Part shown: positions 1 to 64,000 of the stretch, one piece after another
Layout of the letters: each line of letters begins with the position of its first letter
How positions within the stretch are numbered: the first letter of the stretch is position 1
NCBI GenBank assembly: GCA_030374765.1
Contig: JARGXX010000025.1
Coordinates: forward strand, 620,001 to 684,000
DNA length: 64,000 bases
Source of the DNA: Agarophyton chilense
Lineage: Eukaryota > Rhodophyta > Florideophyceae > Gracilariales > Gracilariaceae
Direction: 5' to 3'
The notes under the pieces: generated by a model
Databases searched by the model: none
Told to the model about the DNA's origin: nothing
What the model saw: only the letters and a program-made list of their open reading frames with translations
Translations under genes and position numbers: made by a program

Positions 1-224
1 TCACATCTAGCGTTTGGCATCCAAACATAGGCGATAAACTAGCAAAGGCTCTTGTATTCGTTTCCCATTCGTAATGTGCAGGATTTTGATATAGAATCGA
101 AAGCCAAAACTAGCTGGCACTCTAAAAAATTAACAGAAATTACCTCTGCATCCGCGATCCGTCATTTTTCGCAGAAATTTCGCCGGATATCTTCCGGCAT
201 ACTAAACTAGCGGCTAATACTAGC

Positions 225-464
225 TTTCCGAGGACACCCTTGAAGGGGTAGTAAAACCTGCCACGTGGATCGCCACTACATGCGCCGTTGCAAGCCAGTC
301 CACTCGTGTTGCCACGTGTTCCACTAATGTACCCTGCCTCCTGGCATCCTACGCGGTGTGCCGTTTCATATCACAAGTTTGATGACATCACTCACTTATG
401 AGTTCCAACCGCGACTTCGCGAAAAATCATCCTATCGGATTCCCCGACATAGTAGAATACTACA
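225..464 (-). repeat. Gypsy LTR fragment (element C family)
   Basis: Read on the minus strand, this begins with the same terminal sequence as the element C LTR (TGTAGTATTCTACTATGTCGG). It follows that LTR through the segment at 46112-46390 with scattered differences, then similarity fades near 225. It directly abuts copia coding sequence at 465, so it looks like an insertion into the copia relic that was later truncated or has strongly diverged. An open frame crossing it (358-720) is an accident of the LTR sequence. Confidence 0.75.
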
Positions 465-1147
465 TGTCGAGGCAAGGTTTTTGCAGGAAATGGTAACGAA
501 TTTCGATATGTTTGCGTCGTTTTGTGGGCGCCGTTTGTTTTGTGATTTGGATTGGGCCGTTATTATCGACGTTCACAGTTGTAGCTCTTTGCGGCTCTTG
601 AAAAAGATCAGACAGAAGTCGACGGAGCCAGATTGTTTGTTTTGCGGCTCTAGAGGAGTCAATTTATTCGGCCATAAAGGTGAAGAGAGCAACCGTGTGC
701 TGTTTAAGCGACTGCCATAGGATCGGGCTTGTAGTCAGTAGGTGTACAATGCCGGTATACGATTTGCGGTCGGGTGTAGGGGCAAAACTGGCGTCCGAGA
801 GAAGCAGATAGGTTAAAAAGTGATGTTCTTGAAAAGATTACCATGGGTTACAGTTCCTCGTAGGTATTTGAGAAGATGTCGTAACCGGCCCCAGTTTAGT
901 TCGGGGGGGGGTATGCATCGTGGTAGCCACACGAGTAACAGCGTGCAAAATGCCGGGGTGGGTAGAGTCTGCGATACAGCGCAGTTCACCGACGGTTTGT
1001 TTGAAGGCTAATGATTTTGCTGCACTCAAGGCCGAGGTGTATTTCTCTGAAGTAGTAATTCGCGTGTCAAGATACGGAGTGGGCTTTGGGTCGCACTCGT
1101 AGAGTTCGTGTTTTGTAAGAATGTTTTGAATTGTATGTGGATGTGAT
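465..1147 (-). pseudogene. Ty1/copia pol fragment: end of RT and RNase H
   Basis: Minus-strand translation gives the C-terminal part of a copia polyprotein. In order it shows an RT-tail segment with FKQTVGELRCIADSTHPGI and LHAVTRVATTM, the conserved link LRHLLKYLRGTVTHGNLF, an RNase H core with SDASFAP..DRKSYTGIVHLL and a W-K-Q-x-T-V-A-L-like stretch, and finally AAKQTIWLRRLL and KHIEIRYHFL, which are typical copia end motifs. The frame is broken by at least one shift and by a stop near 815 and others. The fragment ends exactly at a gypsy LTR (464) on one side and at the Tc1/mariner subterminal repeat (1148) on the other. Only about 225 codons survive; gag, protease, integrase and most of RT are absent from the window. 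Confidence 0.8.
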
Positions 1148-2300
1148 AAGTCTGTTTCAAAATCATATCTATCGCGCAAATTTTCCAAAAATCGACGTTT
1201 TGGCTCCAGTAAAACTACCAAAATCAGTGTGAAAAAATTTTCAAGTAAAAAAAAGGTGTCAAAAACAAAACCTTTATTGCATACTTTTTATTCTAACGCA
1301 AGTTCAGTAGTTTATTTTTTCTTCCTTTAGCCTGTATAACACTTATACAACGCTTTGGAATTGATTTTATAAAAAGATTGATAGCATTACAGTCACTCTT
1401 TTCCCAACAATCTTTGATACAATATTTTAAATCAAAAACTGTATCAAATTGCCTTCCTTGCCCATAAACCATTTGGGCCAACATTCCCCAAATGTTTTCG
1501 ATAGGGTTGAGGTCAAGAGAGCGCGCAGGCCATTCCATAACCGACATATTTAGACAATTGAACCACTGTTTCGTAGAATTACACTTATGCACAGGTGCAT
1601 TATCTTGCTGAAAAATGAATTCTTCTTCGTACATACAGTATGCAAAAGGTAAAAGATAGTTTTATAGAACCTCTGCATTCTTCTCAGAGTTCATTGTAGT
1701 TTCAACGAAAGCCATATCAGTTTCTCTTTTCGTACAGATCCCAGCCCAAACCATTACTGATGCGCCTCCTGAATGCCTGATCACAAATTCTTTCTTTTCT
1801 ATTCGTAGATGATGCCAATAAAATTTATAGCAATCTAGACCATCAAGGTTAAACTTTTTTCGTCGGAAAAGATAACATTATTCCGTTCCGTTTTTCAAGA
1901 AGCCTTTTGAGCACACCATTCAACTCGATTCTTCTGGTGATTATCTTTTGAAAAAAAGTTTTCTTCATTTTTGTGTACTTGAACAAATTTTGACGGGTGA
2001 CTTAAAATTATATTGTAGATCTTGATAGAGGCAAATTTAGAATTTTGACAATTTTCCGCAAGATGAAGTGTTATGGCATATTTCTCGCTCAATTTAACGC
2101 TCATCGGCCGGGGATAGTTACGTAGGACGGCCATTTGACCGCTTTGTTCCATATTTAGTAGGGTTTTTGATGAAGTTGCTGATTGTTTTCGGGCTGCGCT
2201 TGAGTTTTCGGGCTATATCTGCTGAAATCATACCCTGACCAACTAATTTCATAATTTCCAGCTGTTTAGAGCGTGTTAGAGGTGCGCCACGAGCCATCTC
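1148..2300 (-). mobile_element. Tc1/mariner element, copy 1 (decayed)
   Basis: About 1.15 kb closely matching copy 2 at 19494-20849. The left edge carries the subterminal motif GTTTCAAAATCATATC seen in copy 2, but the outer terminal repeat is absent. The right edge stops just upstream of the transposase start codon, so the 5' terminal inverted repeat is missing. It sits inside a copia relic, so it inserted later than that element. Confidence 0.85.
1293..2297 (-). pseudogene. Tc1/mariner DD34E-type transposase, frameshifted
   Basis: The coding length (about 335 codons) matches Tc1-family transposases (about 340). The start reads M-A-R-G-A-P-L-T-R-S. A helix-turn-helix region follows (IMKLVGQGMISADIARKLKR), then a KNRVEW segment, and in the C-terminal third FIFQQDNAPVHK with the second catalytic Asp and SLDLNPIENIWG with the catalytic Glu. 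Frameshifts between about 1635 and 1895 and near 2150 divide it into pieces, so it cannot encode an active enzyme. The downstream copia fragment is unrelated. A Tc1-type DDE transposase cuts and pastes DNA at TA sites. Confidence 0.9.
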
Positions 2301-3368
2301 TCTCCCTAGTAATGATTGTCATCAGTATGAGGGGCGGCCCCTTCGCGCCAAATCTCCCTACACGTCTGACCCGTGGCACGCAAATGCACTCCCACCCAAT
2401 AATTATCGATTGCACTTTGCTACAGTGCCGTGCGCCGCCCAAGTGCCGACCAATCAGAATACGTTACACCTCCGACCCTCAGGCTCCAAAACAGCATATA
2501 TGGTGCACTGATGAACCGGGTCAGACAACTCGGCTATTGACCCTAACCACAAAAAAACCCTCCAAATTTCAGGCATGGGCCACAGCACTCTATGACAAGA
2601 GACTGAGTGCTGTGACTGCCCTGGGACCTAGGCAAGGCCGAGCTCGTGTGCAGGCCGCCATCGTAGTAACCCACTTAGTACCACGGATCTGGGAAAAGTC
2701 AGGTGCTGCGTGGTACACTGATCGTTTGACGGCGATTCAGGAAGTCTTGAGGGTTTCCCAGACCTTATACCAGCAGACTTTGCTGTGAAGGGTCTGGGGC
2801 GGCCGCTGTGTCGTACCTCTGGGGGCTGGAAAGCGCTTGCTCCACTGCGTGTCAGGGAGTATTGCCGTGAGTAATAGCAAACCCATCCCAAAAACCGGAC
2901 GCGGGTTAAACGGCATACGGCTTGAAAACCGGCTGGGCACACTTCGTCCGTCACTTTTCAACAGAAGTGTGTCGAGAGTCCCTGTGCTGCGCATGAGTTG
3001 CATTAGGTAATATAAGTCTTGCACCTTTTTTTTAATTAAGACAGCTGCATGCAACCAGCCCCGGTGGGTGCAAAGCAACAAACTGCAACCAAAGATCAAA
3101 CATTTTTCTTCACACGGTTTAGTTGTGTTTGTCTTTTATATTACATAAACTTTGTCGTAGATTCGAAGAGCTAGCACAAGCTCAAAATAAAATGAATAAA
3201 GAAGAAGAAGAGAGAAAAAACTATGGAGGCGTGAGATGGAGACGAAAAAGAAGAGGTTCTGGAGAAAACAGAGGCGCGACAATCGCAGGAGTGGAATGAC
3301 CCGAAAGAGTAACGGTTACTGTCGAAGATGCTCCAGATGAAGTACAAGTAAACGAAACTGGTCAGCAT
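2301..3368. other. Unassigned intergenic DNA before the Helitron
   Basis: No recognisable gene. A plus-strand frame runs through 2273-2788 and minus frames overlap it, but composition and predicted peptides give no family signal. There is an AT-rich stretch with a T run near 3027-3040. The 5' end of the Helitron should lie here, but I cannot define its terminal TC with only one copy. Confidence 0.4.
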
Positions 3369-6300
3369 GTGCAAGATCCAGTCGTCGTCCCGGATTTGAA
3401 CGAAGATGAAATCATTACAGCTCCAATCATCGGTGGATCACTTCCAAGTACCACGAGAACCACTGAAAACCATCCTCGGGCTAATGTCGAAGAAGAGATG
3501 CCTGCTCCGATGGAAGTTGAAGAAGATGAAATCACTCCAGCTCCCGCACCATCCGCTGAGTCAGAGATTCAGCAGGTTCCTACTTTTGCTATTCATTCAG
3601 AAGAACAACAATGGCTCCAAGAGCTTGATTCCACCGTCATGCTGTTTGCCGGACGTCCAGATCGTGGATTGTATCGCGTTTGCTACGCATGGGATTCCGA
3701 TGCTGCTCAAGCATGGATTGATCCAGCGTGCAAACATTCCTGAGTTTGAGACGTTGTCCACCGTAGGAACCCGCAGATGCAGAAGATGCGGTGAGTTTTC
3801 ACACACCTATGGTTCGTGTCCGTACGAAGACTGGACGTTACGAATTCATAGTTGCAAGTAGTGTGGGTGTGTGCTTTTAGGAAAAGAGGTACATGGAGTC
3901 TGTTGTGGCATGAAACGAAATTCAGGATGGGGGGTCACATTTCGTAGACGCCATACTAATGAAGAAATACGAAGCATATACCGTTCAAGAGCATTCCACT
4001 CGAACTCCTTAAACTTGAATACGCTTTTTGCCACCACTCAAGCGTTTATGGACATGTCCTATGTCACAGGATGTGGCCCTTCGTTTCTCAGACTAGAAGG
4101 AACTGCAGCACTCGCTCTCTCGGCACACAGACAGAGCAGCACGCGGTATAGTTTTCTTTGGGGCGCAGGGCCTCCTTCTCTGGATCCTGCTCACTATACA
4201 CGAACAAACCTGCGAGCGTTTATCCAAGACATCAACGTGAAACACATGGTTCCGAGACATCACGAGGTGATTCAGCCCAAACCTCATGTGGTGCGAGAGC
4301 GGTATCGAGCGATGCTGACAACGGAGCAAATGCAGGCACAAGAAGAGAATACGGTTGATGTAAGCTCGCAAGCTGCGAACAAGGGAGTGATTGTGCGCGG
4401 ATATGAGGGCACCAGAACTGCAACAGTGTCTGGTGACAACGTAGGTGCAGGTCCGATGTCCGAAGATGCTCCTGGAGCTGGACCATCCATGATGAGATCC
4501 TTGGTAGTCGATCCAGGCGGTCTGTACCATGTCGAGGCCCAGGTGCCTCAGTTGACTGAGGGCACAGTTACGGAAGAACACGCAGCTATCACAGGCGACA
4601 CGGAGCAAGCAGGGGCTGCGGTAAACTCAAACAGCAACCCCCGAGTGCGGTATAAATTGCTGAAACCGTCTTCTATGCTAGCAGAGAGAGGTACATTTCC
4701 CCTTCTGTACCCGTATGGCGACGAGCATAAACCGTTTGACCTGCTTTTGTATCTGCAAGCACGAAATGGTACGCAAGAAAGCTTAGGGCTCGGTTTCGAT
4801 CAGTGGAATCTTCAGAAGCTTACTTGGGCACAAAATGCAAAGCGTCGACTGTATTCAGATAACTTTTTGCTTAATAGTGGTCCATTAAAGCAAATGTGGT
4901 TGCTTCGCACACAAACGAACATTGAAGACATGCGACTTCAATACCTAGAACGGCAGCAGCAAGCACGCATAGTTCAAGAGACGGAAATCGTTCAAGCGCA
5001 AAATCAATCGACTGGCAGAATGACTGACGCGCAATTCAGGCTTATGGGACGCATTTTGCTTCCTGATGACTCAGTGAACTCTTCTAAGTACTGGAAAAGT
5101 AAACGACAGGATGTGCAAGCGATTGTGGGAAGAAAAGGACCCCCTTCGCTATTCATCACCGTCACAATGAACGTATGGCGAGCGTATGTGAAGCGTTTAG
5201 GCATGGATACGACTCATCGGAGTGCTTTCACAGAACCAGCTAATCGTCCACGCCCGTTTGACCGCCCAGACTTGATTGCCAGAGTTTACAACCAGTACAT
5301 CAACGATACTGTGAAAGACCTCGAAAAGAATTCAGAACAGTTATTTGGGTCCAAGTGCTTGGGACTTGCAGCAAAGCTGGAGTTTCAAGAACGACACGTA
5401 CCGCACCATCACATCCTGCTATGGTTAGAAGGAGGTGTAATAGAAGACGTAGATGCCAATGACAGTCTGATTCGAGCCGAAGTACCAAGTCCAGGGGAAG
5501 ATGACGAACTGCGCGCCCTCGTTTTATCTATGCACCGCCACCGCCACTCTTCATATTGTCGTAATCGTGCAGGTCGTTGCCGATTTGGGTACGATAGCAC
5601 AATGATTGTCCAAGAAACATACATCGAAGAAGGAACAAACCGTGTTGTTTACCGAAGAAGAAATGAAGAAGATCTCAAAATCGTGCCATACAATCCTACA
5701 CTCACTAAGAAGTACCGCTCACACATCAATGTAGAGCGCACGCAGGGTGGAGGAGCGGTAGCGTACATCATGAAGTATGCTTTTAAGCAGCCCAAAGCAC
5801 AAGAAGTTGCTCTGAATGTTAGCAACCAGAATGAATCGGGTACAGATACCCAACAACCAGCTGTGGTGCAGAATGAAATCCGTGCCTACATGCGGGCACG
5901 TGTGGTGGGTGCCGTGAATGCTGCTTGGCGAATCTTTGATTTTCGTCACGTCTCCATTCTGCCCACTGTGGAGCGACTTGCAATACATTTGGAGGGAGAG
6001 AGAACTTTTGTTCTTCGAAGCCCTAATGACATTCACACGGCTTCACAGCAATCAACACTGGAACGGTACTTTCAGAGACATATGCCAGTCTTGATTACCT
6101 CTCCTACTCTGAAAAGGTGCGCCTGTATCGAACCCTCCCAACTAGTGTACTCAATCAGTTTGATGGAGACAGTACTCAAGTGCCGAGAGACGATTGTGAT
6201 CCGTCGATGTATGTCGTGGAGAGGTCAGATGAGAATCAGTGAGTCGCCAGAATTCGAGCCGTCGTTCCTGCCGAAATAGAGCTTTTTTCACTGCGTTTAT

Positions 6301-6725
6301 TACTTATGAATCGCGCCTCAAGTTCTTACGAAGATGCGAGGAACATTGACGGACAGCAGCTTTCCACATTTCGGGAAGCAGCGATCGCAAGCGGGCTGCT
6401 CAGTGACGGTACCGAGTTTGCCATTGCGTTTGAAGAGGCAGTTCAAATATACAGCACTTCATCTGAACTGCGGCGGTTGGTAGTTACGCTGTATCAGCAA
6501 GGCGCAGATGCAGAGAAAATGGTTGTTGATCACTGGGAGGCGCTGTACAGCGATATTCACGCCGGGGATGAACAACAGCGAAAGTTGGAAATGTATCGAC
6601 GAATTATTAGCATATCTGACCACCATGGAGGTCGTTTGCTCCGTGAGCATAGCTTCTTTGTTCAATATATCCAGCAAAATGAGGAACAAACTGAGACTGA
6701 TCGCGCAGTAGTCACTCGCCAATAA
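3369..6725 (+). pseudogene. Helitron RepHel, N-terminal zinc-finger and Rep (HUH) part
   Basis: The first about 160 codons are acidic and end in a cysteine-rich block (CRRCGEFSH..CPY..HSCK, stop, CGCVLLGKEVHGVCC). A TAG at 3859-3861 falls inside this block, and a frameshift lies just before it. The long central frame (3871-6279) carries RRLYSDNFLLNSGPLKQMW, GPPSLFITVTMN, the HUH motif in VPHHHILLWLEGG (about codons 510-520 of this frame) and the Tyr-containing AYIMKYAFKQP expected for strand nicking. Around 6090 the frame shifts; the conserved continuation (LDYLSYSEKVRLYRTLP, then YVVERSDENQ and LRLLLMNRASSSYEDARNI) is in another frame and passes a TGA near 6238. Rep nicks and rejoins single-stranded DNA during rolling-circle transposition. 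Inactive as it stands. Confidence 0.9.
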
Positions 6726-6770
6726 AGAGTGGTGCGAAATGCAAGCACACTGCAATCCAGGTAAAATACA

Positions 6771-8283
6771 TTGAAACCAACACAAAAACACGTCTTGCAT
6801 ACGATTGTGAATGCTTTAGAACTCCGACAGCAATCCGATCAAGATCGTCTGACCACTCCTGGAAACGTTTTCTTTATACAAGGATCTGCAGGCACTGGAA
6901 AGACGTGTATGTTGAATTTGTTGCGGGATATATGTGAATCAAAAGGAATGCTAGTTGAATTGACAGCTACAACGGGAATCGCTGCATCCCTTTACGAGGG
7001 AGGTCGCACATTGCACAGTGTGCTTGGTTTGGGTGTGGGAGATAAAGACAGTACTACTACACAACTTTCACTGTTGTCCAAGTACGGTCCTCGGTCTCAA
7101 CGAGCGGAACTTTTGAGCAATCTACAGCTACTCGTACTTGACGAGGTTTCGATGCTCTCCAGAAGGTTGTTTGAGCTCATGGACGTGCTACTCAAAGACT
7201 TGCGAAGTTCTCAAACACAAACGCAACCGCCATGTTTCGGTGGACTGTCTATAGTGTTCGCCGGCGACTACTCACAGTTGCTTCCTGTTGTGCCTCAGTC
7301 GTACATGGAGCCTGAGGCGGGTGGGAACGTTCGAAGAGTGTATACAAACATTTTGAACGAGCTGCCATGGAAAAGCAATCTCTGGACAGATTCCTCTGTG
7401 CAAGTTCTTTATCTCACAGAACAAGTTCGCCAAGAAGATGATCCAGGGTTTGCGGCTTTTTTGCGTGCCGTTGCGCGCAACACCATCTCGAGTACTATAC
7501 CACCTCCACTGCAGTCTACTGGAGTGATGCAAACCGCATATACGTTTGTGTGGAAGTGGGTCACGACGCGGCGCAAAGAAGATGTATTCAGCAAAATGAT
7601 AATTGCATCCACAAATCATTTGGTGAGTGAACACAATACTGCTGCCCTGAATCTTTTTCCGGGTGAGCAAATCACTTTGCAATCCGCAACTACAGTACAG
7701 CCACTTCGAGCGCAGACTGCCGAGTCGGATATTTCGGACACTATTGTGCCTGAGTTTGCCTATGAATATGCTCCTACTGGTATCCCTCCACACAACCTGT
7801 GCCTCAAAATTGGTGTTCCTGTGATGGTTATTCGAAACGTTCTGCATCCAGTGTTGGTAAATGGAAAAATGTTTGTCGTAGTTCGTGTGGATCAGTTTAC
7901 GATGCATGTGGCAAGGTTCAACGAAAACGGTCAAGTAATCGAGTCACAAGTGCTGCATCGCATTGATTTTGAGTTTTCCTTTGCAGACATTCCTATGATT
8001 CGAAGACAGTTCCCCATTCGACTTGCATTTTGCAGCAACAGTTCACAAAGGACAGGGCAAAACTCTCAACGGTTTAGTTGTTGATGTGCGATCAAATTTC
8101 TTCTGTGCAGGTCAGCTGTATGTGACGCTGTCACGAGTGCAAAGGAACGAGCATGTGTTGTTACTGCACGACTCTAGCCTTACGCCTGACAATCCACAGA
8201 CGATACATCCGATGCCAGTTCCACTAATCAATCCAGTGCTTCCTAAGGCTATAGAGTTTTGCAATCCTCACCCCACTACGTAG
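6771..8283 (+). pseudogene. Helitron RepHel, PIF1-like helicase part
   Basis: A superfamily 1B helicase domain, with motifs in order: Walker A GSAGTGKTCMLNLL, Walker B LLVLDEVSMLSRRL, motif III VFAGDYSQLLPVVPQ, a late VPVMVIRNV segment, then motifs V and VI AATVHKGQGKTLNGLVVDV and LYVTLSRVQ. The last two lie in a frame shifted by one base: the break is in a T run near 8030, where one extra T separates FPIRLAF from AATVHKGQG. It is in the same frame as the 6306-6725 segment but separated from it by two TAA codons, so it was once part of the same polyprotein. It provides the unwinding activity of the element. The stop is at about 8281. Confidence 0.9.
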
Positions 8284-8474
8284 ATATGCATCAGTGCTCA
8301 AACAATCAGCCAAAAGAATGTTATTCTTTTCTATTTGTTTGCGTGTACACCTGTTTTGATCTTCAAACTTTTTCCCATTCCGGATTAGAGACGCACGGAG
8401 CCAGAAAAAGCCAAATCACCAAGATATTTTGGAACCAATGCATTCTCGTGCTACAAAGAGATATCCGGCGCCAC

Positions 8475-8880
8475 TGTGCGTGCCGTGGCCGCTGCTAAGG
8501 CGCGCAGCGCCGCTAGCGGCCGTCAAGTTGCAAAGTCCGTCACTTGAAATCTACACTGCAAGTTATAGTATTGGCGGCAGTTCAAACGGAAATATGTGCG
8601 TGCCGCGGCCGCTGCTAAGGTGCGCAGCGCCTTAGCAGCGGCCGTCAAGTTGCAAATTACTTGCCTGTACGTCGCAAGCGGCCGTCAAGTTGCATAGTCC
8701 GTCACTTTAAGTGTACACTGCAAGTAATAGTATTGGAGGCAGTTCAAACGGAAATATGTGCGTGCCGCGGCCGCTGCTAAGGCGCGCAGCGCCGCTAGCG
8801 GCTGTCAAGTTGCTAAGTACGTGCCTGTACGTCGACACTGCAAGTTACAGTTTCGGAGGCAGTTTCAACGGCATAATATG
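8475..8880. repeat. Tandem repeat of GC-rich hairpin units
   Basis: Three units start at 8475, 8595 and 8757, each opening TGTGCGTGCCGYGGCCGCTGCTAAGG. Each contains a hairpin built around GGCGC-GCA-GCGCC (T variant in unit 2), then GGCSGTCAAGTTGC and a tail ending AGTATTGGMGGCAGTTCAAACGG or close to it. Unit 2 is about 42 bp longer and has an almost perfect 18-bp stem at 8604-8645. It lies just after the Helitron coding region and may be part of its 3' end or an independent repeat. Confidence 0.75.
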
Positions 8881-8941
8881 CTACAACTGCCCCATTGCTT
8901 TTAAAGTAAAATGTCATGAACCAAGCTCACCATACATTTCA

Positions 8942-8985
8942 GAGCTCGTTCCACGATATATCTTTAATATATCGTGCACAAGCTC
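8942..8985. other. Inverted repeat (hairpin)
   Basis: GAGCTCGTTCC-ACGATATAT and ATATATCGT-GCACAAGCTC face each other around a 5-base AT loop; the inner 9 bp pair perfectly, the outer arm has a few mismatches. Its role is unknown; no nearby gene fits it as a terminator. Confidence 0.55.
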
Positions 8986-9186
8986 ATGCTAAACGGCACA
9001 GCGCTCCTAGTAGCCGATAACCTGCTATGATCCATCACTGTACGTCGACACTGTCAATAATAGAATTTTCAGCAAGTTTGGCCTTATACCTCTGCAAAAG
9101 GCTACGCTTAGAGCTACAAACGCTACTAAAAGCTCAAGCATAGTATATTAAGCTTCATAGAAACGAAATAGTCGAGCAGAACGACC

Positions 9187-9220
9187 GCGGCGCGCAGCGC
9201 CGCCTGCGGCCGAAGGCCGC
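9187..9220. other. Two adjacent perfect GC hairpins
   Basis: GCGGCGC-GCA-GCGCCGC (9187-9203) is followed after two bases by GCGGCC-GAA-GGCCGC (9206-9220). The first has the same GGCGC-GCA-GCGCC core as the repeats at 8475-8880. A Tc1/mariner end fragment starts 9 bp later. Confidence 0.65.
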
Positions 9221-9228
9221 TTTCTCTT

Positions 9229-9379
9229 GTAATTGAGCTAATGATTGTATAAAGATATAATTTTGAAACAGTGTTATTGACTTGGTGGTTTTTATTTGTT
9301 GTGAAATGGGCTCTACAGTACGTGAAATGCTTCTTGGCGCAGTTTTTGTAAATGGATATGTTTTTGAAACGCACTGTAT
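9229..9379 (-). mobile_element. Tc1/mariner 5' end fragment
   Basis: About 150 bp nearly identical to the 5' untranslated part and terminal inverted repeat of Tc1 copy 2 (compare 20703-20849): ATTGAGCTAATGATTGTATAAAG through TTTTGAAACGCACTG followed by TA. No transposase sequence is attached. Short open frames overlapping it are not genes. Confidence 0.85.
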
Positions 9380-9975
9380 ATGGAGGGCTCCGCTCTTGTG
9401 TCGCTGGATAGACCAATTGAGGAACTGTGCGGGACCTGCATGACAATTACAGTTTTCGCTGTGCTGTTCTCGCCGCTACTGGCATCTCGCTGCAGGACCA
9501 AGTCCACTTCTCTTTTGTGCACACCACTAACGACATAAGCATACTTCTTCCTTGTCATGCATATTTTTAAGAAGGCCACAGCAAATCTCAGTTCTCAACA
9601 ACATCACTCTTTCTTCTTTGTCGCCATTCTTATAAGCGCGAACGTTTGGAATCTCGTGCAACAGGTGGTTTATTAGATAGCTACCCTCGATTACATATAT
9701 GGTGCACCGTCGTCTACTGTGTCAATATCAAGAGAAAGCATTGCATCTCGAGGGTTTTCCGACCAAAGTCTTTTGTTGACGGCATTTTTCGCCTTCTCGT
9801 TTGTTGTCCTTCGTTTGCACCGCAGCATTCCTCTAATGACAGAATGGCATATTTCTATTTCCGCAGGAAAATATTTTCGTTCTTCACTGCGGTTGCTAAA
9901 TTCTTGGCGAGCGTAAATGTTCATCCATGTGCTGCTCTAAGCTCATAACGATGGGAGTCAAAACGAAGCGTCAAT
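9380..9975. other. Intergenic stretch downstream of the FNT gene
   Basis: Open frames exist on both strands (9646-9948 plus, 9691-9924 minus), but no family is recognisable. The minus frame has a charged composition and lies downstream of the transporter in the same direction, so a short relic gene cannot be excluded. Most of this stretch is probably the 3' flank of the transporter gene. Confidence 0.35.
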
Positions 9976-10965
9976 TCAAGCAGTGCTGTTCTTTCCAAAA
10001 GCAAGTGAATAGGCCAACCCAACAAGCACCACCCCTGCCAGGACATTGCCCAGCGTCACCGGCAAAAGATTCGCCATAATATACTGCTTCACGCCAACTT
10101 CTGCTCCCATAGCCATCCCAAACGGAATCAAAAACATGTTTGCAACACAATGCTCAAAGCCCATCGCAACAAACGCACAAATCGGTAACCAAATCGCAAT
10201 GAACTTTCCCATCAAATCATTGGCTCCATTCTGAGTATACACGGCCAGACATACCAACCAATTACACACTACTCCCTTCAGAAACGCCTGCATGAATGGC
10301 ATTGATACTTTGGAGCTCGCAATTGCAGCCGCTGTGGCGCCGCCAGCACCGCCAACGCATCCACTCACGACTGCCAACCAGGTTACCAGCGCGCAGCCCA
10401 AAACGTTTCCAATGTAACTGAAGAACCAATTCCGCAACACAGCGAAAGCGCCAGCACGTTTCTGCATGAACGCACAAGTAAGCAGCGCGGTATTTCCAGT
10501 GAACAATTCACCACCGGCAACACATACCAAAAGCAATCCTCCGGGCAGCCCAAATGCTCCAAACAAAAGCATTTGCAGGCCGGGATTGGCTGCTTTCAGT
10601 GCCGGGGCGGCGCCACCGACGCATAGCGCTAAAAGCGCGCCCAGTGCGATGTATGCACCAGCAAGTACCGCTAAAAGAGTGACTTTCCAGCTAGATAGCG
10701 AAGCTTTAGATGATCCTAACGTGACGGCTGCCTCAAACGTTTCGGCGGGAGACTTTTGCAGCGCTGTCGTTGGTGAGCGACTGATCGCCTTTTTGCACGG
10801 CGATTTGATTGGGACTTTTGAAGGTAAGAAAACATGGGCCGGGAACGGGAAAAACGATCGTTGCGAGATATATGTCACGAATGAAGACTTCGGCGCACGG
10901 CCAACAGTGGCATTAATGCGAGGTTGCGCCGCGAAACGCGACGCCGATGCGACAAATGCAAACAT
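9976..10965 (-). CDS. Formate/nitrite transporter (FNT) family, plastid-targeted
   Basis: A 329-residue protein when started at the ATG at 10963-10965. The frame is open further upstream (another ATG at 11173-11175), but this start gives M-F-A-F-V-A-S, a plastid transit-like leader of about 80 residues rich in Ser, Arg, Lys and Pro with no acidic residues until about residue 75. Six membrane segments follow, at about 95-117, 130-150, 180-202, 227-244, 254-284 and 296-322. Family hallmarks visible are GGELFTGNT (151-159), CNWLVCLAVY (234-243) and FVAMGFEHCVANM (265-277) with the conserved pore His. FNT channels are pentamers that move formate or nitrite with protons. In algae, plastid members (NAR1 type) bring nitrite to nitrite reductase, and I infer that role. 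It is transcribed toward the repeats and lies downstream of the ankyrin gene on the same strand. Confidence 0.9.
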   Translation of the reverse strand: MFAFVASASRFAAQPRINATVGRAPKSSFVTYISQRSFFPFPAHVFLPSKVPIKSPCKKAISRSPTTALQKSPAETFEAAVTLGSSKASLSSWKVTLLAVLAGAYIALGALLALCVGGAAPALKAANPGLQMLLFGAFGLPGGLLLVCVAGGELFTGNTALLTCAFMQKRAGAFAVLRNWFFSYIGNVLGCALVTWLAVVSGCVGGAGGATAAAIASSKVSMPFMQAFLKGVVCNWLVCLAVYTQNGANDLMGKFIAIWLPICAFVAMGFEHCVANMFLIPFGMAMGAEVGVKQYIMANLLPVTLGNVLAGVVLVGLAYSLAFGKNSTA

Positions 10966-11302
10966 GTGTCTGAGCAACCGTCGATCTGAATCGGAAAAAT
11001 GAAGCGCGGCGCCAACTCCAGGTCTCTCACATGGATTGAAAGACTGAAGAGCCACAGCGATTGCCTTGATGATTGCCTGTTGGCCCAATACGCGTCGCGA
11101 AGGATACGAGCCGAGGCTTACATCATTACCCGTGCACCGACACGGAAGCGCAGTCCCAAGTGCATCGCAGCTCATGCGAGCATGAGCGGTGCATAGCGGG
11201 CGCACTTGCGTCTGACGAAGCCTGCAGGTGAAATGGCGAGATGCTGAGCACACCTCGCTGGTCTTACAGCCGTTTTCATAATATTTATGTAACACTCGAG
11301 CC

Positions 11303-13345
11303 TTAGCCCTCGGAAGATGAGGCAGCTTGTAACGGTTCCTCCACAGTCTGCCCTGGGCTCGCCTCCGCTGTTGCGAGCAAGTCGCGATGAAGTGCCTCTA
11401 CGCTTTTGAAGTTGCTTTGCGCCACAACGAACTCCAAGCGTTCCCTGTCGATGGCTTCCAATTGCAGCATGAAGGCTGAACTCGTAAGCTGGCGAACATA
11501 TCTAGGATCACTCATATCCAGAGCAATCCCAAGAGACACTGTCCCCTTCACAAGATCATTGCCAATCTCAACCGCGTCCTCCGTCGTAAGTCCACAGAAC
11601 AGCTCAACCCCAGCATACGCAGCATCGCATAATGCCTTTCCAAACACAGGAATCACAGACAGCACTGTGCGAGCAATGGCCGTGTAAATAAGACGTCGCT
11701 GTTGTTGTCGAAGATTCCTATGCAGGTTGTTGAGATTGTCACACAGTTGTTTCAAGTCGCTCATCATCGTGTCACTGTTCTGCGCAAGTCTCTTGAATTC
11801 TTCGGTGGCTTCATCTGTCCATTCTTCTATCCGATGCACCCGTTGGTGTAATAAACACATGCCATCCATAACATTCTCCATGACATTTTGGAGTAGAACC
11901 CGGTTTTCGCGAATCTCTGAACGTACTTCAATTGCGTGATTTACCCACACGGAGGAGCATTCAGGAATGAAGCTATGGGCCTCTGCGTGTCTTATCACGA
12001 TTGTAGCTACCATGTACTCCTCCTTACTAAGATTCAATTTTGAAACAGGTAGGTACACATTCTGCAACAAGTATCCAGGTGACCCTCGAAAATATTGTAG
12101 TTCTCGTTTTGTAAATTGGTCAGTGCGAACAAGCAGAAGAAGCAAGTTGTGAGCCGCCATGAGCGAGCCCAATGAGAGTATATTATCACTTCGCAACACA
12201 TCAAACAGTTGCTCGCTGGTGAGAACACCCTGGATCCCCAGAACGCATCGATACCACATCTTTTCAATATCATCATCGAACTGCTCCAGTAATGTTCGAC
12301 GCAAATTGGAATTATTTGGCAACACAGAAATCGGTGTATCATCCTTGTCATTCGCTATGAGTAAATCCGCACCATTTTCGACCAGTATACTTGCCACTTG
12401 TTGACTACGGTCAGTGATGAAACGATCAAGTGCATAATGAAGAGCGGTGTTGCCCCGTTTGTCAATAAGGTTGATGTGGGCGCGCGAATTCAACAAAGTC
12501 TTCACGGTAGCTGCTTGCATGTGATGCACAGCCCACATGAGAGCACTAGCTCCCTGACGATTTACATGATTCACATCTGTATTCGCTTCTAAGAGCACAC
12601 CAACAGTAGACTCATTTCCACATGCTGCGGCTAGCATCAGGGCAGTTGCCCCAAAGCAATTGACATGATACGGATTTGCACCAGCATCGAGTAAGCGCTT
12701 CACAACGCAAGATTCGGCATGCAATGCAGCATAAGTAAGTGGCGTGTCACCATCATGATCTATATGTTGAACATTGGCATCTGCTTTGCACAGCATATCA
12801 ACACATGTAAGGTGATGGGTGAACAGCGCAGTACGTCCAAAACGATCTGGAATCTCAAGATCAGCTCCGGCCTCTATCAACACTCGAAGAACCTCTAGAC
12901 GCTCCCTGCGAACAGCTGTGGAAAGGGCGGAAAGTCCGAACTTATCAACACAATCAACATGAGCGCCGGCTTCCATCAATTTAGATAGTACACAGGCATG
13001 ACCGAAACAAGCAGCATTTCTTATAGGGGTATATCCATTACTATCAGCATGATTAACATTTGCACCAGCTCGTATCAAGATTTCAGTAGCATGATGTTGT
13101 CCAAACCCCGCGGCCAAGCTCAGAGCGGTACGATTAAGGTGATTGACGTGATGTACATTTCCCCCATGCTTCAGCACCAACTCGATAACGTTCACATGAC
13201 CGCATCGAGCCGCCCATAGAAGTGCCGTCAGTTGCTTTTGTCCCTGATAATCCACATGAACTTCTTGTTCAAGCAAACGTAGCATGCAAGATTCGTCGCC
13301 TTTTCGAGCGGCTTTTATTAGTTGATCTCCCGGCGAAATGGGCAT
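11303..13345 (-). CDS. Ankyrin-repeat protein with C-terminal helical domain
   Basis: 680 residues, one uninterrupted exon starting at ATG 13343-13345. Residues about 5-345 form roughly ten to eleven ankyrin repeats of about 33 residues. They are recognised by recurring signatures such as GYTPIRNAACFGHACVLSKL, GATALMLAAACGNESTVGVLL and GNTALHYALDRF, with the loops D/N-x-x-G in register; one repeat near 170-200 is shortened. The remaining about 335 residues lack repeats and are predicted mainly helical by eye. They include a likely coiled-coil region near 490-560 (MDGMCLLHQRVHRIEEW to LNNLHRNLRQQQRRL) and a hydrophobic stretch AIARTVLSVIPVFGKALCDA. Ankyrin arrays bind partner proteins; the partner here cannot be read from sequence. 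No kinase, death or channel domain is recognisable. It is co-directional with the FNT gene about 340 bp downstream, and a separate gene given the spacing. Confidence 0.85.
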   Translation of the reverse strand: MPISPGDQLIKAARKGDESCMLRLLEQEVHVDYQGQKQLTALLWAARCGHVNVIELVLKHGGNVHHVNHLNRTALSLAAGFGQHHATEILIRAGANVNHADSNGYTPIRNAACFGHACVLSKLMEAGAHVDCVDKFGLSALSTAVRRERLEVLRVLIEAGADLEIPDRFGRTALFTHHLTCVDMLCKADANVQHIDHDGDTPLTYAALHAESCVVKRLLDAGANPYHVNCFGATALMLAAACGNESTVGVLLEANTDVNHVNRQGASALMWAVHHMQAATVKTLLNSRAHINLIDKRGNTALHYALDRFITDRSQQVASILVENGADLLIANDKDDTPISVLPNNSNLRRTLLEQFDDDIEKMWYRCVLGIQGVLTSEQLFDVLRSDNILSLGSLMAAHNLLLLLVRTDQFTKRELQYFRGSPGYLLQNVYLPVSKLNLSKEEYMVATIVIRHAEAHSFIPECSSVWVNHAIEVRSEIRENRVLLQNVMENVMDGMCLLHQRVHRIEEWTDEATEEFKRLAQNSDTMMSDLKQLCDNLNNLHRNLRQQQRRLIYTAIARTVLSVIPVFGKALCDAAYAGVELFCGLTTEDAVEIGNDLVKGTVSLGIALDMSDPRYVRQLTSSAFMLQLEAIDRERLEFVVAQSNFKSVEALHRDLLATAEASPGQTVEEPLQAASSSEG

Positions 13346-15243
13346 TGAGTTGTCTCAAAAATGACGCAGTGAGAAAAAGAAAGAAGGGAATCGGTAACCC
13401 GGTAGGAATTCTGGCGGCCTGTATTGACTGAAGAGAACAGTTGGCATTCCATCGAAGCGCGAGAGAGAAACGAGCGGAATGCGTTTCGGTAGCGGCTTAT
13501 TTGATAATGCAATATGGTGGTATGTTGGGGCTCGACAAACGAAGCAAAACCGTCTCGAGATTCCCGTTACATATGTCATCCGCACCATTTTAGGTGGAAC
13601 TGGTACGTTAGTGATGTTCTCGTAGCCTTCTATGACAGTTTTTGCTTTTCGAGAGCGCAGATTGGGAAATATGGCTCTTACAAGTGCACCCCGTCGAGCT
13701 TGTTGTGCATACGACGGGGAACATACTAGAACGCTACAACGATTACGTGCTAATCTCTGTAGGTCTTGATGCCATGCAGGAAGCTATCCGACGTACGCGG
13801 CCGAACGCAAAAAAAAACCCTCCTGTCATTTGCCCCAAGAGAACGATAGACCTTCAATCAAAAGCCGGCTTCGTTCACTGCTCCCGTCAAAAATTAGCTG
13901 AGTTGTTCTACGGGAAACACCGAGCAATGGGACGTTCATCGCCAGTCCATCGCCATATATTCATGCAGGCTTTTGGTGCTCTTGTTGTCATCGGAATACC
14001 TAACGCCCTTTATTTTTGAGAGCACCTTGTCAGGGTTTTCTGCAGCTGTTGATACCGTTTACATCCCCATCTGCATGTAGATGTTGGTTTGGTTTGGCTC
14101 CTGTGTTGACTTATTCTTGTACTTTTCCCGGTTGCTTCCTGTCAAGTAGAAATGTAACAATACTAGACCTCTCGTAGACAAACGAAGTTTGTTCTGTATT
14201 CACACTAACTAGTGCCACCTATAGGAAACACGATTTTGTGCAAGAAGCGGCGGTTTCGCTTCTGACATCAGGATGGAAAAAGTCATCATACGGCCGCCAA
14301 AGTTTCTTTACCTCCACTGCACTCCCCTACCATCACCTTCACGCCTGTGCATGAGAAACCACCTCTTCCTTCCCCACTCCTTGCCTTGCACAGTTCTTCC
14401 CCATCCAACTATTTCTCTCCCAAAGTTGGACTTTGATAGTCTTCCAAACTTTAATGAAGGGGGGTGTCTGATTATTTTGTTATGTCGGCCACCTTAGGCG
14501 ATTGAATTAGATTCCATGGATGAACAGCCAAACAGAAAGGAGCCCTGCCCGTTGAAGGGTCTTCCGATGAGCATCGGCATCGGCGTTTTCTGAATGAACA
14601 CGCCCGACGCGAATCAATCTCGGGAACGACCAGCATCTGCAATAAAGCTGAAAAGAAATACAGGTATGGTTGAAGAAATGCGAATCGTAGTACGAGCTGC
14701 AACACTTATTCAAGCCGCTTCTTTATCTCCAGCGCAAGCTGTAGGCGAAGGAGCGGAGGGTGGGAGAAAGAAAACATCACAGCGCAGACGCTGCCAGGAA
14801 AGCTGGCGGGAGCGCCGCTTGGGCGCGGCCGATCGGGGGTCGTACTAATTCACGACGGAGACGCAAGCTGCGTGCCCGAGCTGCACTAACTCAAAAATGA
14901 TTTCTCCGCGTTCCTCGAAATCCGATTGCTGAATTGCTGCCATGGACAAACTGGTCGCGGAAGAGAAAGCGAGGCACAAGTCACAGCAGCGATAGTCGTT
15001 TACCATTCGTGCGTTTGCGCCCGTCGTACAGTAGAACTATATTTTGATTCTCGACTTGAAATTCTTGCCCTTCCCAGTTCGAACTCGCACATCTTACGGT
15101 AGATGACAACAGGGTTACAAATCACGAAGTCGATGCGCTCAATCGTCTTTTACGTCGCATCCAGAGCCACAAAAGGGCGTCAAACCCTTCTCCATCCATC
15201 TCTACCTAGATTCGCATCGGTCCTGCTCATTTCCCAGTAGAAA
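13346..15243. other. Intergenic region between the ankyrin and RBR genes
   Basis: Nearly 1.9 kb between divergently transcribed genes, so it should hold both promoters. A plus-strand frame at 13642-14019 is listed separately. The rest (14020-15243) has short open frames on both strands with no family signal. Pyrimidine-rich tracts upstream of 15244 (for example 15186-15230) are compatible with a promoter. Confidence 0.4.
13642..14019 (+). CDS. Possible small hypothetical protein (125 aa)
   Basis: An open frame of about 125 codons upstream of the RBR gene on the same strand. The peptide starts MLFESADWEIWLLQVHP, has a basic middle part (RRTRPNAKKN) and a mildly hydrophobic end (FGALVVIGIPNALYF). 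I recognise no domain, signal peptide or motif. Nothing confirms that it is translated: the start could be chance, and it may be a relic of a longer gene. It lies about 300 bp from the ankyrin start on the opposite strand. Confidence 0.2.
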   Translation: MLFESADWEIWLLQVHPVELVVHTTGNILERYNDYVLISVGLDAMQEAIRRTRPNAKKNPPVICPKRTIDLQSKAGFVHCSRQKLAELFYGKHRAMGRSSPVHRHIFMQAFGALVVIGIPNALYF

Positions 15244-16566
15244 ATGGCTGCGCCAGAAACCGACTATCTCTTTGCTCTTCGTCTCCAGCTCAAGGAGAAT
15301 GGAGCGGGCGACTTGGACTTGGTCGACACGCTCCGTCTTGACACCCATGCACACACACCACACCACATGCTTCACAGTCTTGCCCTCGCTCGATCACTCG
15401 AAGAATCAAACCAGCTGGTTGCAGACGACTCAATGTTTGCTCGCAACCTCGCCGCAGCTCAGCAAGGTTTGAAGCCGGACGATCCCACTCCCCAACTTGA
15501 TCCTGAACAGGCCCCAGAGAAAGGAGAACGCACCCTAGAGTGTCAGATATGTTTCGATGTTTTCTTGCCTCACTTGGCGTTTACCTCAAATGAATGCCAA
15601 CATAGCTTTTGTTACCCCTGTTTTATACAATATCTGCAGTTGGTGATTCAGAGAGGTCATCCGTATCCCGTCACCTGTCCCAGCTGCCGCTTGATTCTTG
15701 ATAATCAAACCTGCTTGAAATCACTGTCCGGTACTGGAGAAGACTATGAAGCATTGGAACGACTCATTATCAATAAAGACTACACTAAGAAGATTCGCTA
15801 CTGCGCCAATTCAAAGTGTGCAATGCCTTTCGACTGGGTTTGTGATGAAGTTGGCTCTCAAGATGTTGAACAGATAGCCAGAGTTTTATGTCCATTTTGT
15901 GGTACGGAAACATGTGCAATATGTCGTTGCGTCTGGCACGAAGATCAGACGTGTGAACAACATGCCGTCGCACTGGATCTTGAATCCCTGTCGCTTCTAA
16001 CCCGTGAAAACCACTGGAAAAGGTGTCCTCACTGTGGGCACCTAATCGAAAAGCGTAACGGCGACTGTGCTTTTGTGCGTTGTACCTGTGGCTGCGGGTT
16101 TTGTCATACTTGTGGTGCAGCCTATCTGACTCTTGAGGCCACTTTTCAGAATGAGCATGGGACGCCTGGTTGCAATTGCTCCTTATTCCCGCCAATCCAA
16201 GCCGAACAGGCTCATGAGCCACCCCTGCCGCAACGGAGACTTCCTTTGCAACTGATCCAAGAAGATCTCCAGGAAGAACCCGCGCAGCCACTTAATCAGG
16301 GTGTAATCGGTCCAAACGGTCATGTGAACGTGATGAAGTGTTTAGAAGATGGTGGTCGTTCAATGGGTGGTCCACTTCCTAGGGCGATGTTGATGTCTAT
16401 GTCTATTAATACTTGTCCTTACGAAGATTGTGATGTCCAATTTCGAAATGTTCATGCACTGGAGCAGCATCTAGCGTTTGTGCAGAGACATGAAGTTTAT
16501 TTATGCTGTGAAAGGCCGTTTTACTGTTATGCCTCTCTTCATAACCATCAAGCGAACAATCATTGA
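15244..16566 (+). CDS. RBR-type (RING-IBR-RING) E3 ubiquitin ligase
   Basis: 440 residues, one exon. RING1 spans C100-C148 (CQICFDVF..ECQHSFCYPCF..CPSC). The in-between-RING zinc domain spans C187-H240 (CANSKCAMPF..CPFCGTETCAICRC..H..C..H). RING2 spans C261-C290 (CPHCGHLIEKRNGDCAFVRC). In RBR ligases RING2 carries the catalytic cysteine, which by position is C275 in NGDC (NGGC in parkin). Such enzymes take ubiquitin from an E2 onto this cysteine and then onto a substrate. The N-terminal 95 residues are acidic and of unknown function. The last about 50 residues form a C2H2-like element (CPYEDCDVQF..ALEQHLAFVQRH) followed by a Cys/His-rich tail, an uncommon addition. The ATG at 15244 is preceded by AAA and starts a frame with no earlier ATG. 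It is convergent with the CYTH gene downstream. Confidence 0.92.
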   Translation: MAAPETDYLFALRLQLKENGAGDLDLVDTLRLDTHAHTPHHMLHSLALARSLEESNQLVADDSMFARNLAAAQQGLKPDDPTPQLDPEQAPEKGERTLECQICFDVFLPHLAFTSNECQHSFCYPCFIQYLQLVIQRGHPYPVTCPSCRLILDNQTCLKSLSGTGEDYEALERLIINKDYTKKIRYCANSKCAMPFDWVCDEVGSQDVEQIARVLCPFCGTETCAICRCVWHEDQTCEQHAVALDLESLSLLTRENHWKRCPHCGHLIEKRNGDCAFVRCTCGCGFCHTCGAAYLTLEATFQNEHGTPGCNCSLFPPIQAEQAHEPPLPQRRLPLQLIQEDLQEEPAQPLNQGVIGPNGHVNVMKCLEDGGRSMGGPLPRAMLMSMSINTCPYEDCDVQFRNVHALEQHLAFVQRHEVYLCCERPFYCYASLHNHQANNH

Positions 16567-17618
16567 CCGGCCAAGTTCTCCAGCATACGAGCAGCATGAA
16601 CAACCAAATAGCAAGCATGCATGACAAACAAACCCTGTTCCACTATCAGGCACAAGTTCAGTCTCGTCTCCTTCGATTCATGGTTCATTTGCCATATTTG
16701 ACGATGTTCATTTCCAAGCCGAAGCCTCAAAAAATCTGCTTAGTCTTCGTCGACACAACGAGCGTTGATAAAGTGAAGAGTGCGGAGTTACTAGCTAGCA
16801 GTCTCAAAAGATCTAGAGTCTATACTGAATCCCTTCAAATAAACAGAAGTCGGCGAATAAGGGCAGAACATGACGGGTGAATGGTTAGCTGAGTTTGGAG
16901 TTGGCATTCACGTTTCTTTCATAGCCCCCACTCCTGAAATGTGGCTGGTGGGCTACCTTTAGTGTATTATCTACTTTTATGCAGGGAATTTGGGTTCATG
17001 GATCATCTCATAACTTATGGAAACCATCGTGGCTTCCATAATATCCATGGAAGGAGCTGAATTCTACAGAACCAACGTTAATGTTTGATACCATGATCTG
17101 CAACAATGAAGAGCATGATGAGGGCCGTCATGTCGTAAGAGTCAACTAGCGAACACCAATCATGCCAGTCGCCGCCATGCGCGTGAGTGGAAAGCAGCGA
17201 AAAGACTCTAGAGGTTCGCTGCATGAAAGCAGGAGGCCAAGAACCTATCTTTATCTGGAAGAAGATCACACCGCCGTGTCTCTCACTTTCCCTCCTCTCA
17301 AAAGGAGCTCTTCCACAGGTATCTATGCGGCTGGTTTCTTTCTAAGACTGTTGCTTTAGGGTCAAGGAACGCCTGTAGCTTTTGACATCGTCCATGACCA
17401 GATGTAATGAAGAAGGAAAGATTTCCATAATCCCTCGTACGCGAGATGCTTGTCGAGCGCCTTGTCCTAGCTTATCTATCTTCCGATGTGGTCTGGGATG
17501 GATAAATAGGAGGGTATCCAAGTACTTGAGCAAAGGAGAACAATTCAGAGACACAATGCTCTTTGTGCGCTTTGAAGCCCAATTATGATCTGCAGAATTG
17601 ACCACCCCGTGAAACCCC
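16567..17618. other. Shared 3' intergenic region
   Basis: About 1 kb between the convergent RBR and CYTH genes. Open frames such as 16563-16880 (plus) and 17342-17605 (minus) show no recognisable domain. I see no repeat or RNA gene. Confidence 0.45.
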
Positions 17619-18335
17619 TTACGTTATCCCTTTTGCTTCAAGTTTCTTATAAAGATCTGGGTTCTTTTCCAATAAGTAGCGTATGAGCTTTCCACCACCG
17701 CTTGCGACCTTGTCAAGTTTGAATTGTTGGCAGGTCTGTTCAATAGCTTTCGAAGCACCATCGACTTGCTCACTGTCATTTACAAGAACTTCAATTTCAC
17801 CAATCTGATAGCTGAAACCATTATCTCCAGAGCATTCATCTGCTGTGATCTGCATCTCATAGCTACCCCATGGCACTGTCTTGTGAAGCGACCATATACT
17901 TCGCAGGGTAGTTATGTTTGCATAAGTATCCATTCCCTCCGTCTGAAATCCATGTTGCACAAGGTAATCCAAAGCAGCATTTCCAACAAGCTCCTTATAA
18001 ACAACAGCCCCGCGCTGCGCGATCGAGGGAACTTCGACCGGGATTTTCAATTCCCATTGTAGATCTCTTCGTCGCAACCATTTGTCTGACAGAGCCAACT
18101 GTTGACAAAAATAGAAATCTTTGAAACGAATTTGCCTACAATCTCCTGCATGTAGCGTCAGGGCTTTCCTGGCTTCTTGAGATACATGAAATCGCGTCTC
18201 AACTTCAATTAGATTTTGAACCATTGCAAAGAATACTAGACAGGTCTTGCTTGAGTTTTGGGGGCACTTGGAAACTAAGAGAGCTGACGTGGGACGCTGG
18301 AGGAAGTATGTCGTTGAGGAAGTGAAAGAAATCAT
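17619..18335 (-). CDS. CYTH-domain protein, thiamine-triphosphatase-like
   Basis: 238 residues from the first ATG (18333-18335), or 201 from the second (18222-18224), which begins MVQNLIEVETRF, exactly where animal thiamine triphosphatases begin. The extra 37 residues are rich in Ser/Thr with basic and no acidic residues, so they may be an organelle presequence; the choice is open. The CYTH tunnel residues can be followed: E44-x-E46 at strand 1, DKWLRRR (basic pair), WELK, VVYKEL, GEIEV (late ExE) and the C-terminal SGGGKLIRYLLEKNPDLYKKL, closely matching the thiamine-triphosphatase tail. The family hydrolyses thiamine triphosphate or other polyphosphates with a divalent metal. One oddity: the third residue of the ExExK signature is Arg (R48), not Lys. 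The exact substrate is therefore uncertain. Confidence 0.88.
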   Translation of the reverse strand: MISFTSSTTYFLQRPTSALLVSKCPQNSSKTCLVFFAMVQNLIEVETRFHVSQEARKALTLHAGDCRQIRFKDFYFCQQLALSDKWLRRRDLQWELKIPVEVPSIAQRGAVVYKELVGNAALDYLVQHGFQTEGMDTYANITTLRSIWSLHKTVPWGSYEMQITADECSGDNGFSYQIGEIEVLVNDSEQVDGASKAIEQTCQQFKLDKVASGGGKLIRYLLEKNPDLYKKLEAKGIT

Positions 18336-19493
18336 TGTACCTCATTCTCTCTGTCCATCTTCGTGAGAGCACTCGAGCCAGAATAGTGCCATCTTTGACT
18401 GTACCTTCGTAGATACAGAGGTTTCGATGCAGAGCTATGTTACCGACGGTAATCTAGTCGAAAGTTGAACTGCTCTGCGTTCTTGGTTGTGCTGTGGTGT
18501 TAATTCGTCAGTTAATCTAAACACGTGGCGAGTCATAGGGGCAAGGCCTACAGGATAGCGGTTATCTCTATCACACAGCGCTTCAGGGATGAAAGGGTTA
18601 GGTAAGGTAGATGAAGGTTATCATACCTTCTTTCTCTCCTTGGTGTGCAAGATTTTCTTTTCGTGGCCCATGTTGTCATTCGAATGTGTAGCACCTAAAC
18701 AAGAATTATCGCAACCTTTTTCCAGGAACTGCCTGTTATTTGCAGTCGCAATTGCGATAGCGAAACATTCATATATCGAATTGCAAGCTGTAACGAACAC
18801 TACTACTACAATCATGTAGTGATATGCTTCAATCGAACATCTTGCTTTTAAAAAAGGTAGTATCCAGAGATAGAATCAAATTAATTGCTGATGATTGCAC
18901 GGAAACCAGACCACGACAAGGAGCTCTACATATATCACTTTGTGCCGCCAATAGATCATGGCTTCGTTCTGCGTTCCAAACTAGTTTGGAGATTTCTTTT
19001 GTCCTCGGGTAGATACGATGAGTTGTGAAAACCCAACAACTTGTTTTGTGAAAGAAATGTCAAAGGTTGAAGTCATGCTTGAGATTTACATTGCGTGGCT
19101 CAAGGCATGTACAGACCATTTATTGTTCTGTGCTTTAACTAAAACGCCGGTGGCTAGTGTGAGTCAGTGCACCTCTGCTTCTCTGAGTGAGGGTTGGTGT
19201 TTGGCAGAGTACACTCGATAGTGCACATAGTGTACACGACCAAACTCTATTTTGAAAAAGATCATCCGAGCCAGACGATTGATTTTAAAATCAGCACTTC
19301 CTAGAACACTGAATACTAGCTAGAGAACCAGTTAAATCAAACTCATGGCAGAATCGGCACAAGCAGCTAGAAGTGCTCCGGCTTTCGCAGGCAGAAAGCG
19401 TCGTCATATTTCCTTTTCTGAAAATTATTTCTGAACTGGCTAACTTTGGCTACATTTCTCTCTCTTTTACGGGCATGCTACGTTCTATCAATA
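18336..19493. other. Intergenic region between the CYTH gene and Tc1 copy 2
   Basis: Probable promoter of the CYTH gene at the left end, then about 1 kb with short open frames (18589-18819, 18824-19012, 19018-19221) that carry no recognisable domain. No repeat or RNA gene seen. Confidence 0.4.
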
Positions 19494-20849
19494 TCGTGCG
19501 TTTCAGAATCATATCCCTTTACAAAAACTGCGCCAAGAAGGCATTTCACATAAAGTCTGTTTCAAAATCATATCCCTCGCGCAAATTTTCCAAAAATCGA
19601 CGTTTTGGCTACAGTAAAACTAACAAAATCAGTGTGAAAAAATTTTCAAGTAAAAAAACTGTCAAAAACATAACCTTTATTGCATCCTTTTTATTCTAAC
19701 GCGAGTTCAGTAGTTTATTTTTGCTCCTTTAGCATTTATAACACTTATACAACGCTTTGGCATGGATTCTATAAAAGGATTGATAGAATTACTGTCAATC
19801 TTTTCCCAGCAATCTTTGATACAATTTTTTTAGATCAAAAACTGTATCAAATTGCCTTCCTTTCCCATAAACCATTCGGGCCAATATTGCCTAAATGTTT
19901 TCGATAGGGTTGAGGTCAGGAGAGCGCGCAGGCTATTCCATAACCGACATATTTAGACTATTAAACCCCTGTTTCATAGTTTGAGACTTATACACAGGTG
20001 CATTATCTTGCTGAAAAATGAATTCTTCTCCGTGCATACAGTATGAAAAAGGTAAAAGATAGTTTTCTAGAACCTCAGCATACTTCTCAGAGTTCATTGT
20101 AGTTTCAACGAAAGCCATATCAGTTGCTCTTTTCGTGAAGATTCCAGCCTAAACCATTACTGATGCGCTTCCTAAATGCCTGGTCATCAATTCTTTCTTT
20201 TCTTTTCGTAGATCAGACCAATAAACTTTATAGCAATCTGGACCATCAAGGTTAAACTTTTTTTCGTCGGAAAAGATAAAATTATTCCATTCCGTTTTCC
20301 AATAAGCCTTTTGAGAACAACATTCAACACGATTCTTCTTGTGATAATCTTTTAAAAACAAGTTTTCCTCATTTTTGTGTACTCGAACAATTTTGACGGT
20401 TAGCTTTACGGCATATAGTAAATCTTGATACAGGCACACTTAGAAGTTTGACAAGTTTTCCGCAAGATGAATTGTTACGACATATTTCTCTCTCGATTCC
20501 ACGCTTATCTGCCGAGGGTAGTTACGTAGGACTTCCGGTTGAACGACTTTTCCCGTATGTAACGAAGTGTTTTAGGAAGTTGCGGATTGCTTTTTAAGCT
20601 GCGCATGAGCTTTCGGGCTATATCTGCTTTAATTATATCCTGAACTACTACTTCCATGATTTTCAGCTGTTCAGACCGTGTCAGGGGCGTGCCACGAGAC
20701 GTGATTGAGCTAATGATTGTATAAAGATATAATTTTGAAACAGTGTTGTTGACTTGGTGGTTTTTATTTGTAGTGAAATGTGCTCTACAGTGCGTGAAAT
20801 GCTTTTTTGGCGCGGTTTTTGTAAAGGGATATGTTTTTGAAACGCACTG
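19494..20849 (-). mobile_element. Tc1/mariner element, copy 2 (complete ends)
   Basis: 1356 bp with about 55-bp terminal inverted repeats. The left repeat reads GTGCGTTTCAGAATCATATCCC and the right one, on the other strand, GTGCGTTTCAAAAACATATCCC; both continue CTTTACAAAAACYGCGCCAA. TA dinucleotides flank both ends (19492-19493 and 20850-20851), the usual Tc1/mariner target duplication. A second, TIR-like subterminal motif sits at about 19560 and is the point where copy 1 is truncated. It contains one minus-strand transposase relic. Confidence 0.9.
19696..20702 (-). pseudogene. Tc1/mariner transposase, decayed
   Basis: Same protein as copy 1. The start codon has become ACG (20700-20702), followed by S-R-G-T-P-L-T-R-S and a helix-turn-helix (LKIMEVVVQDIIKADIARKL). 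The first catalytic Asp is in FIFSDEKKFNLDGPD and the second in FIFQQDNAPVYK. The frame breaks near 20500 and between about 20120 and 20150, and a TAA or TAG interrupts before the Glu-containing region. Not functional. Confidence 0.88.
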
Positions 20850-20965
20850 TACTGTAAAGCACATTTCACAACAAATAAAAACCACCAAGTCAACAACACT
20901 GTTTCAAAATTATATCTTTATACAATCATTAGCTCAATCACGTCTTGTGGCACGCCCCTGACACG
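20677..20965. repeat. Foldback of two head-to-head Tc1 5' ends
   Basis: Arms of 114 bp (20677-20790 and 20852-20965) are inverted copies with only a few mismatches, separated by a 61-bp spacer holding the terminal repeat of copy 2. Each arm contains the 5' untranslated part plus the first about nine codons of the transposase. The right arm ends exactly where the element B LTR starts. It begins directly at the TA target site of copy 2, so it lacks its own terminal repeat. Confidence 0.85.
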
Positions 20966-21880
20966 TGTGGAGCAAAACCCAGCGACGGGAAGTGCTCTCA
21001 AGGTGTTCGAAGCCTTGCTCCCTGGGGGGAGGCAGACTCAGAGACAGAGCCCTCCGTTCCACCCGTAGTGTGGGGTGTAGCTCCCACGGGGGATTCCGAC
21101 AGTACCGACGGAGGTGAGGGGTAGAAACCGTTGGATCGGGAATGGGTATGGGTATCCCAAAGAATGGGGGAAAATCCGGCGAAGAGGAAAAACGGGGCGA
21201 GGGTCGGGCACTAACAGGCACCGGACCCGAGAACCAGAAAAGGGGCGAAACAACAAAAGAAACCCAATACAGGGGCGAAAACCTGTCCTCGAAAGGAAAC
21301 ACAAAAAGCACGCAACAAGTAAGCAGAACCCCCACGGGGTATCGTGCACGCAGGTCGTCTGAGCGGTCCCAAGGGGGTGGTTGCACGGAACCCAAACGTG
21401 GGCACTCTCCAAGTGGAGTCGTGTCCCTACGCAGGCGTTGCTAACCAGAGCCCGTTCCGGGTTGTAAGGCCGAAACGATGGCGACGAAGAACCTCTAAAG
21501 GTATCGAAGACCAACCTTGGTTACCATTTACTCTGAGCTTCGGACTGTCAGATCTCATCTCCCTAAGTAGGGCCCACTAACTAAACTCTACAGTAGTCCA
21601 CACCTGCTCAGGGCCATACACGTGGAGATCCAACTGTCATGGCCCAAAAGTCCAACGTTCTACAAATATCCGAAATTCGGTGCCAAAATTAAGCCACGTG
21701 TATCACGGGGCCAATCCAACCATGGGCCATCCGAATTTTCCCTTATAGGCGAAATATAACCGGAAAACAGTGCCACCTCAGCACACCTTAGAGGGGATCA
21801 TAATCATAACCCTCGGAGGGTTCAATCTTCATTCTATGAGTTGCATCTTCAAGTATCCCCTGACTGGGCGTTGCTCTACA
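20966..21880 (-). repeat. Element B 3' LTR
   Basis: On the plus strand it begins TGTGGAGCAA and ends TTGCTCTACA, so as an LTR (minus sense) it runs TGTAGAGCAA to TTGCTCCACA with short inverted ends. It is about 99 % identical by eye to 31814-32729. It interrupts the Tc1 foldback on its outer side. Confidence 0.93.
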
Positions 21881-21895
21881 TCTCCCCCTCCTTAA
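21881..21895 (-). promoter_or_regulatory. Element B polypurine tract
   Basis: Minus-sense TTAAGGAGGGGGAGA directly abuts the start of the 3' LTR. It is the expected primer site for plus-strand cDNA synthesis. Confidence 0.85.
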
Positions 21896-21922
21896 GACGA
21901 GGAAGAACATTCCGAGCCGCGG

Positions 21923-23818
21923 GTGTCTAACTTTCCGATCACTATACATAGTTCTCTCCCAATAGGGTCCTTCACCACTTCTGAGGATCGCCACAAAACC
22001 GGCACATCGGTACAACTTTCTTCTACTCCTCCGACTTTCGGCGATAAGCAACTTCTCGCAACAGCGGTCTCAACCAGCCCTCTCAAGGGAATGAACCCAT
22101 ACGTCATCAACCCACTCTCGGGGCCATTGGCCTCCGCGCCGGCGGACAACGAAGCTCCCCAGCAGGGTGGATATTTATCCAGTTTGGATGCGGCTCCGTC
22201 AGGTACCGAACCTTCCGCCTCGGCGGGCAACCGACATCCTCAGGAGGATTTGAACATCACCGCGGTGGCGTGGAACTCCGCTCATGCGATGCCCTTGGTA
22301 GCAAACTCCAGAGGTTGGATCTCAAACGAATCCTTTCGAAGGTGGAGTCCCCTTACCGATCCGGTGATATATTCCCGCGCTCCGTGGTTCCATCCGACAG
22401 CGGTTCGCGACGATGAGCTCATCGACTTCTACGTGGAGGACGGCTTATTGCCGGGTGGCCTACCTGTTGAGGTTGTACGTTCTCCCGATTGGAGGGCGCG
22501 GGTACCCATAGAGCCTCAGTATCTATACCGCAGTCGCGGGGAGTCCCTGGACAAGGCGCGCGCAGCGATGGCGGCTCCGGCCTACCAGCAATTGGAGAGG
22601 TCACGCTTTGACCATCTGGTTCCCCCGGAGTACGGGTTCGATGTCGCCTATTACCGCACGTACGGTGAGGTCTCCTACGGGGATAACCTGGCAGCCTTTC
22701 CCGAAGCCGAGTTCCGCGGCCCGGGTTTTCCTCTCCGAGAAGATATGCTCCAATGGAGTCGTCCCATCCTTCGGGCTGAATTCAGGTACCTTCAGCGGCA
22801 GTTTACCCAATATGGGTTCGATCGACGCGTGCGCTTCGAGCGCCGCTCGCGCTCCCGTTTCGGGTTCCTTGTCCCGTATCCTCACGTGGAACTGGAGCGT
22901 ATCCGTAACACGGCGAAGTTTGGGCGATTTGTGCCCCTTCCAGCTTGGTGGAGTAAGGTCGAGGTCCCCCGAGGGTGCTTTGCTGAACTGCCCCCATGTA
23001 TCTACTATATCGGGTCTCGTTTGATGCACGACCCGAACTCGGGATACTGGGCCCTCGTTGCAGCCGAGTGGGCAGCCCGCGTAGCGGCGCACCTCCTCTG
23101 GGATGCTCATGACCATTTCCGTATCCGGTATATTCCTCCGATGCTACGGACCATCATGCGTCAGATCGACCTTGTCCCAGCGTTGGGTTCGGCCAGCAAC
23201 GTGCAGGACCTGTATCCAATCTTGGACGTGATCGACAACACCCAATGGGATCGAGTTCCAGTGGCAAATCAGCCCGCAGGGGAAGGATCCGCGCGAGACA
23301 AGTCTCCTGGCCGGTACGATCCGGGCTCCGGTAACTGGGTCTATTACAATCCCTTCGAAGGGGTTCGCATCAGCGCGGCGCAAGCACGGGCGCTGATTGA
23401 CTCGCCTCGACCGATGCCGGTGGGACAATCGACGGGGTTCATTTATACCGACGATTACGAGTACGAGCCTCTAGTAGACCTGGACGATCCAGCTTTGGAT
23501 AACGAAGTGCCAGCTCCTAGTGGAGTACTCCCTGTGGAGCCATCTGCACCCTTCCAACCAGTGGGAACGACCTCAGCTGCGGTGGCGAATGCATCCGGTG
23601 GCGGTCCATCTGCTCCCCCCGGGTGGGGTGTGAACACCCTTACGCAGGCGCCGGTTGCCACTCCGCAAGCGGATAGTGTGCGACAAGGCCTCGTGAACGC
23701 AGGCATTCCGATTCCCCCGGGTATGACGGATGTGAGCCAGATGTTGGCTTTCGCCTCGGCGTACCATCAGGGTCAGAATCCCAACGGTGGGGCGGGTCCC
23801 TCCTCGGGCTTTCCGTAG
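21923..23818 (+). CDS. Antisense accessory ORF of element B (unknown protein)
   Basis: An open frame of 631 codons on the strand opposite to gag-pol, between the chromodomain and the 3' LTR. The frame opens with GTG 42 bp inside the LTR; the first ATG is at 22091 (575 residues, MNPYVINPLSG). The peptide is Pro/Ser-rich at both ends. The core at about residues 150-440 contains RAPWFHP, RPILRAEFRYLQRQ, RSRSRFGFLVPYPHVELERIR, PAWWSKVEVPRGCFAELPP and EWAARVAAHLLWDAHDHFR. The C-terminal part has NWVYYNPFEGVRISAAQARAL. All of these recur in the antisense ORF of element A, and the last also in element C. No signal peptide, clear membrane helix, zinc site or enzymatic motif is seen. Plant LTR elements are known to carry antisense additional ORFs in this position, but I recognise no homology. 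Expression would need an antisense LTR promoter. Confidence 0.75.
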   Translation: MSNFPITIHSSLPIGSFTTSEDRHKTGTSVQLSSTPPTFGDKQLLATAVSTSPLKGMNPYVINPLSGPLASAPADNEAPQQGGYLSSLDAAPSGTEPSASAGNRHPQEDLNITAVAWNSAHAMPLVANSRGWISNESFRRWSPLTDPVIYSRAPWFHPTAVRDDELIDFYVEDGLLPGGLPVEVVRSPDWRARVPIEPQYLYRSRGESLDKARAAMAAPAYQQLERSRFDHLVPPEYGFDVAYYRTYGEVSYGDNLAAFPEAEFRGPGFPLREDMLQWSRPILRAEFRYLQRQFTQYGFDRRVRFERRSRSRFGFLVPYPHVELERIRNTAKFGRFVPLPAWWSKVEVPRGCFAELPPCIYYIGSRLMHDPNSGYWALVAAEWAARVAAHLLWDAHDHFRIRYIPPMLRTIMRQIDLVPALGSASNVQDLYPILDVIDNTQWDRVPVANQPAGEGSARDKSPGRYDPGSGNWVYYNPFEGVRISAAQARALIDSPRPMPVGQSTGFIYTDDYEYEPLVDLDDPALDNEVPAPSGVLPVEPSAPFQPVGTTSAAVANASGGGPSAPPGWGVNTLTQAPVATPQADSVRQGLVNAGIPIPPGMTDVSQMLAFASAYHQGQNPNGGAGPSSGFP

Positions 23819-23879
23819 TTCCGCCTTCGGGCATTTGTAGAGTCAATAGCTTGGCGACAATAGTAAACTTCTGATATTT

Positions 23880-24035
23880 GCATAACTTCTTTTCTTCTTC
23901 CTTCCTAGGATCTTCTTCATCTTCTTCATTCCTTCTTAGGATCTTCTTCATCTTCTGCCCTTCCTAGGGTCCAATCTTCTTCTTAATCTTTTTCTCCACT
24001 TCGTGGGTCTTCTTTTCCTTTTTCATTACAAACTG
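23880..24035. repeat. CTT-rich low-complexity spacer in element B
   Basis: Repeats of CTTCTTCATCTTCTTC and CCTAGGATCTTCTTC fill the gap between the end of the antisense ORF and the end of pol. On the pol strand this is a GAAGAAG purine tract; element C has a similar purine-rich spacer at the same place. Confidence 0.75.
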
Positions 24036-24762
24036 TCCCGATAACCGGTGTTGTGTTCCCTGGTTAACGGCGCTAGCCCGAGGGCCAGTAGACATTCCCT
24101 CTCAATACGTGTTCTTTGGGATACTCTCCTCAATTCCTCTTCAGAGGTCCAACATCTTCCTCACTTCGAGATCGCATCCACAACAGTTCCCGTGGTGGCT
24201 TACCCGACTTGGGCACGATCCAGACTTGGAGGCAAGGTTACCCGAGCGCGTCGTTGATAGGATAAAACCTTAGACCTCGGAAGGTGCTCAATGGGTTCCA
24301 CTGTATCCTCCTCAGGCGAGAATCCGTACCATCGGACTTGGTAGCGGACTTCTCCCTCGGGGGTGTAGATGTGACGCACGATGCGATCGATAACGAATTC
24401 CTGCGGGTACACTTTTCCCTGTTCGGGCTTCTCTTCCATCTTGGAACGCTCTAGTTCCCTTGAGGGTGTCAACGTAGGGTCTAGACACACCCCGGTGGGT
24501 TCTTTTCCGTGTTGCGAGCGGGTCTCAGCACTTCGTCCAAACGGCGCCGAGTGGCCTGCGGGCTACGTTGTAACTTCCCCAGTTTGGGGTTCTTCTTAAA
24601 GCTGAGATCTTCCCGATAACAACGGTGTTCTTAGATTCCGTGACGGTTGAGAAACCGCGACGCGGTAGCGTCTCCAATCTCAGGGGGGTAAGACTTCAAC
24701 GTCAACCCGAGCTACGGGGACGAAGGTTGCTCTTGTGCAACGCGCCGTGCGACGGAGGCGGT

Positions 24763-24862
24763 TTGCGCGACGGTTGGTCGTCAGGGCCTTTTGATTGGCT
24801 CGGTGAGGCGGGTTGCGCGACGGTTGGTCGTCAGAGCCTTTTGATTGGCTCGGTGCCATTCG
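24763..24862. repeat. 50-bp tandem duplication in the pol linker of element B
   Basis: The block TTGCGCGACGGTTGGTCGTC through TTTTGATTGGCTCGGTG occurs at 24763 and again at 24813, with one base difference. As 50 is not a multiple of three, it shifts the frame between the linker and the chromodomain, and may be what separates them. Confidence 0.75.
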
Positions 24863-25408
24863 ACGTGTGCCACATAAATGCGCGGGCGGCGGTTACCACT
24901 CGGCAAGCAGATGTGAGGTGGCGCTTTCGGCACGCGCTAGCACTCTCCTGAGCTGTCCCCGACGGGTCTCACTCATTTCTTTCCCATTCCTGAGGGTTCC
25001 AATGTCTCCATAGGAGTTCCTATTCCCATTCCATAACGGAGAGCCAAATTTGGTCAACCTCGTCGTCGAGATCTTCCCCGTGCGGGTCCGCTGACACAGC
25101 TCGTTCCCGAGAAAGCGGGGTTTGAGTGTGCGACACCTCAGTGTCTCTTCCGCGGCGGCGGGTGATCGTCGGCTCTGTAGGCGTTCCGGGTGCGGAGTTC
25201 TCCACACGACTCTCCCTAGGCGGGTTTTCGTCATCTTTTCTGACGTCGTGCTCGGCTGGGTCGGCGGTGATGTCGCTACCCATACGCTGGGGTTGTGAGT
25301 TCTCTGTCGCCGGCTCGGTCGGGCTCGCCGTCTCACTGTGAGAACTAGATTCCCTGTTAGGGCGACTGGCTGACGCCGAAACATCGTCCTGCGAAGGAAC
25401 TAAGTCCT

Positions 25409-25422
25409 CCTCCCCCTCCTTA
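25409..25422 (-). promoter_or_regulatory. Internal polypurine-tract copy (linker), element B
   Basis: Minus-sense TAAGGAGGGGGAGG matches the 3' polypurine tract of the element except for one base at its end. It lies in the pol linker, where it encodes K-E-G-E. It could act as an additional plus-strand primer or be chance codon usage. Confidence 0.4.
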
Positions 25423-28400
25423 GGCGGAGAGCCAGGAGGCTTGATTACCTCCGGTGGGGGAGTAACTCTGTAAGAGTTCGTTGGCTGGGCCCTTGAGGGA
25501 GCGGGCCCAGGTTCGGGAGTATCCGAAGGTTCCGGTAGGTCGGTTAAACCACGTTCCGGGTGCGGAAGTATAACGGGGCGGGTGTTCGAATCCCCGCCTG
25601 ACGGGTTAACTCCCGTTGAATTATTCCCTGTGGAGGGCGTTGGTGCCGACACCACTTCCACACTTGGGTTGGGGGCTCGTGTGATGCGGTCCCTGGAGAT
25701 CCGTTCGTGGCAGTTAGCGATATCCAATACCACCGTGTCCGGGTCTACAGAAACCACACGATAGGGTCCGTCCACAATTGGCGAAAGCTTGTGCCTACGT
25801 TCCTTTTCAGGATTGTAGTATTCTTTTCGAAGGAAGACGAAGTCGTCGGGCTCCACCTGAGGTAGAGGTTTGCGAACCCGATTGTCAAAGTCCTTCTTGT
25901 AGGCGCGTTGAGCTTTTTCCCTTGCTTTCCGGGCTATCGGCACCATCTTCGTAAGCCACTCCTTCCAGGCTTCTCGGTACAATCCCGGTGACGGGTACGT
26001 CGACAGCGTCCGTTGAGCCTCGATGGCGACCGGCGGCGGTGTCCTCGACAGTACCCGTTCAAATAGGGATAACGATGTAACCCGATGTACCTGGGTGTTG
26101 TATGCATACGTGATAGCGTCTGTGTACAAGTCCCAATTTTTGGGGTGATCCGCAACAAACGATCTCAAAGCGTTGAGTATCGTGCGGTTAAACCTCTCCA
26201 CCTGGCCATTCCCCTGAGGGTGATACGTAGTAACAAATAAATTCCTTACATCAAGGATTCGACATACATCCTGAAAGAACTTTGATGCGAATTGCCCTCC
26301 GTTGTCGGATAACAACTGCACCGGCGGTCCATATACGAACACCCAATGGGTCACGAATGCTTGCGCGACGGTAGCGGCGGTGATCCGCTTCAGCGGCACA
26401 GTTCTCGTTAGCTTAGAGAATCTGTCAGAAATGACAAGCAGATACCGATGACCTCGGGGCGTCCTGATAAACTCCCCTAGGATGTCTATGGCCACGAAAT
26501 CGAGTGGAGCCCGTGCCGGGAACAGCGTCAACTTCTTAGAGTGCTTCCGAAGTTTGACGTCATTCTTGGCGCAATTGGCGCAGGCCCGTCTGACGGCGTA
26601 ACAATTGAATGCCATTGCCGGCCAGTAAAAGACCCTTCTCAACGTGAGGTACAGTTTTCTTCCCTCGGAATGGTCGCCAACCTTCACATAGTGAGTGAGG
26701 TGTAATACCCTCTGTTGTAGGTTGTGCGGCACCACTATCCTCGGGCGAGGTCCAACGGTCCTGATTAGGTAACCCTGATCGTCGTCCTCGAAAGGTAACT
26801 GAAATCCTCCGTTGAGGCGAGCCCGAATCCGTGTACAGAATGGGTCGAGCTGTTGCTCGCGTATCATCTCCTCTGGAGAGATAGGTAGAAAAGAGCCGGT
26901 CGGTGAATCCAGACTCTTGTTGACGAGTATATCGTTACAAACATCATCCGTCAGCGGTTGAGCTCCTCCCTCGAGGTCCGATACCATAAAACATGGGATG
27001 CCATCGTCCTCGTAGGGTTCCGTTTCCGCTGTGGTTCCCAAGCGGGAAAGAGCATCAGCCTGAGTGTTCAGCTTCCCTTTCTTGTATAGGATCTCAAAGT
27101 CGAATTCCGACAGTCGGAGACGCCAGCGCATAAGGCGGCCCGAGGGTTCGGAGATCTCCAGGAGCCAACGCAAGCATGCGTGGTCCGTATGGACTTTGAA
27201 ACGAGTACCCATCAGGTAGGGGCGAAGTGTAGCTAAGGCCCACACAACGGCTAAACATTCTTTCTCGGAGACCGAGTAGTTCCTTTCATGGACATTCAGG
27301 GAACGTGACCAGTACCCAATAGGGTGACTTTCACCATCCTTAGAGGATTGTAACAGTGCATACCCTACTTGGTTTGCACTAGCATCGGTGTCCACTTCGT
27401 AAGGGAGCCCAGGATTGGGTAGAGCCAAGATTGGCGGTGATGTCACGGCATTCACCAGTGCCGTGAAGGCAGACGCTTCCGCGTCGCCAAAAGGTTCCAG
27501 TTCAACTGGTTGTCCCTTCGTCAGGAGTCTGTTGAGGGGGGTGGCAATATCCGCAAAGTTCGGGACGAATCGGCGATACACGTTACACAGACCTAAGAAG
27601 GATCGCAACTCCGTTTGAGTTTTCGGGTGTTTTGCTTCCTTCAAGGATTTCACTCGTACTTCATCGATTGAAAGCTGTCCGGGACGGATGATATGACCCA
27701 GATACTTAACCGAATCGGTGAAAAACTCGCACTTCTTGAGTTTCAAGGTGATTCCCGCGTCGCGGAGTATCTTCATTACGTCCCTGACGTATTCGAGGTG
27801 TTCATCCAGGTTGTTGGAGAAGACAATAATGTCTTCTAAATACACTAGACACGTCCTCCACTTGAAGGGAGCCAACAGAATGTCTATCGCCCGTTGAAAC
27901 GTTGCGGGGGCATTTGTCAACCCAAAAGGCATCCTCCGGAATCGGAAAAGTCCTTGATGACACACGAAAGCCGTTTTGTCTCGATCTTTCTCCCTAATAG
28001 GGACTTGCCAGTAGCCCGAATTGGCGTCGAGGGTAGAGAAAACAGTAGCGCTCCCAAGGGAGTCGATGTATTAGTCCATCCGAGGGATCGGGTACACATC
28101 CTTAATGGTTACCTCGTTCAGGCGTCTCTAATCGATGCAGAAACGCCACGATCCATCCGGTTTCGGAACTAACACCACTGGTGAGGCCCAAGCGAACTGG
28201 GCAGGTTCAATTACGCCCGCTTTAAGCATCTTCTCCACCTGAGATTTCTCCTCTTCCCGAGCTTTCGGTCCAGCCCTGTAAGGGTGTTGGGCAATAGGCC
28301 GAGTGTTCGGTAACAAGTCGATGCGGTGTTCTGTAATCCCAATAGTTCCAAGGGAACCATCCCACATGGGGGTAAATTCACGAAGCATGTGCCTCAGCTT

Positions 28401-28567
28401 CTCCCGATGAGATGCGGGTACATGGTTGAGATCCCATTTCTCCAATTCCTGAACAGGATCCGTCTGGTCTGCTCCTGTGATAGGGGCCGTAACCTTCTGA
28501 GGTTTAAAGTGTTCAGCGTGTGGAGCTGCAGTCGTATGCTCACCGTCTTCCGCGATTTCGCCAGTGT

Positions 28568-28582
28568 TCTCCCCCTCCTTAG
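28568..28582 (-). promoter_or_regulatory. Internal polypurine-tract copy (PR-RT), element B
   Basis: Minus-sense TAAGGAGGGGGAGA is identical over 14 bases to the 3' polypurine tract at 21881-21894. It lies between protease and RT, within codons for P-K-E-G-E-N. Element A has the same tract at the equivalent place (40221-40234). Confidence 0.5.
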
Positions 28583-29553
28583 GGTCCGCCACACCAAAGA
28601 CCTCTGCGATAGAGATCTTTGTAGGTACGACCGCATGCGGGTGTGGAAGAACAGAACCCAGGATCTGGTGTTTGACCAAATGCTGCGTTGTCTTTCCAAA
28701 GTTGGCTACCAAAACCTTGAAAGGTTTATCCGGTTCCACGGAGACAACCCCATTCGCAAGGGCGAGTTGACGCCGCGTATACAGAGACGGGTTCGGTTGT
28801 ACCACATGCACACCAATTTGCTTGGTAACAACTGTGACCCAAACCTGGGTTTCTGGCGGATAGCCACTGACTTCTCAACCTTTACCCGTGTAGACACCGG
28901 GTCCTTCTTCACAGATTCCTGCGCGACGGGGAGAGGAACGCGTGTTCGCGCTGCTCCTTGTAAGGGTTTACGAACGATTGGGATCGTAGACCCGTCTTCG
29001 AGTTCCACAGTTCTATTCCGAGGACGGATGGCTTCCACGAAGCGGTCGCAAAAGTCACAACCCAGTATGACTGGTGCTGCAAGTGACTTGCATACAATGA
29101 ACTCTAGCTGAACGAGATAGGAGCCTAACCTCACCATGAGGGAAATTGTACCCAGTGTCCGTAGCGGGTTGTTGTTCGCATCGGCGATATCCATACGTGG
29201 ACCGGTACGAACTTGGACCCGGAGCAGCGGGGGTAACAATTCGACATGAATTAAGTTAGGAGCGGCTCCTGTATCTAGGACAGATATTTGACGAACCATA
29301 AACTGGTTGGACAGGCCGAAGTCGGCGAATACCTTATAATTCCGCTTGGCCATTACCATAACTCGATCCGGAATACGGAGATTACGGGACCGTATCCACG
29401 GGCGACGGAGGACACTAAAGTATCCCGAGTTAACGTCGGTGTCAGCCGTTTTCCTTGAAAGGATTGTCACAGCTGGGGAGCGAAGCTGGAGCGCCTCGGG
29501 CGTCTTCAACTCCGGCTTAGAAGACGCCCCTTCCGCAGGGGAGACTCCCAAGT

Positions 29554-31585
29554 TTAGTTTTTCGAAGCGGACCCCACCAAATTCGGTGCAGCTGCCTCGA
29601 AGGGGACCGGTTGTTCCCCGTTCGCGGGTACAAGTTCTGTATCCCTGTCAGCAAGGTGAGCTCTGAGTATTTTTTGTTCCTCATAGGACCTACTCGGGAC
29701 TCGAGCTTTCTCCTCAGGGGTCAGAGCCTCGTACTGAGCGATAATTCGTGAACCCTCCCGCAAAGGAAATGTGCAGTCTGGTGCTTTGTGACCACGGAGG
29801 TAACACAAATAGCAAATCAGCTCTGCCGGGTTCGGTTGTGGACGTGAATCCACGCGACGTGGTTCTGTATCCCTCCATTCGGGGCGAGAGAACCGAGCAG
29901 CGGTATTCGCAAAAGGTAGCGATGCGGCTGGCACCCTCTGTCCGTGGGTATAGAGCGCAGGGTCTTCATCCGTAGTCGGAGCGGATTTCGACGGCAACTC
30001 AGACGTACCCATAGATTCGGGGTTACTTCCCATGAAGTGAATGTTATCATTGACCCCCACAGGGGCAGGGCCTCCTGCGAATGACAAAGACGAGTTACTT
30101 CTATCGGCGAGGAGTGCACTTGTCGGCCGACTCTTTCGGTTCTGCCGGGCACGGAGAGTATCCCCCTCAGTCTGGGCGTACTGAACCAATTCCAAGTAGG
30201 TCAGCTTGCGCTTCTCTTCCCGATGTCGGGCAACCAATGCCCTTATCGAGGGGTCCAAACCATCCACAAACATGGAGCATCTCTCGTAGGCGGGGAATAC
30301 ATTCCCGCATCGGTGAAACGCTTTATTCCAGCGAGTTGAATACACCGTTTCGGTTTCCATCGGCTTCTGCCGCGTATTTCTTAATGCAAGGATTGCTTCC
30401 TGAATCGCATTTCCAGTAGCGTATGACCTCAAGAGGTACTGCACCGCTTCGGGCCATCACGTGACTCCCCCTTCCGAGGCTCGGGATGATCCACGGACGG
30501 AGTTGAACTGGTCTTCAGCCATCCCCTTTAAGAAATAGGGTAATGCAAGATAGGCTTGCGCTTCACTCATACCGAGGATGTCAGCCTCCTGGACGAACCT
30601 CGCAAGGAAATCGAGCACCAGAATTGGGTCTGTTCCTGTGAACTCCCTCTTTCTGTAGGGTGATGTTCAGCCTTTTGATGTAGTCCTTGACCTTACCCGT
30701 TCCGCGGGATGTTCGATCTCCCGAAGGGTTATCCAACCAGTAATAGCGGTACGATAGCAGCATCCGATAGAGAGGATTCGTCGGCTTCAGCTCCCTTAAT
30801 CCAAGGTGTTTCCTACCCTTCTCCCGGGTACGGATTGCCCCTTGAGAGGTGTAAGTAGCCTTCGACCGAGTCGCCCGGGATGACCGGCGTTCATCTTCAC
30901 TATCCGAAGATTCGGAGGACGAACTCGATGGCGAGCGATTGGGATCGGAATCCGATAAATCCTCTTGGAGGTGAACCCTCTTCTTGGACTTGCAGCGGTC
31001 CCGTTTAGCGGAGCGGTGTTCTTCGTCTTCCGAAACGTCGGGTTTATCCTTCGAGGCTTCTGCGTCTCCATCCATACGGATAATGGCCTCGAGGGTGTCC
31101 AGCCGAGCTCGGAAGCGTTCCGCTTGCACGCGGTGTTCCTCCACGAGGCTCCGGTACTCCTGGATAAAGACCCCAGGGGTACCAAAGCTTTCCAAAAGGG
31201 AGTTCACATCCCTCCTCAGGGTACGAAGGTCATCGGCGACTCCCCGCACCTGGGCGTCCTCCACCTTGAGGCGGAGGGTAGTAACCTCCTGAAGAAGCTC
31301 GATGTGAGCCGCGTTGGCGATATCAATTCGAGTCTCCAGGCGCTGTAATTCAGGGTCGGCCCGACTTCGGGGTGCTGCTGAGGGGGTCTCCACCACTGGA
31401 GCTGGGCCCACAGCCACGACCTCTCGAGGACCTGAAAGCACTGAGGGTGCTCTCCGAGTGTCCGGATCGATACCGGAATGGTTCCGACCTTCGGGAATTG
31501 AGCTCCTCGACCTAGGCGGAGCCGGGGGCACTGAATCCGCTTGACGGTTCGATCCAGTCCTGGAACCACGGGTAGGCGGCGACAT
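29554..31585 (-). pseudogene. Element B gag, frameshifted
   Basis: Starts at ATG 31583-31585 (MSPPTRGSRTG). The N-terminal about 170 residues are Pro/Ser/Arg-rich, then a coiled-coil-like segment (LQRLETRIDIANAAHIELL to LDTLEAII), then a Lys/Ser/Asp-rich region and the capsid-type Retrotrans_gag segment (NPLYRMLLSYRYYWLDNPS, later AVQYLLRSYATGNAIQEAIL). The frame shifts between about 30640 and 30690, and a TGA (30457-30459) replaces the codon that is Cys in element A. The C-terminal part has a zinc knuckle CYLCYLRGHKAPDC (CX2CX4HX4C). It ends S-K-N-stop at 29554, overlapping the entry into pol. Gag forms the intracellular particle and packages the RNA. Confidence 0.88.
29557..29563 (-). promoter_or_regulatory. 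Candidate -1 frameshift heptamer, element B
   Basis: Minus-sense G-AAA-AAC followed directly by the gag stop TAA. A -1 slip enters the pol frame, giving K-L-N-L-G-V-S-P. It is similar to the gag ends of elements A and C. Confidence 0.55.
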
Positions 31586-31793
31586 GCTGCAGACACGACA
31601 CCGACGATTCGCGGGTGACGATGAAATTCGATCACGAGATTCCCGGAGAACGGATGACGTTACACAAAACAAAAATAAAAACCAATTCCACCCTTTCCAA
31701 AGGGGACCACTACAACAAATCTTCACGACGGTGCTTCCTCTTCCAAGAGATATTCCAACACGTGGATGACCAACCCAAAAGTCCGAGAACGGA

Positions 31794-31811
31794 TTCTAAG
31801 TCGGGAGACCA
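31794..31811 (-). promoter_or_regulatory. Element B primer-binding site
   Basis: Minus-sense TGGTCTCCCGACTTAGAA starts 2 bases inside the 5' LTR. It is complementary to a tRNA 3' end finishing ...GGGAGACCA. Identical in elements A and C. I cannot name the tRNA. Confidence 0.85.
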
Positions 31812-31813
31812 CT

Positions 31814-32729
31814 TGTGGAGCAAAACCCGGCGACGGGAAGTGCTCTCAAGGTGTTCGAAGCCTTGCTCCCTGGGGGGAGGCAGACTCAGAGACAGAGCCC
31901 TCCGTTCCACCCGTAGTGTGGGGTGTAACCCCCACGGGGGATTCCGGCAGTACCGACGGAGGTGAGGGGTAGAAACCGTTGGATCGGGAATGGGTATGGG
32001 TATCCCAAAGAATGGGGGAAAATCCGGCGAAGAGGAAAAACGGGGCGAGGGTCGGGCACTAACAGGCACCGGACCCGAGAACCAGAAAAGGGGCGAAACA
32101 ACAAAAGAAACCCAATACAGGGGCGAAAACCTGTCCTCGAAAGGAAACACAAAAAGCACGCAACAAGTAAGCAGAACCCCCACGGGGTATCGTGCACGCA
32201 GGTCGTCTGAGCGGTCCCAAGGGGGTGGTTGCACGGAACACAAACGTGGGCACTCTCCAAGTGGAGTCGTGTCCCTACGCAGGCGTTGCTAACCATAGCC
32301 CGTTCCGGGTTGTAAGGCCGAAACGATGGCGACGAAGAACCTCTAACGGTATCGAAGACCAACCTTGGTTCCCCTTTTACTCTGAGCTTCGGACTGTCAG
32401 ATCTCATCTCCCTAAGTAGGGCCCACTAACTAAACTCTACAGTAGTGCACACCTGCTCAGGGCCATACACGTGGAGATCCAATTGTCATGGCCCAAAAGT
32501 CCAACGTTCTACAAATATCCGAAATTCGGTGCCAAAATTAAGCCACGTGTATCACGGGGCCAATCCAACCATGGGCCATCCGAATTTTCCCTTAGAGGCG
32601 AAATATAACCGGAAAACAGTGCCACCTCAGCACACCTTAGAGGGGATCATAATCATAACCCTCGGAGGGTTCAATCCTCATTCTATGAGTTGCATCTTCA
32701 AGTATCCCCTGACTGGGCGTTGCTCTACA
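31814..32729 (-). repeat. Element B 5' LTR
   Basis: Second LTR copy, 916 bp, with the same inverted ends as the copy at 20966. It drives minus-strand gag-pol transcription. The right flank (AGCAA) does not match the left flank of the element. Confidence 0.93.
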
Positions 32730-33746
32730 AGCAAAGAACGCTAATTCTTGAAGAAATGTTCTCTCACTAAAAAGGCCAACACTCTATCAGGCCACTTGAT
32801 GATAATTTCTTCAAGTCCAAAACCTTGACGCTCGCGAAGAGAAGGAACCCCAACCTTCTCGACAGTGCCCGCTTTGGACACCGTAACATATAGTGGTTGG
32901 TCTGCAGAATTGAGAACATTTGGTCTTCAATTACATATCAACCAGGGACAGATACCAGTAAAGACTTTGAACCACTAGATACTTTCAGGCGCCTACAAAT
33001 GTCAGAAAAATCCATTGGTACTCGAATCTGAATTTCCACCTCAAATGCAAGGCGGTCCCATATTCGAATGACATCCTTGTAATTTTCAAAAGGCTTCTAC
33101 CTAAAGCACCGCTTCTAAGGCTTCTTGATTCACCACTTGTTTGGTTTCGTTGCGATTGGTCTGTCTCTGGCAAAAGATGGAAAATTTGAACGTATAAAGT
33201 ACCTTGTCATTTCATGAGGACTGTATTTGGGACTGATTTTTTTCACACACCGCTCAGTCAGTAAGCACAAATTTTTATATGAAGAAAGAGAAAAGTCGGT
33301 AATCCAAGAAGAAAAAATTGATACAGTCATTCTGATATCAGAGGCAAAAATTGTCGGTCACAATACTCCTGGCAAGTGCCACACCGCGAAATGAATTATC
33401 GACAGAGAAAAATCAACAAACGCAAGCACTAGAAAAATGAGCAAGCAGAGATTATAATAGTTTTTAGCTCTCCTCAGAAGAGAAGTGCTACATGGGGTGA
33501 AATGGTAGCTTTTCTCTCGTTTCTTAATCGAAGACGATAGAAACGCAAGAAAGAAAGACTGGCTCGCTGTGTTAAGGATCGGGATCTGATTCACAGAGCG
33601 GATTGCAGTTGATTGGATTACCATCTCTGATGGTAAAAAATCACTCTTCTTTTTTCGCCGTAGTCCCTCTCCGTGGAGTCGTTCGGGACCGATGTCCCGA
33701 TTCAACCGATCCCCAGCGATGGAGGGTTTATTTCGTCATGGAAGGC
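32730..33746. other. Unique sequence between elements B and A
   Basis: About 1 kb containing a coding-like minus-strand relic on its left (listed separately) and AT-rich DNA with short frames on its right, including a minus-strand frame 33358-33705 with one hydrophobic segment but no family signal. The right edge carries the AAGGC target site of element A. Confidence 0.4.
32745..33117 (-). pseudogene. Possible relic of an unidentified gene
   Basis: Two consecutive coding-like stretches on the minus strand. The first includes ENYKDVIRIWDRLAFEVEI and MDFSDICRRLK, then a stop. After a frame change comes DQPLYVTVSKAGTVEKVGV and LEEIIIKWPDRVLAFLVREH, ending at a TAG near 32745. The amino-acid mix resembles a folded protein better than chance frames, but I recognise no family. 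It could also be two exons of one gene. Element B inserted, or was joined, next to its end. Confidence 0.3.
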
Positions 33747-34540
33747 TGTAGTGCAACGCCAAGGGCGGCGAAAACACACGAAGATGTCCGAGTCTTCCTC
33801 CAAGGAGGGTAGCGCGGCGACGGAACCTCTCCGGAGTGAACACGACTAAGTCGGGGTGTAAGGCCGAGGTTCACCGGCACGCCAAGCGGGGAGAGTGCGG
33901 GATGCTAGAAGGGAGCAGACCAGGTATGAGCTGTATTCCAAGAGAGTGGGCAAGTGATAAAGGGGGGACCACCCAGTGGGGGCGATCGGGGGCATGGGCC
34001 CCGAGAGCCAAAAGAAATATGTAGCAAACCCAATACTGGGGCGAGAACACGGCAGTGGTATGAAAGATATACACGCTAACAGCGGTGAGTCTCCTGTTGA
34101 CGCAGGGTGGATAAGTCTACCGTTAGTAACGCGGTTTCACCTCCGTAGAGTGTGGAAGACTCGCGAAAGCGGAAAAAGACTTAGAGCCAAGAACCCTGGT
34201 TGGGGAGGTTTACTGAGTGTCAGGGCGAGGTCGCCCTGGCACTATATAGTGTAGAATACTGTAGAGAGCTCCCTAACCTAGTGTAATAAAGCTAAATAAA
34301 TAGAGAAATATCCAGCTATGCTGTGCCAACCTGTCCTGGGCCACCCGTGGTACACGTGGGTAAGTCACACCCGAATCGGGGCCACGGCGCACGGCAGCCG
34401 GTGCACTTTGCGTACAACGCGTATACACCTGGCTACGCCAGCCCGCTAGTAGCGGTACTACTCATAGATCTCACAAGTATCGCCCGAGGCGGAAAAACAA
34501 CCAAGTCCTGGAAAACGGCCCTCACGAGGGTTGCACTTCA
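33747..34540 (-). repeat. Element A 3' LTR
   Basis: 794 bp; on the plus strand TGTAGTGCAA to TTGCACTTCA. Minus-sense ends are TGAAGTGCAA and TTGCACTACA. Nearly identical to 43496-44289. Confidence 0.95.
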
Positions 34541-34555
34541 TATCCCCCTCCTGAG
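34541..34555 (-). promoter_or_regulatory. Element A polypurine tract
   Basis: Minus-sense CCTCAGGAGGGGGATA immediately precedes the 3' LTR start. Confidence 0.8.
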
Positions 34556-34575
34556 GCGCGAGTACGACATCCGCG

Positions 34576-36513
34576 ATGGTAGGCGACGCGCCGAGACGAA
34601 TGCATAAGAGTGCAACCAGCTCGCTGGGATCCACGTCATCGGATGCCAACAATCGCAGTGCGGCAAAACTCCAGTCTCCTGGCAACAACCGTTCTCAACG
34701 TTCCATCTCAACCGAATCCGCATCCTTGCGTGCCAGTCTTCCGATTCCTCGGCATCGTCTCCCGCTTCGCCGGTCTCCTCTTCCGGTCATCCGGCCTCTA
34801 CGCTCCCCGATGAGCAACCAAAACAATCAACCCAACCGTTTCCCTGCGGGGTACCTCTCCGGCTTCCGGTCCGCTCCGCTTCCGCAAAGCGCGTCATCGG
34901 CTGCGCCGCAGATTCCTATCGCGAACGCGGCTGCTGCTCCGTACGGAATGTTTCCCGCGAGAGGGTGGCCGCCATACGACATGCTTGTCGGGCGCCATCC
35001 TGGCCATCATGCGTCCGTTCTCCGGCTTGCGCCGTGGTTCCACCCGATTGCGGTGTTAAACGAGGCGCTCATAGCGATGTACACCGATGGAAACGGGATG
35101 CGTCCGGGAGATATTCCGGCCGTGGCGACAACTTCGTTGGATTGGCGACGCCGCGTAGCGGTTCCGGTCCACGCTGTGGCGCACCGGGGTAGTGAAACCT
35201 CGGCTTCCGCTCATGCGGCCTTCGTCCTTCTTGGCCATCAACGGCTTCGCCGGGCTCCTTTCGAATATCCCATCCCCGATGGTCTCGGCACCGACATTCG
35301 GCTTTACCGCACTCAAGATGAGATTGGTTACGTCGACCGCCTGGCGGGTTTGGAAACACTCTCGTGGAGGGGCATCTCGATAGCACGGCAAGAGGCCATG
35401 TGCTGGACGCGACCGATTATCCGGGCAGAATTCCGCTACATGCGTCGACTTGCGCGGGCCAACTTCCTCGCCATGATCCGCTTCGAGCATCGAGCACGAT
35501 CCCAATTCGGGTATTTGGTCCCGTATCAGAACGTGGAGATCGAACGCCTTCGCGTGGCCGACCGACGGGGTCGCTATGTCCTCATTCCACCGTGGTGGTC
35601 GAACCTCGAGGCCTGCCGGGGCTGTTACATCGAGCTGCCACCAGTCATCACGTATTACGGTTCGTACCTCATCGAGAATCCAGAGTCCGGACTGTGGTCC
35701 GTGGTGATTACCGAATGGGCAGTCCGCGCGGCGGTGTTCATTTTCTGGGAGGTGTATGACCAGTACAGACTGTGGTTCCTCCCGTTCCGGTTGAGGTCCG
35801 CGATTCGCAGCCTGGACCTGAGCATCCCACTTGGTGGAGTAACCAACGCCGAGGAAGTGGCGGGTCTTCTCGATTACATCGACCAGTTGGACTGGACCAC
35901 CGTTCCGATTGAACAAAGCGGGCGCGCCGTGGGTAGCCGGGGTCAGGACCTGTCACCAGGAAGGCGTACTCCCTTGGGAGGTGATTTCGTATACTTTGAC
36001 CCTTGGGAAGGGCACAAAATCTCCGCGGAGGAAGCGAACGAACTCCGGTTTGCACCGCGCCATATCCCCGAGGGGCATCCGATCGGTTTCGTGGACGCGG
36101 ATGAATATTACCACGTCTACGACGGCGACGATCCAATGGTGGACAACAAACCCGACGACGGGGAAGCGTACACCGAGGCGGAGGTCGAGGGATCCGAAGC
36201 GGAAGGTCCCTCTAACGCAGGGACGCCAGCCACGCCTTACGCGGATTTGGATAACCCCGCGGGGGCTGGGTCGGAGTACGCGGTAGCTGGACCACCTCCG
36301 GTTCCACGGGTGAATCTCCCAAGTGGTGGGGTGTCCGCTCCAGGCGATGCGAGCTCCGCTCCGGCGGGTCAAGCGGCCGTGATCTCCCAGTTCCTGTGAC
36401 AGGTGGGGCTGGGGACCAACGCAGCGAGTGGCGATGTTGCCGCGATGCGCGAGGCCTTGATCACCCGCCTCCAGGGAGGTAACCAACCCGGGGGCGGTAA
36501 GCCGAACCCGTGA
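34576..36513 (+). pseudogene. Antisense accessory ORF of element A (one in-frame stop)
   Basis: Starts at ATG 34576, 36 bp inside the LTR (a second in-frame ATG at 34810, MSNQNNQPNRF, matches the homologous N-terminus better). It is open for 607 codons to a TGA at 36397-36399. The frame then continues for 37 more codons to TGA 36511-36513, and this continuation resembles the ends of the B and C proteins, so the first TGA is probably a recent nonsense change. Conserved blocks shared with B are APWFHP, RPIIRAEFRYMRRL, RARSQFGYLVPYQNVEIERLR, PPWWSNLEACRGCYIELPP, EWAVRAAVFIFWEVYDQYR and DFVYFDPWEG. The N-terminal GFRSAPLPQ recurs in C as GFRSVPLPQ. Function unknown; no nucleotide-binding, protease or membrane-fusion feature is visible, which argues against an envelope gene. 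Confidence 0.75.
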
Positions 36514-39500
36514 CGGGGCACGCGATCCCGATGGGGAGTTTCCCTTGTGACTTAGGGTAGTATCTCGAGTGCTCGGTATTCCATCGATAGCTTCAAATAA
36601 AAACCAAGTGACTTGTGTAACCCAAAACCTTCCTTCACTAGTCTGTTCTCAAGCAAACCTACTTCTCTTTTCTCTTCCACCGAGGTGGGTGTTATCCCAC
36701 CTGGGCTTTAACAACCGATGCCGGGATTCCCGTCCGCGTTCTGCGGTGATATGACACCACCTTCGAACGTGGGAGATGTTCCATCAGCTCATCCGAATCC
36801 CATTCGGGCCCTAAACCGTACCAACGGACGAGGTATTGAATATAACCATCCGGATAGTATGAGTGCTCCACTATGTGGTCGACCACGAACTCCTTCTCGT
36901 AGACTTCCTGCCCTTGCGGTGTACGCGTCACCGGACCAAACCGGTGTACGTCCGCAGGTGCGTGTGGGCTACTGTGCCCTTCCCCCGAGGGGTCCATGGG
37001 TTGGCGTTGCCTTTCCATGCCCTGGGTAGGGGAACGAACCGGGTTCCGGGTTCCCTTGGCCGCTTGGCGGGTTGCTTCCGCCAAGGCGTCATGACGAAGA
37101 GCGTCAGTTCGACGGCTTCGGCCGGAGGCCTTCCCGTGGGGCAATTCTCCCAGTTTTTGGGTCGGAATGCTTTCCGAGAGTTCTCGTGCAGAGGCCACCC
37201 TTCGGGGGAACGCGGACTCATCCCAAGGCTGGGTTTCGCGGTCGCGTTCCGCGAGTCGTCGAGGTGAAATCCGTCGCGACGGTGCTGGACTTGACGCGGG
37301 AGGCGGTTTCATCACGGGGCGTCGTGCCTTGCCGGGTGAGCCGCCTTGGGCGTTGATTGGCGTATCTCCCGAGCCGGGTGTCGTCTGGTCACGTGATACG
37401 TCCGGCTGATGGCTGGTAGTACTCCGCACAGTGCTGCGTTCGGCCTCGTCACGTGAGGGCGTGTGAAACGGCGCTGCCGGTATGTCTGCTCGCTTTGGCG
37501 ACACAGTACCGCGACGGGCGTGCAAATCCGGGTCAACCGTGCCTTCCTCACCAACGGGCGGCGAAGTGCGCGGCGAGGAAACCCTGCGGGGAGCGAGTTC
37601 GTCCTCAACTATCCCTTTCGAGGGTTCAACTTTACTCGGCGACGAGGTGCTTCCGTCCTTGACGGGCACATTCTCCGGGGTGACCGGGGCGCCTTCGACA
37701 ACGCTATCGGGGTCAACCGAGACACTCGGAGTGCGTCCGCCACTGGGCGCGGGTTATGAACCAGCATCAAGCGTGCTGGGTGTGAATCTCCCGTCTACTA
37801 CGGTGTGCTTGCCCGGCTTAGCCGGTGTGTCCTGCCGTACAGTACGAGGGACCACTTCTGATCGATTCGGCCTAGAGGGGCCTGCGAGGGCGTTCTCTAA
37901 GTTTTCCAGCGTAGCTGGTGTCGACGAACCGTGACCCACGGGCTGCGGGTCAACGCTCGACGGCCTAGCCGGTCCAGTATCGCGAGGGCGAACAGCATCC
38001 TGCGACGATTTCGGTTTCGCTTCGGCGAGAGGGTTTCCACTACGTGGTGCGTCCTGTCGAGTAGAGTCCCCGTGGGGAGTGCGATCAGACGCAGATGCGG
38101 TGGCGCTTCCCATAGAGGGTTCAGCAACGGCTGTAGCGCGCAAATGTGGAGATGGCACGTCGGTAGACGGGACGTCCGGGTCACCGTTGTTCTTTCTGGT
38201 GTGTCCAGGAGTCCGTGCACCACGGTTGCCATGACGCGACGAAGCGGTTTCCGTCTCTCGACGAGAGTTATGAGCCTCCTCCTTCTCCTGAGACGGAGCG
38301 GCATGGGGAGTGGTTGAAACGCCCAACGGGCGGGGGTAGACACCGCGCCGTGGCGTGAGAGAAGAGAGGCTATTCTGGCCTTGGTTTGATAAGATCGGCA
38401 AGTCAGAGAGTCCCAGGGTAGGGTGTGGTAACGCAGAAGGTCTGGAAACCACGGCAGTGGGCTGAGCCACCGTTGTGTGCCGAGCACCATCATCCTCAGA
38501 GAGGGATTGTTGACCCATTTCGGTTACTTCCAACGTCGGTGGCGGGGATTTCTCTGAATCGTCTGAGACGAGCAATGCGTCAATATCATCATCCGATTTC
38601 GGGCTTTCGTTCCATTTATCGTGTAACCAATCCGGGTTTCCCGGTGTTCCATCGTCTACGACGAAGCAAGGTATATCCTCGTCATCGACGGCTAGAGCTT
38701 CCCCATTCGTGGGTAAACGCGAGAGCGCGTCCGCTTGCGCGTTCTGAGTGCCCTTCTTGTAGATCACTTCAAAGTCATATTCCGCGAGGCGGAGTCTCCA
38801 ACGCATTAAGCGGCCCGACGGCTCCGAGATGGTCATAAGCCATCGTAGGGACGAGTGATACGTGTAAATGGTAAAGTGCACACCCATGAGGTAGGGGTGG
38901 AGTGTAGAGAGGGCCCACACTACTGCAAGGCACTCCTTCTCCGACACGGAGTAGTTCCGCTCGTGGACATTGAGCTAGCGTGAACAGTACCCAATAGGTT
39001 TGCGTTCTCCTTCGGGAGTAGTTTGAAAGAGCGCACAGCCTACCTGGTAGTCGCTAGAGTCCGTGTCCACGGAAAACGGTAGTCCGGGTTTCGGTAACGA
39101 TAGAATCGGTGCTGATGTGACAGCCTCCCTAAGGGAGTTAAAAGCATCCGTCTGGGCGGACGTAAAGGGGTCCAGTTTAGGTGGTTGACCTTTCCGCAGA
39201 AGCGCGTTCAAGGGGGCCGCGATGTCAGCGAAGTTAGGGATAAACCGTCGGTAGACGTTGACCAATCCTAGAAAGGAGCGCAGTTCCGTCTGGGTAGCGG
39301 GTTCTTTCGCCTTGCGAAGGGACCTCACTCGAGCTTCCTCGATCATTACACGTCCAGGACGGATAATGTGCCCGAGATACTTCACAGTATCGGTAAAGAA
39401 CTCACATTTCCTCAGTTTGAGGGTTATTCCAGCGTCACTTAGCGTGGTCATTATGTCCCTGACTTGGGTGAGATGGTCATCCAGATTGTCTGAGAATACG

Positions 39501-40220
39501 ATGATATCGTCCAAATAGACGAGGCAAGTACGCCACTTAAAGCGGGCCAACAAAATGTCGATAGCACGCTGAAAGGTAGCGGGAGCATTGGTTAGACCAA
39601 AAGGCATCCGTTTAAAACGGTAGAGTCCCGAGTGACAGACAAACGCAGTCTTATCTTGGTCCTCCTCCCTAACGGGAACCTGCCAATATCCCTAATTGGC
39701 GTCCAAAGCCGTGAACACGGTAGCAGTGCCGAGAGAGTCGATGTACTCATCCATTCGTGGGATCGGATACACGTCCTTGACGGTAACATCATTCAAGCGA
39801 CGGTAGTCGATGAAAAAGCGCCAGGACTCATCGGGTTTTGGAGCCAGTACCACTGTGGATGCCCACGGCGACTTAGCCGGTTCGATCACTCCAGCTTGGA
39901 GCATTTTTTCCACTTGGAACTGTTCCTCTTCTCGAGCCTTGGGGCCTGCCCTGTAAGGGTGTTGAGCCACGGGTCGGGTGTTCGGCAATAAATCTATCCG
40001 GTGTTCCGTTGTATTTATCTCACCAAGAGAGCCATCCCACATTGTGGTAAACTCCCGTAACATCTCACGCAGACTTTCACGGTGTGACTCCGGTACATGA
40101 CCGAGGTCGAGTTCCTCGAGTTCTTTCACGGGGTCTACCCGGTTGTAACTCGTCGGAACGGGCTTCTTTTCTGTTTCGGCAGGTTGCGATTCCGAATCAT
40201 TCGGTGATTGGACGGCAGCT

Positions 40221-40234
40221 TCCTCCCCCTCCTT
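40221..40234 (-). promoter_or_regulatory. Internal polypurine-tract copy, element A
   Basis: Minus-sense TAAGGAGGGGGAGGA between protease and RT, encoding K-E-G-E-E. It is at the position equivalent to 28568-28582 of element B and close to the 3' tract. Confidence 0.45.
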
Positions 40235-41205
40235 AGAGTGAGCGAGACCGAGGGCTTCGGCAGCGGTCAGCCTAGTGGGGACCATCGCGGTGGGGTGAGG
40301 CATTACCGATCCAATAACTTGGTTTTTCACCAGTGACTGGGGGATGGAGCCCAGATTGGCAACGAGCACGGTGAACGGCTTGTCTGGGACAATCTGCGCG
40401 ACTCCATTCGCCACGGCGAGTTGATATCCATCGTACAGTGATGAGAGAGGCTGAATGACTCGTAAACCGTGTTGACGGGAAGTGACACGCACCCATACTT
40501 GGGACTCTGGCGGGATTCGGACAGACGCAGCCACGCAGAACTTGGTAGACTCCCGAGAAGCGGGTGGAGGTTCCTGCGCGGCAGGGAGCGGTACGTGCTT
40601 CTTGGAGGCACGCCGCAGCGGACGACGGACAATCGGGACCGACGAGCCGTCTTCCATCTCAACACGCTTTAAGCGGGGCCTTATGGCGTCAACGAATCTG
40701 TCACAGAAGTCACATCCCAAAATGATGGGGGCAGCCAATTTCCGGCATACAATAAAGTCGAGTTTCACCACGAAGGAGCCCAAGCGAACGACGAGAGCGA
40801 CGGTTCCAACCGTTGACAACGGGTTGTTATTCGCGTCCGCGACGTCGGGCGTCACGCCAAGGCGGATCTGAGACCGCAAGGGCGGGGGCAGCAGCGACTC
40901 CACGATGAAATTCGGACCAGCACCTGTGTCCAAAACAGTAAGAACTCGAACCATAAACTGGGTAGAAAGGCCAAGGTCGGCATACACCTTGTAATTGCGC
41001 TTGGCCATTACTAAGACTCTATCCGGGAACCGGCGGTTAAGAACACGTTTCCACGGTCGACGTAGAACACCAAAGTGTTCCGAGTCCACGTCTGAGACGG
41101 CCTGTTTCCTCGTGAGGATTGTGACCGGGGAGCGAGGCGGAGACGCCTCGGGCGTCGTCAACCTCACTGTTGGGGACGCCTCTCCCGAAGGGGAGACTCC
41201 CGAAA

Positions 41206-43335
41206 TCAGTTTTCCTGAGTCCCTTCCGCCTGGGGCGGGGCCTCAGAATCCTGAACCACTAGCAATGGGGCGCCAGCGGCGGGGTTTGAAGGAACGGGGC
41301 GGTGGTCGGGAGCCTGCTCGGCAGGGTAAAGCAACGCATTGCGCGGTTTCGCCTCCAAAATACTCCGTGGAAAATCGATCTTCGCTCGAAGATACGACGT
41401 CATCGGAACAATCCGCTTTTCCACTGGGGTCAACGCCTCATAATTACAGATTACTCGGGCTACTTTCCTCATGGTGAGGATACAGTCCGGTGAAATGTGA
41501 CCGTGTTCATAGCATATGTGGCATATGAGTCCCTGGCGTGAGGGCTGCAAACCGGAGCGAGCATCCGTGAACTTCACCGCTTGGCGGGTATCCTTCCATC
41601 CAGGGCGACTCTGTCGGAGCGCCCCGTTTGAATACGGGATGCGAGGTCCGTGAACACGGGGAGAGTCTGCGTACAACAGGGCTCCATCCTGGGCCGTGTC
41701 ATATGAGTCGTCCGTCGTAGACGGTAGTTCGGTTGTCGGGACCGAATGGATATCGCTTCGGGCAAAGTGTACGTTGTCGTACTCCTGTTGGGGGCGCTCA
41801 CTCGCAATCAGCGATAAAGATGGCGACTTCGTTTCCATCACCAACGCCTTGGCGGTTCGCGACCGGTGTCCGGGGGCACGAGCTCTTAAAGCGTCACCTT
41901 CCGCTTGCGCGTGTTGGACCAACTCCAGATACGTGGTCTTCCTTCGGTCTTCCCGGTAACGGGCCACGAGTGTTCGGATAGCGGGGTTCAGTCCATCGAT
42001 GAACATGGTGCAGCGCTTTCCGGCGGAGTGTACGTTCCCACTAAGGTGGAAAGCCTTGTTCAGGCGCACCGAGAATTCGGTTTCCGTTTCTCCAGACTTC
42101 TGGCGCGTATCGCGAAGAGCGAGAATGGCCGACTGAATCGCGTGATTAGTGGCGTAGGACCTCAAGAGGTATTGTACTGCTTCTGGCCAGCAGGTTACCC
42201 CTCCTTCGGAGGCTCTAGACGAACCTCTTACAGAGTTGTATTGATCCTCGGCGAGGCCTTTCATAAAGTACGGGAGTGCAATAAACGCCTGTCCTTCGGT
42301 CATACCGAGAATATCCGCTTCGGCGACGAACCTCGCAAGGAAATCCAACACCAAAATGGGGTCTTCTCCAGAAAAATTCTGGTTCCTGAGGGACAGTTGC
42401 GTACGATTTATGCAATCCTTCACTCTACCCGTGCCACGGGGCGTGCGATCCAAAGAGGAGTTCTCTAGCCGATAGTATCGGTAAGAAACCAACTTCTTGT
42501 ACAGGGGGTTGGTGCATTTCAGCTCCTTCAACCCGGAGTGTTTCCTTCCCTTCTCGCGGGCGCGGATCACACCTTGGGTGGCAGACGACCGTTTAGAACG
42601 GGATGAACGCCTGCGATGGCCATCGTCAGAAGACGAATCTGACGAGTCCGACCCGTTTGAATGGTGAGAGCCACGCGACGACCGTGAGGAGTTCGACGAG
42701 TCCGAGTCATCGCTGTCACGCTTTCCACGCCGACGGCGAGTATCGTCCCTTTTCCTCTCGTGTTTCGCTTGTTGCGACACAGCAACCGGCTTCTCCGGGA
42801 CGTCTTCCATCAAGATGGTTTGTTCTAACGTCTGGAGACGGGCGCTAACACGATTGAATCGGGTCTCGACACCTTTCACGTAAGCGGCGGGACCACCAAA
42901 ACATTCCAACAGGGGGTTGACGTCCGCCCGCAACACGCGGAGGTCGTCAACCACTTCCTTCATAGAAGAGCCATCACACCTGAAACGCAGGGCTTCGAAC
43001 TCTTCCACGAAGGCATTGTGCGCTTCCCGCATTACGCGGATCTGCTGCCTCACACTTGAGTTTATGTCGATGTGGAACTCGTTTTTCTGGGCCTTTTCGT
43101 CGGCAGGAGCCGGGTCATCCCCGGCAGGGGCCGGTCCAGCACCAGAATTGGGTCCGTTCTTCGACGCCTTAGGCGGTAGCTTGCTGTTCTTGGAGGAGTT
43201 CGACCCCTTACTCTTGCCTTTCGGAGCGGCTTGAGGTAACGGCGGGGGAACCCTTCTAGGGTCCGCAGGTGCCACGTCATTGACGAAACGGCTCCGCGTG
43301 ATCGCGGGTTCCGCTTCCGTCGGTAGTCGTGACAT
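41206..43335 (-). CDS. Element A gag (intact)
   Basis: 709 residues from ATG 43333-43335 (MSRLPTEAEPAITRSRF) to TGA 41206-41208, without a break. Order: a Pro/Lys/Ser-rich N-terminus; a helical coiled-coil-like segment at about 90-190 (VRQQIRVMREAHNAFVEEF, VSARLQTLEQTIL); a strongly charged Arg/Asp/Ser region (RRRGKRDSDDSDSSNSSRSS); a capsid-type segment (NPLYKKLVSYRYYRLENSS, DPILVLDFLARFVAEADIL, WPEAVQYLLRSYATNHAIQ); and a zinc knuckle CHICYEHGHISPDC (CX2CX4HX4C). This would build the particle and bind RNA. The last codons Q-E-N overlap the candidate frameshift signal into pol. As the only undamaged gag-pol gene here, it might still be translated. Confidence 0.9.
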   Translation of the reverse strand: MSRLPTEAEPAITRSRFVNDVAPADPRRVPPPLPQAAPKGKSKGSNSSKNSKLPPKASKNGPNSGAGPAPAGDDPAPADEKAQKNEFHIDINSSVRQQIRVMREAHNAFVEEFEALRFRCDGSSMKEVVDDLRVLRADVNPLLECFGGPAAYVKGVETRFNRVSARLQTLEQTILMEDVPEKPVAVSQQAKHERKRDDTRRRRGKRDSDDSDSSNSSRSSRGSHHSNGSDSSDSSSDDGHRRRSSRSKRSSATQGVIRAREKGRKHSGLKELKCTNPLYKKLVSYRYYRLENSSLDRTPRGTGRVKDCINRTQLSLRNQNFSGEDPILVLDFLARFVAEADILGMTEGQAFIALPYFMKGLAEDQYNSVRGSSRASEGGVTCWPEAVQYLLRSYATNHAIQSAILALRDTRQKSGETETEFSVRLNKAFHLSGNVHSAGKRCTMFIDGLNPAIRTLVARYREDRRKTTYLELVQHAQAEGDALRARAPGHRSRTAKALVMETKSPSLSLIASERPQQEYDNVHFARSDIHSVPTTELPSTTDDSYDTAQDGALLYADSPRVHGPRIPYSNGALRQSRPGWKDTRQAVKFTDARSGLQPSRQGLICHICYEHGHISPDCILTMRKVARVICNYEALTPVEKRIVPMTSYLRAKIDFPRSILEAKPRNALLYPAEQAPDHRPVPSNPAAGAPLLVVQDSEAPPQAEGTQEN
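41209..41215 (-). promoter_or_regulatory. Candidate -1 frameshift heptamer, element A
   Basis: Minus-sense G-GAA-AAC followed by the gag stop TGA; the -1 frame gives K-L-I-S-G-V-S-P and leads into protease. In the -1 frame a stop lies about 12 codons upstream, so the overlap is short. Confidence 0.55.
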
Positions 43336-43474
43336 AGTTGTAGCGTTGACCACTAAGAATAGGACAACAAAAGCGTCCACCAAGTGGGTCCAAACCAAGA
43401 AATTGGAAAGCAGATCTCGACGAGAGAAGACAGCACAGCAATGTGAAAAACAACCAAACCAGGTCCGTTTAGCC

Positions 43475-43492
43475 TTCTAAGTCGGGAGACCA
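43475..43492 (-). promoter_or_regulatory. Element A primer-binding site
   Basis: Minus-sense TGGTCTCCCGACTTAGAA, 3 bases inside the 5' LTR; the same 18 bases as in elements B and C. Confidence 0.85.
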
Positions 43493-43495
43493 GTT

Positions 43496-44289
43496 TGTAG
43501 TGCAATGCCAAGGGCGGCGGAAACACACGAAGATGTCCAAGTCTTCCTCCAAGGAGGGTAGCACGGCGACGGAGCCTCTCCGGAGTGAACACGACTAAGT
43601 CGGGGTGTAAGGCCGAGGTTCACCGGCACGCCAAGCGGGGAGAGTGCGGGATGCTAGAAGGGAGCAGACCAGGTATGAGCTGTATTCCAAGAGAGTGGGC
43701 AAGTGATAAAGGGGGGACCACCCAGTGGGGGCGATCGGGGGCATGGGCCCCGAGAGCCAAAAGAAATATGTAGCAAACCCAATACTGGGGCGAGAACACG
43801 GCAGTGGTATGAAAGATATACACGCTAACAGCGGTGAGTCTCCTGTTGACGCAGGGTGGATAAGTCTACCGTTAGTAACGCGGCTTCACCTCCGTAGAGT
43901 GTGGAAGACTCGCGAAAGCGGAAAAAGACTTAGAGCCAAGAACCCTGGTTGGGGAGGTTTACTGAGTGTCAGGGCGAGGTCGCCCTGGCACTATATAGTT
44001 TAGAATACTGTAGAGAGCTCCCTAACCTAGTGTAATAAAGCTAAATAAATAGAGAAATATCCAGCTATGCTGTGCCAACCTGTCCTGGGCCACCCGTGGT
44101 ACACGTGGGTAAGTCACACCCGAATCGGGGCCACGGCGCACGGCCGCCGGTGCACTTTGCGTACAACGCGTATACACCTGGCTACGCCAGCCCGCTAGTA
44201 GCGGTACTACTCATAGATCTCACAAGTATCGCCCGAGGCGGAAAAACAACCAAGTCCTGGAAAACGGCCCTCACGAGGGTTGCACTTCA
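43496..44289 (-). repeat. Element A 5' LTR
   Basis: 794 bp, paired with 33747-34540. Followed by the target duplication AAGGC at 44290-44294. Confidence 0.95.
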
Positions 44290-45435
44290 AAGGCGTTCAT
44301 ATTGGCCCTCTCGAGACCCGAAAGAGATAAATTCATGTTTTTCTGCAGATTTTGAACACGGGTATCCAATACATTCACTAGTGTATCATTGTACCCGATA
44401 TCAACAACGATTTTAGCTCATGTTGGTTCAGGTGAGCGAGAGATTTGTCGAGTTTGAACGGTTTGTGAGCGCTAAAGAATCGAGTACAGATGACATTACC
44501 ACATCCAGACATCGCCAAGATGGCTTGTTGCGGCTTCGGCTAAACATAAGTGTCTGCATCTCGCAATTGAGAACTGGGGCTTTCCCTGTTCCACAGAGGC
44601 CCTATACTGCAGCTCTGCAATGAATTCACAATGAACTTCCTTCTGGCTCCTGTACCACCATGCCTTTCACTCCCCTCTTTTCTCCTCCGCCACTTTGTTC
44701 ATTGCAGTCTGATGATGATTGCACTACTCTTTTTTTCCTTTGAGAGCTATTAAAGTACCTATCCATTGACCCGCGACCAGAACTCATTTCGATGTGATAC
44801 ACGACGTAACATATCTTTGGTGCCCACAGACGAAGAATAAACTCTTTGCTCGTTTTATTCTAAACGGCAGACAACCTCGAGTAGACTGAGCAATTGCAAC
44901 GAACGACTGAAAAAAAGAAATACAACGTAAATGTGGCAATTTTTTTATACACCGTGTCCCCCCAATATTGAAGATTTTTGATGCACCATGTTCATCGATG
45001 GTCAGAATACAGTTTTATTATACGAAGATCACAGAGATAGCCTATCTGAGGTACACTTCCAGACAAGGGAAATTTGGAACACAGGGTAAAGTGGAACAAG
45101 AGCCATTTAGCCTTTTGCTCTCTCTACATGGATCTTTGATAACGCTATCCGATTCAAATCCTCTTTACATAGGCTCTAGTACACGTAATTGTCATTGGAA
45201 ACCTTTCTTATTGAGTTCCTACACCTTTATCGTCCGAAATCGGTATCACAGCCAAAGATATCTGACAGGTGCTGTTCCAAACAATAGAAACAGTTTAAAC
45301 CGAAAATGACGCCAAAACGGGCGCCATCTAACGTGCATGCAACGCAAGTCCGCTCGTTAACTAATTTCGATACGTTCTCTGTCTTCAGCTTTTGCGTGCA
45401 GATTGCTTCATTCCATAAGAAGTAAACTGTGCAAT
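44290..45435. other. Unassigned DNA between element A and the DDE transposase gene
   Basis: AT-rich, short open frames only (for example 44420-44623, 44968-45309), no recognisable domain. The left end of the jerky/pogo-like transposon should lie here, but I could not find an inverted repeat matching the right side. Confidence 0.4.
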
Positions 45436-46111
45436 ATGGTTACTAAGTCAATTCGACAGCAATCTTCATCCATTAAGAAGCGCCGAGAACAACTTAATCA
45501 ACTACTTGAACAACGAAAACCAGCCGTAGTACTACTGCAACAACAGAAGACCGTTCGAAGTGTTTGTGATTGCATTGGTCTGTCAATTGGCAAAGTTCAT
45601 CGTCTGCGCAAAGCGATGGAAAAGTCCACACAAAGTGGCACTATATATTGCGAAAGTATGCACCATTCTCGTGTTGGTCGCCCCACAGTGCTCTCCGAGC
45701 ACGCAGAGGAGATGATTTTTGACAGATTTAAATTCATTGCGTCTCGAGGCTTTGCGGCGACGGTTGACGATCTGAAAGCTATTGCGAGTAAGATTGCAAA
45801 AGACGGGCAACGAGGTTTCCAGAACGGCTACCCATCCGACGACTGGGTCAGAAGCTTCCGAGCAATGCACCGTGATATAACCCTTCGAAAGACAGAGAAC
45901 AAGGAATCTACAAAACTAGCGGCAGATCATCATCCGCTCCATGTTGAGAGCTTTGTCCTTGTTCTCAAAGAGTGCGAAAAAACCAATCCACGTATACTGA
46001 ATGACCCGGAACGCATCTTCAATATGGATGAAACAATGGTTGAAGGAGAGTACGGTAAGCTTACGAAGTCCTTCGATGCATCATCCACACATTGCGGTGG
46101 ATACAACATGT
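45436..46111 (+). pseudogene. CENP-B/jerky/pogo-like DDE transposase, 5' half
   Basis: Starts MVTKSIRQQSSSIKKRREQ (ATG 45436). An N-terminal helix-turn-helix (VRSVCDCIGLSIGKVHRLRK) is followed by a second DNA-binding-like region with GFAATVDDLKAIASKIA and the start of the DDE_1 catalytic domain, with the first Asp in IFNMDETMVE. The reading frame stops abruptly at GGYNM, where element C inserted after its CATGT target site; the rest lies at 55876. DDE_1 transposases move pogo-like elements, and related proteins have been domesticated (CENP-B, jerky). Here the nearby decay suggests an ordinary dead transposon rather than a host gene. Confidence 0.85.
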
Positions 46112-46827
46112 TGTAGTATTCTACTATGTCGGGAAATCCGATAGGTTCGTTTTTCGCGAAGTCGCGGTTGGAACTCATAAGTGAGTGATATCATCAGCAT
46201 TGTGATATGAAACGGCATCCCGCATAAGATGCCTAGAGGCAGAATGTCTTAGTGGAACACGTGGCGTCATGGGTCGAGTGGCTTACCACGGCGCGCGCAT
46301 AGTTGCGACCCGTCCTAGGGGAATGCCATATTGGCAACGGCGCATGTAGTGGCGATCCACGTGGCTGGCTTTATTACCCTTTGTAGCTAGATGTCCATTA
46401 GGGACCGTACCCATACAGTGGTTTGGCTAAGTGGCTGACCACTGGGTATTATTTATATATTTATTTGGTCACTCACCCTGGTACACAGTATATAGTGTAC
46501 CAGAGGTGAGCGCCGACTCCAAGTAAAGGAGACAACATAGGCATCATGACTATTCTGTTCCTCGCTTAGGATTCCTTAACCGGAGATCAGGACGAGCCAT
46601 AATAGATAGTCAGCCCCCAACTGCTTCACGAGCCGTCTCGTACCTACGTTCCTTCAACGTTTTACAGTTGCACTGTTCATCCTGGCTGGCGAGTAGTGGC
46701 CTTACACCCCACTTCCAGCTCGCTGGTGTTCTAGCTCTACCACCCCTTTTCTTACGCCGCAAGCGACCCATCGGCAGTCCGAACGCTGTCGCAGGTGTCT
46801 GCTCTCTCCGTTAGAGCGGATACTACA
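46112..46827 (+). repeat. Element C 5' LTR
   Basis: 716 bp, TGTAGTATTC to GATACTACA. Contains an AT-rich TATATATTTATTTGG segment near 46450 that could serve as a core promoter. Relatives occur at 225-464 (fragment) and 62096-62810 (solo). Confidence 0.93.
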
Positions 46828-46829
46828 AG

Positions 46830-46847
46830 TGGTCTCCCGACTTAGAA
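46830..46847 (+). promoter_or_regulatory. Element C primer-binding site
   Basis: TGGTCTCCCGACTTAGAA, 2 bases after the LTR; identical to those of A and B. Confidence 0.85.
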
Positions 46848-47042
46848 CCACTGTGGTCAGCTGCACTGAACAATTCGTTCCTGGAACGTGGAATCGATAT
46901 CGATACTTGGAAGAAATGGAATCACTACAGTTATTGATTAATGAACCACCTCCGGCAATTGCGGAATTCATCGTGGTTGAACACGTTGTCGAGAAGTCGA
47001 AGAAACCATTTGGTTCGCACCTGGACTCGGGTTTGGTCTAGG

Positions 47043-49196
47043 ATGCCGAAGACCCGAAGTCAGTCGAGTACTGGTCGCCCTGGTCCTGCGGGACCACCCC
47101 CGAAACCGAGGCTCTCCTCATCTGTTGAAGCCGGAGAGCGGCTGTATCGTCAAGCGATGTCGCGCTCACGCTCGGTGAATGATGAACGAGATCTCTCCGA
47201 TGTACCGGCCCCTGTGGCAGCGGCAGTCACGCCCACCACAGAAGCCGTAGTCGACCCTGAGGTCGTCGGACCTCAAGAAGAGGATGATTTGCGCAGGGAA
47301 GTGTGTCGTCTCAAGTCTGAGTCAAGCGCTCCGCGTGTGCGCATGGTTGCATTGGAATCGCAGATCGCTGCTCTTATCGCTGATGTCGAACAATTACGCA
47401 GTGCGCATGAAGCACTCCTTAGTCAAGACGATGGGAAGCAGGTCTATGCATCAGTGAAAACACTATGAGAGGATTTGAACCATCTACTGGAGAGGTACGG
47501 GAATACGCCCGATGCGATACCCGGCTTAACCGTGGATGTAGAGGAAGTCCTCACTCGAGCTAACCCTCGTTTAGAACGCCTGAAGGCGGCAGTTCATGCG
47601 CAGACTGCTGCTAAGCCAGTGGCGTTGGAAGAGGAAGGAGCTCCTTTGAAGGAAGCTCGTTCGAAGAAGTCGAAGTCATGACGTAAGAAGCGGAAGTCCG
47701 CACATGATTCGAGTGATGAATCGTCAAGGACGGAGGGTTTCAGTTCCAGTACTGATTATTCTGATAATTCAGATACGTCAGATGACGACGACAGTGATGA
47801 TGGTCATCGAAGGGCCCGATCTCGGAAGAAGAACACGTCTTCGTGGATAATGAGAAAAAAAGGCTCACCTTACAGAGGATTGAAGGTGCTCCCGTGCCTG
47901 AATCCGCTTTACCGGAAGCTCTTGAATTACAGGTACTACCTTCTGAAGGTGGAGAGCAAGAAGAGCTCAGGACGCAAAACCGCGAAGGTGAAGGATCACA
48001 TCAAACGATTGAAGATCGGCCTTCATAATTTAACATTTGATGGGAAGACCCCCATTCTCGTTATCGAGTTTCTCACTCGATTCGTTGCCGAAGCAGACAC
48101 TCTAGCGATAAGTGAACCACAGGCATTTGTGTCTTTACCACACTTCCTGAAGGGTTTTGCTTTAGAGCAATATCGTTCCGTATGCGGATCATTGACAGCA
48201 GATGAAGGCGGCGCTACCTCATGGCCAGAGGCGGTGCAGTATTTGCTGCGCAGTTACGCGACTTCAAACGCGAAACGTCAGGCGATCCTGGACCTAAGAG
48301 ATGTGACCCAAAAGCATTAAGAGGGCGAAGCTGAGTACAGCTCAAGGCTTAACAAAGCTTCAATCCGCTGTGGAAACGTCCACTCGACGGAGGACAAGAT
48401 TACCTTGTACATCGACGGGCTGGATCCGAGCATCAAGTCGTTGGTAGCTCGATATCAAGAGAAGCATGGAAGAGTCTTCTTTTTGGAGTTAGTTCAGTTT
48501 GCGAAAGCTGAAGGACACCCGGCCAGAGCGCGTGGTAGCCACCGTCGTTCAGTGGCTTTTGGAACCTCAACGGGTAAGGAGAAGATCTCCGCCAGAGTTA
48601 ATCAGCGCAGCAAACTGCTACATCTGGATTCTCCAGTGCACTCACGAGATTCGTCGTTGGAACCCAAAGGAAGTGACTCGCATGAGGAGGCGGTCCATTT
48701 AATGGAATATACGGACTCTTCTGTACCTACAGTGGATCTCCCACACTCGGAGTCTCAGGACGAGGAAGCCCTAATGGCTATGGAGGGCCGTTGCCCTATG
48801 TACCGTCCCTACACGGTGCCTTCACAAGGAGGTTTTAAGAACGGGAAGCCCGGATGGGTGAATACTCGCACGGCATACCGTTCACAACCTATGCTGACCA
48901 ACCGTCGTGACGGTTTGATATGTTATTCATGTTATGGAAAACATCATTTGAGTGCAGAATGCACGCTTCCTGCAAAGGATCTGAGTCGTATCATAACGAA
49001 TTATGAAGCAATCTCAGAAGAGGAAAAGAGCCGCGTACCGGCGGGCATGTATTGGAAGGCCAAAAGTTGGTTTTCTCAGACACTAATGCGCCGGACGGAC
49101 AAGCCGGTTGCTCAGAATGCTGAAGTGTTACAACCCGGAACCCCGGTAGGAAGAGGTGCCTTTCAGGCGAATAAGCCCGTGCAACCGGAAAACTAA
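47043..49196 (+). pseudogene. Element C gag with three nonsense codons
   Basis: A single frame of 717 codons from ATG 47043 (MPKTRSQSSTGRPG) to TAA 49194-49196, interrupted by TGA 47466-47468, TGA 47679-47681 and TAA 48318-48320, without a frameshift. The order equals element A gag: Pro/Arg-rich start, helical segment (VRMVALESQIAALIADVEQL), Ser/Asp/Lys-rich stretch, capsid-type region (NPLYRKLLNYRYYLLK, PILVIEFLTRFVAEADTLA, AVQYLLRSYATSNAKRQAIL) and zinc knuckle CYSCYGKHHLSAEC. It ends P-E-N-stop, overlapping the pol frame by 22 bases. Confidence 0.9.
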
Positions 49197-52100
49197 GTGA
49201 GGGAGCCCCTAGGGGATTGGCCCTATTCGATCCCGTAGTGCTGACCAGGGAGAGCTCGCCTCCCTGCTCCCGCGCTGGGAAGCCCAAAATTCTCTTGAGG
49301 CCTCCCAAATTTCCGCCATACGGAATCAATCAGCCGGACGGAAAGCGATTACAGTTTGACTGTGATTTACATCGTCCTTGGAGACGTTATACTTGCCCGT
49401 CAAAACGGGAAAGTTACCTCATGGCAATGTCTAAAAGAAACTATAAGGTCTATGCCGACATCGGCTCTGACAGGAATCTGGTATCTCGTCGATTGACTAT
49501 CCTGGACAGAGGTGCTGGTCCGAACTTTATATGGGAATCGGAGCTCGCTCCTGCTGACTTAGAACGTATTCGAAACGGTTCTTTACCAGACATCCGGGAT
49601 GCCAACAAAAATGCTGTGAAGACACTGAGAACAGTTCGACTCGTGGTGCGTTTGGGACGCTTTGTAGTCCTAGTCGACTTCATCGTCTGTAAGACGTTAG
49701 CTGCACCGGTGGTACTGGGATGTGATTATTGCGACAAGTTTCTCGGAGCCATTCGCCAGCGAAGAAAACTAGTGGAACTAGATGATGGATCAATGGTACC
49801 AATTGTTCGCAAGCCAATGCGTCGTTGCCCCGAAACACCTCCACTTCCACCATCTATGGAATACGGGAAATCCCGAGGACGTGTATCGCCAAAGATTCCA
49901 GTAGCAAAGAGTGCCATGCTGAAGGCGCAAACCCAAACTTGGGTTCAAGTAAGAACAGAACGACACGGACTCGTGGAAATTCAACCGAATACTCGGATCT
50001 ACGAATCCCGTGGATTGCTAGTCGCTAACGGCATTGCTCAGGTTGATCATGGTAGCCCCTTTTGGATACTAGTGAGTAACTTCATCGATAACGATTATCA
50101 GATACCCAAGAATCAGGTTGTTGCAACAGCTTTGCCTCATCCCACAGTGGTGGTCCCTACTCATATTTCTACTGCAGAAGTATTGGGATTAACCCATGTC
50201 AGTGACACAGACGAAGAACTGCAAACTCCGTCTGGAGATCAATTGCAAACGGCAAAGGATCCAGAGAGCCTGGTCGATGAGCTAGACTTAGCACATGTGT
50301 CGGAACACTACAGAACGCAGATCAGGTCTATGCTTAAGAAGTATACATCCATGTGGAGTGGAAAACTGGGAGAGATCTCCGCTACGGAACACCACATTGA
50401 TTTGGTCCCAGGGTCACGACCCATCTCCCAACTACCCTACAGAGCGGGACCGCGAACTCGCCAAATCGAAGAGGAGAATGTCAGCAGAATGCTGGAAGAA
50501 GGAGTAATCGAAGCAGCTCAATCTGCTTGGGCCTCACCAGTAGTGCTGGTCCAAAAACGTGATGGTTCCTTACGATTCTGTATCGATTATCGAAAACTGA
50601 ACGCAGTTACAGTTCGGGATACATACCCGTTGCCTCGAATGGACGAATTTATTGACAGCTTAGGAGAAGCGAACGTGTTCACCAATTTGGATGCCAACTC
50701 CGGCTATTGGCAGGTGCCTGTAGCAGAAGAGGACCGAGATAAAACCGCATTTGCGTGTCACACCGGTCTCTACCGTTTCAAAAGGATGCCCTTTGGCTTA
50801 ACGAATGCACCGGCGACTTTCCAGCATACTGTGGACATCTTGCTCTCAAGATACAAGTGGAAGACTTGTTTAGTCTATTTGGACGATGTGATCATCTTTT
50901 CCCAGGATGTGGAAAGCCATTTACGGCATGTCGAGGAGATCCTCAAAGCACTACAGAGCGCAGGTATCACCTTGAAGCTCAAGAAATGCGAATGGTTCGC
51001 TGGCACCATCCGGTACTTAGGACATGTGATCAAGCCTGGACAGCTTGCCATTCAAGAGGCACAAACAGCGGCTCTCCGCGAAGTACAACCCCCGTCGACA
51101 CAGAAGCAATTGCGTTCTTTCCTCGGCTTGTGCAACGTCTACCGACGATTCGTGCCGCGATACTCGCATATAGCGGCACCGCTCAACGCAAAGCTGCGTA
51201 AAGGGCAACCAGTACAGCTGGAACAATTCAGACAAGCTGAAGGGGAAGCGTTCGAAATGCTGAAGACAAAGATTATTACAGCCCCAGTCTTGGCGCTACC
51301 CATCCCCAACCTGCCATACTCAGTGGATACCGAGTCTAGCGAGTACCAAGTAGGGTGTGCCCTTTTTCAAACACACCCTGATGGTGAACGCAAACCCATT
51401 GGTTACTGGTCAAGATCGCTGAACGCAGCTGAGAAGAAGTATTCAGTTTCAGAAAAGGAATGCCTTGCAGTCGTTTGGGCTCTAACCACATTGCGACCGT
51501 ATCTCCAAAGAGAACGTTTTACAGTCAACACGGATCATTCGTCTCCACGATGGTTACCGTCCATTACAGACCCGTCTGTTCGTCTCACACGATGGCGCTT
51601 ACGCCTTTCTGAATTCGATTTCGAATTGAAGTATAAGAAGAGATTGGCCAATGTCCAAGCTGACGCACTATCGCAACTCAAAACACTGGGCGAAACCCAA
51701 GGCGAAATCGATGAAGAGATACCTTGCTTCTACATGGAGACCCATTCACCATCTTTTGAAGAAAAGGAACAAGAGACCCTTGATGATTATTCGGATGCAG
51801 AACCGTTCCTTGCATTAGCAGACACTGACCCTTCAGTTCAACTCGAGCGAATCTCGTGCACTGAGCTCCTCAATGAACAACACGCCGATACGTTTTGTGC
51901 GTCGATACGCTCTCGTCTTATCGGGGGGGAGGAGCTCCCCTTTCCACTTGATTCACGAGGAATACTGTTAAGACATGTCGAAAAGCATGATCAAATCGTG
52001 ATTCCACACGTCTTGAAGAGTCGAGTACTCCATCTGGCACACTACAGCAGGCTGTCTGGTCACCGAGGAGGAACGAAGTTTTTCATGACTCTAAGAAGAG

Positions 52101-54023
52101 ATTTTTGCTGGCCTACTTTGGCAATGGACTGCCATGGTACAGTGAGTTTGTGTACAACATGTGCGAAGAATTGCGTGAAGCTTTACAGGAAGCGGAAACC
52201 GATGACGTTATTCCAGGCGAAAGCGCCTTTACAATACGTCATTATCGACATCCTAGGGGAATTGATTCGCTCAAGGCGAGGTTATCGCTACCTATTGGTA
52301 ATACCCGACCGCTTCTCGAAGCTAATGCGGACTGTGCGGCTGAAGTGGATAACCGCAGCCGTAATCACACAGGCGTTTATCAAACACCGAATATTTATAT
52401 ACGGACCACCAGAAGTTCTGTTATCAGATAATGGGAAGCAATTCGTTGCGAAGTTGTTTTAGAATGTTTACCGCATTATGGGCATTCGAAACGTGTTTAC
52501 TATGACCTATCATCCGCAATGCAACGGTCAGGTGGAGCGCTTCAACCGCACGCTGATAGCAGCATTACGACGCTACATCGCGGACCACCCGAAAGAATGG
52601 GACATTTTTACAGATACTCTGTGCTACGCGTACAATACGCAAGTGCATACCTCTACAAAGACGGCAACGTTCAACCTCGCGCTCTCACGTAACCCTCCGG
52701 TTTTACCGGTTGCGCTCGACGACGATACAGAATTGGACGCGCCGACCCCCGCTAAGTACCATCTGAAGTTGAGGAATGACCTGAAGGCCAGAGCGGAAGA
52801 AGCCGCTAAGGAGTTATCAAAGACGCAAGCTCGCTTTAAGCGAAACTATGGCGCCAGAAGGCGAAGAGGAAATCCGGCAATCCGAGTAGGAGGTCACGTC
52901 TTCGCGCGAGTCGAAAGACCTGAAAAACAGGAAACATCTCGTCATAAGTTGTTGCCGATAGCGGCTGGACCCTTCAAAGTGGTGAACCTTAATGAAAACA
53001 GAGTGGTCATCAAGACAGGTGAGGACGTTGAACGTGTATCGCGCGATCGCATTGAAGTCGCGACTGACCCGCAAGTGAAAGTCCAGGTATCCGGTAGAAC
53101 TAAGGAGGCAAGTGCGACGGAACGTCAAGGCAAAAGCCCAAGTGACTCTGGAGAGAGTGAACCGCCACCAATGGCTCGGGCGGAGGAGAAAGCTCCTGAT
53201 CTCCTACCGCCGGCGGTTGCGTACGCCAATCACGGACAGCTTCCGAAGTATCGGGATATGCCACGTGGCACACGCACACCCGTAAGTACAGAACTGGAAC
53301 CTGGAAGCAGGAAAAATGTTTTGAACTTTGGCCCCAAGGACTTGGAAACGAGTGCACGCGAAAACGCGCCGTTGCCGCTTCAGGCTGAACCGTCAGGTTA
53401 AGCGTCACTCGCTGTTCCGCCGATATCGGCTCCCATCCCTCGTGGGCAGGAAGAAGAAGAGATATCGCTTCCTGTCGTGGTGCAAGCACCATCGTCCACC
53501 GAACAGCGGTCAGAATCGGATAAACCGAAGGAAGTTCATCCACGAATGGAATTGAGAAGTAGCAAGAAGTACGCTTCTATGGAACCAGGAAAACAGGAAA
53601 ACAGGATAGCTCTTTATCTGAGAAAGGTTCTCAAGGAATGAGTACACTGCCCCTGCGGGCAGAACGACAGTTAGTCGAGGAGCGAACGCTTAGCAACGCG
53701 GAGACTGCTAACACAGAGACGCTTGGGTCAGCCCTAAGGCATTTCAAACCTGTTAACAGGAGTCTCACGCCAACAGCGAAAGCATTGGGAAACGTCCAGA
53801 AATATGTTATGGATCGCATATGTGAACATGGCGAGCATGAAGATCCCAGAGAATTACTGTATCGAGTCTTTGGTACGGTTTTCTTCCGGAAGCGGATACG
53901 TGGGAACCTATAGCTCATATCCCCCGTTCGCAGCTCGTGCGATATCATCGACGCATGCAATTACCACTCCCCAGGGAGATCGACTCCTCGATAGTCGGGC
54001 TCATGGGCACATCCCATTTCTAA
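49175..54023 (+). pseudogene. Element C pol (PR-RT-RNase H-INT-chromodomain), damaged
   Basis: The -1 frame relative to gag, open from 49175. The protease motif is ILDRGAGPNFI, so the active-site D-T-G reads D-R-G. RT: VSRMLEEGVIEAAQSAWASPVV, MPFGLTNAPATF and palm CLVYLDDVIIFSQD (intact). RNase H: VDTESSEYQVGCALF, SVSEKECLAVVWAL. Integrase zinc finger LAHYSRLSGHRGG..CTTCAKN; core Asp-Asp-Glu in YVIIDILGEL, LLSDNGKQF and NGQVERFNRT, with a TAG (52460-52462) between the second Asp and the Glu. A TAA at 53399-53401 and a TGA near 53639 interrupt the linker. The chromodomain (KYVMDRICEHGEHEDPRELLYRV, then after a frameshift near 53870 LPEADTWEPIAHIPRSQL) ends at TAA 54021-54023. Confidence 0.9.
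49187..49193 (+). promoter_or_regulatory. Candidate -1 frameshift heptamer, element C
   Basis: G-GAA-AAC followed immediately by the gag stop TAA. Pol frame across the site reads G-K-L-S-E-G and stays open into protease. Confidence 0.55.
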
Positions 54024-54049
54024 GTATGGGCTAAAAAGGTAGTAAAAAC

Positions 54050-54260
54050 TCAAAAGGCGAGAAGAAAACAAGAAATAATGAAGAGGAAACGTGAAGACAC
54101 GCAAGCAAAGGACATTTACTAGTTATTACCTATGACAAACTCGAGAAGCGAGAAGAAGAAGTTAAGAACTCTAGAAGCGAGAAGAAGGATTGAAGAACTC
54201 GAGAAGCGAGAAGAGATGAAGACTAGAAGATAAGAAAAGAACGGAAGACATGAAGTCACC
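54050..54260. repeat. Purine-rich GAGAAG spacer in element C
   Basis: Imperfect repeats of CTCGAGAAGCGAGAAGAAG occur about every 30-38 bases (54132, 54168, 54198) between the end of pol and the end of the antisense ORF. Equivalent in position to 23880-24035 in element B. Confidence 0.75.
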
Positions 54261-54323
54261 GGAGTTTTATTGGTATCAAGATACCACCGCAAGGATCTTG
54301 ACTAGGAGTCTTTTCTAGGATCA

Positions 54324-55184
54324 TCAAAGAGACGTGCGAGCACGCAGGTTCGCAAGAAGCTGTGCGCGATCACCCTCAACTTGGTCCACGGGAAAGCCCG
54401 CATCTAAGAAGAACTGCCTCAGCGGATCCAAGCCTGGATCTTCGACCGGCACTGCACTCGGTTGTTGGATAAACCCATGAGAGTACTCTTGAGCAACTCC
54501 CGCCGCTGCGGATGGATCGACGGAAGTCGCTACGGCTGCCAGCTCTGGCTCGTCCTCGTAACCGAGTTCAGCCTCAGCTCCCGGCGCTTCCTCATACGGT
54601 TCCTCTCCGTTCTCGGATGGAGTATCATCGTACACGTATCCAGTAAGCTGGTTCGGTGGCATGTCACGCGGGTTCTCCCAAAGAAAGCGAGCCTGCTCGG
54701 AGGTGATCAACTGGCGCGTCCAGGGGTCGTACAAAAAGAAATCTCCAGTACTTGCTGCTCGTCCATAAAAATCTGCACGGTGCGGGTAGCTCCGCTGAGC
54801 ACGACGAGAAGGAGCTCGAATCACACCCGCAGAGGCGACGTAAGCCGCGTTCGGCATCGGAACCACGGTTGGCTGAGGTAACGGTACCGACCGGAATCCG
54901 ATGTACGGTGTGGGGAACGAACGGTATGGACCGAGTTGAGCAGTAGGCTGCGACGCATAACCAGCAGTGTTGGACGGAGCTCCAGAAGACACATCCTCAG
55001 AGAAGGGCTGAAACGGGTTGGACCCGGCGTTCGGATTCATGGCGACAGATCGAGCTGAAGAGCGGTGAGGAACAGAATGCTGTGGAGAACTGTAAGAGTT
55101 GGTCGGGCGGCGAGGAATTCGTGATGACAATGAGTACCCGGAACACCGGTCCGACTGCGTATAAACGCTTCTTGAGTCCCCCAT
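54324..55184 (-). CDS. Antisense accessory ORF of element C (short form)
   Basis: 286 codons on the strand opposite to gag-pol, starting at ATG 55182-55184, 25 bp inside the 3' LTR (a second ATG, at 55038-55040, starts MNPNAGSNPFQPF). The N-terminal third shares IGFRSVPLPQP and a Pro/Ala-rich run with element A. The C-terminal half starts with STGDFFLYDPWTRQLITSEQAR, matching DFVYFDPWEGHKISAEEAN (A) and NWVYYNPFEGVRISAAQAR (B), followed by an acidic Glu/Tyr-rich region and an end like those of A and B. The central block of about 300 residues with the WWS and FGYLVPY motifs is missing. It could be a deletion derivative or a naturally short form; the frame is intact. Confidence 0.7.
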   Translation of the reverse strand: MGDSRSVYTQSDRCSGYSLSSRIPRRPTNSYSSPQHSVPHRSSARSVAMNPNAGSNPFQPFSEDVSSGAPSNTAGYASQPTAQLGPYRSFPTPYIGFRSVPLPQPTVVPMPNAAYVASAGVIRAPSRRAQRSYPHRADFYGRAASTGDFFLYDPWTRQLITSEQARFLWENPRDMPPNQLTGYVYDDTPSENGEEPYEEAPGAEAELGYEDEPELAAVATSVDPSAAAGVAQEYSHGFIQQPSAVPVEDPGLDPLRQFFLDAGFPVDQVEGDRAQLLANLRARTSL

Positions 55185-55197
55185 AGTTCGCGCTTAA

Positions 55198-55208
55198 CGA
55201 GGGGGGCA
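55198..55208 (+). promoter_or_regulatory. Element C polypurine tract
   Basis: GAGGGGGGCA immediately before the 3' LTR. Confidence 0.75.
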
Positions 55209-55875
55209 TATAGTATTCTACTATGTCGGGGAATCCGATAGGTTGGGTTTTCGCAAAGTCGCGGTTGGAACTCATAAGTGAGTGATATCATCAGCGTTGT
55301 GATATGAAACGGAATCCCGCATAGGATGCTTAGAGGCAGAATGTCTTAGTGGAACACGTGGCGTCATGGGTCGAGTGGCTTGCAACGGCACATGTAGTGG
55401 CGATCCACGTGGCTGGCTTTACTACCCTTTGTAGCTAGACGTCTATTAGGGCCCATACCCATACAGTGGTTTGGCTAAGTGGCTGACCACTGGGTATTAT
55501 TTATATATTTATTTGGGCTTTCACCCTGGTACACAGTATATAGTGTACCAGAGGTGAGCGCCGACTCCAAGTAAAGGAGACAACAAAGGCATCATGATTA
55601 TTCTGTTCCTCGCTTAGGATTCCTTAACCGGAGATCCGGACGAGCCATAATAGATAGTCAGCCCCCAACTGCTTCACGAGCCGTCTCGTACCTACGTTCC
55701 ATCAACGTTTTACAGTTGCACTGTTCATCCTGGCTGGAGAGTAGTGGCCTTACACCCCACTTCTAGCTCGCTGGTGTTCTAGCTCTACCACCTTTTTTCC
55801 TTCGCCGCAAGCGACCCATCGACAGTCCGAACGCTGTCGCAAGTGTCTGCTCTCTCCGTTAGAGCGTATACTACA
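55209..55875 (+). repeat. Element C 3' LTR
   Basis: 667 bp; begins TATAGTATTC (the G of the usual TG is A) and ends ATACTACA, followed by target copy CATGT. A 48-bp segment present near 46290-46350 is missing. Confidence 0.92.
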
Positions 55876-57025
55876 CATGTCTTTCACCAAACCAGGTAAG
55901 CATTTCACGGTTTGTGTGATAGCTTCTGCATCTGGCGCTGTGCTGCCCACATTCTTCATATATTCGGGAAAGAGAAATATTATGCGATGGTATGATCCAC
56001 TTCCTCCTGAAATATTCAAAGACTATACCGGCGTTCCGCATTGGCTGACATCTGAGGAATGGTACCCGGGCCATTCCTCAGCATGGGGCACACAAAATAA
56101 CTCAATGACGATGGAAATAATTGGATACGTTATGAGTCATATTAATGCAAACACCAATAGGAAACCGAAACCAAACAACAAGGTGTTGCTTCTCCTTGAT
56201 GGACACAAGTCTCGAAACGGGTTCTTATGGTTAGAGTAGGCAAAAATTCTTTGACATCGAGGTCATCCAGAGCCCGACAAATACTTCGAATTTTTTGCAG
56301 GCCTGCGATAACTCCATCAAACGTGTATTCCAGAACACATTGAGGCAAACACATGACCATCTTAACTCGTTCAACCAGTTAAGATGGTCATGTGTTTGCA
56401 AAAGTTTTCAATATGTGACTTTGCCGATATGGGAATGTGCATTAAGCTTGAAGTTACGGGATACGGGGCACTGACGAAATCTGTGGTGGAACAGGCCTTT
56501 GTAGACACTGGTCTGTGGTCAACGGACTTCCGCTTCTTAGAGTGGGCACGAAATAAACACATCGGAACCTATTCAATCCAAGACACGAGGGTTGAAAGAC
56601 TGAAAACGCGGAGAGCATTCCAACATTTGCAGGAAGCGGAAGCTATTCTCGATGACCACACGCCTCCCCACCAAACGTGGAAGTCACTTACTGCGTACGT
56701 GAAGGAGGCAACACAGGTAGAGGATATAATCGAACAACGCGCACCAACAACAAAACGGGTGTTAAAGTATATGGTTGAAGACAGAACTAGTTTTGCTCCC
56801 TCGACTGCCGCGCCACCTGCCTACTTAACTCACGATCAAATGATAGCATCGCGCAATAGAAAGATCCAAAAATCCGAAGAAGCAGCGGAAACAAAGAAAA
56901 AACGTGCGCAAGATCGACAGGAAAAGTTACAAGCATCGGAGATTGCGGAAAAGAAACGCAAGCGCGAAAAGGGGGCCAAGCGTGAGGAGAAGCAGAAAAA
57001 AGTTGCTCTCAAGCGACAGTTGTAG
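55876..57025 (+). pseudogene. CENP-B/jerky/pogo-like DDE transposase, 3' half
   Basis: Resumes in the same frame after the CATGT target duplication (SFTKPGKHFTVCVIASAS), giving the middle of the DDE_1 domain and the second catalytic Asp in VLLLLDGHKSRNG. A TAG stops it at 56237-56239. About 130 bp are then inverted and duplicated (56240-56399). The plus-strand frame resumes at about 56384 with KSVVEQAFVDTGLWSTDFRF, matching the A-F-x-x-T-G-I-W-P motif of pogo-type proteins, and ends with a Lys/Glu-rich coiled-coil tail at 57025. The third catalytic acid falls in the rearranged part. Inactive. Confidence 0.82.
56345..56399. repeat. Perfect foldback inside the transposase relic
   Basis: 23-bp arms (56345-56367 and 56377-56399) are perfect inverted copies around a 9-base loop. 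The DNA left of the loop, read on the minus strand, gives VKMVMCLP, resembling the conserved V-x-x-V-x-L-P segment that should follow the second Asp of DDE_1 proteins. Confidence 0.85.
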
Positions 57026-57027
57026 TA

Positions 57028-59700
57028 CGAAAAACACAGTTCCAAAGCTCAAGCAAAAGCGAAGACTGTGTATGAGATGAAAATCAATTCAAACGTAGTA
57101 TGTAGTGCAGATCCTACTAAAACCACAGTGCAGAAGTTCGAAGCGTCGAACGAAATCGCAGGAACGTCGAAGAATTTTCATAACCGTTCTGGAACCTCTT
57201 TGACCTTCGATGAAAAGTTGAAAATATCGAGAGCTCAATGGCAATTGGGTAAAGTTATCAACATAGAAAAGAGCAACAACGCGCAGGATGCTGCACGGGG
57301 GCTGTTGCAGATGCACAATGTGGATCCTGAACTTGCGGGTACGCATGATCTGGTCTTTCATTATTCAGTTGGTGACCAGACCTGTTTGGATGACGTTGAG
57401 TTTGAGCCATTCACGGTAGTTAGGAAACTGGATGATGTTCCACATTGCCCTGAGACGGTATCAGAGAAGGACGCAGGGGGGGAGGACAAGAAGTTATTGT
57501 AGCTCGATTCACAAGCAAGCAACCGACGGCAAACTTCTTCGTAGCGTTGGGAGAGACATTCTTTACCCGGTAATTAAAATTGTGTTTAAATTTGTGGATC
57601 GTCGATCTCCAGAGCCCGAACGAAACAGAAAGCTGTTCCAATTTACCCTGGTCTGGAAGGGTAGACATCTGAGGTAGCATGCGACGGAAACAGTCAGAAT
57701 CGAACACCATCTTCACCCGATGAGAACGTGGAATTTGTCGTCATTTTTAGGGTGCGTTTATATATCGCTTCCTTATCGCACTGTAGGAGTGCTTATATCT
57801 GAGCGGTCGTCGGATATCACACTCGTTTTGTGTGATATCATATTCGGGACGATTATGATATCAAATTGGGGCTTTAGTCATATTCGCCAAGTATTCAGAA
57901 ACAATGCCCCTGCCATGCTTCAAAATGACCTTCACTTGTTGCGCTCGCTTTGCCTTCGGTTATCCTCCTCCTCCACAACTTCAAAGAAGAGGTTGCAAGC
58001 GGCTCGTGAAAAGACAGAGAAGGCAGGGAATGGTCTTTGGATAGAAAAACAGAGTGTAATATGCATTCTCTGGACGCTTTGCACTTGCAGAAAAAATGAG
58101 GAGGTGTACCTGTCATCACTGCGTTGCGTTTCATTTCCCACAACTAGCCAGCAGCGCAATGCGCATGTTTTTTAAAAAAGCTCGTGAGATAACGGGTCAC
58201 TCGGTTTTTGATATAGTTTATCTCATAAATGATATGTAGTTTGTCGGACTCTACGTGGATCTGTGTCCACTTGTGGCACGGACGCACCCCCCCCCCCCCC
58301 CTCCCCCCCCACCTCCGCGAGCTGAACTATCAAAGCCATCCCTCTAGCGGTGGGAAGAGGGGCTGAAGAGAAGAAAGAGGGGGTGGGAAGGTGGACAAAA
58401 AGAAACAGAAAGGAAGCAGAAGGGTACGCTTGCTCGTGAAAAGCCTTTAATGGTACCGCATCCAAGGTCTTCAAGTAAGAACATGCCTCAAGTTAATACT
58501 ACTCGCGTTATGGTTGATGGATTTGAAACCGCAAACGTCGAGCAATACTTTTCGTGTACAAAAATGTTGTGTTGCTTGAGAAAAAGGTCGAAAAGAAGGC
58601 AGTTGAGCTTCTTTTTTTAATTATATAGCTCTAAATTGGACTTCTATCATAAGAAAAATCGCAGAAACGGGCTTCATCAACAAATAAACAAACGGCTTCA
58701 TCATTGTCAAGAAACAGATTATTAATAAATTAAAACAGAAAAAATAGCTAGAAAAAGATGTCTACGACACAATTTTTGGCCGGTTAGACCTTAAAAATAT
58801 GTTTTTCTAAATGGTCGAATTGAACGAGCTATGGAAGCGTGTTTTTTAAATGATTCGGCTTCTGTTGGGTTGTTTATAAAAAAGTGGTGTCCTTTATTTA
58901 TGACTTGGCTCGGTTCGCAATTTAAAGGCCACTGTCTAATTATCAGTCACCAAAGAAGACCATCTCGGAGTATCATGTTGGTAAAAAGTCTCACTTTTTT
59001 GCACCTGGCCATACAACTTTAGCGGATTTTGGTATGGCGGATATTTCACCAATTTTTGATGATCGTTTTCGAACTACTCAGTAGCTTCAAAGTCAGGTGG
59101 AACAGTTGAATTTTTTTTCCCCAGCTGTACCTTCTGATGAAAAAAAACTTTGGCACATAACCTCCAGGAATTGGAGAAAAGAACTGAGCTTTCAGGTGTA
59201 TTAACCATTAGAAATGAACTTAGAAGCGAATGATCGAAAGGTATTGAAGTCGATATACGGCATTCATAAGCCATTGTTGGTAGTGCACTCGGTAACGAGA
59301 TACGTAGATGTATGAAATAATTATTTCAGAGAAAGATTGGATATTAGGAATATTTTACTAGCACTGTACTACTGTAAACTTCTATGGTGAGACCACCAAC
59401 TATTTCATTCGTTATTTTTAGAATAATTATTTTGTGGCACACCACAGTGCATGCATTACAGAACAGTAACTTCTCCGCTTCCCGCTTCAATAAAGGGCGC
59501 TAAGACCTTGGTAAGGAATGTAGAGGCCTACCAACTTACCACCATCTTGATGTTCGATAGTAGTCCTAAAGTTGCTATCGACTAAGAAGCCCCCAAAGCC
59601 TTTATGATAATCCAATTTGAGCTATAATTCTTGTTCCGAGGATATCCTTTACTTTGCGCTGTTTTTCGCTTTTTAATTGTGTGTTCTGTTGCTTTTTTTG
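57028..59700. other. Largely non-coding, AT-rich region
   Basis: Beyond the open frame at 57068-57502 (separate entry) nothing is recognisable. It includes a hairpin GATATCACAC-TCGTTTT-GTGTGATATC (57813-57839), a nearly pure C tract at about 58286-58311, and minus frames without domain signal. The right end of the DDE transposon should lie here, but I could not define it. Confidence 0.45.
57068..57502 (+). CDS. Possible hypothetical protein or transposase tail (144 aa)
   Basis: An open frame just downstream of the DDE transposase tail, same strand. The peptide is charged and rich in Asn/Lys/Asp (TVQKFEASNEIAGTSKNF, GDQTCLDDVEFEPF). No domain recognised. It may be a second gene of the transposon or a chance frame. 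Confidence 0.25.
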   Translation: MYEMKINSNVVCSADPTKTTVQKFEASNEIAGTSKNFHNRSGTSLTFDEKLKISRAQWQLGKVINIEKSNNAQDAARGLLQMHNVDPELAGTHDLVFHYSVGDQTCLDDVEFEPFTVVRKLDDVPHCPETVSEKDAGGEDKKLL

Positions 59701-60008
59701 ATTTTTTTGTTCTAAGTGCACAAGGGTTGTCGATCCGATCTTGTGTGTCTTACGTACAGCCGTACCTGGAGTATTATATCGTTTTTCCACGCATCGTTCC
59801 TCTCATCAGGTTCCACTGATCATCCCCTTTTACACACCTTCTTTCATGGACAGTCGCCCGCAAGGCGACGCCCGCTTCGGGAAATGTTTTCTGTGGACAT
59901 CGACATGCTTTCGAGTACACTACTGTCTCTATTGAAATACCACCTTGCTGTAAGAAGAAGGGAAACGGTGCAACCAAGTGTCTTTTGAATCGGCATCCTA
60001 ACATGAAT

Positions 60009-60050
60009 TGTCTGTCTTGCGGCAGGATGGACCATTCAAAGTTTATTTGT
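60009..60050 (+). other. CCHC zinc knuckle of relic D gag
   Basis: The codons read CLSCGRMDHSKFIC, a perfect CX2CX4HX4C knuckle, followed by a stop. This marks the end of gag in the relic. Confidence 0.8.
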
Positions 60051-62095
60051 TGTTATAAACCTTGATGGAGTTATTTTCGCTCTGTTAAGTTCGACGGAGC
60101 GAGGTCAGAGTCGCAGGGAAAGATGAAACTAAACTCCGATGGCGACTCCAATCATGTTGCAGTTGTGAAAGAGTCTGTTTTAGTTATTGTTGTAGCTGTA
60201 TTGAAGTGAATCGCCGAGGGCCAAGCCCTTACGAAACAACATCGCAAAAATGCCATGGATATTGACGTTCTGGGGAAAATAATCGAGACGTACTCCGAGC
60301 GACTACCAGGCCAAACTCGAGGGGTAAGCCAAGGAACTACCGTAAGGAAAATTAACCCTCCCTGGGCCTTCCGAATCACGTCGGAAAATATAATTTGGTA
60401 GCTGAGCTGGCTCCCACAGCGTGAAAACTATCGTTTGGGCAGCTACTCCGTGGCAGTTTGGACGAGGCCAGGAAGGTGCTAAAGCGCCTACTGGTTGGGA
60501 GTTTGCCTAAGATACATGTGTTTGTCTTGGTCGCCTGCGGCCTTTCTTGTTGTTTGAAAATTGTGTTGGTGAATGTTTATGTAACTGGAAGTTACGCCCT
60601 TCTCGAGACTGGAGCTGTTCAAAATCTTCTATCAATGGCGCGGTGTGAAAAGTTGACTTTTTCGCCCTTTGTCAAGTCAAGGAAGATCAAATTCGCCAAT
60701 GGGACTGTTGCTCAGGTGCTAGGGTGTTTCAAGTATGTACTAGTCTTCTTTGGAGCATTGGGCATCTACTTGGAATTACTTGTCGTCCAGAATACTCCGT
60801 TTGGTGTCATTGTTGGTAGCCAGACGCTGGATTCATTGCAAGAGCGACTAGATTCTAGTCGCAACCAAGTTATTTTTGCATAGGGATCAGAAGAGGTTCT
60901 GTTCCCATTCTATAACGAACCCCATGTTGTCAATGGCGCTGGCATAGATAGCGAGGAATTCATATCTCCCGAAGAATCAGACGCCGATCTGTCTATTAAC
61001 GCATCATCTTTATCACCCTTCTGCTCCGCAGACGAATCTGACGGTGAGACAGAGTTAGTCTTGGCTATAGTGAACAAGGAGCCGTATAGACTGGACAAAC
61101 AGGCCTTTGATTTCAACTTGTGTATCTCTGATGTTGATGTAGAGAGTGATGATTCAGTTCTACTGGCATGTAAGATGAAGAATCATCCTTGGGAACCACA
61201 AGAGAACCTCACGAATGCCTCTCAGGAGACCAACATTACCTCCTCGGATATTAATGACCCACTGCCGGCTGAAGTTCAGATGATGCACTGTCTTGAGTTG
61301 ACGGAAGACACTTTGATTCATTCCACAGTGCTCAGGATGCCACGGAGTCACCACGCAACTATGGGTGAAGACATTGACGAAATGCTTGAGTCTGGAGTAA
61401 TCACTCTTTCAACCTCAGCTTGGTCCTTTCCCGTAGTCATAGTTACAGAAAAGAACGGTAGGCTACGATTCTGTGTTGATTAGTATCAATTGGACAATGT
61501 AATAAAACTCACCAGGTGGCCGTTACCGAAGATCGAGGACAGTTTCGACGACCTAGATGGGTCAAAGATATTAACAACTCTGGACTTGTACAAGGTGTAG
61601 TGAAAAGTCCATATTTCGGAAACTTGAAAGTAAATGACGATGTTTACATGCCGCTATGGAACATACAAGTTCGAGGTGATGTCGTTCACATTGATGGACG
61701 CCCCTCGATTTTTAAGATAATGATGAATGGAGTCCTTCAGAATGTCTCATTCGCAATGGTCTGTGTGAATGATGTGGTTATCTTCTCGAAGACGACCGAA
61801 GAGCAACTCAGTCAGTTTGGGGCATTTTCCGAACGAATCCTTGAAGATATCTTTAAGATTAAGGTCACCAAATGAACTTTGGCACAATCAGAGAAAACGT
61901 TGTTGTGAAACGACATTAACGTTAACAGAATTCAGGTGAACACAGAAAAGATCAAGGACATTTTTGATGCTTCCGTGCCAACCAATGTCCGGAGTAGAGG
62001 AATTTCCCTGGGTTGCCAGGATGTTTTCGCCGCTCCATCAAGAACTTCGCAGGAAGCTCGGCGTTGTTGCACGTGGCAACCTCCGTCAAGGAAAG

Positions 62096-62810
62096 GGTAG
62101 TATACTCTCTTTTGGTAAGAGAAGGCACCTGCGACAGAGTTCGGACTGCCGATGTGGTGCTTGCGGATAAGGAGAAAGAGGTGGCAGAGGTACAACACCA
62201 GCTAGCTGAAAGTGAGTTGTAAGGCCACTGCTCGTCATCCAGAATGAACAGTACTCTATATAATGCGGCAAATTCGTGGTTATCGAGGTGGCTTGAGAAG
62301 TTTTTATGGGCTGACTCTCAATTGTAGCTCGTTCTGATATCCGGGGATGGAGTTCCAAGCGAGAAACAGATGATTTATGATACCCGTGTTGTCTCCTGTA
62401 CTTCGGGGTCGGAGCTCACCTCTGGTACCATAAACACTGCTTACAAGGGTAAGGACTCAAATATTACGAAAATAATACCCAGTGGTCATCCACTTAGCAA
62501 AACCACTGCATGGGTTTGGTCCCTAGTGGACTTCTAGCTATAAAGGGTAAAAAACCCTGAAATATGGATCACTACTAAATGTGCCGTTGCTAATATGGCA
62601 TTCCTGTAAGAAGGGTCGCAAATGCGCGCGCCATAGAAAGCCACTCTACTCATGTCGACAACTTTTCCAGTTATACATCGAGCCTCTAGGCCTCCTAAGC
62701 GGAACGCCACGTCATATTATTCTATTGACCATACTCCGCAGTTATGATTTTCAACTACGACTTCGCGATAAATTATCTCATCGGTTCGGACGGTCAAGCA
62801 GAATACTACA
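62096..62810 (-). repeat. Solo LTR of the element C family, inside relic D
   Basis: Read on the minus strand it begins TGTAGTATTC and corresponds throughout to the element C LTR, including GTGTAAGGCCACT and CACCTGCGACAG in antisense. It interrupts the pol relic between VATSVKER and KRVEW, which join in frame. Flanks are GAAAG and AAAAG, a target duplication with one change. No internal element sequence remains, so it formed by recombination between LTRs. Confidence 0.85.
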
Positions 62811-63644
62811 AAAAGGGTTGAATGGACGAGAGAAATTAAGCTTGCATTCAGGCATCTACAGAATAAACTTACGACGCCTCCACTGCCAACCATTATGTTA
62901 TTTGATGATCCTTTCACGTTGGAGACTGATGCGCCGTTGGTCGCATTAAGAATTGCCCTCTCGCAAAAAAATAATGGTAGGAAAGTACATGACATACAAT
63001 ATGCTTCACGTACGATGACGAAAGTAAAGAGACGATACTCTACGGTTGAAGGGAAAGCACTCGCAGTGGTGTTAGCTTTGAAGAAGTTCAGAGTTTATCT
63101 CCTCTCTGGTATTCCCTTTACTGTGCTAGCAGACCATCCGGTTCTGCAGTACGCATTTAAGAATATGAGTATTGCAGGGAGGCTGGCTCGATGGGTGGAG
63201 TTAATGGCTTAATACGACTCCCAGAATAAGTATCGCCCGGAAATAGTAAGTGGTGTGGCGGACTACTTGTCCAGTATCACTGGGTTATCTCCGACGGCAG
63301 ACACTAATGAAGGAGAGCAACGAGCAGAATAAGTCGCCACAATTTCGTAGGCAGTCCCTGGGCTCTCGGGAATTGAGCCGTACTTGCTTAATGTTGCCAG
63401 ATTCGTGGCCGGATTTCAAGTTCAGGAAGAAGAACCGAAAAGAAAGAAGTCGATTAGGAGGGACGCCAATAGAATCATGCTCTGAAGCGAAACGATTTTC
63501 CGAAGAGAGGCCCCTAGGCTGTGTGCCGTCACACCTATTAATGATGGCAGAGAGATCATAGAAATGTTCTACGACGAGATCGGACATTGGAATATCACGA
63601 CGACCAAAAACTCTTTTTTTGGGTCAATTTGTAATGGCTCCTTG

Positions 63645-64000
63645 TGTAGGACAATGCCCCCAAGGGAGAAAACCTACGAAGACGTCCGGATCTTCCTCCC
63701 ACGAGGTAACCGGCGCAGTAGAGCCCTCCCAGCAATCGGCGCGCAATGCCGGGTGTAAGCCGGAGCCGAACCGTCGCGACGGGCGCAGGGAGGCTGAAAG
63801 AAGCCGAGAATATCCGCCGAAGCGGTGCTTGCGTATCCTCTGAGGAGGCAAAACCCACGAGAGTGGCGAGCACGACGGGTGTCAGTCCGAGCCGCAATAG
63901 CGGGAATTGCCCAATGAAGGGGAGGAAAAGGGAAGGAAAATGGGAACGGAGGCAAGAGGGCGAGGTTCACCACGAGTCGCAAGAGGGGACTCGGGAATAG
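63645..64000. repeat. Partial A-like LTR at the window edge
   Basis: Starts TGTAGGACAATGCCCCCAAG and follows the element A LTR (GGCGGCGAAAACACACGAAG, then GGGTGTAAG) with moderate divergence. It cuts the integrase zinc-finger region of relic D. The rest lies outside the window. By analogy with A the element would be on the minus strand. Confidence 0.65.

Follow-up and report, generated by a model that had tools for sequence, protein, structure and literature searches.

A conserved accessory gene, antisense to gag-pol, in Ty3/gypsy elements of the red alga Agarophyton chilense

Three related elements and their antisense frames

The window, a stretch of 64,000 nucleotides of Agarophyton chilense (synonym Gracilaria chilensis; GenBank assembly GCA_030374765.1, contig JARGXX010000025.1, positions 620,001 to 684,000, forward strand), contained three Ty3/gypsy elements one after another, B and A on the minus strand and C on the plus strand (Table 1). 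In B and C the reverse transcriptase (RT), RNase H and integrase followed each other in this order and were accompanied by LTRs and a primer-binding site, whereas the window copy of A was without integrase. At the primer-binding site the three elements had TGGTCTCCCGACTTAGAA in common. No target duplication was found for B. The RT-RNase H identity was 75% for A-B, 66% for A-C and 64% for B-C; between gag of A and the gag pieces found in B and in C, blastp segments matched at 33-53%, and the LTRs of the three elements aligned over short stretches only. Judged by these identities, A, B and C are related elements of one lineage. The initial annotation had described them as differing throughout gag, pol and LTR, which holds for the LTRs but not for gag and pol.

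Table 1. Features of the elements B, A and C (positions counted from the first base of the window)
Feature	Position	Strand	Remarks
Element B 3' LTR (left)	20966..21880	-	98.4% identical to right LTR
Open frame 5' of B ATG, probably untranslated	21896..22090	+	Shared changes 13 N : 4 S
B antisense accessory ORF, 575 aa from conserved ATG	22091..23818	+	Antisense to gag-pol
Conserved B core, ~308 aa, APWFHP to just before SPGR	22379..23302	+	
C-terminal helix pair of B, model residues 525-562	23663..23776	+	Predicted structure
pol of B: part of RT, RNase H, integrase	25020..28070	-	
B primer-binding-site sequence	31794..31811	-	Identical letters in A and C
Element B 5' LTR (right)	31814..32729	-	98.4% identical to left LTR
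Element A 3' LTR	33747..34540	-	
A antisense ORF, ATG 34810	34810..36399	+	
pol of A: part of RT and RNase H, two frames	37754..39691	-	Integrase domain not found in window copy
Element A 5' LTR	43496..44289	-	99.0% identical; 5-base target duplication AAGGC
Element C 5' LTR	46112..46827	+	5-base target duplication CATGT
pol of C, two frames: RT, RNase H, integrase	49175..53401	+	
C antisense ORF, internally deleted form	54324..55040	-	
Element C 3' LTR	55211..55875	+	88.9% identical to 5' LTR

Each element presented an open frame between pol and the 3' LTR, on the strand opposite to gag-pol, in the same place for all three as had been claimed at the outset. The frame was open over 640 codons in B (21896-23818, plus strand), over 614 codons in A (34555-36399, plus strand) and over 289 codons in C (54324-55193, minus strand). 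The window copies of A and C are damaged. The frame of A ended 38 codons short of the end used by 25 of the 28 copies examined, and that of C was devoid of the central core, stop-free frames of 611 codons being present in other genomic copies. Three of these 611-codon frames (L061-L063) aligned with A and B across the whole core; from this alignment, the 289-aa frame of C is an internally deleted form of the 611-aa frame.

The integrase-less junction of the window copy of A (37754-38974) appeared in three of the 40 copies listed, the window included, and the other 37 matches ended there. The antisense ORF was found at about 1.36 kb from this junction in all three cases (C95:1650301, C116:118401 and the window), with a stop inside it in one of them. 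This subtype of A has apparently multiplied, possibly in trans, and the presence of the ORF at the three junctions suggests that the gene could be useful to elements served in trans. At the end of A pol (36695-37753, minus strand) a chromodomain (PF00385) was obtained below threshold (E 0.00036; 20.8 of the 25.1 bits).

Conservation, selection and copy number

The antisense proteins of A and B were identical at 178 of 472 positions by BLASTP (38%; E 2e-100), and the identity between families ranged from 35 to 38%, thus bearing out the conservation initially seen by eye between A and B. When the pol-to-3' LTR regions were compared in six frames, with the C region taken from copy L061, the antisense frame scored best in the three pairs (331, 279, and 275 bits vs. 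166, 124, and 136 for the respective runners-up). In 13 copies of B the antisense frame presented a mean of 0.6 stops, as compared with means of 9.0 to 21.2 in the other five frames. A chance origin of the frames is excluded, and the B frame, put at about 600 codons in the initial annotation and judged there to be far longer than chance, is open over 640 codons. Identity at codon positions 1, 2, and 3 was 0.53, 0.60, and 0.33 for A-B, 0.50, 0.55, and 0.28 for B-C, and 0.51, 0.57, and 0.32 for A-C.

The dN/dS between A and B, which had been put forward initially as a check of the frame, gave an unreliable ratio because dS was saturated (NG86 dN 0.67 and dS 2.73; ML dS ~17). The constraint was visible within families. 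The best-scoring 30 copies per family by protein match were taken, of which 27 of B and 28 of A were used, 3 and 2 copies, respectively, being dropped for length difference; this choice could bias against amino-acid changes, whereas private changes were without such bias. Private changes, present in one copy, had a pN/pS of 0.91 in B and 0.93 in A, in contrast with 0.45 and 0.56 for changes present in two copies and 0.54 and 0.53 for those in at least three copies (private vs. shared, Fisher p 0.014 for B, 0.017 for A, and 0.0006 for A and B together). The rate of private nonsense changes equalled that of silent changes in B (1.01) and was a little lower in A (0.79); of 946 private changes 35 were stops, as were 2 of the 188 shared ones (p 0.07), and 15 of the 27 copies of B and 15 of the 28 copies of A had no stop in the compared stretch. 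Within the core, and with small counts throughout, the contrast was clear in B (11 N : 19 S shared vs. 125 N : 59 S private) and weak in A (24 N : 15 S shared vs. 152 N : 81 S private). Private changes presumably arose for the most part after insertion. As they were near-neutral and the shared changes were depleted in amino-acid changes, the antisense protein appears to be under purifying selection in the source elements of B and A.

Counted in the way that gave 64-75% for RT-RNase H, the antisense proteins were 35-37% identical, thus reflecting a much faster evolution of the antisense protein than of pol. By this comparison of sequences the protein is faster-evolving than pol, yet it has stayed with the element lineage.

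The start of the gene was considered from the same copies. A, B, C, and the related protein P0004 each had, in comparable locations, a Met followed by N, D, or S, and the start ATG was kept in 26 of 27 copies of B and in all 28 copies of A. Shared changes upstream of the ATG were 13 N : 4 S in B and 11 : 9 in A, and those in the N-terminus after it were 11 N : 3 S in B and 8 : 6 in A, small counts that alone do not fix the start; the stretch 21896-22090 is without constraint in B. The ATG at 22091 is the best-supported and likely start of the B gene. The distance from the ATG to the LTR edge was 210 bases in B, 269 in A, and around 170 in C. No TATA-like site near the ATG was found common to A and B; such a site occurred in 7-8 of 27 copies of B at around 147 bases and in 25 of 28 copies of A at 567 bases.

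The genome searched comprised 79.8 Mb in 135 contigs. Antisense ORFs of B type were found in at least about 110 distinct genomic places and those of A type in at least 72, whereas at least 138 match rows, several per copy, corresponded to C type. Parts of the elements were searched independently of the ORF and the results were then compared with the ORF matches listed. Among these matches, at least 21 of 40 pol tails of B had the ORF at 71-134 bases, and at least 62 of 122 C-type RTs were followed by it on the opposite strand, 1.6-3.9 kb further downstream; for the same 122 RTs, the matches listed included no ORF within 8 kb either on the same strand downstream or on any strand upstream. The frame is homologous across families, keeps its position and orientation, and is repeatedly located together with pol. 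Other copies of the families had been named at the start as a check on the ORF; it recurs in all three families, the share of copies in which it was seen being given by the two minimum counts above. In addition, P0011, a relative from A. chilense, matched this genome at 100% over 363 residues and, among the matches listed, around 30 other places at 67-79% identity; the frames of many of these were close to 600 codons, and the places were taken, from their sequences, as a fourth family, D. Four C-type places (C34:486344, C114:3493, C115:3227, and C115:49807) gave identical scores and correspond either to very recent copies or to duplicated assembly.

The antisense protein and its relatives

Eight proteins were compared in composition. 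The N-terminus was variable (40-183 aa), the core (303-317 aa) contained 9-12% arginine and no more than 2% lysine, and the tail was acidic in seven of the eight (pI 4.1-4.8), the exception being P0016 (pI 9.2). No clear membrane helix was observed in any of the eight, the highest Kyte-Doolittle mean over 19 residues being 0.93-1.60. A convincing nuclear localisation signal was not found in these proteins; short basic runs were present in five of the eight, with none in B, C, and P0013. The structural model obtained from 16 sequences (mean pLDDT 64.7, pTM 0.59) predicted disorder at both ends and a mainly helical core, with blocks scoring 72-92 (residues 81-230 and 281-390) separated by one of 54-60 (231-280). 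Two C-terminal helices were predicted at residues 525-536 and 548-562 (blocks of 66-84); the corresponding motif was visible in most members, P0013 being without it and the model of P0011 being cut there.

Nothing above cut-off was obtained in Pfam and PDB for the 16 proteins, no match in PHROGs for the four proteins scanned, and one stray match in NCBIfam (E 0.04). Below the cut-off, Pfam gave hints of E3_binding in the core of five of the 16 proteins (best E 0.029) and of Ish1 at the C-terminus of one of them (E 0.09), and no DNA-binding domain was recognised in the 16 proteins by Pfam. This is in line with the initial annotation, which had recognised no homology to any described protein. 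Its suggestion of a conserved antisense accessory gene, possibly of a new family, is supported by homology, selection, and domain searches taken together: the protein family looks new, whereas its placement is already known from plants and Botrytis.

Protein searches covered about 5.8 billion proteins and were word-limited. Two relatives were retrieved with B, the same two with the first profile, and 12 more with a profile including C; those named came from A. chilense and from Gracilariopsis chorda, the latter being BWQ96_10156 and BWQ96_08668, and the other relatives included P0004, P0010, and P0013-P0016. No relative outside the antisense-protein family was found in this word-limited set, nor were any found by the scans made of viral contigs, prokaryote genomes, and plasmids. 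In the tree of 16 proteins, A, B, P0004, and P0005 from G. chorda formed one clade (support 99/97), and P0010, P0017 from G. chorda, and six proteins from A. chilense another (99/99); the six were taken, by sequence, as C and D type, and the deeper forks of the tree were weak. Since each clade includes a protein from G. chorda, both are probably older than the split between Gracilaria and Gracilariopsis, unless elements moved between genera.

Interpretation and other features of the window

Antisense ORFs of plant LTR elements, already mentioned in the initial annotation, are indeed described. ORFs of this orientation between pol and the 3' LTR are reported for Retand, Grande, RIRE2, and PvRetro13, and in fungi for Boty, whose gene is brtn (PMC7264820). 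In angiosperm Ty3/gypsy elements the corresponding ORF, aORF-3R, is presented there as large, antisense, conserved within the family, and of unknown function, with nuclear localisation reported for gene 23 of Grande, DNA binding predicted for TRP28, and a regulatory role proposed for the proteins of Retand and Grande (PMC7264820, PMC11963269). As far as these descriptions go, the red-algal gene resembles the aORF-3R of Retand, Grande, and RIRE2 in being large, lying in the gap that separates pol from the 3' LTR, running antisense to gag-pol, and being conserved within the family; this position was found in A, B, and C, the orientation is antisense, and coding constraint was found in B and A. 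Retand proteins mostly carry PF04195 (TRP28) (PMC7264820, PMC11963269), whereas this domain was present in none of the 16 proteins examined here, and the carriers are red algae instead of flowering plants; the absence of the domain indicates that another protein family occupies this position. The gene brtn, the antisense additional gene of Boty-like elements of Botrytis (PMC7264820, PMC8365987), is comparable, by description alone, as an antisense gene in an LTR element outside plants. No antisense ORF in red-algal LTR elements was found in the titles and abstract openings of the literature searched, a coverage from which subscription papers were mostly absent.

Among retroviruses, the situation recalls that of HTLV-1, whose antisense gene product HBZ has a bZIP domain. 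As with HBZ, reading of the antisense gene would begin at the 3' end of the element; unlike HBZ, the 16 members gave no bZIP match in Pfam. The 3' LTR of HTLV has an antisense promoter, as stated in PMC7264820.

The antisense gene is almost certainly real. As to what it does, we lean, at slightly better than even confidence, toward a red-algal Ty3/gypsy lineage that carries an accessory gene in antisense, read from the 3' LTR, whose product would be a nuclear regulator or cofactor. The gene would have an antisense mRNA of its own, and the distance of ~170-270 bases between the ATG and the LTR edge suggests that this mRNA begins within the 3' LTR or immediately inside its edge. The protein would consist of a variable, probably disordered N-terminus, an arginine-rich helical core of ~305 aa, and a mostly acidic disordered linker, completed in most members by the C-terminal helix pair. 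It may act in trans in the nucleus on the transcription, genome export, or integration of the element, and its antisense placement would make its expression independent of, and competing with, the full-length sense RNA. The nuclear regulatory or cofactor role itself, which derives mainly from analogy with the antisense ORFs of plants, is possible, at rather less than an even chance. A wider account, in which the gene would have been acquired before the Gracilaria/Gracilariopsis split, independently of flowering plants and retroviruses, and would encode a nuclear regulator with an undescribed core fold, is more tentative.

A structural or particle-associated factor, such as an additional capsid, matrix, or envelope-like protein whose antisense encoding is coincidental, would fit the large core of ~305 aa and the high copy number of the families, and env-like genes elsewhere do sit between pol and the 3' LTR (PMC7264820). 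It is nevertheless unlikely: env-like genes are sense in that same source, whereas this one is antisense, no stretch of membrane-helix hydrophobicity was present in the eight proteins, and comparison with solved structures and with viral models gave no match, although a weak model can miss one. Rather improbable is also a self-limiting or host-derived restriction factor lowering copy number, such as a captured host gene. Convergent placement agrees with negative feedback on the sense RNA, and gene capture by retroelements is described in rotifers (PMC5408684), but the word-limited searches of about 5.8 billion proteins gave no relative outside the family, and no single-copy host relative was recognised among the genome matches listed.

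We give very little credence to a distant homology with TRP28 of Retand, that is, to one ancient antisense gene common to red-algal and angiosperm gypsy elements. Position and orientation are alike and the function is unknown in both, but PF04195 was not recovered at E<=1 in any of the 16 members, and the genome-wide search for it gave one match below cut-off (20.2 vs. 26.2 bits) that did not coincide with any listed ORF place. Finally, a function residing in the antisense RNA, which would silence the sense RNA with the reading frame being incidental, has precedents in non-coding antisense RNAs such as that of micropia (PMC7264820) but is already largely refuted and scarcely credible, given the frame-specific selection, the best score of the antisense frame in three of three pairs, and a protein identity of 35-38% vs. 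28-33% for third codon positions.

Antisense accessory genes of LTR elements are on record for flowering plants, for one fungus, and for some retroviruses, a regulatory role being suspected for those of plants. An additional protein family found at this position in red algae, and kept by selection according to the codon-level evidence, would speak for an advantage of the position as such, through expression independent of the sense RNA; if the product is indeed a nuclear regulator, antisense control genes would be a repeated solution of LTR elements. The copies described here provide a natural set for comparison, and a family for red-algal proteins filed as "unnamed" or "hypothetical".

Some other features were observed in the window. 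A frame of 251 codons (45361-46116, plus strand) ended right at the LTR of C which, taken with the target duplication CATGT, indicates that C may have inserted into a gene; this frame gave no Pfam match at E 0.01, and no open continuation was found on the far side of C in the one frame looked at. A unit of ~124 bases was repeated in three degenerate tandem copies at 8508-8913. Two direct repeats (1148-2293 and 19553-20698), 87% identical and 18.4 kb apart, enclosed a Helitron replicase-like and PIF1-like helicase frame (3862-8084) along with other ORFs, and possibly represent an older element with nested insertions.
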